This document shows positions 1 through 43,414 of a stretch of 43,414 nucleotides of DNA, piece after piece (the first letter of the stretch is position 1; every line of letters begins with the position of its first letter). Origin of the DNA: Methanosarcina sp. Ant1. GTDB lineage: Archaea > Halobacteriota > Methanosarcinia > Methanosarcinales > Methanosarcinaceae. The notes beneath the pieces were generated by a model. That model saw nothing but the letters and a program-made list of their open reading frames with translations, searched no databases and was not told the DNA's origin. A program made the position numbers and the translations under genes. The stretch is taken from the NCBI GenBank assembly GCA_001714685.2, contig MDTP02000060.1:1-43414 (forward strand), in the 5' to 3' direction.

Positions 1-75
1 ATAGTTTTCAAATGAGTCCTCATAGAGGACTCCTTTGTACACTATATTTGTTTTACTCATAAAACGAGATGTTTT

Positions 76-278
76 CAGACTCAGTATCAAAATCCAGTGA
101 TTTTTGCATTTCTTGATTGAAAATCTGAATTCGTAAGAAGAATTCAATCTCTAATCAAAATTAACATTCGATATCTAAAGACTTCAACAAAGAAGTATAA
201 TCACAAGGATTGTAACCAATTACAAAATCTAGTGATTTTTAATTTTATGTTCATCACTGGATTTTGGCACTGAGTCTG
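76..278. mobile_element. MITE-like element with 26-bp terminal inverted repeats
   Basis: The 26 bases at 76-101 and the reverse complement of 253-278 match at 24 of 26 positions, giving a roughly 200-bp unit bounded by inverted repeats and containing no credible ORF. A third, direct copy of the inner half lies at 223-240 and can also pair with 253-266, so two alternative hairpins are possible. It abuts the broken 3' end of the hsdS remnant, which suggests that insertion or recombination here truncated that gene. The parent element is not recognised, and no clear target duplication is visible. Confidence 0.5.
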
Positions 279-320
279 TTTTCAACTTTTTTTATAAAAA
301 TATATTGATTAATTTGCGTG

Positions 321-695
321 CTAAGGCAATAGCGAAAAAATGAATAGGTTTTTAAATAAAAGTCCTAATTTGAGAGCCTCAATAGTGAATGCAGAATGCG
401 TTACTTTTTCTGGAGGGTTATTAACAAATAAACTTCTGCCTATCAATTGTCGATTGCCATTAGATCTAACGAATATTATATCCCCTTCATGAAGAAAACT
501 TTCTTCTTTGACAACTCCCTCAGGGTTAATTTCATCTAAATCTTTGAAAGGAGCTAGTGATAGATCTTGAAAATCTTTAACGTTTATGACTTTAACTCCC
601 TTTCCAAAATTGTCTTTACTATAATTTATTCCGTTTCTGAATTCAGCTAAAGTTCCTAAAGGGACTCTTTTCCAATCCCCTGTTGCATCTTTCAT
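321..695 (-). pseudogene. hsdS: Type I restriction-modification specificity subunit HsdS, N-terminal fragment
   Basis: The 124-residue frame starts one base after the hsdM stop codon and reads like the start of an HsdS target-recognition domain: GDWKRVPLGTLAEFRNGINY, then EGDIIFVRSNGNRQLIGRS and a SAFTIEA strand. A full HsdS has two target-recognition domains and about 400-470 residues, so only part of the first domain remains. After SAFTIEA the reading becomes unfamiliar and soon stops, and an inverted-repeat element begins just downstream. HsdS normally supplies DNA specificity to the HsdM2S or HsdR2M2S complex; this copy probably cannot. A functional short half-HsdS is possible but unlikely, because no central conserved helix region is present. 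Confidence 0.75.
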
Positions 696-696
696 T

Positions 697-2217
697 TTAT
701 CCCTCTATCAATTTATTAATATTTGAGGAAATTTCTTCTTCCAGCTCCTTAGCTTCGAGATTCAGCCCTTCAAGTTCTTCATTCAACTCTTGCAGCCGCT
801 CAATAAAATCGAAGTCTTCTTCAGAATTTTCGGCAATCCCAACATATCTTCCCGCATTTAGAGAATATCCCTGATCTCTGACCTCATCAAGAGTTGAAAC
901 CTTGCACAAACCCTTGACGTCCTCATAAGGTTCGCTTCCTTCTTCTTCGCGGTAGCTCCTTACGATTCCTGCAAGCTTTTTGATCTGATCGACGGTAAAT
1001 TCCCTGTGCGCCCTGTCTACCTGAGTGAAAATTTCTCTGGCGTCAATGAAGAGGATCTTATCTTTTCGAAAGGTGCTGGCTTTGCCTTTGTCCAGGAACC
1101 AAAGTGCACAGGGGAGGGTGACAGTGTAAAAGAAGTTTGAGCCGATAGAAACCATGACATCAACTGCGCCACTTTCTACGAGCTGCTTTCTGATTTCGGC
1201 TTCTGTACCTCTGGCGTCGGAAGCGGAGTTTGCCATTACGAAACCTGCTCTGCCTTTTTCGTTTAAGGCTGACCAGAAGTGCTGGATCCAGAGGTAGTTT
1301 GCATTATCAGTGGAAGGAGTACCGAGAGGAACTCTTTTGTCGCCTTTGACTTTTTCAAAATCGACTTTTTTCACGTTAAAAGGAGGATTTGCCATTACGA
1401 AATCGAAAGCTCCGACTGAGTTGTGAATGTCTTCGTAGTAGGTGTTGCCTTCTTTAATGTCCCCGGAGAGGCCGTGGACTGCAAGGTTCATTTTGCAGAG
1501 CCGGACTGTATCGGCTACTTTTTCCTGGCCGTAGACTGAGATTTCGGAACTGGCTTTTCGGTGGTGATTTTCCACGAAATGGGCACTCTGGACGAACATG
1601 CCGCCTGAACCGCAGGCAGGGTCAAGAATTTTTCCGTGGTAGGGCTCAATGATTTCTACGATCAGTTTCACAAGGGATATAGGGGTGAAGAACTCCCCGC
1701 CTTTCTGGCCTTCGGCCATTGCGAATTTGCCGAGGAAATACTCGTAGATTTTTCCAAAAGCATCGCCTTTGATGTCAGTAGGCAGTTTGAAGGCTTTTAA
1801 AAGAGCAATGAGCAGGTCATTTTCAAAAGATGTGTAGGCTTTTGGCAGAATGTCGGTCAATTCAGGGTTTTCGGCTTCGATTGCTTCCATTGCCTCATTG
1901 ACAGCCTTTCCTGTGTTTCCACTTTCAGGCAGGTTCAGCAAATAGGTGTATCTGGCTATTTCCGGAAGGTACAGGACTCCTTTTGCCTGAAAATCGACTT
2001 TTGAGATTTCATTTTTCCTTCTCAGGCTGGAAGTGTTGTTTTCCATTTCCTGCTTTAATTCCTGTTCTGCGTGGGCAAATTTGAACTCGGCATATCTTAG
2101 AAAAATTAATCCGAGTACAGGCACAGAATATTCCGAGGCTTTCAAGCCGGAATTTGCCCGGAGTTCATTAGCTACATCCCATAACCTTTTTTCAGTTTCG
2201 TTATTGTTGCCTGCTAT
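697..2217 (-). CDS. hsdM: Type I DNA methyltransferase subunit HsdM
   Basis: This is an adenine-specific N6 DNA methyltransferase subunit. The SAM-binding motif [10 protein letters not shown] and the catalytic NPPF motif (in [12 protein letters not shown]) are both present, along with the HsdM N-terminal helical region ([12 protein letters not shown]...[15 protein letters not shown]). The longest frame with a conventional start begins at TTG 2145, which would cut off conserved N-terminal sequence. In-frame coding continues upstream to an ATA at 2215-2217, preceded by AGGTGAT at SD distance. The ATG at 2222-2224 is out of frame, so either ATA is the initiator or one A was gained in the A5 run at 2217-2221. 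From ATA the protein has about 506 residues, a normal length. hsdS follows directly; no hsdR is present on this side of the window. Confidence 0.9.
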
Positions 2218-3139
2218 TTTTCATCACCTTTTGAACTTGTTTTTACTTCTCACCACCCAATTTAATATATAAGTTGCTAAATGTCTGAGCCAATATATTT
2301 CCAGAAATTAAAATATTTTCAACTAGTAAGAGTGGGCGTTGAATCTCTGCCGAAGGCGAGTAGAAAAAAGCAACTAATGTGAAGTAAGAGAGGGCTTCAC
2401 GGCTATCTCCGTTTTGTCTTTTCTTCAAAATAATCCTTTTATATTCCACTCCCTCAAATAATAGAGATTCTAACAAAAAGTGTAAACAATACTTTAGATT
2501 TACTCTTTGAACAGTAGTAAAAAGAACCTTTCTGCTTTGATTTTCAATCTTGGCTCTTCGTTGTTTTGTGTGGATATCCTCATAAAAATCAACGAGGTCT
2601 TGAATTGAAAATCATCTTATCCATAGAGGATGACGAAGAGCCATGATAAGTATCTTACTATGTATAAATTAGACAACTTTATATTGGCCAGAGATAATTT
2701 ACTGAAACTCTTAAGCATAATATCTTGCGATCCACGTATATATTTTCAAATGTAAGTGAGGTTTTGCCAAAATTGACAAAAATGCTTTAGAAGCTAAAAA
2801 ATAGATAATAAATGCTTATTTTACCAAAATATTACACTTAAACTCTCTATTAATAACATGAAAACTCTGAAGGGCATGAATAACTCAATCAAGACTCTAT
2901 TAACTACGGAAAGCACTGAAAAACTGTGCCCTTGTTTCCTTTATTTCCGTGTTTTCCGTGCTTTCCATGGTTTAAGTTTTCGTTTTTAAATGACTAAAAC
3001 TCTCTTCAATTATTAAAAAATAAGGAATATTGTGGAAAATGTCAAAAGCTCAAGCGTGTGTTTATTTCATCACTTTAGATCAATAATTCACTCCAAAGAC
3101 TTTTCAAGATCTATATTTATAATTTAAAAAAGGGATAAA
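2218..3139. other. Intergenic region with a MITE-like element and A/T-rich repeats
   Basis: There is no convincing gene. A 77-codon minus-strand frame at 2243-2476 has no recognisable family or RBS. The region holds the ISL3-like mini-element at 2552-2642 and a degenerate stretch near 2935-2970 of the 'tttccgtgttttccgtg' type. A related, reverse-oriented version of this occurs as a tandem array at 5973-6026 and, as ccgcg variants, near 4910 and 5180. The promoter for the beta-helix gene probably lies in the last 100 bases. Confidence 0.6.
2552..2642. mobile_element. 91-bp MITE-like element with GGCTCTTCGT ends
   Basis: The element begins GGCTCTTCGT at 2552 and ends with the exact inverse ACGAAGAGCC at 2642. 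The inverted repeat continues imperfectly inward (both ends reach a GGAT about 20 bases in). GGCTCTT-type ends are typical of ISL3-family insertion sequences, so this is probably an internally deleted, non-autonomous derivative. The flanking 8 bases are not identical, so no target duplication supports a recent insertion. Confidence 0.5.
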
Positions 3140-4678
3140 ATGAGCGGAAAAGATCTTAGCTTCGTAGGGCAAAACTGGAAAAAAATAGGATTTGCCATTG
3201 TATTTCTCATTTTCTTGATTGCAGTGGAAGTATTCATTCTTCCTATCATAATACAGTCCAACTCTCCACTTGTACCTTTAAATAAGACTGTTGATGATCA
3301 GGTAGGGATAAATCAAACAATACAGTCTAACTCCCCCCTTATAAGGTCAAATACGTCTGTGTATGTAGCGGGCGATGGAAGTGAAAAGTTTACCTGTGAT
3401 GGGAGTGATGATCAGGTAGAGATAAATCAAGCTCTTGCATATCTTGCAGAAAATCCGCAGTTCACAACCGTTCATTTGAAAGGCAATAATACATACGTTA
3501 TCTCAGATAGTATTTTCATTGGAAGTAATACTACCCTGGAAGGAGATCCTACAGCCGTAATTAAACTTATAGACAATGCGGACTGGCCAGTATTTAAGCC
3601 CCTGATAACGCAGATAGGCAGTGCCGGAATTCATGGAGTTACTATAAAAGGATTTGAAATTTACGGAAATCATGACAATAATCTAGATAAAAAGAAAGGA
3701 TTCGGATATTATAATATGATCCATTTCCGCAATTCCACGGACATTCAAGTCCATGATATGTACATGCATGATGGGCACGGAGAAGGGTTGAAAGTAGACC
3801 GTAGTTACAATATTCAGTATTACAATAACACCGTGTATAAAACGGGGCATAATGGTCTTTTTGCCGAAGATTGCCAGAATGTAGAAACCTGGAACAATAC
3901 AATTACCGTCAGGACTGACAGCGGTTTCAGATCAAGGAACTCAAACCACGTAAAAATCCATGATAATGTGATCGACTCCTTTTACGACTGGAGTGCAGGC
4001 GGCGCTGGAATTCTTATTGAGAAAACAACAGGCGTGGTGAACGATGTAGAGGTATATAACAATACTATCCGTGACACTTATGGGCCTGGGATCTGGTTGA
4101 TAGGTTGTTTTCAGTCTTATCCCAAGGACGACGCTAAGAATGTCCACATTTATCACAATATCTTTCGTAATACTGGTACAAACCCAAGTATTGACTGGGT
4201 AGGAGGTATAGTGACAAGCGGATTTTACGATACCCTCATCGAAAACAATACCTTTGACGGGATATATCATGGTGCAATTATTCACATGTATCCTAGAAGT
4301 GGTACTCACATTTATCCTACATATAATAATTCAGGTCACATTGACCTTTCACCTAAAGGTACTGGATATACAACAATTGTCCGCAATAATATAATCGCAA
4401 ATACCAAGGAACGTAAGAAAGATCCTGATGGAACAGGATATGGAGTAATTAATTATCTCCCTGAAACACATACCTTTGTGCTGGAAAATAACTGTCTGTA
4501 CAATAATTGGGGTGGAAATTATAAAAATGCAAACTCAACCACTGACCTCTATGTAGATCCTCTCCTTGTAAACCAGACCATTGGTGCCGGATATAATACT
4601 TCATCAGGTTCTTCAAAGCTTCCAGAAAATGTTAACCGTACCACGATAAAGTCCATCTTAATTCAAAGGAGTTTATGA
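3140..4678 (+). CDS. Membrane-anchored parallel beta-helix (PbH1/NosD-like) surface protein
   Basis: It has 512 residues. Residues 1-40 give a short cytoplasmic N-terminus and one hydrophobic segment (IGFAIVFLIFLIAVEVFILPII), so it is likely anchored with its body outside the cell. A low-complexity linker follows with a partial duplication (QSNSPL...DDQVGINQ and QSNSPL...DDQVEINQ). From about residue 75 the protein is a right-handed parallel beta-helix with many N-N-x-I turns (YYNNTVY, WNNTITV, HDNVID, YNNTIRD), as in pectate-lyase-fold and NosD-type archaeal surface proteins. A good SD (AAAGGGAT) precedes ATG 3140. Its substrate is unknown; such proteins bind or cleave polysaccharide. The last residues run into a nitroreductase remnant, so the native C-terminus may have been lost. 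Confidence 0.8.
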   Translation: MSGKDLSFVGQNWKKIGFAIVFLIFLIAVEVFILPIIIQSNSPLVPLNKTVDDQVGINQTIQSNSPLIRSNTSVYVAGDGSEKFTCDGSDDQVEINQALAYLAENPQFTTVHLKGNNTYVISDSIFIGSNTTLEGDPTAVIKLIDNADWPVFKPLITQIGSAGIHGVTIKGFEIYGNHDNNLDKKKGFGYYNMIHFRNSTDIQVHDMYMHDGHGEGLKVDRSYNIQYYNNTVYKTGHNGLFAEDCQNVETWNNTITVRTDSGFRSRNSNHVKIHDNVIDSFYDWSAGGAGILIEKTTGVVNDVEVYNNTIRDTYGPGIWLIGCFQSYPKDDAKNVHIYHNIFRNTGTNPSIDWVGGIVTSGFYDTLIENNTFDGIYHGAIIHMYPRSGTHIYPTYNNSGHIDLSPKGTGYTTIVRNNIIANTKERKKDPDGTGYGVINYLPETHTFVLENNCLYNNWGGNYKNANSTTDLYVDPLLVNQTIGAGYNTSSGSSKLPENVNRTTIKSILIQRSL

Positions 4679-4802
4679 AGCGCCTGCAGCTATATTGATA
4701 TGTGGGGACCTGAATATCCCGAAGTCTAAGGACTTCTGGATTCAGGACTACTCACCTGCAAGTGAAAATATTTTGCTGGCAACTATTACAGTCAGCACAT
4801 AA
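4662..4802 (+). pseudogene. Nitroreductase-family remnant (C-terminal part of the domain)
   Basis: Frame 4662-4802 reads about 46 residues including EAPAAILICGDL and DFWIQDYSPASENILLA. This matches the nitroreductase pattern AP..I.ICGD...YW.QDCSAATENILLAA, which forms part of the FMN-binding core. There is an in-frame stop immediately before it, no start codon, and the rest of the domain is missing. It overlaps the last codons of the beta-helix gene in a different frame. It therefore looks like a broken gene joined to another by deletion or recombination. Confidence 0.7.
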
Positions 4803-5544
4803 AATATTTACACGTTATAAATCTGCTTCTGTTTTAAGAATGATCTTCAAAAGTGTAATTAAGTGATCGGTGACTACACACTTTATTAGACGAAAGGATA
4901 AAACGCCGCCAGCGCGGAAAACGCGGAATTAAGGGGGTTGCGGGCACAGTTCTTCCACCCGAGTTTCGCTTCCAGAGTTTCTTTTCGGGACCAGAAAAAT
5001 CTATGATTTTTCTTTTAGTTGCACTGCAAGTGCAACAGCACGAGGTCCTTTTCGCTTCGCTCCCCGAATTGCGCCTCGGGAGTACGCTGTCCGTTTCACT
5101 CGCTTCGCTCGCTCAAGCGGACTAATTTACAAAAATGATCTCGCAAATCACGAATTAAGAAACACAGGGCACTTTTTTTCCGCGTTTTCCGCGCTTTCCG
5201 CGGTTATGAAGTGTTTTAAGTGGTTTTTCATGCCTGTCTTTTCGCGGTTTTTTTATTTTTGAGTACATTTTTAAATTGTTCTAAAAAGAGGAAACAACAG
5301 CCGCATTTTAGATTTTTTAAGGATATGCGTTAATAAGTAACAAAGATTAGGAGATATATTACTAATTAATTTATATATTTCAAATATATTTATTATTCTT
5401 AGTAACGTCGGAATATATTTCGACATTACTGAGTTGGGGATCAAATGAAATCGTGGGGGTCGAATACCAAAAACAATAAGCCGAAGTATGGATATTGAAT
5501 CTGGCCAAACAAGGCGAATGTGCCCTTTTTGTCAGATTTAATCA
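4803..5544. other. Intergenic region with GC-rich inverted and 'ccgcg' repeats
   Basis: No gene is seen. Around 4900-4930 the motif cgcggaaaacgcggaa appears; its inverse ttttccgcgctttccgcgg is at about 5180-5200, so the segment is bracketed by inverted repeats. Between them lie short palindromes built on cgcttcgctcgctcaagcgg. An imperfect 28-bp dyad (gtaacgtcggaatatatttcgacattac) sits near 5402-5429, upstream of the PKD remnant. Confidence 0.5.
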
Positions 5545-5922
5545 ATGAAAAGGACGCGACCTCAAATGAACGGTATTGTGAAGTGGCTAATGCTTACGAT
5601 GATTTGCACAATGTTTGCACTGGACTGCATATTTCTTTTGGCATTCAAGGCTGGCGCAGTAGTAGTATGTGAAAAACAAGTTGCCAATTCCACATCAAAT
5701 GTGACAAGTGGCAGCACGAGACTCGATGTCCAGTTTATCGACCAATCAACAAACTACCCAACGAGCTGGTCCTGGGATTTTGGAGATAGTAGAACCGCTT
5801 CAATCGAGAATCCGGTTCAGAGATATGCAAATCCGGGAACCATACAGTTAAACTTTATGCAACTAATTAAGTGGTCTGATACCAGAACCTAATATGACTA
5901 CATAAAATTGGTTTTGAGATGA
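5545..5922 (+). pseudogene. PKD-domain surface protein, frameshifted remnant
   Basis: The first frame gives a hydrophobic signal/anchor (WLMLTMICTMFALDCIFLLAF) and the start of one PKD domain: LDVQFIDQSTNYPTSWSWDFGDS, then the SIENPVQRYANPGT turn. After PGT the expected TVKLYATN strand is present, but in the +1 frame. The reading then returns to the first frame as SDTRT-stop-YDYIKLVLR. One domain is therefore split by two frameshifts and one nonsense codon. PKD domains normally form beta-sandwiches in archaeal S-layer and adhesion proteins. Compared with the intact three-PKD protein at 33174-34037, this is a decayed relative, not a copy. Confidence 0.7.
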
Positions 5923-5972
5923 GCTCAATATTAAAGGATAAGAAAAACTCGCTCAAGCGTCTTTAAACACGG

Positions 5973-6026
5973 AAAACACGGAAGATACGGAAAACACGGA
6001 AGATACGGAAAACACGGAAGATACGG
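5973..6026. repeat. Three perfect 18-bp tandem repeats
   Basis: The unit aaaacacggaagatacgg occurs three times in exact tandem at 5973-5990, 5991-6008 and 6009-6026. Degenerate relatives of the same acacggaa motif occur in other intergenic gaps of the window (near 2935-2970, 4910 and 5180). It is not a CRISPR: there are no spacers. Confidence 0.9.
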
Positions 6027-6163
6027 AATAAAGAAAATAAGAAGGCAGCTTTCCCTATCCTCCGTGTATCTGTGGTTCACTTTTTCTTTTGAGATTACTA
6101 AGGAACTTCTGTACTCGCCTCTGGCAGTCACTTTAAAAAAGTCATGGATATTTGTTAATGGAT

Positions 6164-6709
6164 TTATTTCCTGTCGAAGAAGATATTCTTCCCTGTTACA
6201 CTCAGCGGGATTCCAAAAACAACATCAACATCCAGTAAGCCCGAAATCCTTGCGGCTGCTCCAAGTGTGTACATGACCCTGTTGTCAATGCAGAGGTCCT
6301 TGGCTTTTGCAGCAGCTGCACCGATAGCGATTCCCAGGTCTATATATTTGAACATGCAATTTGGGCCCTTAAATTCTGCCTCTACCTTCTGCCGGTTCAG
6401 CATCTCTGCACAGGTTTTAAACCCGCAGGCCCGGCAATCAAAACCTGCAGCCCCGCTTGTTTTAACTCCTATAAGAACAGCGGCTCCGGCATTTCTGAGG
6501 TTTGTAGCATCCCTTTTCAGAAAATAAAAACCTTCACCTTTTTCATCTGCCAGCCTTTCCATTGTTAAGGCAAGGACTTCAATATCATCTTTTTCAACAA
6601 GGGCAGTTATTATATCGTCTACTCCTTTGGCTTTCGGGGCGGTTCGTGCAGCCAGAAGGATACTCTTTGCAAGCGTCTCAAGTACTTCGGATTCAGGATT
6701 GAGGATCAT
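6164..6709 (-). CDS. DUF2148-family protein with a ferredoxin-like Cys cluster
   Basis: It has 181 residues. The N-terminal half is helical (LAKSILLAARTAPKAKGVDD), the typical opening of the DUF2148 family. A Cys cluster follows, FDCRACGFKTC and GPNCMFKYIDLGIAIGAAAAKA, spaced to bind one 4Fe-4S centre. The fold is nitroreductase/ferredoxin-like and the biochemical role is unknown. It has no signal peptide or membrane segment, so it is cytoplasmic. It lies downstream of the beta-CASP nuclease in the same orientation, separated by about 110 bases that include the AAGAA repeat. ATG 6709 has only a weak SD. Confidence 0.85.
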   Translation of the reverse strand: MILNPESEVLETLAKSILLAARTAPKAKGVDDIITALVEKDDIEVLALTMERLADEKGEGFYFLKRDATNLRNAGAAVLIGVKTSGAAGFDCRACGFKTCAEMLNRQKVEAEFKGPNCMFKYIDLGIAIGAAAAKAKDLCIDNRVMYTLGAAARISGLLDVDVVFGIPLSVTGKNIFFDRK

Positions 6710-6770
6710 ATTCAGGTAATTGGAGCTTTCGGAGCTTAAGCATTTCGCAGGCTTTTGAAAAGACTGTTTA

Positions 6771-6815
6771 TTCTTTTCTTTTCTTTTCTTTTCTTTTCTT
6801 TTCTTTTCTTTTCTT
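6771..6815. repeat. Simple repeat, nine TTCTT units
   Basis: Nine perfect TTCTT units fill 6771-6815. On the transcribed minus strand this is (AAGAA)9, starting three bases after the stop codon of the beta-CASP gene and lying upstream of the DUF2148 gene. Short perfect repeats of this kind are prone to slippage. Here it would alter an intergenic purine tract, not a reading frame. Confidence 0.95.
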
Positions 6816-6817
6816 CT

Positions 6818-8059
6818 TTAAAAAATAAAAGATTCCCCGTTTGCAGGTGCATATGCATCTACGCCGATTTCTTCTGAAATCCATTGCGCAAAAACTTCGG
6901 TTTTTTCCCCATGCATCACAAATACCCTTTCCGTACCTTTCTTGCAGAAATCTTTTACAAGCTTTTTAAGTTCACCATCTCCGCTGTGGGCGGAAAAGTC
7001 GTACTGCTCTATTTTGGGTTTGAGTGTAAGGACATCTCCCTCGGTTTCGATGACTCCGTGTTTTAAGGCTAGACGACCATTTGTGCCTTCAACCTGGTAG
7101 CCGGTAAGCATGATTTTTGATTTTGGGTCTTTGTAAAGCCGGCTCAGATAATGAAGTGCCGGTCCACCGTTCAGCATTCCGGCTGTAGTGACAATGACTG
7201 AAGGTTTTTTAAGGATCGAATCGCGCTGCTTGTCTTTTACGGAAATCGCACGTCCGAAAGCCCTGTCAAGAAGCTTAGGATTTCTCAGGTACTCAGGATA
7301 TTTTTGGAGGATTTTGTATACATCCCTGCCCATGCCGTCCACATAAGCCCTGATTCCGTGCGCGTCAAGAAGCATCAGGATCTCCTGGGTCCGGCCTATT
7401 GCAAAGGCAGGGATAAGGGCAGTGCCCCCTCTGTCCAGGGTATCCAGGATGGATTCGATAAATCTTTCTTCGGTTTCTTTTCGCGGGATATGGTCTTCCC
7501 CGAAATATGTGCTCTCGAGCACAAGCGTGTCTGCCTCGGGAAATTCGGCTGCACCGGGTACAAGCCTTGTTTCCTTCAGGTTGAAATCTCCGGTATAAAA
7601 CAGGCTTTCTCCGGATTCGGATTCCAGGCGGATTCCGGAAGCTCCGGGGATATGGCCTGCATTGTAGAAGCAAACCCTGTAGCCATTGGTTTTGAAAGTC
7701 TCTCCATAATCCACCCTTTGAGTCCTGCGGCTGAGTTTCTGGAGATCTTCAGGGTCAAAAGGGGATACACCAGAAAGTGTATTCTGTGCGATTTTGAGGG
7801 TATCTCTCCCTAGAAGGTTGGTAAACTCTGCAGTCGGGGGGGTCATGAAGACCTCCGGATTCAGGTACATAAGGTTCGGAACAGCCCCGCAGTGGTCAAG
7901 GTGACCGTGTGAGACAAGCACGGCTTTCGGTTCCATGTCGTTGAGAGGATATTCGGGTATCTCTCCTGCTTTGATGCCGTAATCGAGCAGGATTTCTCCA
8001 TTTACAAGCAAACCAGAACGTCCGACTTCCCTGCATCCGCCTTTAAAGGTAAGCTCCAG
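6818..8059 (-). CDS. Metallo-beta-lactamase/beta-CASP ribonuclease (aCPSF2-like)
   Basis: This is a predicted RNA-processing nuclease. Metallo-beta-lactamase motifs include SHGHLDHCG (zinc ligands), NAGHIPGASG and FYTGDFNL. Beta-CASP motifs follow: VLESTYFGEDH, IPAFAIGRTQE, DFSAHSGDGE and a final VFVMHGE. There is no N-terminal KH region, and the roughly 413-residue length fits archaeal aCPSF2 better than aCPSF1. The longest frame with a conventional start opens at 8011, inside the conserved N-terminus. Upstream codons read ELTFKGGCREVGRSGLLV, expected for the family, and start at CTG 8057-8059 (or ATT 8060-8062) behind an AAGGGG SD, so a non-ATG start is likely. It is transcribed toward the DUF2148 gene. 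Confidence 0.88.
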   Translation of the reverse strand: MELTFKGGCREVGRSGLLVNGEILLDYGIKAGEIPEYPLNDMEPKAVLVSHGHLDHCGAVPNLMYLNPEVFMTPPTAEFTNLLGRDTLKIAQNTLSGVSPFDPEDLQKLSRRTQRVDYGETFKTNGYRVCFYNAGHIPGASGIRLESESGESLFYTGDFNLKETRLVPGAAEFPEADTLVLESTYFGEDHIPRKETEERFIESILDTLDRGGTALIPAFAIGRTQEILMLLDAHGIRAYVDGMGRDVYKILQKYPEYLRNPKLLDRAFGRAISVKDKQRDSILKKPSVIVTTAGMLNGGPALHYLSRLYKDPKSKIMLTGYQVEGTNGRLALKHGVIETEGDVLTLKPKIEQYDFSAHSGDGELKKLVKDFCKKGTERVFVMHGEKTEVFAQWISEEIGVDAYAPANGESFIF

Positions 8060-8213
8060 AATAAAACCCCTTAAGAGATATTACAAAATTATTCTAGTTA
8101 AGTACCAAAAATTATTCGCTAATCTTAAATGTTGAGGTGAATCACCGAAAATCGGGTAGAGGAAATAAGGGAGTCGTCTTCCCGGTTCTTTCTCTGTCTT
8201 TACGTATTCCTTC

Positions 8214-10487
8214 TCAGCTATTTTCAATTGTTTCTAAGAGTTCAACGGTGTGGCTGCATGAGGTCTGCCAGTTTTTAATCTTCTTTACGCTGATCTTTAT
8301 CATTTTTGCGAGCTCAATAGCGTCGGCTTCTATCAGGGCTTCTACGCTTTTTATCCCTGCTTCCTCAAGTTTCCCTGCGGTAGCTTTTCCCACACCTTCG
8401 ATGTCCTTAATTGACTTCGGTCTTTCCTTTTTCGGCTGCTGAGCCTGCTCTTCCTTTTGGGTCTTCTGCCACTCAATGAAATTGCAATGTGAACAGCCCA
8501 GATCCCAGGGTCGTTTTCCGGTATTGATTATGCGGACATGGTGCAGCCCGTGCGCTTCACATAACTTATCGATAACTATAATTTGTCCGCTCTTTGGCAG
8601 AGGCAGGGAGAAGGTACAATTCGGATAATTGTTACAGCCTATGAAACGGCTTCCCCTCTTCGAGCGTCGGATGATGAGTTCGTTTCCGCATTCGGAGCAG
8701 TTACCTATGATCTTATCTTCCCTGAGACCTGCCTGGAGGGATTCTACAATTTTATCCCGGTTTTTATCGAGTTCCGAGAATACCTGCTTTAACATCTCCC
8801 GCGACTCTTCAAGGACTGCAGCCTCTTTGATTTTACCCTCTGCAATCTTATCCATATTCTCTTCAAGTAGCTTTGTCATGTCAGGTTTTGTGATTGTAGG
8901 AGAGTATTTTTCAAGGGAATCCATTACTGCAAAAGAGGTATTTGTGGGCTGCACGGGATTTCCGTGGATATAAGCTCTTGAATAAAGCTTACTTATTATC
9001 TCGTGCCTGGTTGCCTTTGTTCCTAGCCCCAGCTCTTCCATAATGTTGATAAGTCTTCCCTGCCCGTAACGGCCAGGAGGCTGGGTTTCTTTATCCAGCA
9101 TCTCTTTCTTTATCAATTTCAGGACATCCCCTTCCCGAAGTTCGGGAAATACCCTGTCTTCAGGCGCATTGTAAGGATAGTACCATCGCCAGCCAGGCTC
9201 AACCAGCCGTGCTCCGTTTGCCCTGAAATCTTCTTCATCGATATCCAGTCTCAAACGCATGGTTTCCCATTCGCTTGGTCCGGCAAAGGTTGCAAAAAAG
9301 CGCCTGACAACAAGTTCGTAAACTTTCCATTCATCCTCTTTCATGTCTGACTCTTTTGCAAGGGACGCAGGAAAAATGGGAGGGTGGTCAGTAGTTTCCT
9401 TTTTCCCTCGTGTAGGAACAAGTTCGGCTTTCTCAAGCAGGGCGATTGCATACTCTCTAAAGGGTCCTTCTTTGAAGATCTCGATCTGTGCCTTTAGATC
9501 CAGAGTATCCGGATAAACCGTATTATCTGTCCTTGGATATGAAATGTACCCGTTCGTATAGAGAGATTCGGCTATGCGCATAGCGTTTGAGGGGCTGAGC
9601 CCTATTGCGTTTGCTGCACTGATAAAACCTGTAGTATTAAATGGGGTAGGAGGCTGGTCAGTTTTTTTCCCGATTTCTATCTCCTTTAACTCTGCTTGTT
9701 TTCCAAGCTTCTCGAACACTTTTGCTGCTTCCTCTTTGTCCAGGAAGCGGCGGGTTGAATGCTGGGCAGAAAAACTTTCCCCTTTTTCAGTTTCAAGTTC
9801 TGCATTGATTTCCCAGTAAGGAGTAGGGACAAAAATATTTCTTTCTTTTTCCTTATCAACTATAAGAGACAGAGTTGGAGACTGAACTCTTCCTACGGAG
9901 AGGAACATTTTCCCGAGCCTGCCTGCTGCAAGAGAAATGTAACGGGTAAGGGCTGCCCCCCATACAAGATCAATGACCTGCCTGGAATGGCCGGCATCTG
10001 CGAGATTGAAATCGACATGTGTAGGGTTTGAAAATGCGGTTTCTATTGCTTTTGGGGTTATAACACTGTAGCGGACCCTGTCAAACGGAAAATCAGAATT
10101 CACCTTTTTTATGATATTGAGAGCTTCGACTCCTATTAGTTCTCCTTCCCGGTCGTAGTCAGTGGCAATCGTGACCCTGCTTGCCTCTTTTCCCAGGCTT
10201 CGAAGGGCAGTTACGATCTTCCGGTTGATAGGAGTTGTTATGATCTCGGCGTCGATAAGGGCTTTAGCATCGACTTTCTGCCAGTTATTGTACTCTTTAG
10301 TAAAATCGATTCCTACAATATGACCTGACAGCCCTACTACCACAGTCTCCTGCCTGTTCTCATCAGATCCGACCTCATACCTGTAGACGTCCACTCCGCT
10401 GACTCTATCCTTCTTAGGGGTTTTTGGAGCCAGAATCGCAGCTATCCTCCGTGCTGCTATATTTTTCTCCGTTACAATAAGATGCAT
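8214..10487 (-). CDS. topA: DNA topoisomerase I (type IA)
   Basis: It has 757 residues. The N-terminal TOPRIM domain contains IATDYDREGELIG. The cleavage/religation core carries MFLSVGRVQSPTLSLIV and the active-site tyrosine in SYPRTDNT at about residue 315. The C-terminal part has a four-Cys zinc finger (CSECGNELI...GCNNYPNC), a second Cys/His module (CEAHG...CSHC) and a helix-hairpin-helix segment (IEGVGKATAGKLEEAGIKS) near the end. It relaxes negatively supercoiled DNA by single-strand passage. The length and domain order are normal for the euryarchaeal enzyme. It starts at ATG 10487 and has about 200 intergenic bases on either side. Confidence 0.95.
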   Translation of the reverse strand: MHLIVTEKNIAARRIAAILAPKTPKKDRVSGVDVYRYEVGSDENRQETVVVGLSGHIVGIDFTKEYNNWQKVDAKALIDAEIITTPINRKIVTALRSLGKEASRVTIATDYDREGELIGVEALNIIKKVNSDFPFDRVRYSVITPKAIETAFSNPTHVDFNLADAGHSRQVIDLVWGAALTRYISLAAGRLGKMFLSVGRVQSPTLSLIVDKEKERNIFVPTPYWEINAELETEKGESFSAQHSTRRFLDKEEAAKVFEKLGKQAELKEIEIGKKTDQPPTPFNTTGFISAANAIGLSPSNAMRIAESLYTNGYISYPRTDNTVYPDTLDLKAQIEIFKEGPFREYAIALLEKAELVPTRGKKETTDHPPIFPASLAKESDMKEDEWKVYELVVRRFFATFAGPSEWETMRLRLDIDEEDFRANGARLVEPGWRWYYPYNAPEDRVFPELREGDVLKLIKKEMLDKETQPPGRYGQGRLINIMEELGLGTKATRHEIISKLYSRAYIHGNPVQPTNTSFAVMDSLEKYSPTITKPDMTKLLEENMDKIAEGKIKEAAVLEESREMLKQVFSELDKNRDKIVESLQAGLREDKIIGNCSECGNELIIRRSKRGSRFIGCNNYPNCTFSLPLPKSGQIIVIDKLCEAHGLHHVRIINTGKRPWDLGCSHCNFIEWQKTQKEEQAQQPKKERPKSIKDIEGVGKATAGKLEEAGIKSVEALIEADAIELAKMIKISVKKIKNWQTSCSHTVELLETIENS

Positions 10488-10716
10488 TTAAAACTCCGAT
10501 AAACTTTTATTAAATTTTTTGGAGGAATACCAAAGTACCCCACATTCCTGCCAGTTTAAGCCTATCCTGGCTCTTATTTCTTGAAGTTTCTTTTTGAGAT
10601 ATAAATTTTTGGATCAAATTTCAAAATATACTGTCATGTGTAACTAAAATTAGATTCAAGTATCTGTAGTCTGCCCTCTTTTTCCTCTCTTCATCAAAGT
10701 CCCTTTTCAGGTTTTT

Positions 10717-11196
10717 TTAGTTTTTCCCATTCTTTTCAATCAACCTGAAAGCAAGCTCTACAGCTTCTTGAGGGCTTTTTGAGCTGTGAGCGCCTTCTAT
10801 TTCCCATTTTGATTCGAGCACAATTACAGGTTTTCCCATCTTCAGGCCAAGCGCTATTTCCGAAAGAGTCCCGTACTCTCCATTAACTGCAATTAACGCA
10901 TCCGAAGACTGGGCTATAAGAGCATTTCTGGCATGTCCCATTCCACTGAGAACTGCGAGATCTATCCAGGGATTTGCCTCTTCCTTGAGTGTTCCGGGCA
11001 AAATTCCAAGGGTTATTCCTCCTTCCTGTTTTGCTCCGTATGCTGCTGCTTCCATAACTCCTCCCAGGCCTCCGCAGAGAAGGAATGCCCCTCTTTTTGC
11101 TACTTCTCTACCTACCATCTCTGCAAGAGCTCTGATTTCGTTGCCGCAAGATCCGGCTCCGATAACACCTATCTGTTTTTTGACCAACGCTTTCAT
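10717..11196 (-). CDS. TIGR00725/LOG-like Rossmann-fold protein
   Basis: It has 159 residues. The Rossmann-like opening IGVIGAGSCG and the segments LLCGGLGGVMEAAAYGAKQEGG and GHARNALIAQSSDALIAV match the TIGR00725 group of the LOG/lysine-decarboxylase-like superfamily. The position of the LOG catalytic PGGxGTxxE motif reads GEYGTLSEIALG, so the GT and E are kept but the usual PGG is not. Related LOG enzymes release bases from nucleotide monophosphates, but activity is unproven for this subgroup. It lies about 80 bases downstream of Tsr3 and may be cotranscribed with it. Confidence 0.8.
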   Translation of the reverse strand: MKALVKKQIGVIGAGSCGNEIRALAEMVGREVAKRGAFLLCGGLGGVMEAAAYGAKQEGGITLGILPGTLKEEANPWIDLAVLSGMGHARNALIAQSSDALIAVNGEYGTLSEIALGLKMGKPVIVLESKWEIEGAHSSKSPQEAVELAFRLIEKNGKN

Positions 11197-11272
11197 TACG
11201 CAAACTCCTTTCTCTTTTCTCAGGTCTTTGATATTAGAAGCTCTTTTTTCCAGTAGATGCGGGATTAATGAC

Positions 11273-11794
11273 TCAGATGTAATGGCTCTGGATTTCTACG
11301 ATTTCAGTGCTGTTTTTCGCGGTCGAATATTCTTCAAGCGGCTCCTTATTCAGCTCAAGAAAACTGTGCCCCCAGTTAAACTTGGATAGGACTCTTTCAG
11401 CCTGCTCTTTGTATCCAAAAATATAGAGGGCTGCTGCAAATGCCTCTGCAGAGTTAAGTTTGCAGGGCCTTCCGAAATTCACAGGATTGCCCGCAAGCAG
11501 GTAAGGGAGAGCCCTGTGCTCAAGGTTCAGCTTCCCAAGCTCAGGAAAAATCCTTTCTACCTCTTCCCAAGAACAGTCAAGTACAATAATTCCCTTTCCG
11601 GGATCATCGGCAGGAGAAAGGGCTTTTTCTGCCATTGGGTCCAGCAGAATCGCTGATCTGGGCAGCCTTGAAACCTTGTCGTAAAGGCGGGCAAGGTCAA
11701 AGCGGGCCATTTTTCTTCCTGTGCATTTTTTCGGGTCACACTGCCCGGCATGGTAGATGTAAAGGGGAATATCCCTGTGCTTTGTTGGATTCAT
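11273..11794 (-). CDS. tsr3: 16S rRNA aminocarboxypropyltransferase Tsr3
   Basis: It has 173 residues and matches the DUF367/Tsr3 family. The N-terminal region [17 protein letters not shown] is typical, followed by [15 protein letters not shown], the SAM-binding-site region IIVLDCSW, and the strongly conserved [22 protein letters not shown] and EAFAAALYI. Tsr3 transfers the 3-amino-3-carboxypropyl group of SAM to a modified uridine of small-subunit rRNA near the decoding site. The length is normal for archaea. It starts at ATG 11794 and appears to be the first gene of a short minus-strand unit with the TIGR00725 gene. Confidence 0.92.
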
Positions 11795-12350
11795 CAGTGA
11801 TCCTCTGGAATCTGGGATTCTATTTTAACAGTTTCCTTTCCTTATTTACCTGTTTCCTTGTTTCCTTGTTTACCTGTCTTTTCTTTTATCTGTTTCTTTG
11901 TTTATCAGTATCAAGCCTTTATTCCTGGATAAAAGAGCTTTTTTGAGATTTAGTTATAAGTTATCTTATATCTAATGATTTATATATAATTGAATAACTC
12001 TCTGCTTCGCCTTCAGTCAAATGTGGAGAAGGTAATTGGAATTTATATCTAACAAAATCCGATCTCCAAAAACACAGGGTTAATTGAGGGTGAGTTGTGC
12101 ACATTAGAATTATAAGCAGTGAATTGCCCCGGGGAGAAGAGAGTGGTCCTCTTTGTGGAGGGGGAAGGCTTCTCTCTGCGACTCTAGCTAGTCTTGAGTG
12201 GGCATAAAATTATCATGGAAAGAGAAATCCCGTGCTTAGGGCCTGGAAAGAGAAATCCCGTGCTTAGGGATGAGTGACGTCTCTAGCTGTGCGCATGCCT
12301 GTATCTCGGTAGGGGCATTATCTGCATGACGAACTAAAAGAATTCGGAAG
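11795..12350. other. Intergenic region with a hairpin and tandem repeats
   Basis: A T-rich stretch with cctttccttatttacctg-like imperfect repeats occupies 11820-11910. At 12134-12174 an arm gagaag pairs with cttctc, enclosing an inner cctc...gagg pair, so a stem-loop could form in a plus-strand transcript leading into the HdeD-like gene. A 28-bp tandem duplication follows at 12216-12269. No gene was seen except a 19-codon frame at 12270 without a clear function. Confidence 0.5.
12216..12269. repeat. 26-bp sequence in tandem (28-bp period), IS605-end-like
   Basis: The 26-base string at 12216-12241 (tggaaagagaaatcccgtgc, then ttaggg) is repeated exactly at 12244-12269. The core aatcccgtgcttaggg resembles the foldback ends of IS200/IS605-type elements, whose right ends often contain a cccgtgcttta-type hairpin arm. 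No tnpA or tnpB remains nearby. The repeat is seen directly; the IS605 link is a guess from sequence style. Confidence 0.55.
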
Positions 12351-12986
12351 ATGGAACATATGGAACAACCAATTGATACTGATTCCAAAATAGAGTCTAT
12401 GGAACAACCAAATGATACTGATTCCGAAATAGAGTCTATGGAACAACCAATGGATACTGATTCCAAAATGGAGTTAGAAGTACTGCAGGCACCCTGGTGG
12501 GCGGTTCTTCTGGAAGGAATAATTGCTATTGTTATAGGCTTATTCCTGTTATACGAACCTGTAGTAACCACTATTCTGCTAATACAGATCCTGGCCATTT
12601 TCTGGCTAGCAGGAGGAATTGTTTCTGTTATAGGTGCGCTGATATTTCCGGAGAATCGGTTGTGGAAACTGCTTTCAGGTATCCTGAGCATTATTGCGGG
12701 AGTCCTTATACTGATGTATCCTATCTTCAGCCCTTTCATAGTTCTTACGTTCCTGGTTATCTTCATAGGAGCATGGGCTATTGTCAACGGTGCTGTGAAA
12801 CTTGCCTGGGCACTTAAAGGAGGAGGATGGGGCATGGGAATTCTTGGTGTCCTTACAATAATCCTTGGTTTACTCCTGCTAACTAACTCCCTGGTTGGAG
12901 CCCTGTTTCTGCCGTGGATGTTCGGCTTCTTCCTTATTATCGGGGGAATTGGAGCGGTTATCTGGGGAATTAAAATGAGAACCTGA
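12351..12986 (+). CDS. HdeD-family (DUF308) integral membrane protein with N-terminal 13-residue repeats
   Basis: It has 211 residues. Residues 4-42 are three near-identical 13-residue units (MEQPIDTDSKIES, MEQPNDTDSEIES, MEQPMDTDSKMEL) encoded by 39-bp repeats at 12360-12476. They form an acidic cytoplasmic tail. About six membrane helices follow in HdeD/DUF308 pattern (APWWAVLLEGIIAIVIGLFLL, ILAIFWLAGGIVSVIGA, LLSGILSIIAGVLILMYP). HdeD proteins are linked to acid resistance in enteric bacteria; their role in archaea is unknown. ATG 12351 has only a poor SD, and one of the repeat ATGs could serve as an alternative start. The small membrane-protein gene follows 40 bases later, suggesting an operon. 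Confidence 0.82.
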   Translation: MEHMEQPIDTDSKIESMEQPNDTDSEIESMEQPMDTDSKMELEVLQAPWWAVLLEGIIAIVIGLFLLYEPVVTTILLIQILAIFWLAGGIVSVIGALIFPENRLWKLLSGILSIIAGVLILMYPIFSPFIVLTFLVIFIGAWAIVNGAVKLAWALKGGGWGMGILGVLTIILGLLLLTNSLVGALFLPWMFGFFLIIGGIGAVIWGIKMRT

Positions 12987-13025
12987 AGAAGGATTTTTTC
13001 AAGACAAAAATAAGGAGACAAGAAT

Positions 13026-13405
13026 ATGGAAAGACCAATTGGTGTCACTATTTTGCCCTTTGTGGCTGTATTGCTGGCATTTTTAAACGCTATTGAATGC
13101 TACGGTTTCTTGGATTGTTACCCTTTCTAGGGCCTCTGAACATCCGTATTTTCAACCTATGGTATGCCCTGTTGTACGGCTTGCTCGCCTATATATGGGT
13201 TTGGCTGGCTCAGATGCTCTGGCAGGTAGATCCACAGGCTTGGATGTTTCTGGCTGTTATTACGGCATTCAATCTGTGCGTGGATTTTGTGCTGCTGGTT
13301 ACAGGCGGTTCATGGTATGACGTTAACATCTCAGTTATTATGAACGCCCTTATTCTCATCTATATCATGTTGCCGGGGGTGAGAAGGGCATTCGGGAAAG
13401 ATTAA
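13026..13405 (+). pseudogene. Small membrane protein, single frameshift
   Basis: A good SD (AAGGAG) precedes ATG 13026, and the frame reads MERPIGVTILPFVAVLLAFLNAIE before running to a stop. The rest of the protein (MLRFLGLLPFLG, about four hydrophobic segments, ending MLPGVRRAFGKD) is in the next frame from 13097. Restoring one missing base near 13091-13097 joins the two into a protein of about 126 residues with continuous membrane helices. MxRPIGVTIL is a common opening of small Methanosarcina membrane proteins of unknown function. Either the gene is broken or one base is missing in the sequence. Confidence 0.7.
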
Positions 13406-13560
13406 GGAGTGAAGGTGCAGGTGGCATAGATTATGATTCTTAAGGTAATCAAAAAAAGATTCATGCTCTCATGCTTCTGCTCTAATCCTAGGGGTGCCCG
13501 GCCGTAAACAGATGGGTGGCTTCTTCCTGCATGTATTACGCCTTATATCTATCCACTTCT

Positions 13561-13576
13561 AGGAGGCGGTAACATA
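13561..13576 (+). promoter_or_regulatory. Shine-Dalgarno followed by an ATA codon (MFS gene)
   Basis: AGGAGG at 13561-13566 is a near-perfect SD. Seven bases later lies ATA 13574-13576, in frame with the MFS gene. No ATG, GTG or TTG exists at that spacing. GTG 13604 would fall inside the first membrane helix. Confidence 0.6.
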
Positions 13577-15175
13577 GAGAGAAAGACTGTACTTGCTGCA
13601 CTCGTGCTTGCAATGTTTGTGCTCGTCATTGATACGACGATAATGAATGTTTCGATTTCGACACTTATAAAAGATTTCGATACTTATCTTGCAACTGTCC
13701 AGGCTGCCATTACACTCTACGCCCTTTTAATGGCATCATTTATGATTACCGGGGGAAAGATCGGAGATATTATTGGCAGAAAAAAAGCATTCAGGATAGG
13801 ATTGATCGTCTACGGTACTGGTTCTTTCCTGACTGCAATCAGCCCAACAATGGCCGTACTCTTCGTGGGGTGGTCGATCCTTGAAGGGCTTGGGGCAACC
13901 CTTGTCATGCCTGCTATCCAGACGCTCGTGACTTCAAACTACAGCGGGAAGGACCGTGCCCTTGCTTATGGCATAATAGGGGGAATTGTTGCAGGCGCAA
14001 TTGCACTCGGGCCAATTATAGGAGGCTGGCTGACAACTGAGTACACATGGAGGCTTGCTTTTGCCGGGGAGGTAGTGGTCGTGCTGATTGTCCTGTTCTT
14101 AAGCCGGTATATTCAGGATGCGCCCCTTGAGACTGAAGAGAAGCCCAAACTGGATATAGTTGGCTCGATACTCTCTGCATTTGGGATGGGGCTTATTGTT
14201 TTTGGCATATTACTGGCAGGGATCTATGGCTGGTGGAAAGCACGTCAGCCCTTTTCCATAGGTGGAATCGAAATTTCCCCTTTCGGCCTCTCCCCTACTC
14301 CATTGTTTATTTTAGCAGGAGGCATTATCCTGCTGTGCTTTGCCCTCTGGGAACGTCACGTCATTAATCTGGGGAAGATGCCCCTTGTAAGGCTCGATGT
14401 GCTCAGGGATCGTGGGATTACTTCAGGCATTTTTGTCCAGATGGTTCAGACCCTTCTTATAGGGGGTTTCCTGTTCAGCATGGCTCTCTTCTTCCAGATC
14501 GCCCTGGGCCTCAACGCGATGCAGACAGGTTTTCTCTACCTCCCCCTCTCAATACCGCTTTTAATTGCTTCGCTTATAGCATCCCGGTTATCTGCCCGCA
14601 TAGCCCCAAAACGCATCATCCAGTTTGGGCTACTCGTACTTGTTGCAGGGCTTTTACTGGCTATTGCAACCATTAATGTGGAGGTCAGAGGGCTTGCCCT
14701 GCTGACCGGGTTTGCCTTAATAGGTATAGGTGCAGGAGTTATAGCTTCCCAGATAATGAATCTCGTCCTCTCCCAGGTAGTTCCTGAAAGGACGAGCGAG
14801 ACAGCTGCCCTTATGAGCACTTCCCAGAATCTGGGCATGGCTATCGGGACTGCCCTGATGGGCTCCATCGTCATTGCGGGTCTTGCAGGAGGAGCCATTA
14901 CCCTCATCGATGACAGTACTGTTATTGCAGAGGATCTCAAGCCCTCCGTGATATCGGCAGTAGAAGAAAATGTGCGCTTTTTGAGCAATGAAGAACTGCA
15001 GGCTGTCCTGAAAGATGCCCCTCCTGACCTTGAACAGGAAATTCTGAGGATCAACGAAATCGCTCGTATTCATGGGATAAAAACTTCCCTCTGGGGGTTG
15101 GTGATTTTCACAATACTGGGTATAATAGCCTCGATCTTCCTGCCGCCTGAAATCCTGGTCTCTAAAAAAGAATGA
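13574..15175 (+). CDS. MFS drug:H+ antiporter, DHA2-type (14 TM)
   Basis: It has about 533 residues when started at ATA 13574. Major facilitator hallmarks include DTTIMNVSISTLIKDF in TM1, the loop motif GGKIGDIIGRKKAF (motif A) after TM2, and motif C-like GIVAGAIALGPIIGGWLTT in TM5. The two-fold helix set plus two extra central helices fits the 14-TM DHA2/EmrB-QacA family, which exports hydrophobic drugs or metabolites in exchange for protons. A hydrophilic segment (about residues 440-490, VISAVEENVRFLSNEELQ) precedes the last helix. The 3' end (SIFLPPEIL) occurs a second time at 19771-19858. Substrate unknown. Confidence 0.88.
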   Translation: MERKTVLAALVLAMFVLVIDTTIMNVSISTLIKDFDTYLATVQAAITLYALLMASFMITGGKIGDIIGRKKAFRIGLIVYGTGSFLTAISPTMAVLFVGWSILEGLGATLVMPAIQTLVTSNYSGKDRALAYGIIGGIVAGAIALGPIIGGWLTTEYTWRLAFAGEVVVVLIVLFLSRYIQDAPLETEEKPKLDIVGSILSAFGMGLIVFGILLAGIYGWWKARQPFSIGGIEISPFGLSPTPLFILAGGIILLCFALWERHVINLGKMPLVRLDVLRDRGITSGIFVQMVQTLLIGGFLFSMALFFQIALGLNAMQTGFLYLPLSIPLLIASLIASRLSARIAPKRIIQFGLLVLVAGLLLAIATINVEVRGLALLTGFALIGIGAGVIASQIMNLVLSQVVPERTSETAALMSTSQNLGMAIGTALMGSIVIAGLAGGAITLIDDSTVIAEDLKPSVISAVEENVRFLSNEELQAVLKDAPPDLEQEILRINEIARIHGIKTSLWGLVIFTILGIIASIFLPPEILVSKKE

Positions 15176-15221
15176 AGCAGTGTTTGAGCTAAGATTAGCA
15201 ATTGAGTAAAGGAGAGGACTC

Positions 15222-15374
15222 ATGAGTAAACTAAATGTATCCAGGAAAGAACCCTCTACGGGCTTCAGGCGTGGTACACGTACTGCCCCGTTTATCACGC
15301 GGGCAATGTTGACGGCGATTGGGCTGGAGAAAAGAGGAATTCTGAGGGTGGGCGCGGCGGCGACACCGTGGTAG
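15222..15374 (+). CDS. Small unknown ORF (50 aa)
   Basis: A strong SD (GGAGAGG) precedes ATG 15222, and the 50-codon frame (MSKLNVSRKEPSTGFRRGTR... to AAATPW) is basic and has no membrane segment. It ends in two adjacent TAG codons. The family is not recognised. It begins 46 bases after the MFS gene at the left edge of the GC-rich cassette, so it may be a truncated N-terminus left at the junction. Confidence 0.4.
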   Translation: MSKLNVSRKEPSTGFRRGTRTAPFITRAMLTAIGLEKRGILRVGAAATPW

Positions 15375-15483
15375 TAGCCGGCATAGCTGGTGCCATGAAC
15401 CACCACTCAAACACTCCTAACGACCTCTGGAAAATTCGACTGGTCCTGAACCTTCAAAATAAGAATAATACAGGAGTCAAACT

Positions 15484-16518
15484 ATGGCAAGCAGAATTGA
15501 AGATATGGAAACCAGAATTGAAAAATTGCTGGACATCATGAGAGTCCCGCCCGGCAAGAAGATCGACCTGCAGAAGGACTACGATCCAGGCTTCACCGGC
15601 AAATGGGTGACGAAGGAAGAGGCCGAAGAGACCCTGGCCAAAGGCGTCCAACTGCTGGCCGAGATGCAAGACAAGCTCTGGGCCCAAAACCAGTATGCCC
15701 TGCTCATGATCCTTCAGGCCCTCGATGCAGCCGGCAAGGACGGCGCCATCAAGCACGTCATGTCGGGCGTTAACCCACAGGGGGTCGATGTCCACAGTTT
15801 CAAGGGGCCTTCCAGCGAGGAACTGGACCACGATTATCTGTGGCGAAACTTTAAGACCCTGCCTTCTCGCGGCCGCATCGGGATTTTCAACCGTTCCTAC
15901 TATGAAGAAGTCCTGGTCGTGCGCGTGCATCCCGAGTTCCTCGCCAGCCAGCAGCTCCCGCCAGCACTGAAGGATAAGCGTATTTGGAGGCGGCGCTTCG
16001 AGGAGATCAACAACTTCGAGAAGTACCTGGTTGACAACGGCATCATTGTCGTCAAGATCTTCCTGTACGTTTCCAAAGAGGTCCAGAAGGAGCGTTTCCT
16101 GGAGCGGGCGATGATGCCGGAGAAGAATTGGAAGTTCTCCGTAGCCGACATGAAAGAAAGAGCCCATTGGGACGATTATATCGCCGCCTACGAAGACATG
16201 TTCAACCATACAAGTACTGAGTGGGCGCCCTGGTACATTGTGCCGGCTGATCACAAGTGGTTCACGCGGCTGGCCGTGGCAGCCGTGCTCTACAACACGA
16301 TGAAGAACCTCAACCTGGCCTATCCTACCGTCAGCGAACAGCAGAAACAAGCTTTGCTTGCTGCTAAGGACGAGCTCGAAAGAGAGGACGGTGGTCTGAA
16401 GGATAAAGCCGTAGTAAAGGCCGAAACAAAGGCAGCCACCGATCCACAAGCTCCGGATGCAAGCAGCGCAGTCACCAAGGGCAAAGCAAAGAAGAAAGGC
16501 AAGAAGAAGAACAAGTAA
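15484..16518 (+). CDS. ppk2: Polyphosphate kinase 2 (PPK2 family)
   Basis: It has 344 residues. Walker A-like LDAAGKDGAIKHVMSG, then GVDVHSFKGPSSEELDHDYLWR, the Walker B-like IGIFNRSYYEEVLVVRVHP, and a lid rich in basic residues (KDKRIWRRRFEEINNFE) identify a single-domain PPK2. The enzyme transfers phosphate between polyphosphate and nucleoside mono- or diphosphates. The C-terminal 60 residues are Ala/Lys-rich, ending in a KKKGKKKNK tail not needed for the fold. SD AGGAG precedes ATG 15484. Base composition is clearly GC-richer than the surroundings, suggesting transfer from a bacterium. The P-type ATPase gene begins about 80 bases downstream. Confidence 0.92.
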   Translation: MASRIEDMETRIEKLLDIMRVPPGKKIDLQKDYDPGFTGKWVTKEEAEETLAKGVQLLAEMQDKLWAQNQYALLMILQALDAAGKDGAIKHVMSGVNPQGVDVHSFKGPSSEELDHDYLWRNFKTLPSRGRIGIFNRSYYEEVLVVRVHPEFLASQQLPPALKDKRIWRRRFEEINNFEKYLVDNGIIVVKIFLYVSKEVQKERFLERAMMPEKNWKFSVADMKERAHWDDYIAAYEDMFNHTSTEWAPWYIVPADHKWFTRLAVAAVLYNTMKNLNLAYPTVSEQQKQALLAAKDELEREDGGLKDKAVVKAETKAATDPQAPDASSAVTKGKAKKKGKKKNK

Positions 16519-16597
16519 GTCCACGCCTGAAAGCCAGGACTATTCGCAACCAGAGGGAATCAAAGCCCCACACTTTTCGAACTCAAGGAGAAGAAAC

Positions 16598-19430
16598 ATT
16601 CCATTCCAATCCAATCAAACCAAATCGCCGGGTCAGGCCCAAACGGCTTCAGATGTCAAGTGGTACGCGCTTACTCCGGCGGAAGTCGCCAAGCGTCTCC
16701 AGGTCGATCCAGTCAGGGGCTTGAGCGCGGCTGAGGCGCAGCAGCGCTTGCAGCAGTATGGCCCGAATCACCTGGCGGATAAGAAAAAGGAGCCTGGCTG
16801 GCAGGCGTTCCTGAGGCAGTACAAAGACCTGATGCAGATCGTCCTGCTGGCGGCGGCGTTCATCAACCAGATATTCACCGGTAAATGGGTAACCACGCTG
16901 GTGCTGGTGGGTCTGACCGTCTTCAACGCGATGTTGGGCCTGCGCGGGGAATCCAAGGCCGCGGCCAGCCTGGCGGCGCTAGCCGGAACGATGAAGAGCA
17001 TCACTCGTGTGCGCCGGGATGGCGAGGCGCAGGAAGTTGATATCGCGCAAGTGGTGCCATGTGATGTCGTGTTGATGGAGGCTGGCGATGTCGTCCCTGC
17101 CGACGGACGCCTCTTTGTGACGGCCACGCTGGAAATCGAGGAGGCGGCTCTGACCGGCGAAAGCGTTGCATCGTCCAAGGACAGAGAGGTCATCGACAAG
17201 GCCGAGGTGCCCCTGGGTGACCGCCACAACATGGCTTACATGAACACGTCGGTTACCCGCGGCCGCGGCGAGATGATCGTCACCACCACCGGCATGGGCA
17301 CGGAGATGGGCAACATCGCTGACCTGCTCAATAAGACCGAATCCGACAAGACGCCGCTGCAAAAGCAGCTTGATCGACTGACGATGATAATTGCAGCGCT
17401 TGCAGGTCTAGCCTTCATCCTGATGGTCATACTGGGGATCAACAACGGGCAGGAGCTGGATGCCATCTTCATCGCCGGCGTGGCGCTGGCTGTCGCGGCC
17501 ATCCCCACCGGCCTGCCGGCCGTGGTAACCACCATGTATTCTATGGGTACGCGGGAGCTGGCAGCCCAGAACGCCATCGTCAAACGGCTGCCATCAGTGG
17601 AGACGCTGGGCTCGGTATCGGCCATCTGCACCGACAAGACCGGCACGCTGACGCTCAACAAGATGACGGCGCGCGAGTTCACCGTCCCAGGCCAGAACCG
17701 CTACCATGTGACGGGCGAAGGCTACGGCTCCACGGGCGAGTTGCAACTGGCCAAGGGCATCCCGGCAGGCCAGCCGTGGCAGAAAAGCGCGACGCCTTAC
17801 AGCACCGAGAGGAAGATACAAAGCGCAGGCGGGACCAGGATCGACCTGGATCAGGTTATGCTGCCCATGGCCCTGTGCGCCGACGCCCGGCTGGACGGCG
17901 AAGCGCTGATCGGCGACCCCACCGAGGGCGCGCTGATAGTGTTTGAGAAGGGCGGCATCCATGTGGACAGCGCGCGCGAGATGTTCCCGCGTGTGGCCGA
18001 GGTACCGTTCGACTCCGAATACAAGTTCATGGCGACCTTCCATAACATGACAGACGAGCAGGGCAAGCCGGTGGTGCGTTGCTGCGTAAAGGGCGCGCCT
18101 GACGTGTTGATCTCCCGTGGTGGATACTACTGGATGCCGGGCGGAGATCCGTTGACCATCACCGATGAAAATCGTCAGCTGGCGTTGCAAGAAAACGATC
18201 GTATGGCAGCATCCGGTGAGCGCGTGATGGTGGTGGCGCGCCGCGATTTCGATCCGGCCACCTTCGATCCGAAAGGCAAGCTGCTCGACCTGGTGCAGGA
18301 TCTGACCCTCCTGGCGATGGTGGGCATCGTCGATCCCCCGCGGGCCGAGGCCAAAGACGCCATCGCTAAGTGCCACAGCGCCGGCATCCAGGTGCGCATG
18401 ATCACCGGCGACCATGCGGTGACCGCCGCCGCCATCGGCCACGAGCTGGGCATCGAGGGCCAGGCTTTGACAGGGGCGCAATTCGCAGCCATTCCTGATG
18501 AACAGTTGAAGCCACAACTGGATCAGATCGGCGTGGTGGCCCGAGTGACGCCGGAGGACAAGATCCGGCTGGTGACGCTGCTCCAGCAGAAGGACAACAT
18601 CGTTGCCATGACAGGCGATGGCGTCAATGATGCCCCGGCGTTGAAGAAGGCCGACATCGGCGTGGCCATGGGCATCACCGGCACCGAGGTCTCCAAGGAT
18701 GCGGCGGTGATGATCCTGACCGACGACAATTTCGCCACCATCGTCAAGGCAGTGGAGTATGGCCGGCATATCTACAACAACCTGTTCAACTTCGTCCGCT
18801 TCCAGATGGGACAGCTGGTGGCATACATCACGTGCTACCTGCTGGCTGCGTTCTTCTTCGTAATCGGGGGAATCCCGTTTGCGGCGCTCGTAGTCCTGTT
18901 TCTAAACTTCCTGATCTCGGTCCCGGTGGCTATGGCGCTAGGGTTCGACAAGCCGACCTCAGGTCTGATGGAGAAGAAGCCCATGCCGCTGAAGCAACCC
19001 CTTCTGTCAATTTCACAATGGGTGCGCATCGCCTTCCTCGGCATCCTGATGGCGATTGCCACGGTCTATCTGGAGTCGATCTACGAGGCGGCCGGCAATG
19101 GACACGGCGGCCACCATGGGCTTTGTGGCCTTCGCCTTACTCAGCATCTCCAGGGGACTCTGCGCTCGAAGCGAGACCGTCACCGCTTTCAACCGGGACA
19201 TTATTCATGATCGAAACCAGGTGCTTCTCTATGGCATGGCGTTGTTGATAACCATCCTGGCGACCGAGCTCCGCTTCCTGCAGCGCATCCTGGGCCTGAC
19301 CTCGCTGAGTGGGAGCCAGTGGCTGATCTGCCTCGCAGCCGCCATCGCTTTGCTGCTCGTAGACGAGGTCATAAAGGTCTTCCTGCGCAGCCGCCGCAGC
19401 GCCAGCCCAGGCATAAGCGGCAACATCTGA
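16598..19430 (+). CDS. P-type cation-transporting ATPase (P2-like), one frameshift near the 3' end
   Basis: Domain order is normal: a cation-ATPase N-terminal helix pair (WYALTPAEVAKRLQVD), actuator LTGES, TM4 motif AAIPTGLPAVVT, phosphorylation site CTDKTGTLT (Asp at about residue 346), KGAPDVL in the nucleotide domain, and hinge MTGDGVNDAPALKKADIGVAMG. P2A/P2C pumps have PEGLP in TM4; here Glu is Thr, so the ion is uncertain. The first frame fails near 19095-19105. The C-terminal helices (TMGFVAFALLSISRGL... to ISGNI) continue in the next frame to 19430. A start at ATT 16598 has SD AAGGAG at seven bases; an in-frame ATG at 16457 lies inside ppk2. GC-rich like ppk2. Confidence 0.85.
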
Positions 19431-19522
19431 AACCATCCATGATACGCCCAATTACCGGGGCGAATCTCCGGAATGTGATTGGAGTGTGAAAATGAATAAG
19501 CTGCCTCTGCAGGTCTCTATGA

Positions 19523-19666
19523 TCAGAGATAGGTATTTTCACATTTCTCTTCCATAAGACTCAATACTTTCCAATGTATCTCTTCCATCTTCAAAATTTC
19601 AGACTCAATTTCCTCTTCCTCTGAAGTAATAAACTCTGCAACTCCTGAAATAAGAAAAATATCCAT
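19523..19666 (-). CDS. Possible small acidic protein (47 aa) or remnant
   Basis: The frame from ATG 19666 reads MDIFLISGVAEFITSEEEEI..., then a Glu/Lys-rich helix (ILKMEEIHWKVLSLMEEK), ending before 19523. The frame stays open upstream for about 18 more codons with coding-like composition, so it may be the end of a larger lost gene. No SD or family was recognised. It lies between the GC-rich cassette and the duplicated MFS tail. Confidence 0.3.
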   Translation of the reverse strand: MDIFLISGVAEFITSEEEEIESEILKMEEIHWKVLSLMEEKCENTYL

Positions 19667-19770
19667 CTCATAGTGGGAGTTTTTGTAGGCTTTCCTTTCT
19701 GGTCTGGAACCGTTTCATTTTCTTCTTTCAATCTTGTCCTTAATTTCCATTCATCAATGGAACCAATATT

Positions 19771-19858
19771 CGGCATATTCGGCATAATCGTCTCGATCTT
19801 CCTGCCGCCTGAAATCCTGCTATCTTCACAGCAAAAGGAAAAAAAGGGTGAAGTTTGA
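19771..19858 (+). pseudogene. Second copy of the MFS transporter 3' end
   Basis: The frame reads FGIFGIIVSIFLPPEILLSSQ and then a Lys-rich end, resembling the last helix and tail of the MFS gene at 13574-15175. A 27-base stretch is identical between 15131-15157 and 19793-19819. The flanks differ, so this is more likely the tail of a second DHA2-type gene than a recent exact copy. No upstream part of such a gene is present. The two tails bracket the GC-rich ppk2/ATPase cassette. Confidence 0.75.
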
Positions 19859-20012
19859 AAGATTTGGCAGGACTTCGAAATAAATTATTCCCTAGGCATA
19901 TCACTGAGCTTATCTCTATCCCTTCAGGGCTTGTAAAGCTTTAAGTGAGCTAATTAAGCTTTAAGTAGGCTACAAAGCAGCACTTTAGCCTCTCGGACCG
20001 ATTTTTCAAAAG

Positions 20013-20186
20013 TTAATCAATGGTAATTGCCCCATGCGGGCAGGTGTCTTTACATATACCGCAGCCAATGCATTCATCTTCCTCTACAAATGCAACATCA
20101 TCGTTGAGGGAAATTGCAGACGCAGGGCATTCGCCTATACAGCTTCCACAACATTTGCAGGAGTTTGCATTAATTTTTGCTACCAT
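20013..20186 (-). CDS. Small 2[4Fe-4S] ferredoxin
   Basis: It has 57 residues, read on the minus strand from ATG 20186 to TAA 20013. It has two clusters: CKCCGSCIGEC followed by PASAIS, and CIGCGICKDTCP followed by HGAIT, the classical CxxCxxCxxxC...CP pattern of bacterial-type ferredoxins. It is a soluble cytoplasmic electron carrier, about the minimum ferredoxin length. A longer antisense frame on the plus strand over the same bases is a shadow. No operon partner is evident: its neighbours are the MFS tail and the winged-helix regulator, which is transcribed divergently. Confidence 0.93.
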   Translation of the reverse strand: MVAKINANSCKCCGSCIGECPASAISLNDDVAFVEEDECIGCGICKDTCPHGAITID

Positions 20187-20535
20187 GTTTTCTATTCCTT
20201 ATTTTGTCAGTAGGAAGCTTTTATCCGCCTTATATTATATTAGTATATTGCTTAGCTAAAAATAAGACTTATGCATTTGAGATAAGAAATAGGTGGAGCA
20301 TCAAATTTCTGGACATCTAATTATGATTTTAGACAATAACGCCGATTGTATTCTATCCTGTGCCTCAAACGGTAATCCTAACCTGTACCCAAACGATAAT
20401 CCTAACGATAAAAACTCTTTTTAAAAAATTATGGAAAAGGTTCTGATTCATTCAGCGTCGTTTCCGATTAAAGCAAAAATTCCTAAATAATCAGTAACTC
20501 TGGCATATTGAATTAGTTTACAAATCAAGAATGAA
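20187..20535. other. Divergent intergenic region with short direct repeats
   Basis: This region separates the ferredoxin (minus) and the winged-helix regulator (plus). It contains a roughly 24-bp imperfect direct repeat (aaacggtaatcctaacctgt / aaacgataatcctaacgata) at about 20367-20410. No gene is seen. Confidence 0.5.
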
Positions 20536-20565
20536 AAAATATATATCTATACTTTTTAAAGTATA
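20536..20565 (+). promoter_or_regulatory. TATA box and TATACTT dyad in front of the regulator gene
   Basis: An archaeal TATA box (aaatatatat) lies about 28 bases before ATG 20570, consistent with a leaderless transcript starting at or near that ATG. Between them, 20548-20565 is a perfect dyad with 7-bp arms, TATACTT-TTTA-AAGTATA. It sits where a repressor would block transcription initiation, so autoregulation is possible. Confidence 0.55.
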
Positions 20566-20569
20566 TGTG

Positions 20570-21391
20570 ATGAGATCTTCTCTGATCACAATTCTCCTTT
20601 CTTCAGAAAAGAGGACAGACTTGCTTCTACTTCTTAAAGAGAAGCCTCGAACAATCGAAGAGATCAATGATAAACTTGATACAAACTCCGTTGCAATCCT
20701 GCCCCAGCTTAAAAAGTTAAAAGAAATGGGGCTTGTAGCCCATGAGGACAGAGCATATGACCTTTCCCTTCTCGGGAAAATTATTGTCCGAAAAATGGAG
20801 CCTCTTGTAAAAGCTTTCAGGCTGCTTGAGGATAATTACGATTACTGGTCAGGCCTTAAATCAGGGGAAATTCCTCCCGGCTTTTTTAAGCGGATGGAAG
20901 AATTTGTGGCTCATATGCCAGGACGCTATCATGGAGATGATACTCCTTCTGCATATCGGGAAATGACAGAAGCTTTGTCTAATTCCAAAAAAGTTCTTCT
21001 TGTTATCTCATATCCTAATTCTCGTTATCCTGATATATGTTCAGAGCATGCAAAAAAAGGATCTAAGGTATCGGTCGTACTGACTCAGCCTGTCTTTGAA
21101 ACCTATGCATCAAAGTTTAAAAAAGAGCTTGACAATCTGCTTCTCCTAGAGAATTCAGATATATATGTGCTGGATAACAATATTATTCCTCCAACAGTTG
21201 CTGTAACCGACAAAATGGTCCTCACCTGCTTTTCTTCCGGAAAAAACACTCAGGATGAAAATGGTAGTATAGTAGGTTTCGGGGAGGATGCCGTTAAGTG
21301 GGGTCTGGAGCTTTTCGAGTATTTCAAGGCTCTTGCAAAACCCTTTGTCCTTGAACCTGCAAATTCGGCAGACTTCAAACAAAGGAGATAA
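20570..21391 (+). CDS. Winged-helix transcriptional regulator, COG4742 / FilR1 (DUF1724) type
   Basis: It has about 273 residues. The N-terminal winged helix spans about residues 5-75 (EKRTDLLLLLKEKPRTIEEIN, AILPQLKKLKEMGLVAHEDRAYDLSLLG). The C-terminal ligand-type domain of the FilR1/DUF1724 family includes YWSGLKSGEIPPGF. Several Methanosarcina regulators of methyltransferase genes (the Msr group) belong to this family, so a link to methyl-compound metabolism is possible but not shown. ATG 20531 lies upstream of the probable TATA box, so ATG 20570 is preferred. It is soluble with no membrane segment. Confidence 0.85.
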   Translation: MRSSLITILLSSEKRTDLLLLLKEKPRTIEEINDKLDTNSVAILPQLKKLKEMGLVAHEDRAYDLSLLGKIIVRKMEPLVKAFRLLEDNYDYWSGLKSGEIPPGFFKRMEEFVAHMPGRYHGDDTPSAYREMTEALSNSKKVLLVISYPNSRYPDICSEHAKKGSKVSVVLTQPVFETYASKFKKELDNLLLLENSDIYVLDNNIIPPTVAVTDKMVLTCFSSGKNTQDENGSIVGFGEDAVKWGLELFEYFKALAKPFVLEPANSADFKQRR

Positions 21392-21480
21392 AGAAGGTAA
21401 AATCCAGACGACGCAGCCATGTTGCTAGCCGCAGCTGCCAATGAAACCAAAAAGATACAGACTGCTCTTGAAAATATTTA

Positions 21481-21598
21481 AATAGCCAGCCTGATCGACT
21501 AGCTTGATTGACCAGCTGATTGACCAGCTGATTGACCAGTCTGATAAAGCTTGTATAATCTGGGAGAGTTAAAGCTTGTATTATCTGGGAGAGTTAAT
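21481..21598. repeat. Two adjacent sets of short tandem repeats
   Basis: First, the 12-base unit ctgattgaccag (and variants) is repeated about three to four times at 21492-21540. Then a roughly 25-base unit (aagcttgtataatctgggag, then agtt) occurs twice at about 21547-21596 with one difference. They fill the gap between the convergent regulator and fumarase genes and may act in transcription termination. There is no CRISPR character. Confidence 0.75.
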
Positions 21599-21599
21599 T

Positions 21600-22178
21600 T
21601 TATTTCTGCAGCTTTTCAAGCACTTTCTCAGCCCTTTCCCTTACTTCTGCAAAAATATCTTTTCCTTTTGAGTCAATCCCTACAATAAGAGGCCCAAATT
21701 CCTCAACTCTCAGCACCCAAACTGCTTCAGGCATCCCTAGATCTAGCCAGTAAACGGTATTTACTTCCTTAATCAACTCAGCAGCAAGAGCTGCACATCC
21801 ACCTGTGTAGGCCAGGTAAACACATTTGTTTTCCAGTGCAGAGGCAATACCTTTCATCCCACCTTTTCCTATGATTGCCCGAACTTCATGAGCTTTCAGA
21901 AGAGAAGGCGTCATTTTCGACATCCTGCCGCTGGTTGTAGGGCCTGCTGATATTACTTTCCAGCCGCTTTCGGTCTGCTGCATAAGGGGGCCGCAGTGAT
22001 AGATTACCGCTCCTTCCAGGGAGAAAGGAAGTTTTTCTCCTTTTTCTTTCATTTCGAGAATTCTGGCATGGGCTTCGTCCCGCGCTGTCAGTAACTCTCC
22101 GGAGATATAGACTACGTCTCCGGCATTAAGTTTCTCGATATCTTCTTTCTTCAGCGGGGTTTGCAGGTGATACTCCAT
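21600..22178 (-). CDS. Fumarate hydratase class I, beta subunit
   Basis: It has 192 residues and corresponds to the C-terminal (beta) domain of class I Fe-S fumarases. It contains LQTPLKKEDIEKLNAGDVVYISG, TARDEAH, the SAGPTTSGRM active-site segment, IIGKGGM and YTGGCAALAA. With the alpha subunit it interconverts fumarate and malate in the incomplete TCA pathway of methanogens. Its ATG overlaps the alpha stop (TAATG), indicating translational coupling. It has no signal peptide. Length is normal for two-subunit archaeal enzymes. Confidence 0.93.
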   Translation of the reverse strand: MEYHLQTPLKKEDIEKLNAGDVVYISGELLTARDEAHARILEMKEKGEKLPFSLEGAVIYHCGPLMQQTESGWKVISAGPTTSGRMSKMTPSLLKAHEVRAIIGKGGMKGIASALENKCVYLAYTGGCAALAAELIKEVNTVYWLDLGMPEAVWVLRVEEFGPLIVGIDSKGKDIFAEVRERAEKVLEKLQK

Positions 22179-23020
22179 TATTCATCCCCCCCGAAAACGA
22201 TTGAAGCATGCCTGTTAGCCCAGCACTGGATATTTATTGCTACGGGAAGGGAAGCTGTGTGGCAGGAAGCAGTTTTCACGTGCACTGCAAGGGCTGTTGT
22301 GCTGCCTCCAAGTCCCATGCAGCCGATTCCGAGAGAGTTTACAGTTTCAAGAATCTCTCTTTCTAACCCGTTCATAGGGGCATCAAGAGGCTCAAGCAGA
22401 GCTTCTTTTGCAAGTCTGGCTGCCGCATCAGAAGAACCTCCGATTCCAACTCCTATCGTGAGAGGTGGGCAGGGCATTCCGCATGCATTTACTATGGTCT
22501 CGAGCACGAAATTTCTGATGTTTCCGGTTTCCGTAGGGTTAAACATGCGCAACGCACTCATGTTTTCCGAACCTGCGCCTTTAGGGGCTGCGGTAATTTT
22601 TAACTGATTTCCAGGAACAAGTTTCCAGTGAATATCCGGGATTCCGACTCCTGTATTATCTCCGCTGTTCTTGCGGGTCAGAGGATCTACTGCATTGGGG
22701 CGCAGAGGAACCTCAGCCGTTGCAAGGATAACGGCTTCCCTGAGAGCAGCCTCCAGGTCAAATCCAGGCTGAAACTCTGTCCCAAACTCCGCAAAAAAGA
22801 TCATAATGCCTGTATCCTGGCACATGGGAACCCCATGCTTTTTTGCAATCTCTAAGTTTTTCAGGATTGCCTGGAGCTGGGACTTTGCAACCTGGCTTTC
22901 TTCTGCGGTTTCGGCTTTCCTGAGCGCACTTTCAACATCGTCGGGAAGCTCGATTTCCGCTTTTCGCAGGAGGTCTGCAATAGACCGAATGAAGTTTTCA
23001 CGGCTGATTTTAGATGACAA
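22178..23020 (-). CDS. Fumarate hydratase class I, alpha subunit
   Basis: It has about 280 residues from TTG 23020, which has a GGTGG SD six bases upstream. An earlier in-frame start at 23089 would add an unlikely hydrophobic leader. Fe-S ligand cysteines are visible in VPMCQDTG, ACGMPCPP and GIGCMGLGG, with family segments SGDNTGVGIPDIHW and IGVGIGGSSDAAARLAKEA. It binds the catalytic 4Fe-4S cluster that acts as Lewis acid on fumarate or malate. The beta subunit follows with a one-base overlap. Confidence 0.92.
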   Translation of the reverse strand: MSSKISRENFIRSIADLLRKAEIELPDDVESALRKAETAEESQVAKSQLQAILKNLEIAKKHGVPMCQDTGIMIFFAEFGTEFQPGFDLEAALREAVILATAEVPLRPNAVDPLTRKNSGDNTGVGIPDIHWKLVPGNQLKITAAPKGAGSENMSALRMFNPTETGNIRNFVLETIVNACGMPCPPLTIGVGIGGSSDAAARLAKEALLEPLDAPMNGLEREILETVNSLGIGCMGLGGSTTALAVHVKTASCHTASLPVAINIQCWANRHASIVFGGDE

Positions 23021-23430
23021 AAGACCACCAAAATGAATCAAATAATAGAAATCATACATTAGAAAATAGATGCCGGAGAAGGAATCCAAATCCCGAACAC
23101 CTGCGCGAATGAATAATCGGTTCCCTCAAAAATGCATTCCTTGATTTAAATATTTTCTTATCCAGTAACCTTTTTACTGCTTTTGGAAACTTTTCAGTAC
23201 AGAAAGAGATCTTCTACTTTATAGTTCTGAAAGTAAGTATTTACACTTAAAAATGACGAAAATACAATTTCAAGCATTTCTGTAACCGACATTGTCTTTG
23301 ATGATTATTTGGGAAATGAGATATAGAGCCATTCACAAAGTGGAACCTTGAAGTTATTTTTAAACCATTCCTTAACTAACTTAAGGCGCTGTAACTTCAA
23401 GAAAACGTCGGCGGCAAAGAAAAATCCTCT
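23021..23430. other. Intergenic/junction region before the MtrA remnant
   Basis: No intact gene is seen. A minus-strand frame (about 23305-23410: LKLQRLKLVKEWFKNNFKV... to SFPK) has coding-like composition but no recognised family. It may be a foreign fragment that replaced the N-terminus of the MtrA-like gene. Confidence 0.35.
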
Positions 23431-23865
23431 TTGGGTTCTGTAACCGCGGAAAATTTCGGGATCGAAAAAGTAATCGTCAATGTGCTTGCAAACCCAAACA
23501 TAAACTGTCTCATAGTTTGTGGGGAAGAAAGTGACCATTTCGAAGGCCAGTCCCTGATTTCCCTTGCCGAAAATGGAGTTTCCACAATGGCAGGCTCAAG
23601 AAAAATAATCGGTTCAGACTCTCCTTTGCCCTATTTGAACGAAATCCCAATGACTGGAATCTCCCGCTTTCTCAGGGAAATAAAAGTCATAGACCTGGTC
23701 GGAAATAAGGACACTGCCGCCATTCAAAAAGCAATCGATTCCTGCACCGCCCCTGCAAGAAGCGAAGCTCATATCGCAATCATGCCCGAGATTGATGAAA
23801 ACACCTGGAAAAAATACGAAAAACTGGTAACTCAGAATGTGATGTCGAAAATAAAGAAAGGATGA
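23431..23865 (+). pseudogene. MtrA-like (methyl-H4MPT:CoM methyltransferase subunit A) fragment
   Basis: The 144 residues align by eye with the middle and end of MtrA: SVTAENFGIEKVIVNVLANP, CLIVCGEESDHFEGQSLISL, ENGV and GSRKIIGSDSPLPYLNEIP. MtrA is the corrinoid-binding subunit of the Na+-pumping MtrA-H complex; a His in the GH/DH-x-x-GQ region is the candidate corrinoid ligand and is kept here. The N-terminal part of MtrA and the C-terminal membrane anchor are missing, and the frame is closed by TAA shortly upstream. Soluble MtrA-like solo proteins exist in Methanosarcina, so this could still be a functional short form, but no good start or SD is seen. Confidence 0.7.
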
Positions 23866-23887
23866 ATGGGAGGCTGCCTATGGTTCT

Positions 23888-24697
23888 TCAATAAGGCTCA
23901 TCCGGGTTGTATTTTAAATCGCTTATAGTTACATCGATATATTCCAAATCACCTTCTTTTAAATTCCAGACACCTGCTCCTTTTAGAGGGAGTTTCAGTC
24001 CTTCAAATTCACTATATTCCCTAATTGGAGTGGACCAATTTTCTAATTCAAATTTATTCTTGCCCATATCTCGATAACGCGGAGCTATGAAGTTTGTCAA
24101 TTTCCCTTCGTCGTCAAAATACATTGTAGCTGTTACGCTTTTTCCCATATCTTTCAATGTTACTCTCGCTGAATTAGCATCAATGGATTCGAAAGAAACA
24201 TTTTTTCCCAAAAAAGCCGATGGAAACCACATCATTTCGTTAAGATAACGCATCATTGCTCCCTGATCCATTTCCTTACCTGCAGAATTCACAAATGTGA
24301 ATAGTGAAACCGCCTTTGCAAGGATATTGCCCCTGCCCTCCATGTAATAATCCCTCACTCGCACCAGTGGCAAACCAAAAACTTTCATATATGCAATCCA
24401 CACAAAACCGGGCGGGCTTACGGAATAATATTGTTTAGCCTCAAAGTTCATCCAGGGTTGTTTGGTATCTTTTCTAATTTTTCCCACCTGCTTAAGACGT
24501 ACCGTTTGAACGATCGGTTTGCCAACAACCCCACTATACACAAGATATCGTTTTACCGGATCTGGCAGTCTCTGCAACATCTCTTCAGTAACGATGACCT
24601 GTTTTTGTTCCTGATGTTGCGTAAATACTTTATCTATCTCCTTGCTAAGACTCAATGAGGCAACAAAAAATATATTTGAAGCAATAGCTTTTAGCAT
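23888..24697 (-). CDS. DUF6544/DUF6920-like protein
   Basis: It has 269 residues. The N-terminal 20 residues (MLKAIASNIFFVASLSLSK) look like a weak signal or anchor. The body contains LPDPVKRYLVYSGVVGKP, QPWMNFEAKQYYSVSPPGFVW, MKVFGLPLVRVRDYYMEGRG and a central DQGAMMRYLNEMMWFPSAFL, a pattern I associate with the DUF6544 family of lipid-binding-like beta-barrel proteins. Function unknown. It is convergent with the MtrA-like fragment, only 22 bases apart. Start ATG 24697 is followed by the only plausible leader. Confidence 0.65.
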   Translation of the reverse strand: MLKAIASNIFFVASLSLSKEIDKVFTQHQEQKQVIVTEEMLQRLPDPVKRYLVYSGVVGKPIVQTVRLKQVGKIRKDTKQPWMNFEAKQYYSVSPPGFVWIAYMKVFGLPLVRVRDYYMEGRGNILAKAVSLFTFVNSAGKEMDQGAMMRYLNEMMWFPSAFLGKNVSFESIDANSARVTLKDMGKSVTATMYFDDEGKLTNFIAPRYRDMGKNKFELENWSTPIREYSEFEGLKLPLKGAGVWNLKEGDLEYIDVTISDLKYNPDEPY

Positions 24698-25319
24698 ATT
24701 TTTCCTTCCTTTTGTGTTTTTTCCAATAGTTAGTTAGCGGCTTATATAACTCAAGGAGCGGCCGGATTATGGGACTGATCTTTGTATTTGGTCGTCAATT
24801 ATTTGGTCGTCAATTATTTGGTCGTCAATTATTTGGTCGTCAATTATTTGGTCGTCAATTGATACATAGTTGATGTTTTTCATGATAAATCTCAAACATA
24901 GTTTTTGATTGTGTTTTGATTCTTTTGCGGCAGATTGCTCCAAGCGCCATAACTGCAGAAAAAGAAGGAGCTGAGATGGTATTTCGATTATTTTGGAATA
25001 ATATCAACTAACTAAAAGAGGACCATCTTATATTTTTATAATAAATGTTATGGTATTCCTGAATTAATCAGTTGATATTTTGAGAGACCTGTAATTTAAT
25101 AGCTCTCTTAATGTCCATTTATCTTGAGTAATTCCACATACCTTTGCAGGTGTCTTCTTTTCCGAAACTCCATTTCCCTTTTCTTTTGTTAATCCCGTAG
25201 ATCCCTACAAAAGTTAAAATGAGTGCAATAAAGCCTTATTTGATGTGTCTCCATTTAGCATAAATACCAGAAATAACATAAAATAGGTTTAAGTGAAATC
25301 AGCAGATTGATGAAAATTT
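24698..25319. other. Intergenic region with a 15-bp tandem array
   Basis: This is a divergent gap between the DUF6544-like gene and the protease gene. Its main feature is the five-copy 15-bp array at 24786-24860. The remainder is AT-rich with no recognisable gene or RNA. Confidence 0.55.
24786..24860. repeat. Five perfect 15-bp tandem repeats
   Basis: The unit ATTTGGTCGTCAATT occurs five times without a mismatch, from 24786 to 24860, about 90 bases upstream of the DUF6544-like start. Perfect identity implies recent expansion. It has no spacers, so it is not a CRISPR. Each unit contains a GACGA/TCGTC core that could be a protein-binding site. Confidence 0.95.
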
Positions 25320-25805
25320 ATGATAAAATCAGGCGGCTCTTTTTTTTATAAAGGAAAGCGCTGTGTTATCGGCGCTGTTATCTCATTAAAAGGATTGCCT
25401 TACATAGTCGCAGCTTCTCATATATTTCATGGGGTAGGAGAGCATGTGATAGTTGATGGAATGGAAGTCGTTGTTAAGAGCATTTTGAAAGATTTTGATT
25501 TAGCTCTGATAGAGCTTCCACCTGACTGCATGGTTGAAATCACTGAGTTTGGCAGTGCAGCTGTACTGGAAAATGCTTCGCTAGTCAATGATATTCATTC
25601 TATCACATGCAGGGTGGTTAATGCTGGAACTGCATTGCTTTATCTGGGCTTCCCCTGCTTTGATATGCCGCAACCGGGGGATAGCGGTTCCCCTATCCTG
25701 CAAGCAGGGAAGGTAATAGGGCTTATATCCTCGTTTACGCTGAACAATTGCACAGGAACTGCAATAAGCACTTCGCAGTTCTCAAGTTTGTTTGCTTCGA
25801 TTTAA
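25320..25805 (+). CDS. Trypsin-like serine protease domain protein without signal peptide
   Basis: It has 161 residues. A chymotrypsin-fold catalytic triad can be read: His34 in VAASHIF, Asp60 in DFDLALIEL, and Ser122 in PQPGDSGSPIL, followed by the strand VIGLISS. The protein starts almost directly with the first beta strands (GGSFFYKGKRCVIGAVIS) and has no signal peptide or transmembrane helix, so it is probably cytoplasmic. It is shorter than secreted trypsins and lacks a PDZ domain, so it is not HtrA/DegP. Its target is unknown. The SD at ATG 25320 is weak. Confidence 0.75.
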   Translation: MIKSGGSFFYKGKRCVIGAVISLKGLPYIVAASHIFHGVGEHVIVDGMEVVVKSILKDFDLALIELPPDCMVEITEFGSAAVLENASLVNDIHSITCRVVNAGTALLYLGFPCFDMPQPGDSGSPILQAGKVIGLISSFTLNNCTGTAISTSQFSSLFASI

Positions 25806-26655
25806 AATATACTGGCTGTTTTTGAGTAAGGGATGATGGGTATTACCAGAATTTCCACCATGGATTATTATTTTCCGCGTTCTCCGGTACTATCTTAATA
25901 TTTAGCCTGCTTTATTTTTTTCATGTTAGTATTTGAATATTAAAAGACTCGATATGCATACTATAATTTAGCTTTTCTATATGTTCGTTAGTCACCTTCT
26001 CTGAAACAGCCAAGAACACATTACAAGTCCTACAGGAAGGTTTCAAAAGAAGGTTAAGGATTCGTCCCCAAAATTGCAGGGCTTGGGATAAAGGCAGTTA
26101 AGTCCCGTTCTTTCAGGAGGATACCCAAGATAGTAGATATTCAACGTTCCCGAAAAATAGCATTAGAATTCTGCATACAAGCCGTCTTTTTGCACATATA
26201 TTTTTATAATTTGATGTAATATTTTTTTATATGTGCGGGGTTGTTAGTTTGGCTTTGCTTGTATTTTTGTGCTTTTTGGTTATTGTTATTTGTTTGTATG
26301 ATCATTTATTGCCTGTTTTTTGTACTTTTGTTGATCATCTGGCATATTTGTTTGTCCGTACCCATTAACCAATGAGAGAGCGTAAGAATCTGCGTATATT
26401 CGGTTACCTAAAGTGTGATTGTTTGCACTCTCGTTTGTGACATTGCCTTCTACTTACCAAGTGATGGGGTCACTGGTCCGCCATACTCGAAAGAGTATCT
26501 GTCTTTATACGAAGAGTTGGCTAAATGCGTCACCCTTTGCTTAATATACTGTTTAAATTATAAAATTACTGGATTAATTAAAACGTTGCCAGTGCAATAG
26601 CTGACAAATGGCACAAATAAGAGTAACAGACTTTAAAAAATAATCAATTCTGAAC
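25806..26655. other. Long AT-rich intergenic region
   Basis: No convincing gene is seen. A minus-strand open stretch (about 25930-26105) ends KPSCRTCNVFLAVSEKVTNEHIEK... and looks coding-like, but has no start or family. A 61-codon plus frame at 26415-26600 has no support. Runs of T and the tatatgtgc motif around 26200-26240 may be decayed promoter or terminator DNA. Confidence 0.4.
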
Positions 26656-26665
26656 AAATATATAT
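26656..26665 (+). promoter_or_regulatory. TATA box of the small exported protein
   Basis: aaatatatat at 26656-26665 is centred about 28 bases before GTG 26689. Archaeal transcription starts about 25-30 bases after the TATA box, so the mRNA would be leaderless or nearly so. This fits the absence of an SD before GTG. Confidence 0.55.
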
Positions 26666-26688
26666 CAGGTTAGTCTTTAATTACAATC

Positions 26689-27057
26689 GTGAAACGACTA
26701 TTATTATTAATACTTACTTTCTTTATTTTGACAAATATGGCAGCAGCCAGACCCATAATTATAGAACGAACACAATCCGATTGGACATGTTATGATTATT
26801 CTGTTAATTTTGCGCAGACGCACCCAGGATGGGGTTGCGTGACAATTTCAGATAATAAGTGTTTCCAAGGCATTTCGCATATCGTTAACTACAAAGTCAT
26901 CGATCAGAACACGTTAAGAGTACACGATGAGTTTTATCATGCTGATTATCTTCTATATAATTGGAAAATTTCTGCACAATTTTTTCATTTCTGGGTGGAG
27001 TCGTCTCCAATAAGAAATTATATTGTCTTGCAAGATAACCGCGAAATAATTGAATAA
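26689..27057 (+). CDS. Small exported protein of unknown function (122 aa)
   Basis: A typical signal peptide MKRLLLLILTFFILTNMAAA is followed by a mature protein of about 102 residues with three Cys (in DWTCYDY, GWGCVTI and NKCFQG) and aromatic-rich strands (HDEFYHADYLLYNW). It starts at GTG with no SD but a TATA box at leaderless spacing. No family was identified. It resembles small single-domain exported proteins found in Methanosarcina only in general style. The IS5 remnant begins 10 bases after its stop codon. Confidence 0.7.
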   Translation: MKRLLLLILTFFILTNMAAARPIIIERTQSDWTCYDYSVNFAQTHPGWGCVTISDNKCFQGISHIVNYKVIDQNTLRVHDEFYHADYLLYNWKISAQFFHFWVESSPIRNYIVLQDNREIIE

Positions 27058-27067
27058 ATATTTGAAA

Positions 27068-27352
27068 TAAGAGCCTATCCGAAAAGTCCCGCTACTCTAG
27101 ATGTTATCCATGCACATGCTAAATGAAGATAGCAGAGTAATTCTCAATTTTCTTTTCCCATCGTATAAGGAGTCTCCTGAATCTATTTAGCCAGGAATGT
27201 GTCCTTTCTACAACCTATCTTCTTGCCCTAAAACCTGGTGTCTCTTTTCTTATGTTTTCTTCTCCACGGCTCTTGATATGTGCCGTATAACCATATTCTT
27301 TAAGCAATTCTCTGATATCAGGAAAATCACATCCCTTATCCATACATATTTC
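27068..27352 (-). mobile_element. IS5-family insertion sequence, transposase 3' remnant plus terminal repeat
   Basis: On the minus strand the frame reads MDKGCDFPDIRELLKEYGYT, then AHIKSRGEENIRKETPGFRARR, an in-frame TAG where Trp is expected, VVERTHSWLNRFRRLLIRWEKK, then a frameshift and LACAWITSRVAGLFG. This is the C-terminal end of an IS5-type DDE transposase (the E of the triad lies in ERTHSWLNRFRRL). The 20-base end TAAGAGCCTATCCGAAAAGT at 27068-27087 is the terminal inverted repeat. The 5' part and other end are missing, so it cannot move by itself. Confidence 0.88.
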
Positions 27353-27915
27353 CTCGAAGAAAAAATCAGAGGTAAATCGGAATTCTAATATATTTAACCG
27401 AGCATTTTATCTTAATACATCCGTTCGAAACATGTCTATCAAAAGCGCCTAATCTTCGCGATTTTGGAAACAAAGATATAAGATTTTAATCAAGAGCTCA
27501 TCCCAAAACCAATTTTATTTTCCACATTAATAAGAGTTTTCATAACTATTTTCATGATAAGAAGCTCGATTAATTACTTACAAAATGAGATTCAGATAAG
27601 CAATTTTGCTTTTGGGAATCAGCTTATTAGTAAATGTCAGCGTAAGAACTTCGAACTTTTGCAAAAAACAGAATCTTTTTCGTACATCTTTCTGGGACAT
27701 GGAAAATGAACTTGCAAGAGGAATCATAAAAATAGGACATGTTAGGCTTTTACCTGGCAGCAGATCACTATTTATTTTACCCTAAGAGTGGCATTCAAAA
27801 AAACGAATTTTTTGGTGATCTGGTCGCGAAGTAGAATTTCTTTAAATTTCTTTAAATTTCTTTAATATAGAATTTTTAGTATACATTGAGTGTGATTAAA
27901 AAGGAGACATATGAC
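27353..27915. other. Upstream region of the methyltransferase operon
   Basis: No gene is seen. At about 27834-27868 the ten-base unit atttctttaa is repeated three times in tandem just before a TATA-like ttaatatag. A good SD (AAGGAGA, 27901-27907) precedes ATG 27916. The promoter of the corrinoid methyl-transfer operon is expected here. Confidence 0.5.
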
Positions 27916-29019
27916 ATGATAAGTGAAATGACTCCAACCCGAAGAGCTCTGGCAGCAGTACTTGGAGGCAGGGTTGACTACGTACCCCCCGCGAACCCCC
28001 TCACTCAGACCACAACCGAATTGATGCAGATAAGCAATGCTTCCTGGCCAAAAGCTCACTTTGACAGCAAGATGATGGCAGACCTTGCAGCTGCCCCCTA
28101 TGAAGTTTGCGGCATCGAGGCTGCACGTCCCCAGTTTGACATTTCCCTCGAAGCTGAAGTTCTTGGGTGTAAACTTGACTGGGACAAGCCAGACAGGCCT
28201 CCGGTGACCGGACCAGCTTATACGAACCCCGCAGATGTGGCCTGGCCCGACAACATGGAAGAAACCGGAAGAATTCCGGTAGTCCTTGGAGCAATCGATG
28301 AACTGAGGAAGCGCTACGACGGCATGCTCCCTATCATCCCCGCACTTACAGCTCCCTTTACGGTAGCAGGTCACATAGCAGGCGTTGAAAATATGGCCCG
28401 GTGGACAAAGACCGCCCCGGAAAAAGCCCATGCATTCATTGAAGCAGCAACTGATTTCGTGATAGCTTACGGGAAGTTGCAGACTGCTTACGGGGCACAT
28501 ATCCTCTTCCTTGCTGATCCTTCGGCTTCCAGTAATCTGATTTCTGCGGAAACGTACAGAGAATTTGTACTCCCTTCCCACAAAAGAATAGCGAAGGAAA
28601 TCGGCTGTCCCCAGATCCTGCACATCTGCGGAGATGCCAGTAAACTCCTGCCCTACATAAAGCAGAGCGGAATTGACTGTTTTTCCTTTGATGCCGTTCC
28701 AGTCTGGTATTGCCGTCAGGTAATGGGCAACGAGATGTCTATTCTCGGAAGCCTTGACGTCATAGACCTGATGCCAAATGGCTCCCCCGAGCAGGTCTAT
28801 AACAGAACCAGGGAATGCATCTTGCAGGGAACTGATATTGTCGGGACTGCATGTGGTGTCTCGTTTGGAACCCCTCTCGAAAACCTCAGAGCTTATGTCA
28901 GGGCCTGCAAAGAGACTCCAATCCCGAAATACGATGACGTGGAAGACCTTATCAGGCAGATCGGAGTCGGTATTGGAAGGAATATGAAAGAAAATGTCCT
29001 GGGTGGAATGCAAGAATGA
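27916..29019 (+). CDS. UroD-fold methylcobamide methyltransferase (MtaA/MtbA/CmuA family)
   Basis: It has 367 residues from ATG 27916 (SD AAGGAGA; the in-frame upstream 27886 has no SD). The uroporphyrinogen-decarboxylase fold is indicated by [20 protein letters not shown] and [14 protein letters not shown]. Putative zinc ligands are His236 and Cys238 (LHICGD) and Cys313 (TACGVS), the H-x-C-Xn-C pattern of thiol-activating MtaA/MtbA. It likely transfers methyl between the neighbouring corrinoid protein and coenzyme M, or is itself a substrate methyltransferase as in MtsA/MtpA. The next gene overlaps its stop by ATGA, indicating tight coupling. Confidence 0.85.
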
Positions 29020-29843
29020 TCAGGCACATCGACATTGCAGTTCAGAAGATCTTCGAGATGAAAGAAAAAGAACCTGCAAAGTTTAAAAAACTCATTGATG
29101 AAGGGATCATGATCGGCCTCGGGGTGGATCTTGGAGACAGGAGCAAAGAAGTGACCACCGCCAACCAGATTGAGGAGCAGAGAAGGCCTAAAGATCCCGA
29201 ATATGCAGCCGTAACAGAGGCGGTAATCGGGGGAAATAGTGCTGAAGCAGTAAAACTCACAGCTGCCCTAATTGGAAAAGGAAAAGACCCGACAGACCTG
29301 GTCTTACATGCCCTTATGCCCGGAATCCAGACTGTGTGTGAGCTTTACGACATCGGAGAAAGCTATATGCCTGAAATCCTGCTGGCAAATGAGGCCCTTA
29401 TAGAAGGGGTGAAACTCTGCCAGGAAAAGATAGGGGACGTGCACTCCCAGGGAAAGTTGATATCCCTCGTTATCGAAGGAGATCTGCATGATATAGGCAA
29501 GAACATTGTAGCCGCTATTCTCAGGGCAAATGGTTTCGAAGTAGTTGATCTTGGAAGTGACATAACGGTCGAAGCAGCCGTTAAAGCCGTAAAGGTAGCA
29601 AACGCTGACCTTGTTATCGGAACAACTCTCATGAGCACAACCAAAGGAGGCCTTAAAGCCCTTGCAGAGGTCCTGGAATCCGAAGATGTTCCTGTAGCCT
29701 GTGGCGGAGCTGCCATAGACAGGCATTTCGTCGAGACTTTTGGTAACTCAGTATATGGAAGAACTCCACTTGACGCAGTGAAAATCGCGAAAAAGATCTG
29801 TGGAGGGAAGAACTGGAAAGAAGTCCGCAAGGATCTCCACTGA
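29016..29843 (+). CDS. Methyl-corrinoid protein (MtaC/MtsB/MttC-like)
   Basis: It has 275 residues. An N-terminal extension of about 60 residues is followed by the helical cap ([37 protein letters not shown]) and a Rossmann cobalamin domain. The base-off corrinoid motif DxHxxG is present as D156-L-H158-D-I-G161 in [12 protein letters not shown], with GTTLMST and [10 protein letters not shown] later. His158 is the predicted lower Co ligand. It carries the methyl group between a donor enzyme and the UroD-fold partner. It begins inside the stop of the upstream gene. A T-rich terminator follows. Confidence 0.92.
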
Positions 29844-29863
29844 TTTTTACTACAACTTCCTGA

Positions 29864-29889
29864 GTTTCTTTTTTTATTTTTTTTCTTTG
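29864..29889 (+). terminator. Oligo-T terminator after the corrinoid gene
   Basis: The stretch tttcttttttattttttttcttt (about 20 T in 26 bases) begins 20 bases after the corrinoid stop codon. Oligo-T runs end transcription in archaea without a hairpin. The RamA-like gene 200 bases further may therefore have its own promoter or depend on read-through. Confidence 0.55.
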
Positions 29890-30046
29890 ATCTTTATCTC
29901 TCCTTCATTTATGGCATTCTTAAATCGGGAAATAAATACTGGAAGGTGAATGAATAAGGATTAGAAAAAGAAAACAGAAAAAACAATAAGAAAAGCATAA
30001 AACCTGAAAGGATGAACCAAAACTTTAAAAAATCCTGGAATAAAGT

Positions 30047-31642
30047 ATGAATCAGGCAATAAATATCGATATCGGTACCAGTGGGATTAGAGCCCAGCTC
30101 CTGAACCTTATGGACTCTTCCGTCCTCAGGACTGCAATTTTGTCCAGAAACCCGCTTCCGGGCGCAAACGTTGTTGACCATATGGACTTTGCGATCAGTT
30201 ATGGGCAGGGAACAGCCCATGAAATTCTTGTCTCAGCCATAAACTCCCTGATAAATAACCTTAAGCCCGGAAAACTCAAGCGCATAGCCGTTTGTGGAAA
30301 TCCGATCCAGCTGTCGATATTCGAAGGAATAGAAATCCGGGACCTTGCATTTGCGGGAAGAAACGCCCTTGAAAAAATGCGTGTGAAGCCTCCGAAAAGG
30401 GATGGACATGTTGTTTCAGGAAATGAAATAGGACTTTCCACAGATGTTGATGTCATAATTCCTCCTTCTATAAAGCACGAAATCGGAGCTGATGCCCTTG
30501 CAATGATGATAAAGACCGGGTTTTTGGATACTCACGAAACGTGCATGGTTACGGATTATGGGACAAATGCCGAAATGGCCCTGAAGGTGGGAGATAGGAT
30601 ATATACAGGATCGGCTGCGGCAGGCTCTGCCATCGAAGGACAGCAGATCAGCAAAGGAATGCTGGCAACGCCTGGAGCAATTGCTGATTTGAGGCTTTCC
30701 GGAGGCTGGCAAGCGCTTGTCCTTGATGAAAAGCTCAGGCTGGTAGAGGGGCCAAGAATCAACCTGCGCAACGGGACCTTCAAAGCCACCGGATATCCTG
30801 CAAAGGGAATTACAGGTACGGGGGTAATCGCCCTTATGTATGCAGGGCTTGTAACTGGTATAATAAAGCCTCCTCATATTGAAGGCGATAAAATTCGGCT
30901 GGGAAAGGGTATCACGTTTATTGAGGAGGACGTAATTGAAGCCGGAAAAGCCTTCGGCGCCCTGAGAGCCGGGCATCTTACCCTTATGCACGAAGCAGGA
31001 ATAGCCTACGAAAACCTGGAAACTATGTACATGTGCGGGGCAAGCGGGACATATGTAGACCCTCAAAAAGCCCGCTTCATAGGCATTGTGCCTGCAACCC
31101 CGAAACGTATTGTCCAGTGCGGAAATACCTCCCTTGAACTTGCAAAAGACCTGGCCTTTGATCCCGACTACCTCTCATACCTCAATGAAATGAAGAAATC
31201 GATCCTTGCAAATCATATCATGTTTGCCTCGTCCCCTACCTTTGCAGCCATCTACATTCAGGAAATAGCCCTATGGAATGAAGGAATGCCTCTTGAAAAG
31301 TATAACGCAAACCTTGAAAGATCAGGTATCCAGCCCATCCCGCAAAAACTACAGGAAAGCATTATTGAAAGAAGATATGAAAGGGATATCCGGGAACTTG
31401 GAAAAAGCCTGGAGATTATGGAGCCGAAATTGGGTTTTTTCGCTACCATTCAGTGCAGCAGTTGTGATACCTGTGTGCAGGGATGCCCGAAAGAGGCTCT
31501 TTCAAGAGAAAACGAAAGTTTCAGGGTCAATACTGCAAGATGTCTTGGCACTGCCTGCAGAAAATGCGAAGAAAGGTGCCCTGAAAAGAAGTTCTCGATC
31601 AATAATTTTAAGCTAGAGCTCCCAGAGGCCGTGGAGATGTAA
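30047..31642 (+). CDS. RamA-like corrinoid protein reductive activase
   Basis: It has 531 residues. An ASKHA-type ATPase body (DUF4445) has the phosphate-1 segment NIDIGTSGIRAQL, TDYGTNAEMAL and IYTGSAAAGSAIEG. The C-terminal domain has two 4Fe-4S clusters: Cys470, 473, 476 and 480 (CSSCDTCVQGCP) and Cys499, 504, 507 and 511 (CLGTACRKCEERCP). RamA uses ATP and low-potential electrons to reduce inactive Co(II) to Co(I) in methylamine corrinoid proteins. This paralogue probably serves the adjacent corrinoid protein. It lacks the N-terminal 2Fe-2S domain of bacterial activases, as expected for archaeal RamA. Confidence 0.92.
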   Translation: MNQAINIDIGTSGIRAQLLNLMDSSVLRTAILSRNPLPGANVVDHMDFAISYGQGTAHEILVSAINSLINNLKPGKLKRIAVCGNPIQLSIFEGIEIRDLAFAGRNALEKMRVKPPKRDGHVVSGNEIGLSTDVDVIIPPSIKHEIGADALAMMIKTGFLDTHETCMVTDYGTNAEMALKVGDRIYTGSAAAGSAIEGQQISKGMLATPGAIADLRLSGGWQALVLDEKLRLVEGPRINLRNGTFKATGYPAKGITGTGVIALMYAGLVTGIIKPPHIEGDKIRLGKGITFIEEDVIEAGKAFGALRAGHLTLMHEAGIAYENLETMYMCGASGTYVDPQKARFIGIVPATPKRIVQCGNTSLELAKDLAFDPDYLSYLNEMKKSILANHIMFASSPTFAAIYIQEIALWNEGMPLEKYNANLERSGIQPIPQKLQESIIERRYERDIRELGKSLEIMEPKLGFFATIQCSSCDTCVQGCPKEALSRENESFRVNTARCLGTACRKCEERCPEKKFSINNFKLELPEAVEM

Positions 31643-31748
31643 CAGTAATCTGACTCAGTCCTGTATAGAATTCCAGCTACACATAAGTGCAAAAACAACA
31701 GTAAAAACTTAAAATAATTATCGAAAATAGACACCGTCACAAACTCAG

Positions 31749-31928
31749 TAAGAGCCTATCCGAAAAGTGTTGTGACCTACTGTAACTTTTACAATTGTGA
31801 ATATGCAAAACCGGAACAGATACTCGGATATGATACTCGGATATTATAGACCGGAACGGATACTCGGATATTATAGACCTATTGTAACTTTATAACATGC
31901 CATTGTAGACTTTTCGGATAGGCTCTTA
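31749..31928. mobile_element. 180-bp MITE with the IS5-family terminal inverted repeats
   Basis: Both ends carry the same 20 bases, TAAGAGCCTATCCGAAAAGT (31749-31768), and its exact reverse complement (31909-31928). The same 20-mer bounds the IS5 remnant at 27068. The outer TA may be target duplication, leaving 18-bp terminal repeats. There is no ORF. The interior contains direct repeats built on gatactcggatattatagac. It is a non-autonomous derivative that an IS5-family transposase could mobilise. Confidence 0.9.
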
Positions 31929-32117
31929 GGCCAGATAAATATATTTTTATAAGTCTCTGAAAAGTACGTTGAGTTGCAATCGATTTAAGCCCATATATAT
32001 AATCTGAGCTGAATATAAATGGAGCACAAATATTATCCGGTCACAAAAAGTGCAATTTGTAAATGCAGGCTCGAGCATAAGGTTCAGAGATACCTGGCGA
32101 CGGTCCCTCTGGTTAGT

Positions 32118-32421
32118 GGTCAGCGCCAAACCAATTTTCGAAAAACGATTTTTCTGCAGCTTTTTAATATATTTCCTTAACCCTTCCAACCTGACCATTC
32201 GTTAATTGAACTTTTATCCCATGCGGATGATTTGAAGAGTTGGTCAAAATTCTCTTTACAATGCCCTGGGTTATTTTTCCGGTCCTCTGGTCTTCTTTTA
32301 AAACGATCCCTACACTCAATCCTTCTTTAATGTTTGATCTGACAGTACCCTTGTTCATGGCAGAAAGTAAATTTGGAATTATATAAATCAGTACGTTTGA
32401 AAAATAGTAATTAATTTCGGT
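32118..32421. repeat. Segmental duplication, copy 1 (carries ywbE)
   Basis: About 300 bases, from ggtcagcgccaaaccaattt to aattaatttcggta, recur with high similarity at 34345-34650. The copy includes a whole YwbE gene plus its upstream and downstream flanks. The two copies are in the same orientation and bracket the PKD gene. Confidence 0.85.
32164..32358 (-). CDS. ywbE: YwbE-family (DUF2196) small protein, copy 1
   Basis: It has 64 residues: MNKGTVRSNIKEGLSVGIVL, KEDQRTGKITQGIVKRILT, then HGIKVQLTNGQVGRVKEIY. This is the YwbE/DUF2196 family of small beta-rich basic proteins, with a fold suggestive of nucleic-acid binding and no known function. It is full-length for the family. The other copy at 34391-34585 differs at only a few residues (K3N, N9H, I37F and the SSNHPHG loop). 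Confidence 0.88.
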   Translation of the reverse strand: MNKGTVRSNIKEGLSVGIVLKEDQRTGKITQGIVKRILTNSSNHPHGIKVQLTNGQVGRVKEIY

Positions 32422-32458
32422 ACTGAGCTATAATCATGAAATATCAACCATCTAAAGG

Positions 32459-32500
32459 TGGGCTAACAAAAAAAACCAAAAAATGGATTTTGTTAGCCCA
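32459..32500. repeat. Perfect 13-bp inverted repeat (stem-loop)
   Basis: TGGGCTAACAAAA at 32459-32471 pairs exactly with TTTTGTTAGCCCA at 32488-32500 across a 16-base A-rich loop. It could be a hairpin in RNA, or the fused ends of an insertion sequence. No gene ends directly beside it. Confidence 0.8.
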
Positions 32501-33173
32501 TAATTTGAGGTTCAGAAGGTCGGTCCTCAGGAGCTGTTTGGGAACCTCCTCTTAAATAGAAGCTGAGAAGGCAGCTGGTAGGTAATTGAATTCAACAGTT
32601 GAACCATTCATTGGGAACCTGAGACTCTGTAAACCTGGCAGCAGGCATATTCTAAAGGAAAAACTATTATTTTTTAACAAGTTCGATAAATCAACAGCTT
32701 CTAATTTATATGGAAGAAATGTTTTTATAGAAGTAGGTCTTATTTATTTTACGTACTCTTAAAACTTTTTCATTAGTAATGTGGGGTAATTTCTTTGTGT
32801 TTTATGATATACATTCCAGCTTTTAACCTTAGTTTGACATCTCAGGTTAATTGCTGCAATTGATATCAAATGAAAAAGCATTGATTCATGCCTATGTTCT
32901 GAAAAAGTGAAGTGTACACAAAAACGCAGGACATACTTTTTAAGTTTGAACTGTCAGTTTTAAAAAAATATATAAAACTCACTCAATCATGTGAAAATAT
33001 ATCACTCTATTAAATCGGGGGGTTTAATTCGGAGGATTATATTTTCAGTGCCAGTGCGAATTGGATTTATGATCTGATAGCTTTGTAATATCCAATTTCT
33101 TTGGAAAATTTATGGTTGAGTGGACACTATGGAGAAATCTAATTCAAAAAATGAGAATATAGGAGGAAATCAA
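32501..33173. other. Upstream region of the PKD protein gene
   Basis: No gene is seen. A TATA-like aaaaatatataaaac at about 32966-32980 would give an mRNA with a long leader of roughly 170 bases before GTG 33174. The leader contains gggggg and ggaggat motifs. The rest has no recognisable feature. Confidence 0.45.
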
Positions 33174-34037
33174 GTGAACATAAAACAGAAAATCTTCATT
33201 ATATTAATCAGCATGATTTTATTATCTGCGACTGCACTTGCAGTCCCTCAAAACAATTCAAATGCTGGAACTCATCTAAAGGCCCCTGTTGCTGCTTTTT
33301 CTGCACACCAGACCTCAGGATACGCACCCTTGAAAGTAGCATTTACTGACAAAAGTACAGGATCTCGTACTTCATATAAATGGAGTTTTGGAGACGGTAA
33401 ATATTCAACAGTAAAAAATCCTGCGCACACATACACTAAAGCCGGAAATTACACAGTCAGCTTAAAGGTAAGTAACGCTGCCGGAAACAATACTGTAACG
33501 AAATCCAACTATATTGTTGTAAAAGCTTTGAAAGCCCCTGTTGCTGCTTTTTCTGCACACTCGACCTCAGGATACGCACCCTTGAAAGTAGCGTTTAGTG
33601 ACAGGAGTACAGGAATTCACACTTCATATAAATGGAGTTTTGGAGACGGGACATATTCAACAGCCAAGAACCCTGTACATAAATACAATAAAGCCGGAAA
33701 TTACACGGTCAGCTTAAAGGTAAGTAACGCTGCCGGAAACAATACTGTAACGAAATCCAACTATATTGTTGTAAACGCCTTGAAAGCTCCTATTGCTGCT
33801 TTTTCTGCACATCCAATTTCAGGGAAGGCACCACTGAAAGTATCTTTTATTGACAAGAGTACAGGCGTGCACACTTCCTGCAAGTGGAGTTTTGGTGATA
33901 ACAGCTTTTCAACAGAAAAGAACCCTCTACATAAATACACCAAAGCCGGAAATTACACTGTCAGCTTAAAAGTAAGTAATGCTGCAGGAAACAATACTAA
34001 AACGATGTCTAATTATATCGTAGTGAAGAGTAGGTGA
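33174..34037 (+). CDS. Secreted protein with three PKD domains
   Basis: It has 287 residues from GTG 33174, which has the SD AGGAGG seven bases upstream and directly begins the signal peptide MNIKQKIFIILISMILLSAT; ATG 33120 would add an unlikely hydrophilic leader. Three near-identical PKD domains of about 85 residues follow, each with APVAAFSAH, the SYKWSFGDG turn and KAGNYTVSLKVSNAAGNN, joined by KSNYIVVKALK linkers. PKD repeats act as beta-sandwich spacers in archaeal surface and adhesion proteins. No catalytic domain or membrane anchor is present, so it may bind other envelope proteins. The near identity of the repeats implies recent internal duplication. Confidence 0.9.
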   Translation: MNIKQKIFIILISMILLSATALAVPQNNSNAGTHLKAPVAAFSAHQTSGYAPLKVAFTDKSTGSRTSYKWSFGDGKYSTVKNPAHTYTKAGNYTVSLKVSNAAGNNTVTKSNYIVVKALKAPVAAFSAHSTSGYAPLKVAFSDRSTGIHTSYKWSFGDGTYSTAKNPVHKYNKAGNYTVSLKVSNAAGNNTVTKSNYIVVNALKAPIAAFSAHPISGKAPLKVSFIDKSTGVHTSCKWSFGDNSFSTEKNPLHKYTKAGNYTVSLKVSNAAGNNTKTMSNYIVVKSR

Positions 34038-34344
34038 AGATCTTATCTTGAAAAATATAAGAATTCAGGTCAATAGGTAATAGGCGTACAGGATTCGGAT
34101 CTGTCAAACGTTGTATTTCCTGCAGTGTTACAGAAACAGATCTTAACCCTATTACCAAAATTTTCACCAGGAATTTTTGGCTTCTGGAACAACTTCCTAT
34201 GTTATCAAAAACGACTTTTAGAACTAGGGAAATCAGGAAGAAATGAAGCATATCAGCAAATTAAAATACTCGTTTTTTATAGTTCCATTGTAATGGGAGC
34301 GGTGACTCGACACTAGTATTCTGCGGCGTTTCCCATCGGTCACC

Positions 34345-34650
34345 GGTCAGCATCAAGCCAATTTTCGGAAAACGACTTACCCTCAACTTTTTAATAAATT
34401 TCCTTAACCCTTCCAACCTGCCCATTCGTTAATTGAACCTTTATCCCATGCGTATGAGTTGAAGAATTGGTCAAAAATCTCTTTACAATGCCCTGGGTTA
34501 TTTTTCCGGTCCTCTGGTCTTCTTTTAAGACAATCCCTACACTCAACCCTTCTTTAATGTGTGATCTGACAGTACCGTTGTTCATGGCAGAAGGTAAATT
34601 TGGGAATATATAAATCAGTACGTTTGGAAAAAAATTAAATTAATTTGGTA
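34345..34650. repeat. Segmental duplication, copy 2 (carries ywbE)
   Basis: This is the second copy of the roughly 300-base segment at 32118-32421, in the same orientation, from ggtcagcatcaagccaattt to aattaatttggta. Substitutions are scattered, and the gene inside remains open, which suggests both copies are under selection or the duplication is young. Confidence 0.85.
34391..34585 (-). CDS. ywbE: YwbE-family (DUF2196) small protein, copy 2
   Basis: It has 64 residues, differing from copy 1 at only six or so positions (MNNGTVRSHIKEG, KRFLTNSSTHTHG). The central KEDQRTGKITQGIVKR and the C-terminal LTNGQVGRVKEIY are identical. Function is unknown, as for copy 1. The next gene to the right is hsdR, transcribed away from it. 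Confidence 0.88.
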   Translation of the reverse strand: MNNGTVRSHIKEGLSVGIVLKEDQRTGKITQGIVKRFLTNSSTHTHGIKVQLTNGQVGRVKEIY

Positions 34651-34876
34651 ACAGTACAACCTTACTGGCTTATCCAGACGTTCTTGTCCCGCTCGCGAAG
34701 CGAAGCGGTTTGTTCATGTAAAAATGAATAAAAGTATGCGTAGAATAGGTCGGATCAAAATTCGTAGCAGGTATTGATATCAGTATAAAACTCTAACTTA
34801 TTTATACAAATAAATATAATATGTGGTAAAATTTAACTAATAATCTAAAAAGCCTACTAATTATGATGGATGTACA

Positions 34877-37558
34877 ATGTCTGACCTTAATGAGTCTGAG
34901 ACACGGGAAAAGCTCATAAATCCGATGCTTGTTGCTGCAGGGTGGGATATAGTTTCATACGATGAGACAAAAGGACTGAAAAATTGCAATAACTGTGCAA
35001 TTAAGGAGTATCCTACTAAATTTGGACCTGCAGATTATGCGCTTTGTGTTGGAGGAAGAATCCTTGGAATTGTTGAAGCAAAGAAGGTGAAGTCTGGTAC
35101 ACAAAGTGTTTTAACGCAGGCGGAAAGGTATTCACGCGGTCTTCCTGGTAGTCCTTTCAATTTTAATGGATATCGAGTTCCCTTTTTATATTCAACAAAC
35201 GGAAAACAGATCCAGCATCATGATGTTCGTCATGCTCTTAGCCGTTCGAGACCAATATTCGGATTTCATACGTCTGAGGCGCTGGTTGAGAAGTTTAATT
35301 ACGACTTTGAAAAGAGAAGTGCCAAATTTTTTGATATACCTGATAACACAAGAATGAGACCCTATCAGCGTGAAGCCTGTGACGCCATAGGACACGCTAT
35401 CATTGATCGGAAACGGGCAATGCTGGTTGCAATGGCTACCGGAACCGGGAAGACATTCATGACTGTCAATCTCATTTACCGTTTAATGAAGGCAGGTGTT
35501 GCAAAAAGAGTCCTGTTTCTTGTTGACAGAAGAGCACTTGCTGCACAGGCTGTGAGAGCGTTTTCTTCTTTTGAAACCGAACAGGGGTTGAAATTTGACA
35601 AAACCTATGAGGTCTATAGCCAGCGATTTCAAAGAGGGGATCTGGATGAAAACGAAGCTTTTGATTCAAATTTGATTCCTGAAGCTTACCTTACAGACCC
35701 AAAGCCAGAGCACAGTTTTGTATATGTATCTACAATCCAGCGGATGGCCATCAACCTTTTCGGAAAAACCTCTGCATTATCATGTAGCGAGGAGCCTGAG
35801 GATGAGGACGCTGGGCAACTCGATATCCCAATACATGCTTTTGACCTTATCATTGCTGATGAATGCCACAGGGGATATTCTGCACAGGAAGTTTCTGTAT
35901 GGAGAAATACCCTTGACCATTTTGATGCCATCAAAGTAGGGCTTACAGCCACGCCTGCTGCTCATACTTATGCATACTTTAAAGATATTGCTTACAGGTA
36001 CAGCTATGAACAGGCTGTTCAAGATGGCTATCTAGTTGACTATGATATTGTTGCATTGGAATCAAGCGTTCGCATGAATGGAATATTCCTTCGTGAAGGT
36101 GAAATGGTTGGGGTTATAGATCCCGAAACCGGGCAAAGTAAAATAGACATGCTTGAAGACGAACGTGAGTTCTCAGCTGAGAAAATAGAGAAGGAAATAA
36201 CAAATATTGATTCTAACAAGAAAATCCTTCAAGAGATCAAACGTTATGCTGAAGAGCATGAAGAAAGATACGGGCGTTTTCCAAAGACTCTGATTTTTGC
36301 AGTGCAAGACCTGGCAAATTCTTCGTCTCATGCTGATCAAATAGTTGATCTGGCAAGAGATATCTTTGGCAGAGGGGATTCGTTCGTCCAGAAAATTACA
36401 GGTAAAGTTGACCGTCCTTTGCAGAGAATCAGGGAGTTCAGGAACAGAAAAGAGCCGGGAATTGCAGTAACTGTTGATCTTCTATCAACAGGGGTTGATA
36501 TTCCGGACATTGAATATATTGTGTTTTTGAGGTCTGTTAAGTCCCGTATCCTTTTTGAACAGATGATTGGACGCGGTACACGCAAAGGGGAACATTATCC
36601 AGATAAGTCACATTTTGTTGTTTTTGATTGCTTTGGTGGAACCCTTTTTGATTACTTCAAAGGGGTTACTGGTGTGACAGCCGAACCGCCCAAAAAGGAA
36701 GTAAAACCTATAAGAAAGGTTATTGAGGATGTCTGGAATAACCGGGACAGGGCTTACAATGTGCGTGTCCTGACAAAGAGACTAAACAGAATTGATAAGG
36801 AAATGAGCGGGGAAGCTCGGGATATGTTCAGCGCTTTTATACAAAAAGGCGATCTGAATCGTTTTGCGATCTCGCTTGAAAGGCGCCTCTCGGAAGATTT
36901 CACAGGGACAATGGAGACCCTGAGGAATCCTGATTTTTTGAACCTGCTTGACAATTATCCCCGTCCATCAAAAACGTTTCTTGTGGATTATGGGATAAGG
37001 GATGTGGTTTCATCCACCTGGATTGTGAGAGATGCTGCAGGTAATGAGTATAAACCGAAAGATTATCTGAGCATTTTTTCCGAATTTGTAAAAGAGAATT
37101 CTGAAAAGATTGCGGCAATTGGCATCCTTCTTGACCGCCCTCAGGATTGGAATACCGATGCACTTGGAGATTTGAAAGAGAAACTTGAATCTTCTCAGCA
37201 GCGGTTTACTATTGAGAATCTGCAAAGAGCTCATAAGGTAAGCTACAACAAAGCGCTTGTGGATATTATTTCGATGATCAAGCACGCTGCCCGTGAAGAG
37301 GAGTCTTTGTTGACGGCTGAAGAGCGCGTTAGCCTTGCTTTTGACAGAGTAACCGTGGGAAAACATTTTACACCTGATCAGCATCTATGGCTTGACCGAA
37401 TCAGGTCGCATTTGATTGCAAACCTCTCTATTGATAAAGAGGACTTCGAATTCATTCCTGTGTTTTCCGATTACGGCGGCTGGAATAAGGCTAACCGTGT
37501 TTTTGAAGGCCAGCTTTCAACTTTGATTTCAGAATTTAACAGGGCAGTTGCAGCATGA
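34877..37558 (+). CDS. hsdR: Type I restriction endonuclease, motor/nuclease subunit HsdR
   Basis: It has 893 residues. The N-terminal PD-(D/E)xK nuclease is marked by GPADYALCV and GIVEAKK. The SF2 translocase has Walker A MATGTGKT at about residues 186-193, the DECH box (IADECHRGYS) at about 328, motif III-like GLTATPAAHT, and later motif VI-like QMIGRGTR. A C-terminal EcoEI-R-type region binds the HsdM/HsdS core. It cuts unmethylated DNA after ATP-driven translocation. Length is normal, with no frameshift. Its stop overlaps the hsdM start (ATGA), so the three hsd genes form one operon. Confidence 0.95.
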   Translation: MSDLNESETREKLINPMLVAAGWDIVSYDETKGLKNCNNCAIKEYPTKFGPADYALCVGGRILGIVEAKKVKSGTQSVLTQAERYSRGLPGSPFNFNGYRVPFLYSTNGKQIQHHDVRHALSRSRPIFGFHTSEALVEKFNYDFEKRSAKFFDIPDNTRMRPYQREACDAIGHAIIDRKRAMLVAMATGTGKTFMTVNLIYRLMKAGVAKRVLFLVDRRALAAQAVRAFSSFETEQGLKFDKTYEVYSQRFQRGDLDENEAFDSNLIPEAYLTDPKPEHSFVYVSTIQRMAINLFGKTSALSCSEEPEDEDAGQLDIPIHAFDLIIADECHRGYSAQEVSVWRNTLDHFDAIKVGLTATPAAHTYAYFKDIAYRYSYEQAVQDGYLVDYDIVALESSVRMNGIFLREGEMVGVIDPETGQSKIDMLEDEREFSAEKIEKEITNIDSNKKILQEIKRYAEEHEERYGRFPKTLIFAVQDLANSSSHADQIVDLARDIFGRGDSFVQKITGKVDRPLQRIREFRNRKEPGIAVTVDLLSTGVDIPDIEYIVFLRSVKSRILFEQMIGRGTRKGEHYPDKSHFVVFDCFGGTLFDYFKGVTGVTAEPPKKEVKPIRKVIEDVWNNRDRAYNVRVLTKRLNRIDKEMSGEARDMFSAFIQKGDLNRFAISLERRLSEDFTGTMETLRNPDFLNLLDNYPRPSKTFLVDYGIRDVVSSTWIVRDAAGNEYKPKDYLSIFSEFVKENSEKIAAIGILLDRPQDWNTDALGDLKEKLESSQQRFTIENLQRAHKVSYNKALVDIISMIKHAAREEESLLTAEERVSLAFDRVTVGKHFTPDQHLWLDRIRSHLIANLSIDKEDFEFIPVFSDYGGWNKANRVFEGQLSTLISEFNRAVAA

Positions 37559-38979
37559 GCGATATTGTACAGAAATTATGGGGTTTTTGCCATACTTTAC
37601 GGCATGAAGGTATCGATTACGGCGATTATATCGAACAAATTACATACCTACTTTTTTTGAAGATGGCAGACGAGCGGGGGATCAAACTCCCCGATGCCTG
37701 CGACTGGCAATCCGTTAAAGAAAAATCAGGAACCGAACTCACTGAACATTATAACGATGCGCTTCGGACACTTGGTAAGCAGGAAGAGCTCCTTGGTGAT
37801 ATCTTTGCAGGTGCTCTTTCACGTTTTCACAATCCTGTGAGCCTTAAGAAGATTATTTCACTTGTAGATGAAACCGATTGGACAGGGCTTGATATTGATG
37901 TCAAAGCTATGGCTTTTGAAGGCCTTCTGGAAAAAGCAGCAAGCGAAGGCAAGAAAGGAGCTGGACAGTACTTTACCCCAAGAATTGTAATCCAGACAAT
38001 CGTAAGGTGTACAAAACCCGACCCCAGAGGCCACCGAGATTTTTCATTTATGGACCCAGCATGCGGTACAGGCGGCTTTCTCGTCTGTGCCTATGAATGG
38101 CTGAAGGCTATGACAGGAGGCGGAGCTCTTGACCGCGATCTAGCAAAACTTATCCGCTACAGGACTTATTTCGGGCAGGAACTTGTGGAACGTCCTAGAA
38201 GGCTTGCCCTTATGAACCTCTACCTACACAGCATCGAGCCTGAAATCAAGCTCGGAGATTCCATCTATGAAATCCCGGACTCAAAAAGATTTGATGTTGT
38301 GCTCACAAACCCTCCTTTCGGGACAAAAGGCGCAAACCAAGCCCCTGTCCGTGAGGATTTTGTTATCGATACCTCAAACAAGCAGCTCAATTTCATCCAG
38401 CACGTTATGACCATCTTAAAACCCGGCGGCAGAGCCGCAATCGTTGTCCCTGACAATGTGCTTTTTGCAGACAAGGCAGGAGAGGTTTTCAAGGTGCTCT
38501 GTGAAGACTGCGACCTCCACACTGTCCTGCGCCTTCCAGACGGCACATTTACACCTTACTCCCCAGGCACCAAAACCAATGTGATATTTTTCACGAAAGG
38601 TATCCCCACAGACCAGACGTGGGTCTACGACTGCCGGACCAACGTCCCTAAGATCACAAAAAAAGATCGCCCACTCACAAAAGAACACTTTGCAGAGTTT
38701 GAAAAATGCTTTGGCATCGACCCTAACGGCAGGGCAAAACGCGAAGAAAAAGATTCCCAGGAAGACCGCTGGCGCAAATTCCACATCTCCGAACTCAAAG
38801 CCTGCGACTACAAAATCGATTCACTGAAGTGGCTAAGGGACGATTCCTTAGGCGACACTGACGGCCTTCCCGATCCTGAAGAGCTTGCAGCCGAGGCAAT
38901 CGATGAGCTTGAAGCGGCACTAGGTGAGTTGAATGCGATTCTTGATTTGATGGGGAATGGTTATGCAGCAGAAGAGTAA
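37555..38979 (+). CDS. hsdM: Type I DNA methyltransferase subunit HsdM
   Basis: It has 474 residues. The N-terminal HsdM helical domain (LWGFCHTLRHEGIDYGDYIEQITYLLFLKM) is followed by the catalytic domain with MDPACGTGGFLV (SAM site, about residue 166) and LTNPPFGTKG (catalytic NPPF, about residue 252). The GQYFTPR segment before motif I is typical. It is an N6-adenine methyltransferase acting with HsdS. It is only distantly similar to the HsdM at 697-2217, so the two loci are not duplicates. It overlaps hsdR by 4 bases and hsdS by 23. Confidence 0.95.
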   Translation: MSDIVQKLWGFCHTLRHEGIDYGDYIEQITYLLFLKMADERGIKLPDACDWQSVKEKSGTELTEHYNDALRTLGKQEELLGDIFAGALSRFHNPVSLKKIISLVDETDWTGLDIDVKAMAFEGLLEKAASEGKKGAGQYFTPRIVIQTIVRCTKPDPRGHRDFSFMDPACGTGGFLVCAYEWLKAMTGGGALDRDLAKLIRYRTYFGQELVERPRRLALMNLYLHSIEPEIKLGDSIYEIPDSKRFDVVLTNPPFGTKGANQAPVREDFVIDTSNKQLNFIQHVMTILKPGGRAAIVVPDNVLFADKAGEVFKVLCEDCDLHTVLRLPDGTFTPYSPGTKTNVIFFTKGIPTDQTWVYDCRTNVPKITKKDRPLTKEHFAEFEKCFGIDPNGRAKREEKDSQEDRWRKFHISELKACDYKIDSLKWLRDDSLGDTDGLPDPEELAAEAIDELEAALGELNAILDLMGNGYAAEE

Positions 38980-40378
38980 ACTGCCGGAAGGGTGGACTTG
39001 GGCAGATATGAGTGACATTTTTGTTTGGGCAAATGGAAAAAGTCTACCAAAAAAGAATATGGAAAGTGGAAATTATTTAGTATATGGTGGAAACGGTATT
39101 AATGGACATCATACCAAATGGTTATCCTCCGAAGAATGCATTGTAATTGGGAGAGTTGGTGCTAACTGTGGAAATATCCATTTAGCTAAATCAGAATCTT
39201 GGATTACAGATAACGCTATATATTCCTCCTGGTCATCAAAAAATATATCTTTGAAATATTTTCTATTTGTTCTTTCAAATTGCAAATTAAACGAGTATTC
39301 AAGTGGGTCTGGACAACCTTATGTGTCTCAGAAAACCCTTGCTTCACAAACCATAATGTTACCACCTTTTGCCGAACAGCACCGCAATGTTTCAGCTATT
39401 GAAGAACTTTTTGCCCGTCTGGATGCAACAAATGAAAAGCTTGACCGGGTGCTGGAGATCTTGAAGAAGTTAAGGCAATCGGTTCTTACTTCTGCTTTTG
39501 ACGGAAAGCTAACCGAGGATTGGCGGATTATATTTCAGAACTCAAATGGGAAAAACGAAATTTTTCAGAAAAATATCCATGTTAATTCAAGTTACTTATC
39601 TGAAAAACCAATGATTCCTGATAATGAGCTTTTACCCATTTTGCCAAATAGTTGGTTTTGGGCTACAATTGAGCAGTTAGCCTCTATAGAACCTCGCTCT
39701 ATCCAAAGTGGTCCATTTGGAAGTAATTTGCTTCATTCCGAATTTCAAGAAACGGGGGTTTTAGCAATTGGAATTGATAACGTTCTTTATCGAAGCTTTT
39801 CATTAGGTAAAGAGCATAGAATCAGTAATGAAAAATACCACGAACTGAAAAAGTATACTACAAGGCCATTGGATGTCTTAATTACTGTGATGGCTACTGT
39901 AGGAAGATGCTGTGTGGTTCCTCAAGATATTGAAACAGCGATAATCACAAAACATGTTTATCGGATCACTCCAAACAGAGAGGTTATTTCGTCTTACTAT
40001 TTAATGAATGCATTAAGTGGCGCTGCAACAGTTAAAGAGCAAATTGATAACCAGATTAGAGGACAAACACGCCCTGGAATAAACGGCAAAATTCTGAAAG
40101 CGACCTCAATTCCTCTTCCTCCCCTCCCCGAACAGCAAGAAATCGTGAAGCGTATAGATGCACTCTTCGCTTTTGCCGATTCGATTGAAGCAAAAGTTAA
40201 AGCGGCAAGGGAAAAGACAGAGAAATTAAGGCAGTCTATTCTTGCAAAGGCTTTTTCCGGAGAGCTTGTGCCGACAGAGGCTGAGATTGCAAAAAGAGAA
40301 GGCAGGGATTATGAGACGGCTGAGGTTTTGCTTGAAAGAATTAAGGAAGAAAGAAGGAAGAGTGGGAAAAAACGATAA
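38957..40378 (+). CDS. hsdS: Type I specificity subunit HsdS
   Basis: It has 473 residues with two target-recognition domains (about 1-150, starting LPEGWTWADMSDIF, and about 215-395, starting LPNSWFWATIEQLA). Each is followed by a conserved coiled-coil spacer: LKKLRQSVLTSAFDGKLTEDWR in the middle and TEKLRQSILAKAFSGELVPTEAE near the end. These recognise the two halves of a bipartite DNA site. The C-terminal helix (YETAEVLLERIKEERRKSGKKR) is repeated in broken form at 43117-43360. It starts at ATG 38957 within the hsdM end (ATG 38963 is also possible). Intact. Confidence 0.94.
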   Translation: MVMQQKSKLPEGWTWADMSDIFVWANGKSLPKKNMESGNYLVYGGNGINGHHTKWLSSEECIVIGRVGANCGNIHLAKSESWITDNAIYSSWSSKNISLKYFLFVLSNCKLNEYSSGSGQPYVSQKTLASQTIMLPPFAEQHRNVSAIEELFARLDATNEKLDRVLEILKKLRQSVLTSAFDGKLTEDWRIIFQNSNGKNEIFQKNIHVNSSYLSEKPMIPDNELLPILPNSWFWATIEQLASIEPRSIQSGPFGSNLLHSEFQETGVLAIGIDNVLYRSFSLGKEHRISNEKYHELKKYTTRPLDVLITVMATVGRCCVVPQDIETAIITKHVYRITPNREVISSYYLMNALSGAATVKEQIDNQIRGQTRPGINGKILKATSIPLPPLPEQQEIVKRIDALFAFADSIEAKVKAAREKTEKLRQSILAKAFSGELVPTEAEIAKREGRDYETAEVLLERIKEERRKSGKKR

Positions 40379-40414
40379 GTTCTATACTATTTTGAAGTTC
40401 AATTTCTTTCCCCT

Positions 40415-42697
40415 TCACTTTTCGAGAACGGATGGTTGTGAAGCCTCTGATGAGAGTTGGGGTTGATAAGCTGGAGCTTGATTCTCAGTTGAAATACCGG
40501 AAATTGATATATTTGGCTCATTTATTGGGGGCTGGGTAGTTTCAAATATTTTTCCAAAGATTACTTCAAACTCAGTTTTTTCATTCTTTTGTCCTTCATC
40601 GTCCTGATTTTCATTTTGGTGGTTATTAACCAAAGGAAAAATTTTTAATACACTTTCTCTATCTGGGAGAAGTGCACAAGCATTAATCGCTTTTGAAGGC
40701 TTGTCTTCACCATAAACCCATGGTGGATAATAATCTTCTACAGTGCCTTTCGAAAGAACGTATATGTTCTCATCTCTCAAAGAAGATAAAAGAACATCTT
40801 TAGATATAATTTTATAATCTTCACTTTGGAGAATTTGTTTGCGTGTATTTTTTTCTTCTATTTCAAAAAGTAACTTTATCTCGCGAATCTCATTTTCACT
40901 TGGAATATTCCCCAAGCTTAACATTTCACATAACTCTTTTAATCTCTGATAACGTTGACGCCACGTATATTTTTCAATAAGTGCTTTGATTTCATCCTTA
41001 TTTGGAGATCCATCTATATTTTGATCAACAGCTATGTCATCAACTTCATTTATTAACTGACTATGAATTGAATTAGTGCGCTCACTTACTCCAATTTTAC
41101 TAAAACCACCGACCAAAATATCAAGGTCTAAAATGGCGTGTACATCTATTTCAAAAGAATTAAAGAACTTTCTATATCTTTGGACGCTTCCTTTACCATT
41201 AATCTTTATGAGAGGTATGTTTTTCCTATTGAAATCCCAATCATTGTTTAAAGTTTTAGCCACATGGTTAAAAAAATATACATCCGAATCTCCTTCAACT
41301 AAAACTACTTTATTTGCGAAAAAAGCAGCACAATTATTTTCATAACAAATTAACTGAAATAAGTCTTTAGTCGTATTATTGTGAAGATCGATACAAATCG
41401 AGTCTGAATAGGGTTTTGTATTGCTTTCATACACTTTTTTCATTTTGACAAATGTATTTGTGGAAGTCGATGAGAAGAAAATAGGAGAGTGAGTTGTGAC
41501 TAACACTTGGTTTGATTCCGAAATAATGGAAAGAGTATCGAATAGTATTTTTTGAGCTGCCGGATGAAGATATAACTCAGGTTCTTCAAAAAGAAATAAA
41601 TGTCGCTGAGGAGGATTTTCCTCTTTTTTGGACTCTGATTCTTCGTTATCCAATGAATTTAATAATTTTGGTCTCCCTTTCATCTCAACATAGCTTCTTA
41701 ATAATGAAAAAGTTACGGCTCTTTTTAAACCATCACCTTTAGAATCAATCAACCCTCTTGTACCATCATCAACGTATATCTGAGCGGTAGAAAGCAGATC
41801 TTTGAGTTCTATTGGTGGTATGTAAAATTCAATACTTGAATTTGGAAAATTTTCTTTAAGGTAAGCACTTACTAATTTTTCTATTTCTTTTACTTCTTTA
41901 AGCCGCTCGTCTGGACGACTTTCTTCAATATCAGGTCTGTTAAATAGAGTTGTTATTTTTCCAAAAGATTCAACAATGTCTTTAACTGGTTCTGATCCTT
42001 CGATTTCTTTGTGAAATAAGGAAATAATTTTCCCAAATGTAGCGGATTCCTTTGTTTTCACATCATCACTAATATCTTTTACAGCTTGGATGTAATAAGG
42101 ATCAGGCAATAACGTTTTAATTGTAGATTCTGAAATTGGCAACTTAATATCTTTTTCTTCACGTTGACTACTAGACATATCTTCGATTATTGAATACACA
42201 ATTTTCCTAGCATCCATTTGAGTTTTTACTTCCTCAAAAGAGTCCTTCCATTGTGGAAGATAATTTGTCATAGCAATTTTGATATCATTACCTTTTTTGC
42301 CACGTAAAATTTCAGCAATTTTAGACTCATCAAATCTTTCATCTAATGGCATTAATTTTTTATAGCAAAGATTTATTGAGCCATCAACCTCATAGCGTCT
42401 GACTAATGTCAGTTTGTTATCAATTATTATTTCAAGAATCTTATTCTTTTCTTCGTCTTTAACCTTAGATAGATCGCTTTCATCTATGTTCAATTCTGCT
42501 TCAATACGAATAGACTTTTTACTGTCATAATAATCAGTCTTGTTAATTTTGGAACCTGTTATAAATAAGCTTAGAGCTAATAAGGTTGAAGATTTTCCAC
42601 TATTATTCTCCCCAACAATACAAACAAATCGAGATAATGGCAAATAAACATCTCTGAGTCCTCTGTAATTTTCAATTTTTATTGAGTTGAGAAGCAT
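40415..42697 (-). CDS. OLD-family ATP-dependent endonuclease (AAA ATPase + TOPRIM)
   Basis: It has about 760 residues from ATG 42697 (SD AAGGGAT; TTG 42715 lacks one). The RecF/ABC-type ATPase has MLLNSIKIENYRGLRDVYLP and Walker A GENNSGKSS at about 29-37, then a long helical insertion. Walker B follows as HLFLFEEPELYLHPAAQ, with VLVTTHSPIFFSS. The C-terminal TOPRIM nuclease shows VVLVEGDSDVYFF and ILDLDIL. OLD nucleases act in phage exclusion; class 2 forms pair with a UvrD-like helicase (Gabija), but none is present here. It converges with hsdS, 36 bases apart, as part of a defence cluster. Confidence 0.9.
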   Translation of the reverse strand: MLLNSIKIENYRGLRDVYLPLSRFVCIVGENNSGKSSTLLALSLFITGSKINKTDYYDSKKSIRIEAELNIDESDLSKVKDEEKNKILEIIIDNKLTLVRRYEVDGSINLCYKKLMPLDERFDESKIAEILRGKKGNDIKIAMTNYLPQWKDSFEEVKTQMDARKIVYSIIEDMSSSQREEKDIKLPISESTIKTLLPDPYYIQAVKDISDDVKTKESATFGKIISLFHKEIEGSEPVKDIVESFGKITTLFNRPDIEESRPDERLKEVKEIEKLVSAYLKENFPNSSIEFYIPPIELKDLLSTAQIYVDDGTRGLIDSKGDGLKRAVTFSLLRSYVEMKGRPKLLNSLDNEESESKKEENPPQRHLFLFEEPELYLHPAAQKILFDTLSIISESNQVLVTTHSPIFFSSTSTNTFVKMKKVYESNTKPYSDSICIDLHNNTTKDLFQLICYENNCAAFFANKVVLVEGDSDVYFFNHVAKTLNNDWDFNRKNIPLIKINGKGSVQRYRKFFNSFEIDVHAILDLDILVGGFSKIGVSERTNSIHSQLINEVDDIAVDQNIDGSPNKDEIKALIEKYTWRQRYQRLKELCEMLSLGNIPSENEIREIKLLFEIEEKNTRKQILQSEDYKIISKDVLLSSLRDENIYVLSKGTVEDYYPPWVYGEDKPSKAINACALLPDRESVLKIFPLVNNHQNENQDDEGQKNEKTEFEVIFGKIFETTQPPINEPNISISGISTENQAPAYQPQLSSEASQPSVLEK

Positions 42698-43116
42698 AGT
42701 ATCCCTTTTTCTCAAAATTTATTGAGCAACGACCCAAAAATTAATTTTTATTTAAAAATGATCATCGAGATAAAAACATTCAATTGAATACACACTTTTT
42801 ACTGAATGTATAAATATATATTGTATCTGTCAACATCGTGTAATTTCTTTAACATCTGATAATTAAAAAGTTTAATATTACCTTGACTATGTCACATTAC
42901 ACGGTAAAGCGTCATCATTAGATCTCGTATGTCAAAGATATCGTTCGTAGCGAAATCGATAACAGCGATTGGAGTAACTGTCTAATCTGACAAAGTCAAG
43001 TTACTACATACAGTCAATAACAACTTAAGCAGATTTTTAGTTTCAAAGTTCACCCAAAGCTCAAGTCGCTCCTTTGAATTTCGTATTGTGAATAATCAAT
43101 CAAGTCTCTAATTATT
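42698..43116. other. Intergenic region upstream of the OLD gene
   Basis: AT-rich, with the OLD promoter expected near 42760-42830 (aatgtataaatatatattgt is a TATA-rich stretch). No gene is seen. The 60 bases before 43117 show no similarity to hsdS, marking where the duplicated hsdS tail begins. Confidence 0.45.
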
Positions 43117-43414
43117 CAGGGATTATGAGACGGCTGATGTTTTGCTTGAAAGGATAAAGAACCTGGATTCCGCTTTTTTAGGCACATAAACATCTATTGA
43201 TACCGAATTATGTGCTTAACCTTAACTGCATGAAACCAAGGCCCGAATTTCGAAACTACGAGTATCTGACATTATGACCTAGTGGAGCTATGTATATGCG
43301 TTTAAAATATGGGAACTCAGGAAAGAAAGAGAGAGGTAAGAGTGGAAAAAATCAATAAGCATGATGCTATTTTCAGATTCAATATCTTTTCTTTTTTCAT
43401 TTTTCTGTAAAGGC
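43117..43414 (+). pseudogene. hsdS: Second hsdS 3' end, interrupted by about 160 bp
   Basis: 43117-43161 matches the end of the intact hsdS (cagggattatgagacggctg, then a gttttgcttgaaaggat-type segment; compare 40303-40347). After an unrelated insert of about 160 bases, homology resumes at about 43324 (gagaggtaagagtgg... through the stop codon and the 3' flank; compare 40350-40428). Translated, it gives DYETADVLLERIK ... ERGKSGKNQ-stop. All upstream parts of the gene are missing. The insert has no obvious inverted-repeat ends. Confidence 0.85.

Follow-up and report, generated by a model that had tools for sequence, protein, structure and literature searches.

The 3′ end of hsdS, i.e., the last ~80-230 bp of its coding sequence together with the 3′ flank (the tail), probably serves in Methanosarcina as a recombination joint where short modules of the defence or toxin-antitoxin kind insert, replace one another and are lost, as judged from sequence comparison. 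A module could arrive along with the far 3′ end of a tail, and a crossover within the conserved tail would link it to the resident gene; hsdS would retain a complete end, and beyond the module the resident tail would remain as a second copy lacking its 5′ part. This structure could be produced by integration of a circle through a single crossover, or by a linear fragment that recombines through homology at one of its ends and is joined illegitimately at the other, and the joining would be performed by the homologous recombination of the host rather than by another recombinase. The tail-cargo-tail arrangement is present in 12 of 30 genomes, and one chromosomal site, which has a single tail in one genome, is occupied by either of two cargos in others. 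In the window studied here the module would be an OLD gene.

The OLD gene and the two hsdS tails of the window

The window, i.e., the whole stretch of 43,414 nucleotides that was analysed, is one complete contig (G000:C60). Its sequence ends at position 43414, inside the second tail copy, at the point where many other tails bear a G+C-rich hairpin. The relevant features are as follows.

34388-34733, plus strand: dispersed repeat (34388-~34633, many copies in the genus) plus ~100 bp, 5′ of hsdR
34877-37558, plus strand: hsdR (Pfam HSDR_N, ResIII, EcoEI_R_C; PADLOC REase_I)
37555-38979, plus strand: hsdM (Pfam N6_Mtase, HsdM_N; PADLOC MTase_I, 4e-163)
38957-40378, plus strand: hsdS, complete, with two target-recognition stretches (Methylase_S, 2 stretches; PADLOC Specificity_I)
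40273-40428, plus strand: hsdS 3′-end repeat, copy 1, final ~105 bp of coding sequence and ~50 bp of 3′ flank (pairwise, profile)
40415-42715, minus strand: OLD-type ATPase/TOPRIM gene (TTG start at 42715; in-frame ATG at 42697)
42878-43003, no strand: dispersed element of ~126 bp with inverted ends CTTGACTwTGTC (repeat search of the genome)
43117-43161, plus strand: hsdS 3′-end repeat, copy 2, first half, truncated on the 5′ side (pairwise, profile)
43162-43321, no strand: dispersed 160-bp element inside copy 2, with imperfect inverted ends CCTGgaTTCC/CCTGagTTCC
43322-43414, plus strand: hsdS 3′-end repeat, copy 2, second half (profile match up to 43403)

With hsdR, hsdM and hsdS all present in the ORF list, Pfam and PADLOC, the operon belongs to the type I restriction-modification class. 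As originally predicted, the minus-strand OLD gene sits between two hsdS 3′ ends. The same prediction had the end of hsdS and its 3′ flank (40303-40428) recurring at 43117-43414, and they do recur there, but not as one block, because the 160-bp element splits copy 2. Positions 43117-43159 repeat 40303-40345 (43 bp, 93% identity) and the flank at 43323-43389 repeats 40343-40409 (67 bp, 76%), so that the two copies are 93% identical up to 40345 and 76% beyond it; the portion of copy 1 that aligns pairwise to copy 2 is 40303-40409. A sequence-only tail profile (R1), built from 24 tails that included copy 1 of the window and not copy 2, detected the halves of copy 2 separately, with model positions 31-74 at 43117-43160 (E 7.8e-8) and 70-150 at 43322-43403 (E 1.7e-7), 572 kb being searched in both cases. 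The 160-bp element is bordered by a 6-bp target duplication, AAAGAA, at 43156-43161 and 43322-43327, and has 14 related stretches elsewhere in the genome, several of them partial or merely 70-80% alike. The element at 42878-43003 has 8 near-full copies elsewhere in the genome (88-95%) and additional partial ones.

Copy 2 holds just the final ~75 bp of hsdS coding sequence and the 3′ flank. No hsdS body was found 5′ of it, HsdS matching solely its own gene within 34001-43414, and elsewhere in the draft genome HsdS gave only partial matches of 26-42%. The full, uninterrupted second hsdS that had been proposed is thus rejected: copy 2 lacks a body, it begins ~75 bp before the stop codon in the window and within the last ~230 bp of hsdS in the mapped relatives, and the interval ORFs are not hsdS. 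The alternative that the second tail belongs to a separate hsd operon running past the window does not apply either, since copy 2 is a plus-strand 3′ end, so that the body of such an operon would lie 5′ of 43117, inside the window, and none is there.

The OLD protein carries AAA_15 (4e-40, residues 2-408) followed by OLD-like_TOPRIM (6.5e-19, residues 460-527), which is the architecture of the OLD nuclease family, and its best PADLOC profile is Old (1.5e-87), not GajA. The GajB helicase expected beside GajA in a Gabija system is missing, in that 40378-43414 holds no other ORF longer than 89 aa (ORF minimum 80 aa). The gene is AT-rich (GC 0.31-0.33 in bins wholly within it) and is a likely anti-virus gene. 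Its stop codon (40415-40417) falls within copy 1, whose profile match runs to 40428. At E 1e-40, relatives were found in only 3 other genomes among 392 of the phylum, at 28-34% identity. Entry of this gene by recombination within the tail would follow by analogy with the loci described below; among the compared genomes, none was found in which the chromosomal site of the window lacks OLD.

Paired tails and their cargo across the genus

Same-strand copies of the hsdS 3′ end lie at most 4.3 kb apart in 12 of the 30 Methanosarcina genomes, and random placement of the tails gave a mean of 0.05 genomes with pairs and a maximum of 2 in 5000 trials. The count was 13 of 26 tail-bearing genomes before G017, which has another hsd type, was dropped; the second piece of a split G003 tail and that of the window's copy 2 were merged before counting. 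Known or candidate defence genes occupy 11 of the 16 intervals between tail copies. Four intervals show no sign of defence, namely those with AIM24 and a serpin (G001), a 267-aa ORF (G003), which is an ordinary neighbour of that site, a 255-aa ORF (G003) and an M48 peptidase (G009); the HepT assignment of the G005 cargo comes from Pfam alone. The second G006 interval depends on a weak tail remnant (E 0.0085), remnants of E ~1e-4 delimit the first interval in both G006 and G028, and these two genomes are nearly identical at this locus, so that their intervals are not independent. In G028 modules stand in series (tail remnant, OLD-like and M19, tail, MNT/HEPN, tail). Conversely, when searched by gene, all nine PDC-M19A genes in the 30 genomes (E at most 1e-40) and all four MNT genes (E at most 1e-10, including one fragment) are located at most 4 kb from a tail piece.

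At E 1e-3, PADLOC matched 9 of 14 scanned interval ORFs versus 2 of 19 flanking ORFs (Fisher p 0.0019), with the reservations that the 14 ORFs are not independent, two genomes having each contributed an MNT/HEPN pair, that the HEPN matches are weak (E 1e-4 and 7.5e-6), and that the flanking ORFs (nearby, at least 100 aa) were hand-picked, 19 of those available. Among the flanking ORFs, one in G009 belongs to the defence genes too (DrmD, 2e-48). For the interval ORFs, representatives were scanned, and the M19 genes of G004, G006, G025 and G029 and the MNT gene of G006 were assigned by similarity. The G006 IS605 transposase, which matches Cas12f profiles, a G022 ORF that is not between tails and had no match, and the ORFs of L090 were excluded from the interval count; the 267-aa ORF of the first G003 interval was outside the scan, and its G005 counterpart, scanned as flank, had no match. 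Tandem hsdS genes as the cause of the clustered tails were rejected for the intervals inspected, in which the identified ORFs between tails are not hsdS.

The hsdRMS operons closest to that of the window occur in three other genomes of the genus (protein identity 89-93% for R and 92-95% for M), with the following arrangements.

G009: hsdS, then tail-M48 peptidase-tail
G023: hsdS, then tail-PDC-M19 pair-tail
G022: hsdS, then a single tail, with no second copy in the stretch examined

No relative of OLD was found in these three operon stretches. The locus without OLD that had been anticipated was therefore found in the sense that the same operon occurs without it in G009, G022 and G023, but at another chromosomal site where the flank was compared: upstream, G022 (L076) and G023 (L077) resemble the window only in repeats and in the final ~130 bp before hsdR, and hence their chromosomal sites differ from that of the window. 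The earlier proposal that OLD entered by recombination in a duplicated hsdS is retained as regards recombination at the hsdS 3′ end that brings defence genes beside a type I operon, where the relatives carry other cargos, but without the full duplicated gene.

The pattern is wider than type I loci, 9 of the 12 tail-pair genomes having no hsdR or hsdM like the window's in the stretch examined. It is not a general trait of this operon across prokaryotes, a possibility rejected by a survey of loci around HsdM relatives. In the best 80 of 108 loci, 59 had an ORF of at least 250 aa directly after hsdM and 54 of these 59 ORFs matched the window's HsdS; 8 of the 59 loci have less than 500 bp after that ORF, where a repeat is hardly detectable. 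Clear downstream repeats of the hsdS end were found, among these best 80 of 108, only in L077 (which is G023) and L090 (Methanoregula), and weak ones in L080 (opposite strand), L102 and L129 (E 5e-4 to 0.008). The survey included two controls: the first 80 residues of HsdS had no match downstream, and the middle 80 had three, all of them weak (L088, L092, L109). Outside the genus, R1, a profile trained on Methanosarcina and used here with stricter filters, gave at most one tail per genome, in 12 of 81 genomes.

One site with different fillings, and other possible origins of the paired tails

At a site without an hsd operon, G003 has one tail, G005 has tail-HepT-tail, and G004 and G029 have tail-M19-tail. 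G003 3002-4008 corresponds to G005 3934-4953 (93.4%) and G003 3938-5173 to G005 6264-7486 (93.9%), so that the single tail of G003 corresponds to two in G005, with ~1.3 kb between them and an alignment overlap of 71 bp. Likewise, G003 3445-4063 and 3942-5268 correspond to G029 4386-5005 and 7400-8723, with an overlap of 122 bp and the M19 pair between. The single tail of G003 could also reflect loss by recombination between tails, instead of an original empty site, and at any single site the direction, gain versus loss, is something that we infer.

Copy 1 of G005 is a mosaic. In six bins from the 5′ side it matches G003 at 55/60, 53/60, 54/60, 31/35, 19/35 and 18/35 positions, and G001a, a tail with the same HepT cargo at another locus, at 47/58, 54/60, 52/59, 29/35, 28/35 and 29/35. 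The 5′ bin and the upstream flank are thus like the resident (G003) and the two 3′ bins like G001a, the switch lying between window-equivalent ~40190 and 40340, where the middle bins are indecisive. A cargo-specific tail end was found for HepT only; other cargos may bring a tail end as well. For M19 (G023 versus G004 and G029) and MNT (G001 versus G028) the stretch from tail to cargo varies between loci, which suggests either a later loss of the flank or joining at another point. On its left the M19 module has a sharp edge, but this is the stop codon of the gene and was left out as evidence for a defined end. As further points against the hsdS end as a joint, the 43 bp shared at 93% by the window copies are short for efficient homologous recombination, and G022 has the operon without a second tail in the stretch examined.

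The tails could instead be passive scars, several type I operons having been deleted from defence islands, each leaving its hsdS 3′ end, with the cargo being what lay between two dead operons. This is unlikely for the pairs, although it accounts for a part of the data. As expected for a deletion of hsdRMS, a homologue of 34388-34733 stands before the orphan hsdS tail in five genomes, joining hsdS sequence from ~40129-40160 directly in G003, G005 and G029 and within ~25 bp in G004 and G027, and the variable M19 and MNT junctions also fit. Because hsdR-upstream sequence precedes them, the first orphan tails are better read as deletion scars of lost operons, and the idea that orphan tails are mobile elements was given up once that sequence had been found; the second tails are left unexplained by deletion. 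The deletion reading is weakened by the fact that part of the hsdR-upstream sequence belongs to a dispersed repeat, and scars do not predict one tail in G003 versus two in G005 and G029 with 90-94% identity on both sides of the insert, the mosaic copy 1 of G005, or the near-identical coding ends of G029 copies 1 and 2 (68/71; by bins 33/36 and 35/35, then 19/35, 25/35 and 18/30).

That the tail is a dedicated recombinase site, like attC for integron cassettes, and the cargos true site-specific cassettes, is very unlikely, even if the short modules with direct repeats on both sides, their occurrence in series in G028 and the conserved hairpin right after the stop codon of many tails would suit it. 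No site-specific recombinase or integrase was recognised among the scanned interval ORFs, and the IS605-type transposase of G006 sits within a broken slot. Furthermore, copy 2 starts in at least four zones spread over ~160 bp (window-equivalent ~40146 to 40303) and some copies lack the hairpin, and hence no fixed core is seen of the kind that integron cassettes have together with a tyrosine recombinase. We consider it very improbable that short insertion elements moved the cargo, with 42878-43003 and 43162-43321 as the marks of composite transposition. Both are dispersed repeats, one with a target duplication, and in relatives dispersed elements with relatives elsewhere in the compared loci lie near copy 2 (~256 bp at 7142-7397 of G029, right before copy 2) or in the interval (5879-6109 of G005). 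However, in the window both are on the same side of OLD, the element at 43162-43321 sits in copy 2 with its own duplication and was therefore inserted later, and G004, which is otherwise collinear with G029 over M19 and copy 2, lacks the G029 element. A chance resemblance or an error of assembly has a very low probability: copy 2 is cut by the contig end, and repeats can cause misjoins in draft assemblies, but both halves of copy 2 have E values below 2e-7 in the 572-kb profile search and the arrangement recurs in one- or two-contig assemblies (G001, G003, G004, G005, G009, G028, G029). These considerations leave recombination at the hsdS 3′ end as the preferred reading.

Comparison with known systems

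On the question of how defence islands collect genes that lack mobility functions, these loci show visible joints, in the form of repeats of one gene end, a site with one tail versus two fillings, and a mosaic repeat. The end of hsdS may serve as a reusable joint for the swapping of defence genes. A wider reading, for which we put the odds a little below even, is that the hsdS 3′ end is a general exchange joint in Methanosarcina, which would persist as an orphan after loss of the operon and could travel with cargo, so that small non-mobile defence genes would be shuffled between loci and species by host recombination, cassette-like without an integrase. As a search rule, genes between two hsdS tails in Methanosarcina would be defence candidates; those without a known defence role include a 261-aa HepT-like protein (G005), a 255-aa ORF (G003) and a 461-aa ORF (Methanoregula genome).

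Type I loci with duplicated hsdS genes are said to switch specificity by recombination (reportedly Atack et al. 2020, as cited in PMC10609329). The window likewise has repeated hsdS sequence beside the operon; in contrast, copy 2 is in direct orientation, lacks a target-recognition domain and cannot alter specificity. A second hsdS with such a domain was absent from recombination range, and no inverted repeat of at least 25 bp was detected in 33000-43414. Cassette-like variation in E. coli restriction genes has reportedly been noted by Sibley and Raleigh in 2004, and a PADLOC-group preprint is said to deal with immune operons that have other defences embedded in them. No account of defence genes flanked by hsdS 3′ ends was found in the literature, as judged by titles and the beginnings of abstracts and with subscription journals thinly covered.

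In the enteric immigration control region, as portrayed in the accessible part of PMC12707154, the defence content varies between the conserved anchor genes yjiA and yjiN. The present loci resemble it in having variable defence genes beside or replacing restriction genes and differ in their borders, which are copies of the restriction gene's own 3′ end. Homology-facilitated illegitimate recombination is described, in the portion of PMC3240628 that was available, for three naturally competent bacteria and for E. coli conjugation. If one end were joined by homology and the other illegitimately, copy 1 would come out complete and copy 2 truncated, with a variable start, as here, although the cases named there are bacterial and do not include Methanosarcina.

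The closest parallel concerns insertion with long target duplication (Nobusato et al. 2000, Helicobacter pylori, as described in the accessible parts of PMC3031569 and PMC1643837). As far as those parts go, the features in common are a module present or absent between strains, long and variable direct target repeats (here 71 and 122 bp by overlap, with copy-2 starts over ~160 bp), the association with restriction genes, and repeats that permit unequal crossing-over; the two alleles are found here at the orphan-tail site (G003 versus G005 and G029). Unlike those cases, the restriction gene here supplies the target, through its own end or an orphan remnant of it; the cargos that use this target vary from locus to locus and consist of other defence genes and not of restriction genes, and one copy 1 has a cargo-linked 3′ end. 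Recombination of the proposed kind at the hsdS 3′ end would be a variant of insertion with long target duplication that is new in these respects.

The window locus and its two hsdS ends

The window is one entire contig (G000:C60) from a 4.3-Mb draft genome of Methanosarcina sp. Ant1. The hsdS 3′-end repeat (coding end plus 3′ flank) is here called a tail, and copies 1 and 2 are the tails on either side of the cargo gene(s). The features of the locus are as follows.

34877-40378, forward strand: hsdR-hsdM-hsdS type I operon
40415-42715, reverse strand: OLD-type gene, after the type I operon
40303-40345 and 43117-43159: hsdS-end repeat, copy 1 part and copy 2 part, 93% identity
43323-43389: second occurrence of the next 67 bp of the repeat, 76% identity
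43162-43321: 160-bp dispersed element splitting tail copy 2, with a 6-bp target duplication (AAAGAA)
42878-43003: second dispersed element, with inverted ends

The recurrence of the hsdS end beyond the OLD gene, which was the basis of the original prediction, is real, but it is shorter and more fragmented than had been claimed. The proposed entry of OLD by recombination within a duplicated hsdS was probably correct in kind, in that recombination at hsdS ends is likely to load defence genes, but there is no full second hsdS. The OLD stop codon falls within the copy-1 repeat, and therefore the cargo reading frame extends into the joint. The gene (GC 0.31-0.33, and 0.29 in the bin that extends past its start) is AT-richer than most of hsdR and hsdM (0.42-0.49), and among 392 genomes of the phylum its relatives were observed in 3 other genomes, at 28-34% identity (E 1e-40).

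Both dispersed elements are short, carry inverted repeats and are multi-copy in this genome. A dispersed repeat of ~245 bp, found genus-wide, lies upstream of hsdR (34388-34733) and 2 kb earlier (32161-32404); in relatives it often stands immediately 5′ of orphan tails, i.e., tails without a hsd operon. In addition, the gene of a putative surface protein (33120-34037) has three 252-bp direct repeats (33254-34009; the second and third 86% and 74% identical to the first), which encode its PKD domains.

Tail pairs in the genus and their cargos

The most important finding comes from beyond the window: genus-wide, hsdS 3′ ends appear to serve again and again as a joint at which defence modules are exchanged. 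When the hsdS end was used as a DNA query, 24 of the 30 Methanosarcina genomes compared (G000 being the window's own) gave matches, and a sequence-only profile built on 24 tails matched 26. Same-strand tails no more than 4.3 kb apart were present in 13 of these 26 genomes; leaving out the G017 pair, which belongs to another hsd type, 12 of the 30 genomes had tail pairs, with 16 intervals separating consecutive tails. When equal numbers of tails were placed at random, a mean of 0.05 genomes had pairs, with a maximum of 2 in 5000 trials. Known or candidate defence genes, either scanned directly with PADLOC or assigned via similarity, were found in 11 of the 16 intervals, and four contained other genes (G009, G001 and G003 twice).

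Contents of the intervals between consecutive tails
Window: OLD
G006, G028: OLD-like gene and PDC-M19 pair
G004, G023, G029: PDC-M19 pair
G025: M19A alone
G001, G028: MNT/HEPN, PDC-M05 type; G006: the same, broken
G024: PDC-S01
G005: HepT-like gene (Pfam support only)
G009: M48 peptidase
G001: AIM24 and serpin
G003: 267-aa ORF, the ordinary neighbour of that site, also in G005 and G029
G003, other interval: 255-aa ORF

In hand-picked ORFs, which are not independent of one another, PADLOC matches (E ≤1e-3) were obtained for 9 of 14 interval ORFs vs 2 of 19 flanking ORFs (Fisher p 0.0019), one of the latter two being a strong DrmD match in G009. Each of the nine PDC-M19A genes found in the 30 genomes (E ≤1e-40) had a tail piece no more than 4 kb away, eight by the profile and the G009 gene (2538673-2539530) only by a DNA match at 2540111-2540198. 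The same was true, by the profile, of all four MNT genes (E ≤1e-10), one of them a fragment in G003; the sole yardstick for this closeness is that the profile gives at most 5 tail pieces per genome.

In G006 (L061 6369-7571) an IS605-type transposase (OrfB) lies inside the MNT/HEPN slot, which is intact in the near-identical G028. The middle tail copy of G003 (L058 5404-5757, turned orientation) is split by ~186 bp, and since the profile positions on both sides overlap, this is probably another insertion into a tail. In many tails the 3′ flank holds, just past the hsdS stop codon, a G+C-rich palindrome (like GGCCGCCCGCTTCGCGGTCG) that is conserved and may be a terminator or a site prone to breakage.

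One site in several states and the position of the joint

G003 has a single tail in a stretch without a hsd operon like the window's. Its upstream flank matches that of copy 1 in G005, G029, G004 and G025, and also that of the G027 tail (short contig). On the downstream side, its flank matches that of copy 2 for more than 1 kb in both G005 and G029, and G004 and G025 match the first ~225 bp. The site is filled by the HepT-like gene in G005, the PDC-M19 pair in G004 and G029, and M19A in G025. The upstream and downstream alignments to G003 overlap by 71 bp (G005) and 122 bp (G029). The single tail might be either the original state or the outcome of loss via recombination between tails; G003 has more tail copies ~1.5 kb and ~2.9 kb downstream. 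Directly 5′ of copy 2, G029 has a stretch of ~256 bp (L074 7142-7397, turned orientation) without a counterpart in G004; the G005 locus contains a relative in inverted orientation, and the stretch is probably another dispersed element.

HsdM of the window type (at least 92% identity) was found only in G000, G009, G022 and G023 among the 30 genomes, the other HsdM being 47-48% identical. In G003, G004, G005, G027 and G029, a homologue of the window's hsdR-upstream sequence (to ~34733) stands before the first orphan tail and joins hsdS sequence (from ~40129-40160) directly or within ~25 bp. The simplest reading is that a former hsdRMS operon was deleted and its end remained as a still-used joint; caution is called for, because 34388-34633 is itself a dispersed repeat in the genus.

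The HepT-like cargos of G005 and G001a (where such a cargo follows a tail) are 95% identical across 840 bp, at different loci. Compared with G003, copy 1 of G005 had 55/60 matching positions in the first bin and 19/35 and 18/35 in the final two bins; against G001a the values were 47/58, 28/35 and 29/35. G003 and G001a are inseparable in the three middle bins, which places the G005 switch somewhere from about 40190 to about 40340 in window-equivalent coordinates. The two G029 copies agree at 33/36 and 35/35 in the final coding part, and then at 19/35, 25/35 and 18/30. In the window, identity drops from 93% up to 40345 to 76% beyond (3 differences/43 bp vs 16/67 bp), which alone is weak evidence of a crossover. 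The tail-to-cargo stretch differs between loci for PDC-M19 (G023 vs G004 and G029) and for MNT (G001 vs G028), and hence HepT is the only case in which a tail end is shown to travel with its cargo. Among the mapped pairs, the 5′-truncated copy was copy 2, whose starts (window coordinates, accurate to some tens of bases) varied.

Starts of tail copy 2
~40146-40200: G001, G009, G024, G028 (after MNT/HEPN)
~40250: G028 (after M19)
~40267-40271: G004, G005, G029
~40301: G023
~40303: window

Joining homologously on one side and variably on the other would yield such a 5′-truncated copy 2 with a varied start. In G023 (L068 7117-7312, turned orientation) a second M19B 3′-end fragment follows tail copy 2, as if a tandem tail-M19 unit had formerly been present.

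Reach beyond the genus and comparison with known insertions

With the profile, trained on Methanosarcina and applied with stricter filters than within the genus, one match each was found in 12 of 81 genomes from other genera of the family, and none of the 81 had two at E 1e-6. In named genomes, 80 loci that surround HsdM relatives were compared. A candidate hsdS was present in 59 of them, and clear downstream repeats of its own end were observed only in L077 (G023) and in L090, from Methanoregula sp. E9_concoct.bin.36. In the latter, a 461-aa ORF (11668-13053) stands between hsdS-end repeats at 11562 and 13142, downstream of a GmrSD-type gene; this ORF had no match in Pfam or PADLOC and is a candidate defence gene of unknown type.

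A literature search on hsdS 3′ ends flanking defence genes gave no description in which we recognised this arrangement. According to an archaeal survey, Methanosarcina genomes have more than 4 type I systems each, and such hsdS-end repeats are not mentioned in its available portions (PMC10609329). Nobusato et al. are reported to have found, in H. pylori, insertion with a long and variable target duplication, often tied to restriction-modification genes (PMC3031569, PMC1643837). The Methanosarcina site comparison agrees with that definition, as given there. In contrast to the insertions in those accounts, here the target is the restriction gene's own 3′ end or an orphan of it, several defence cargos use this target, and in one case the tail end goes with the cargo.
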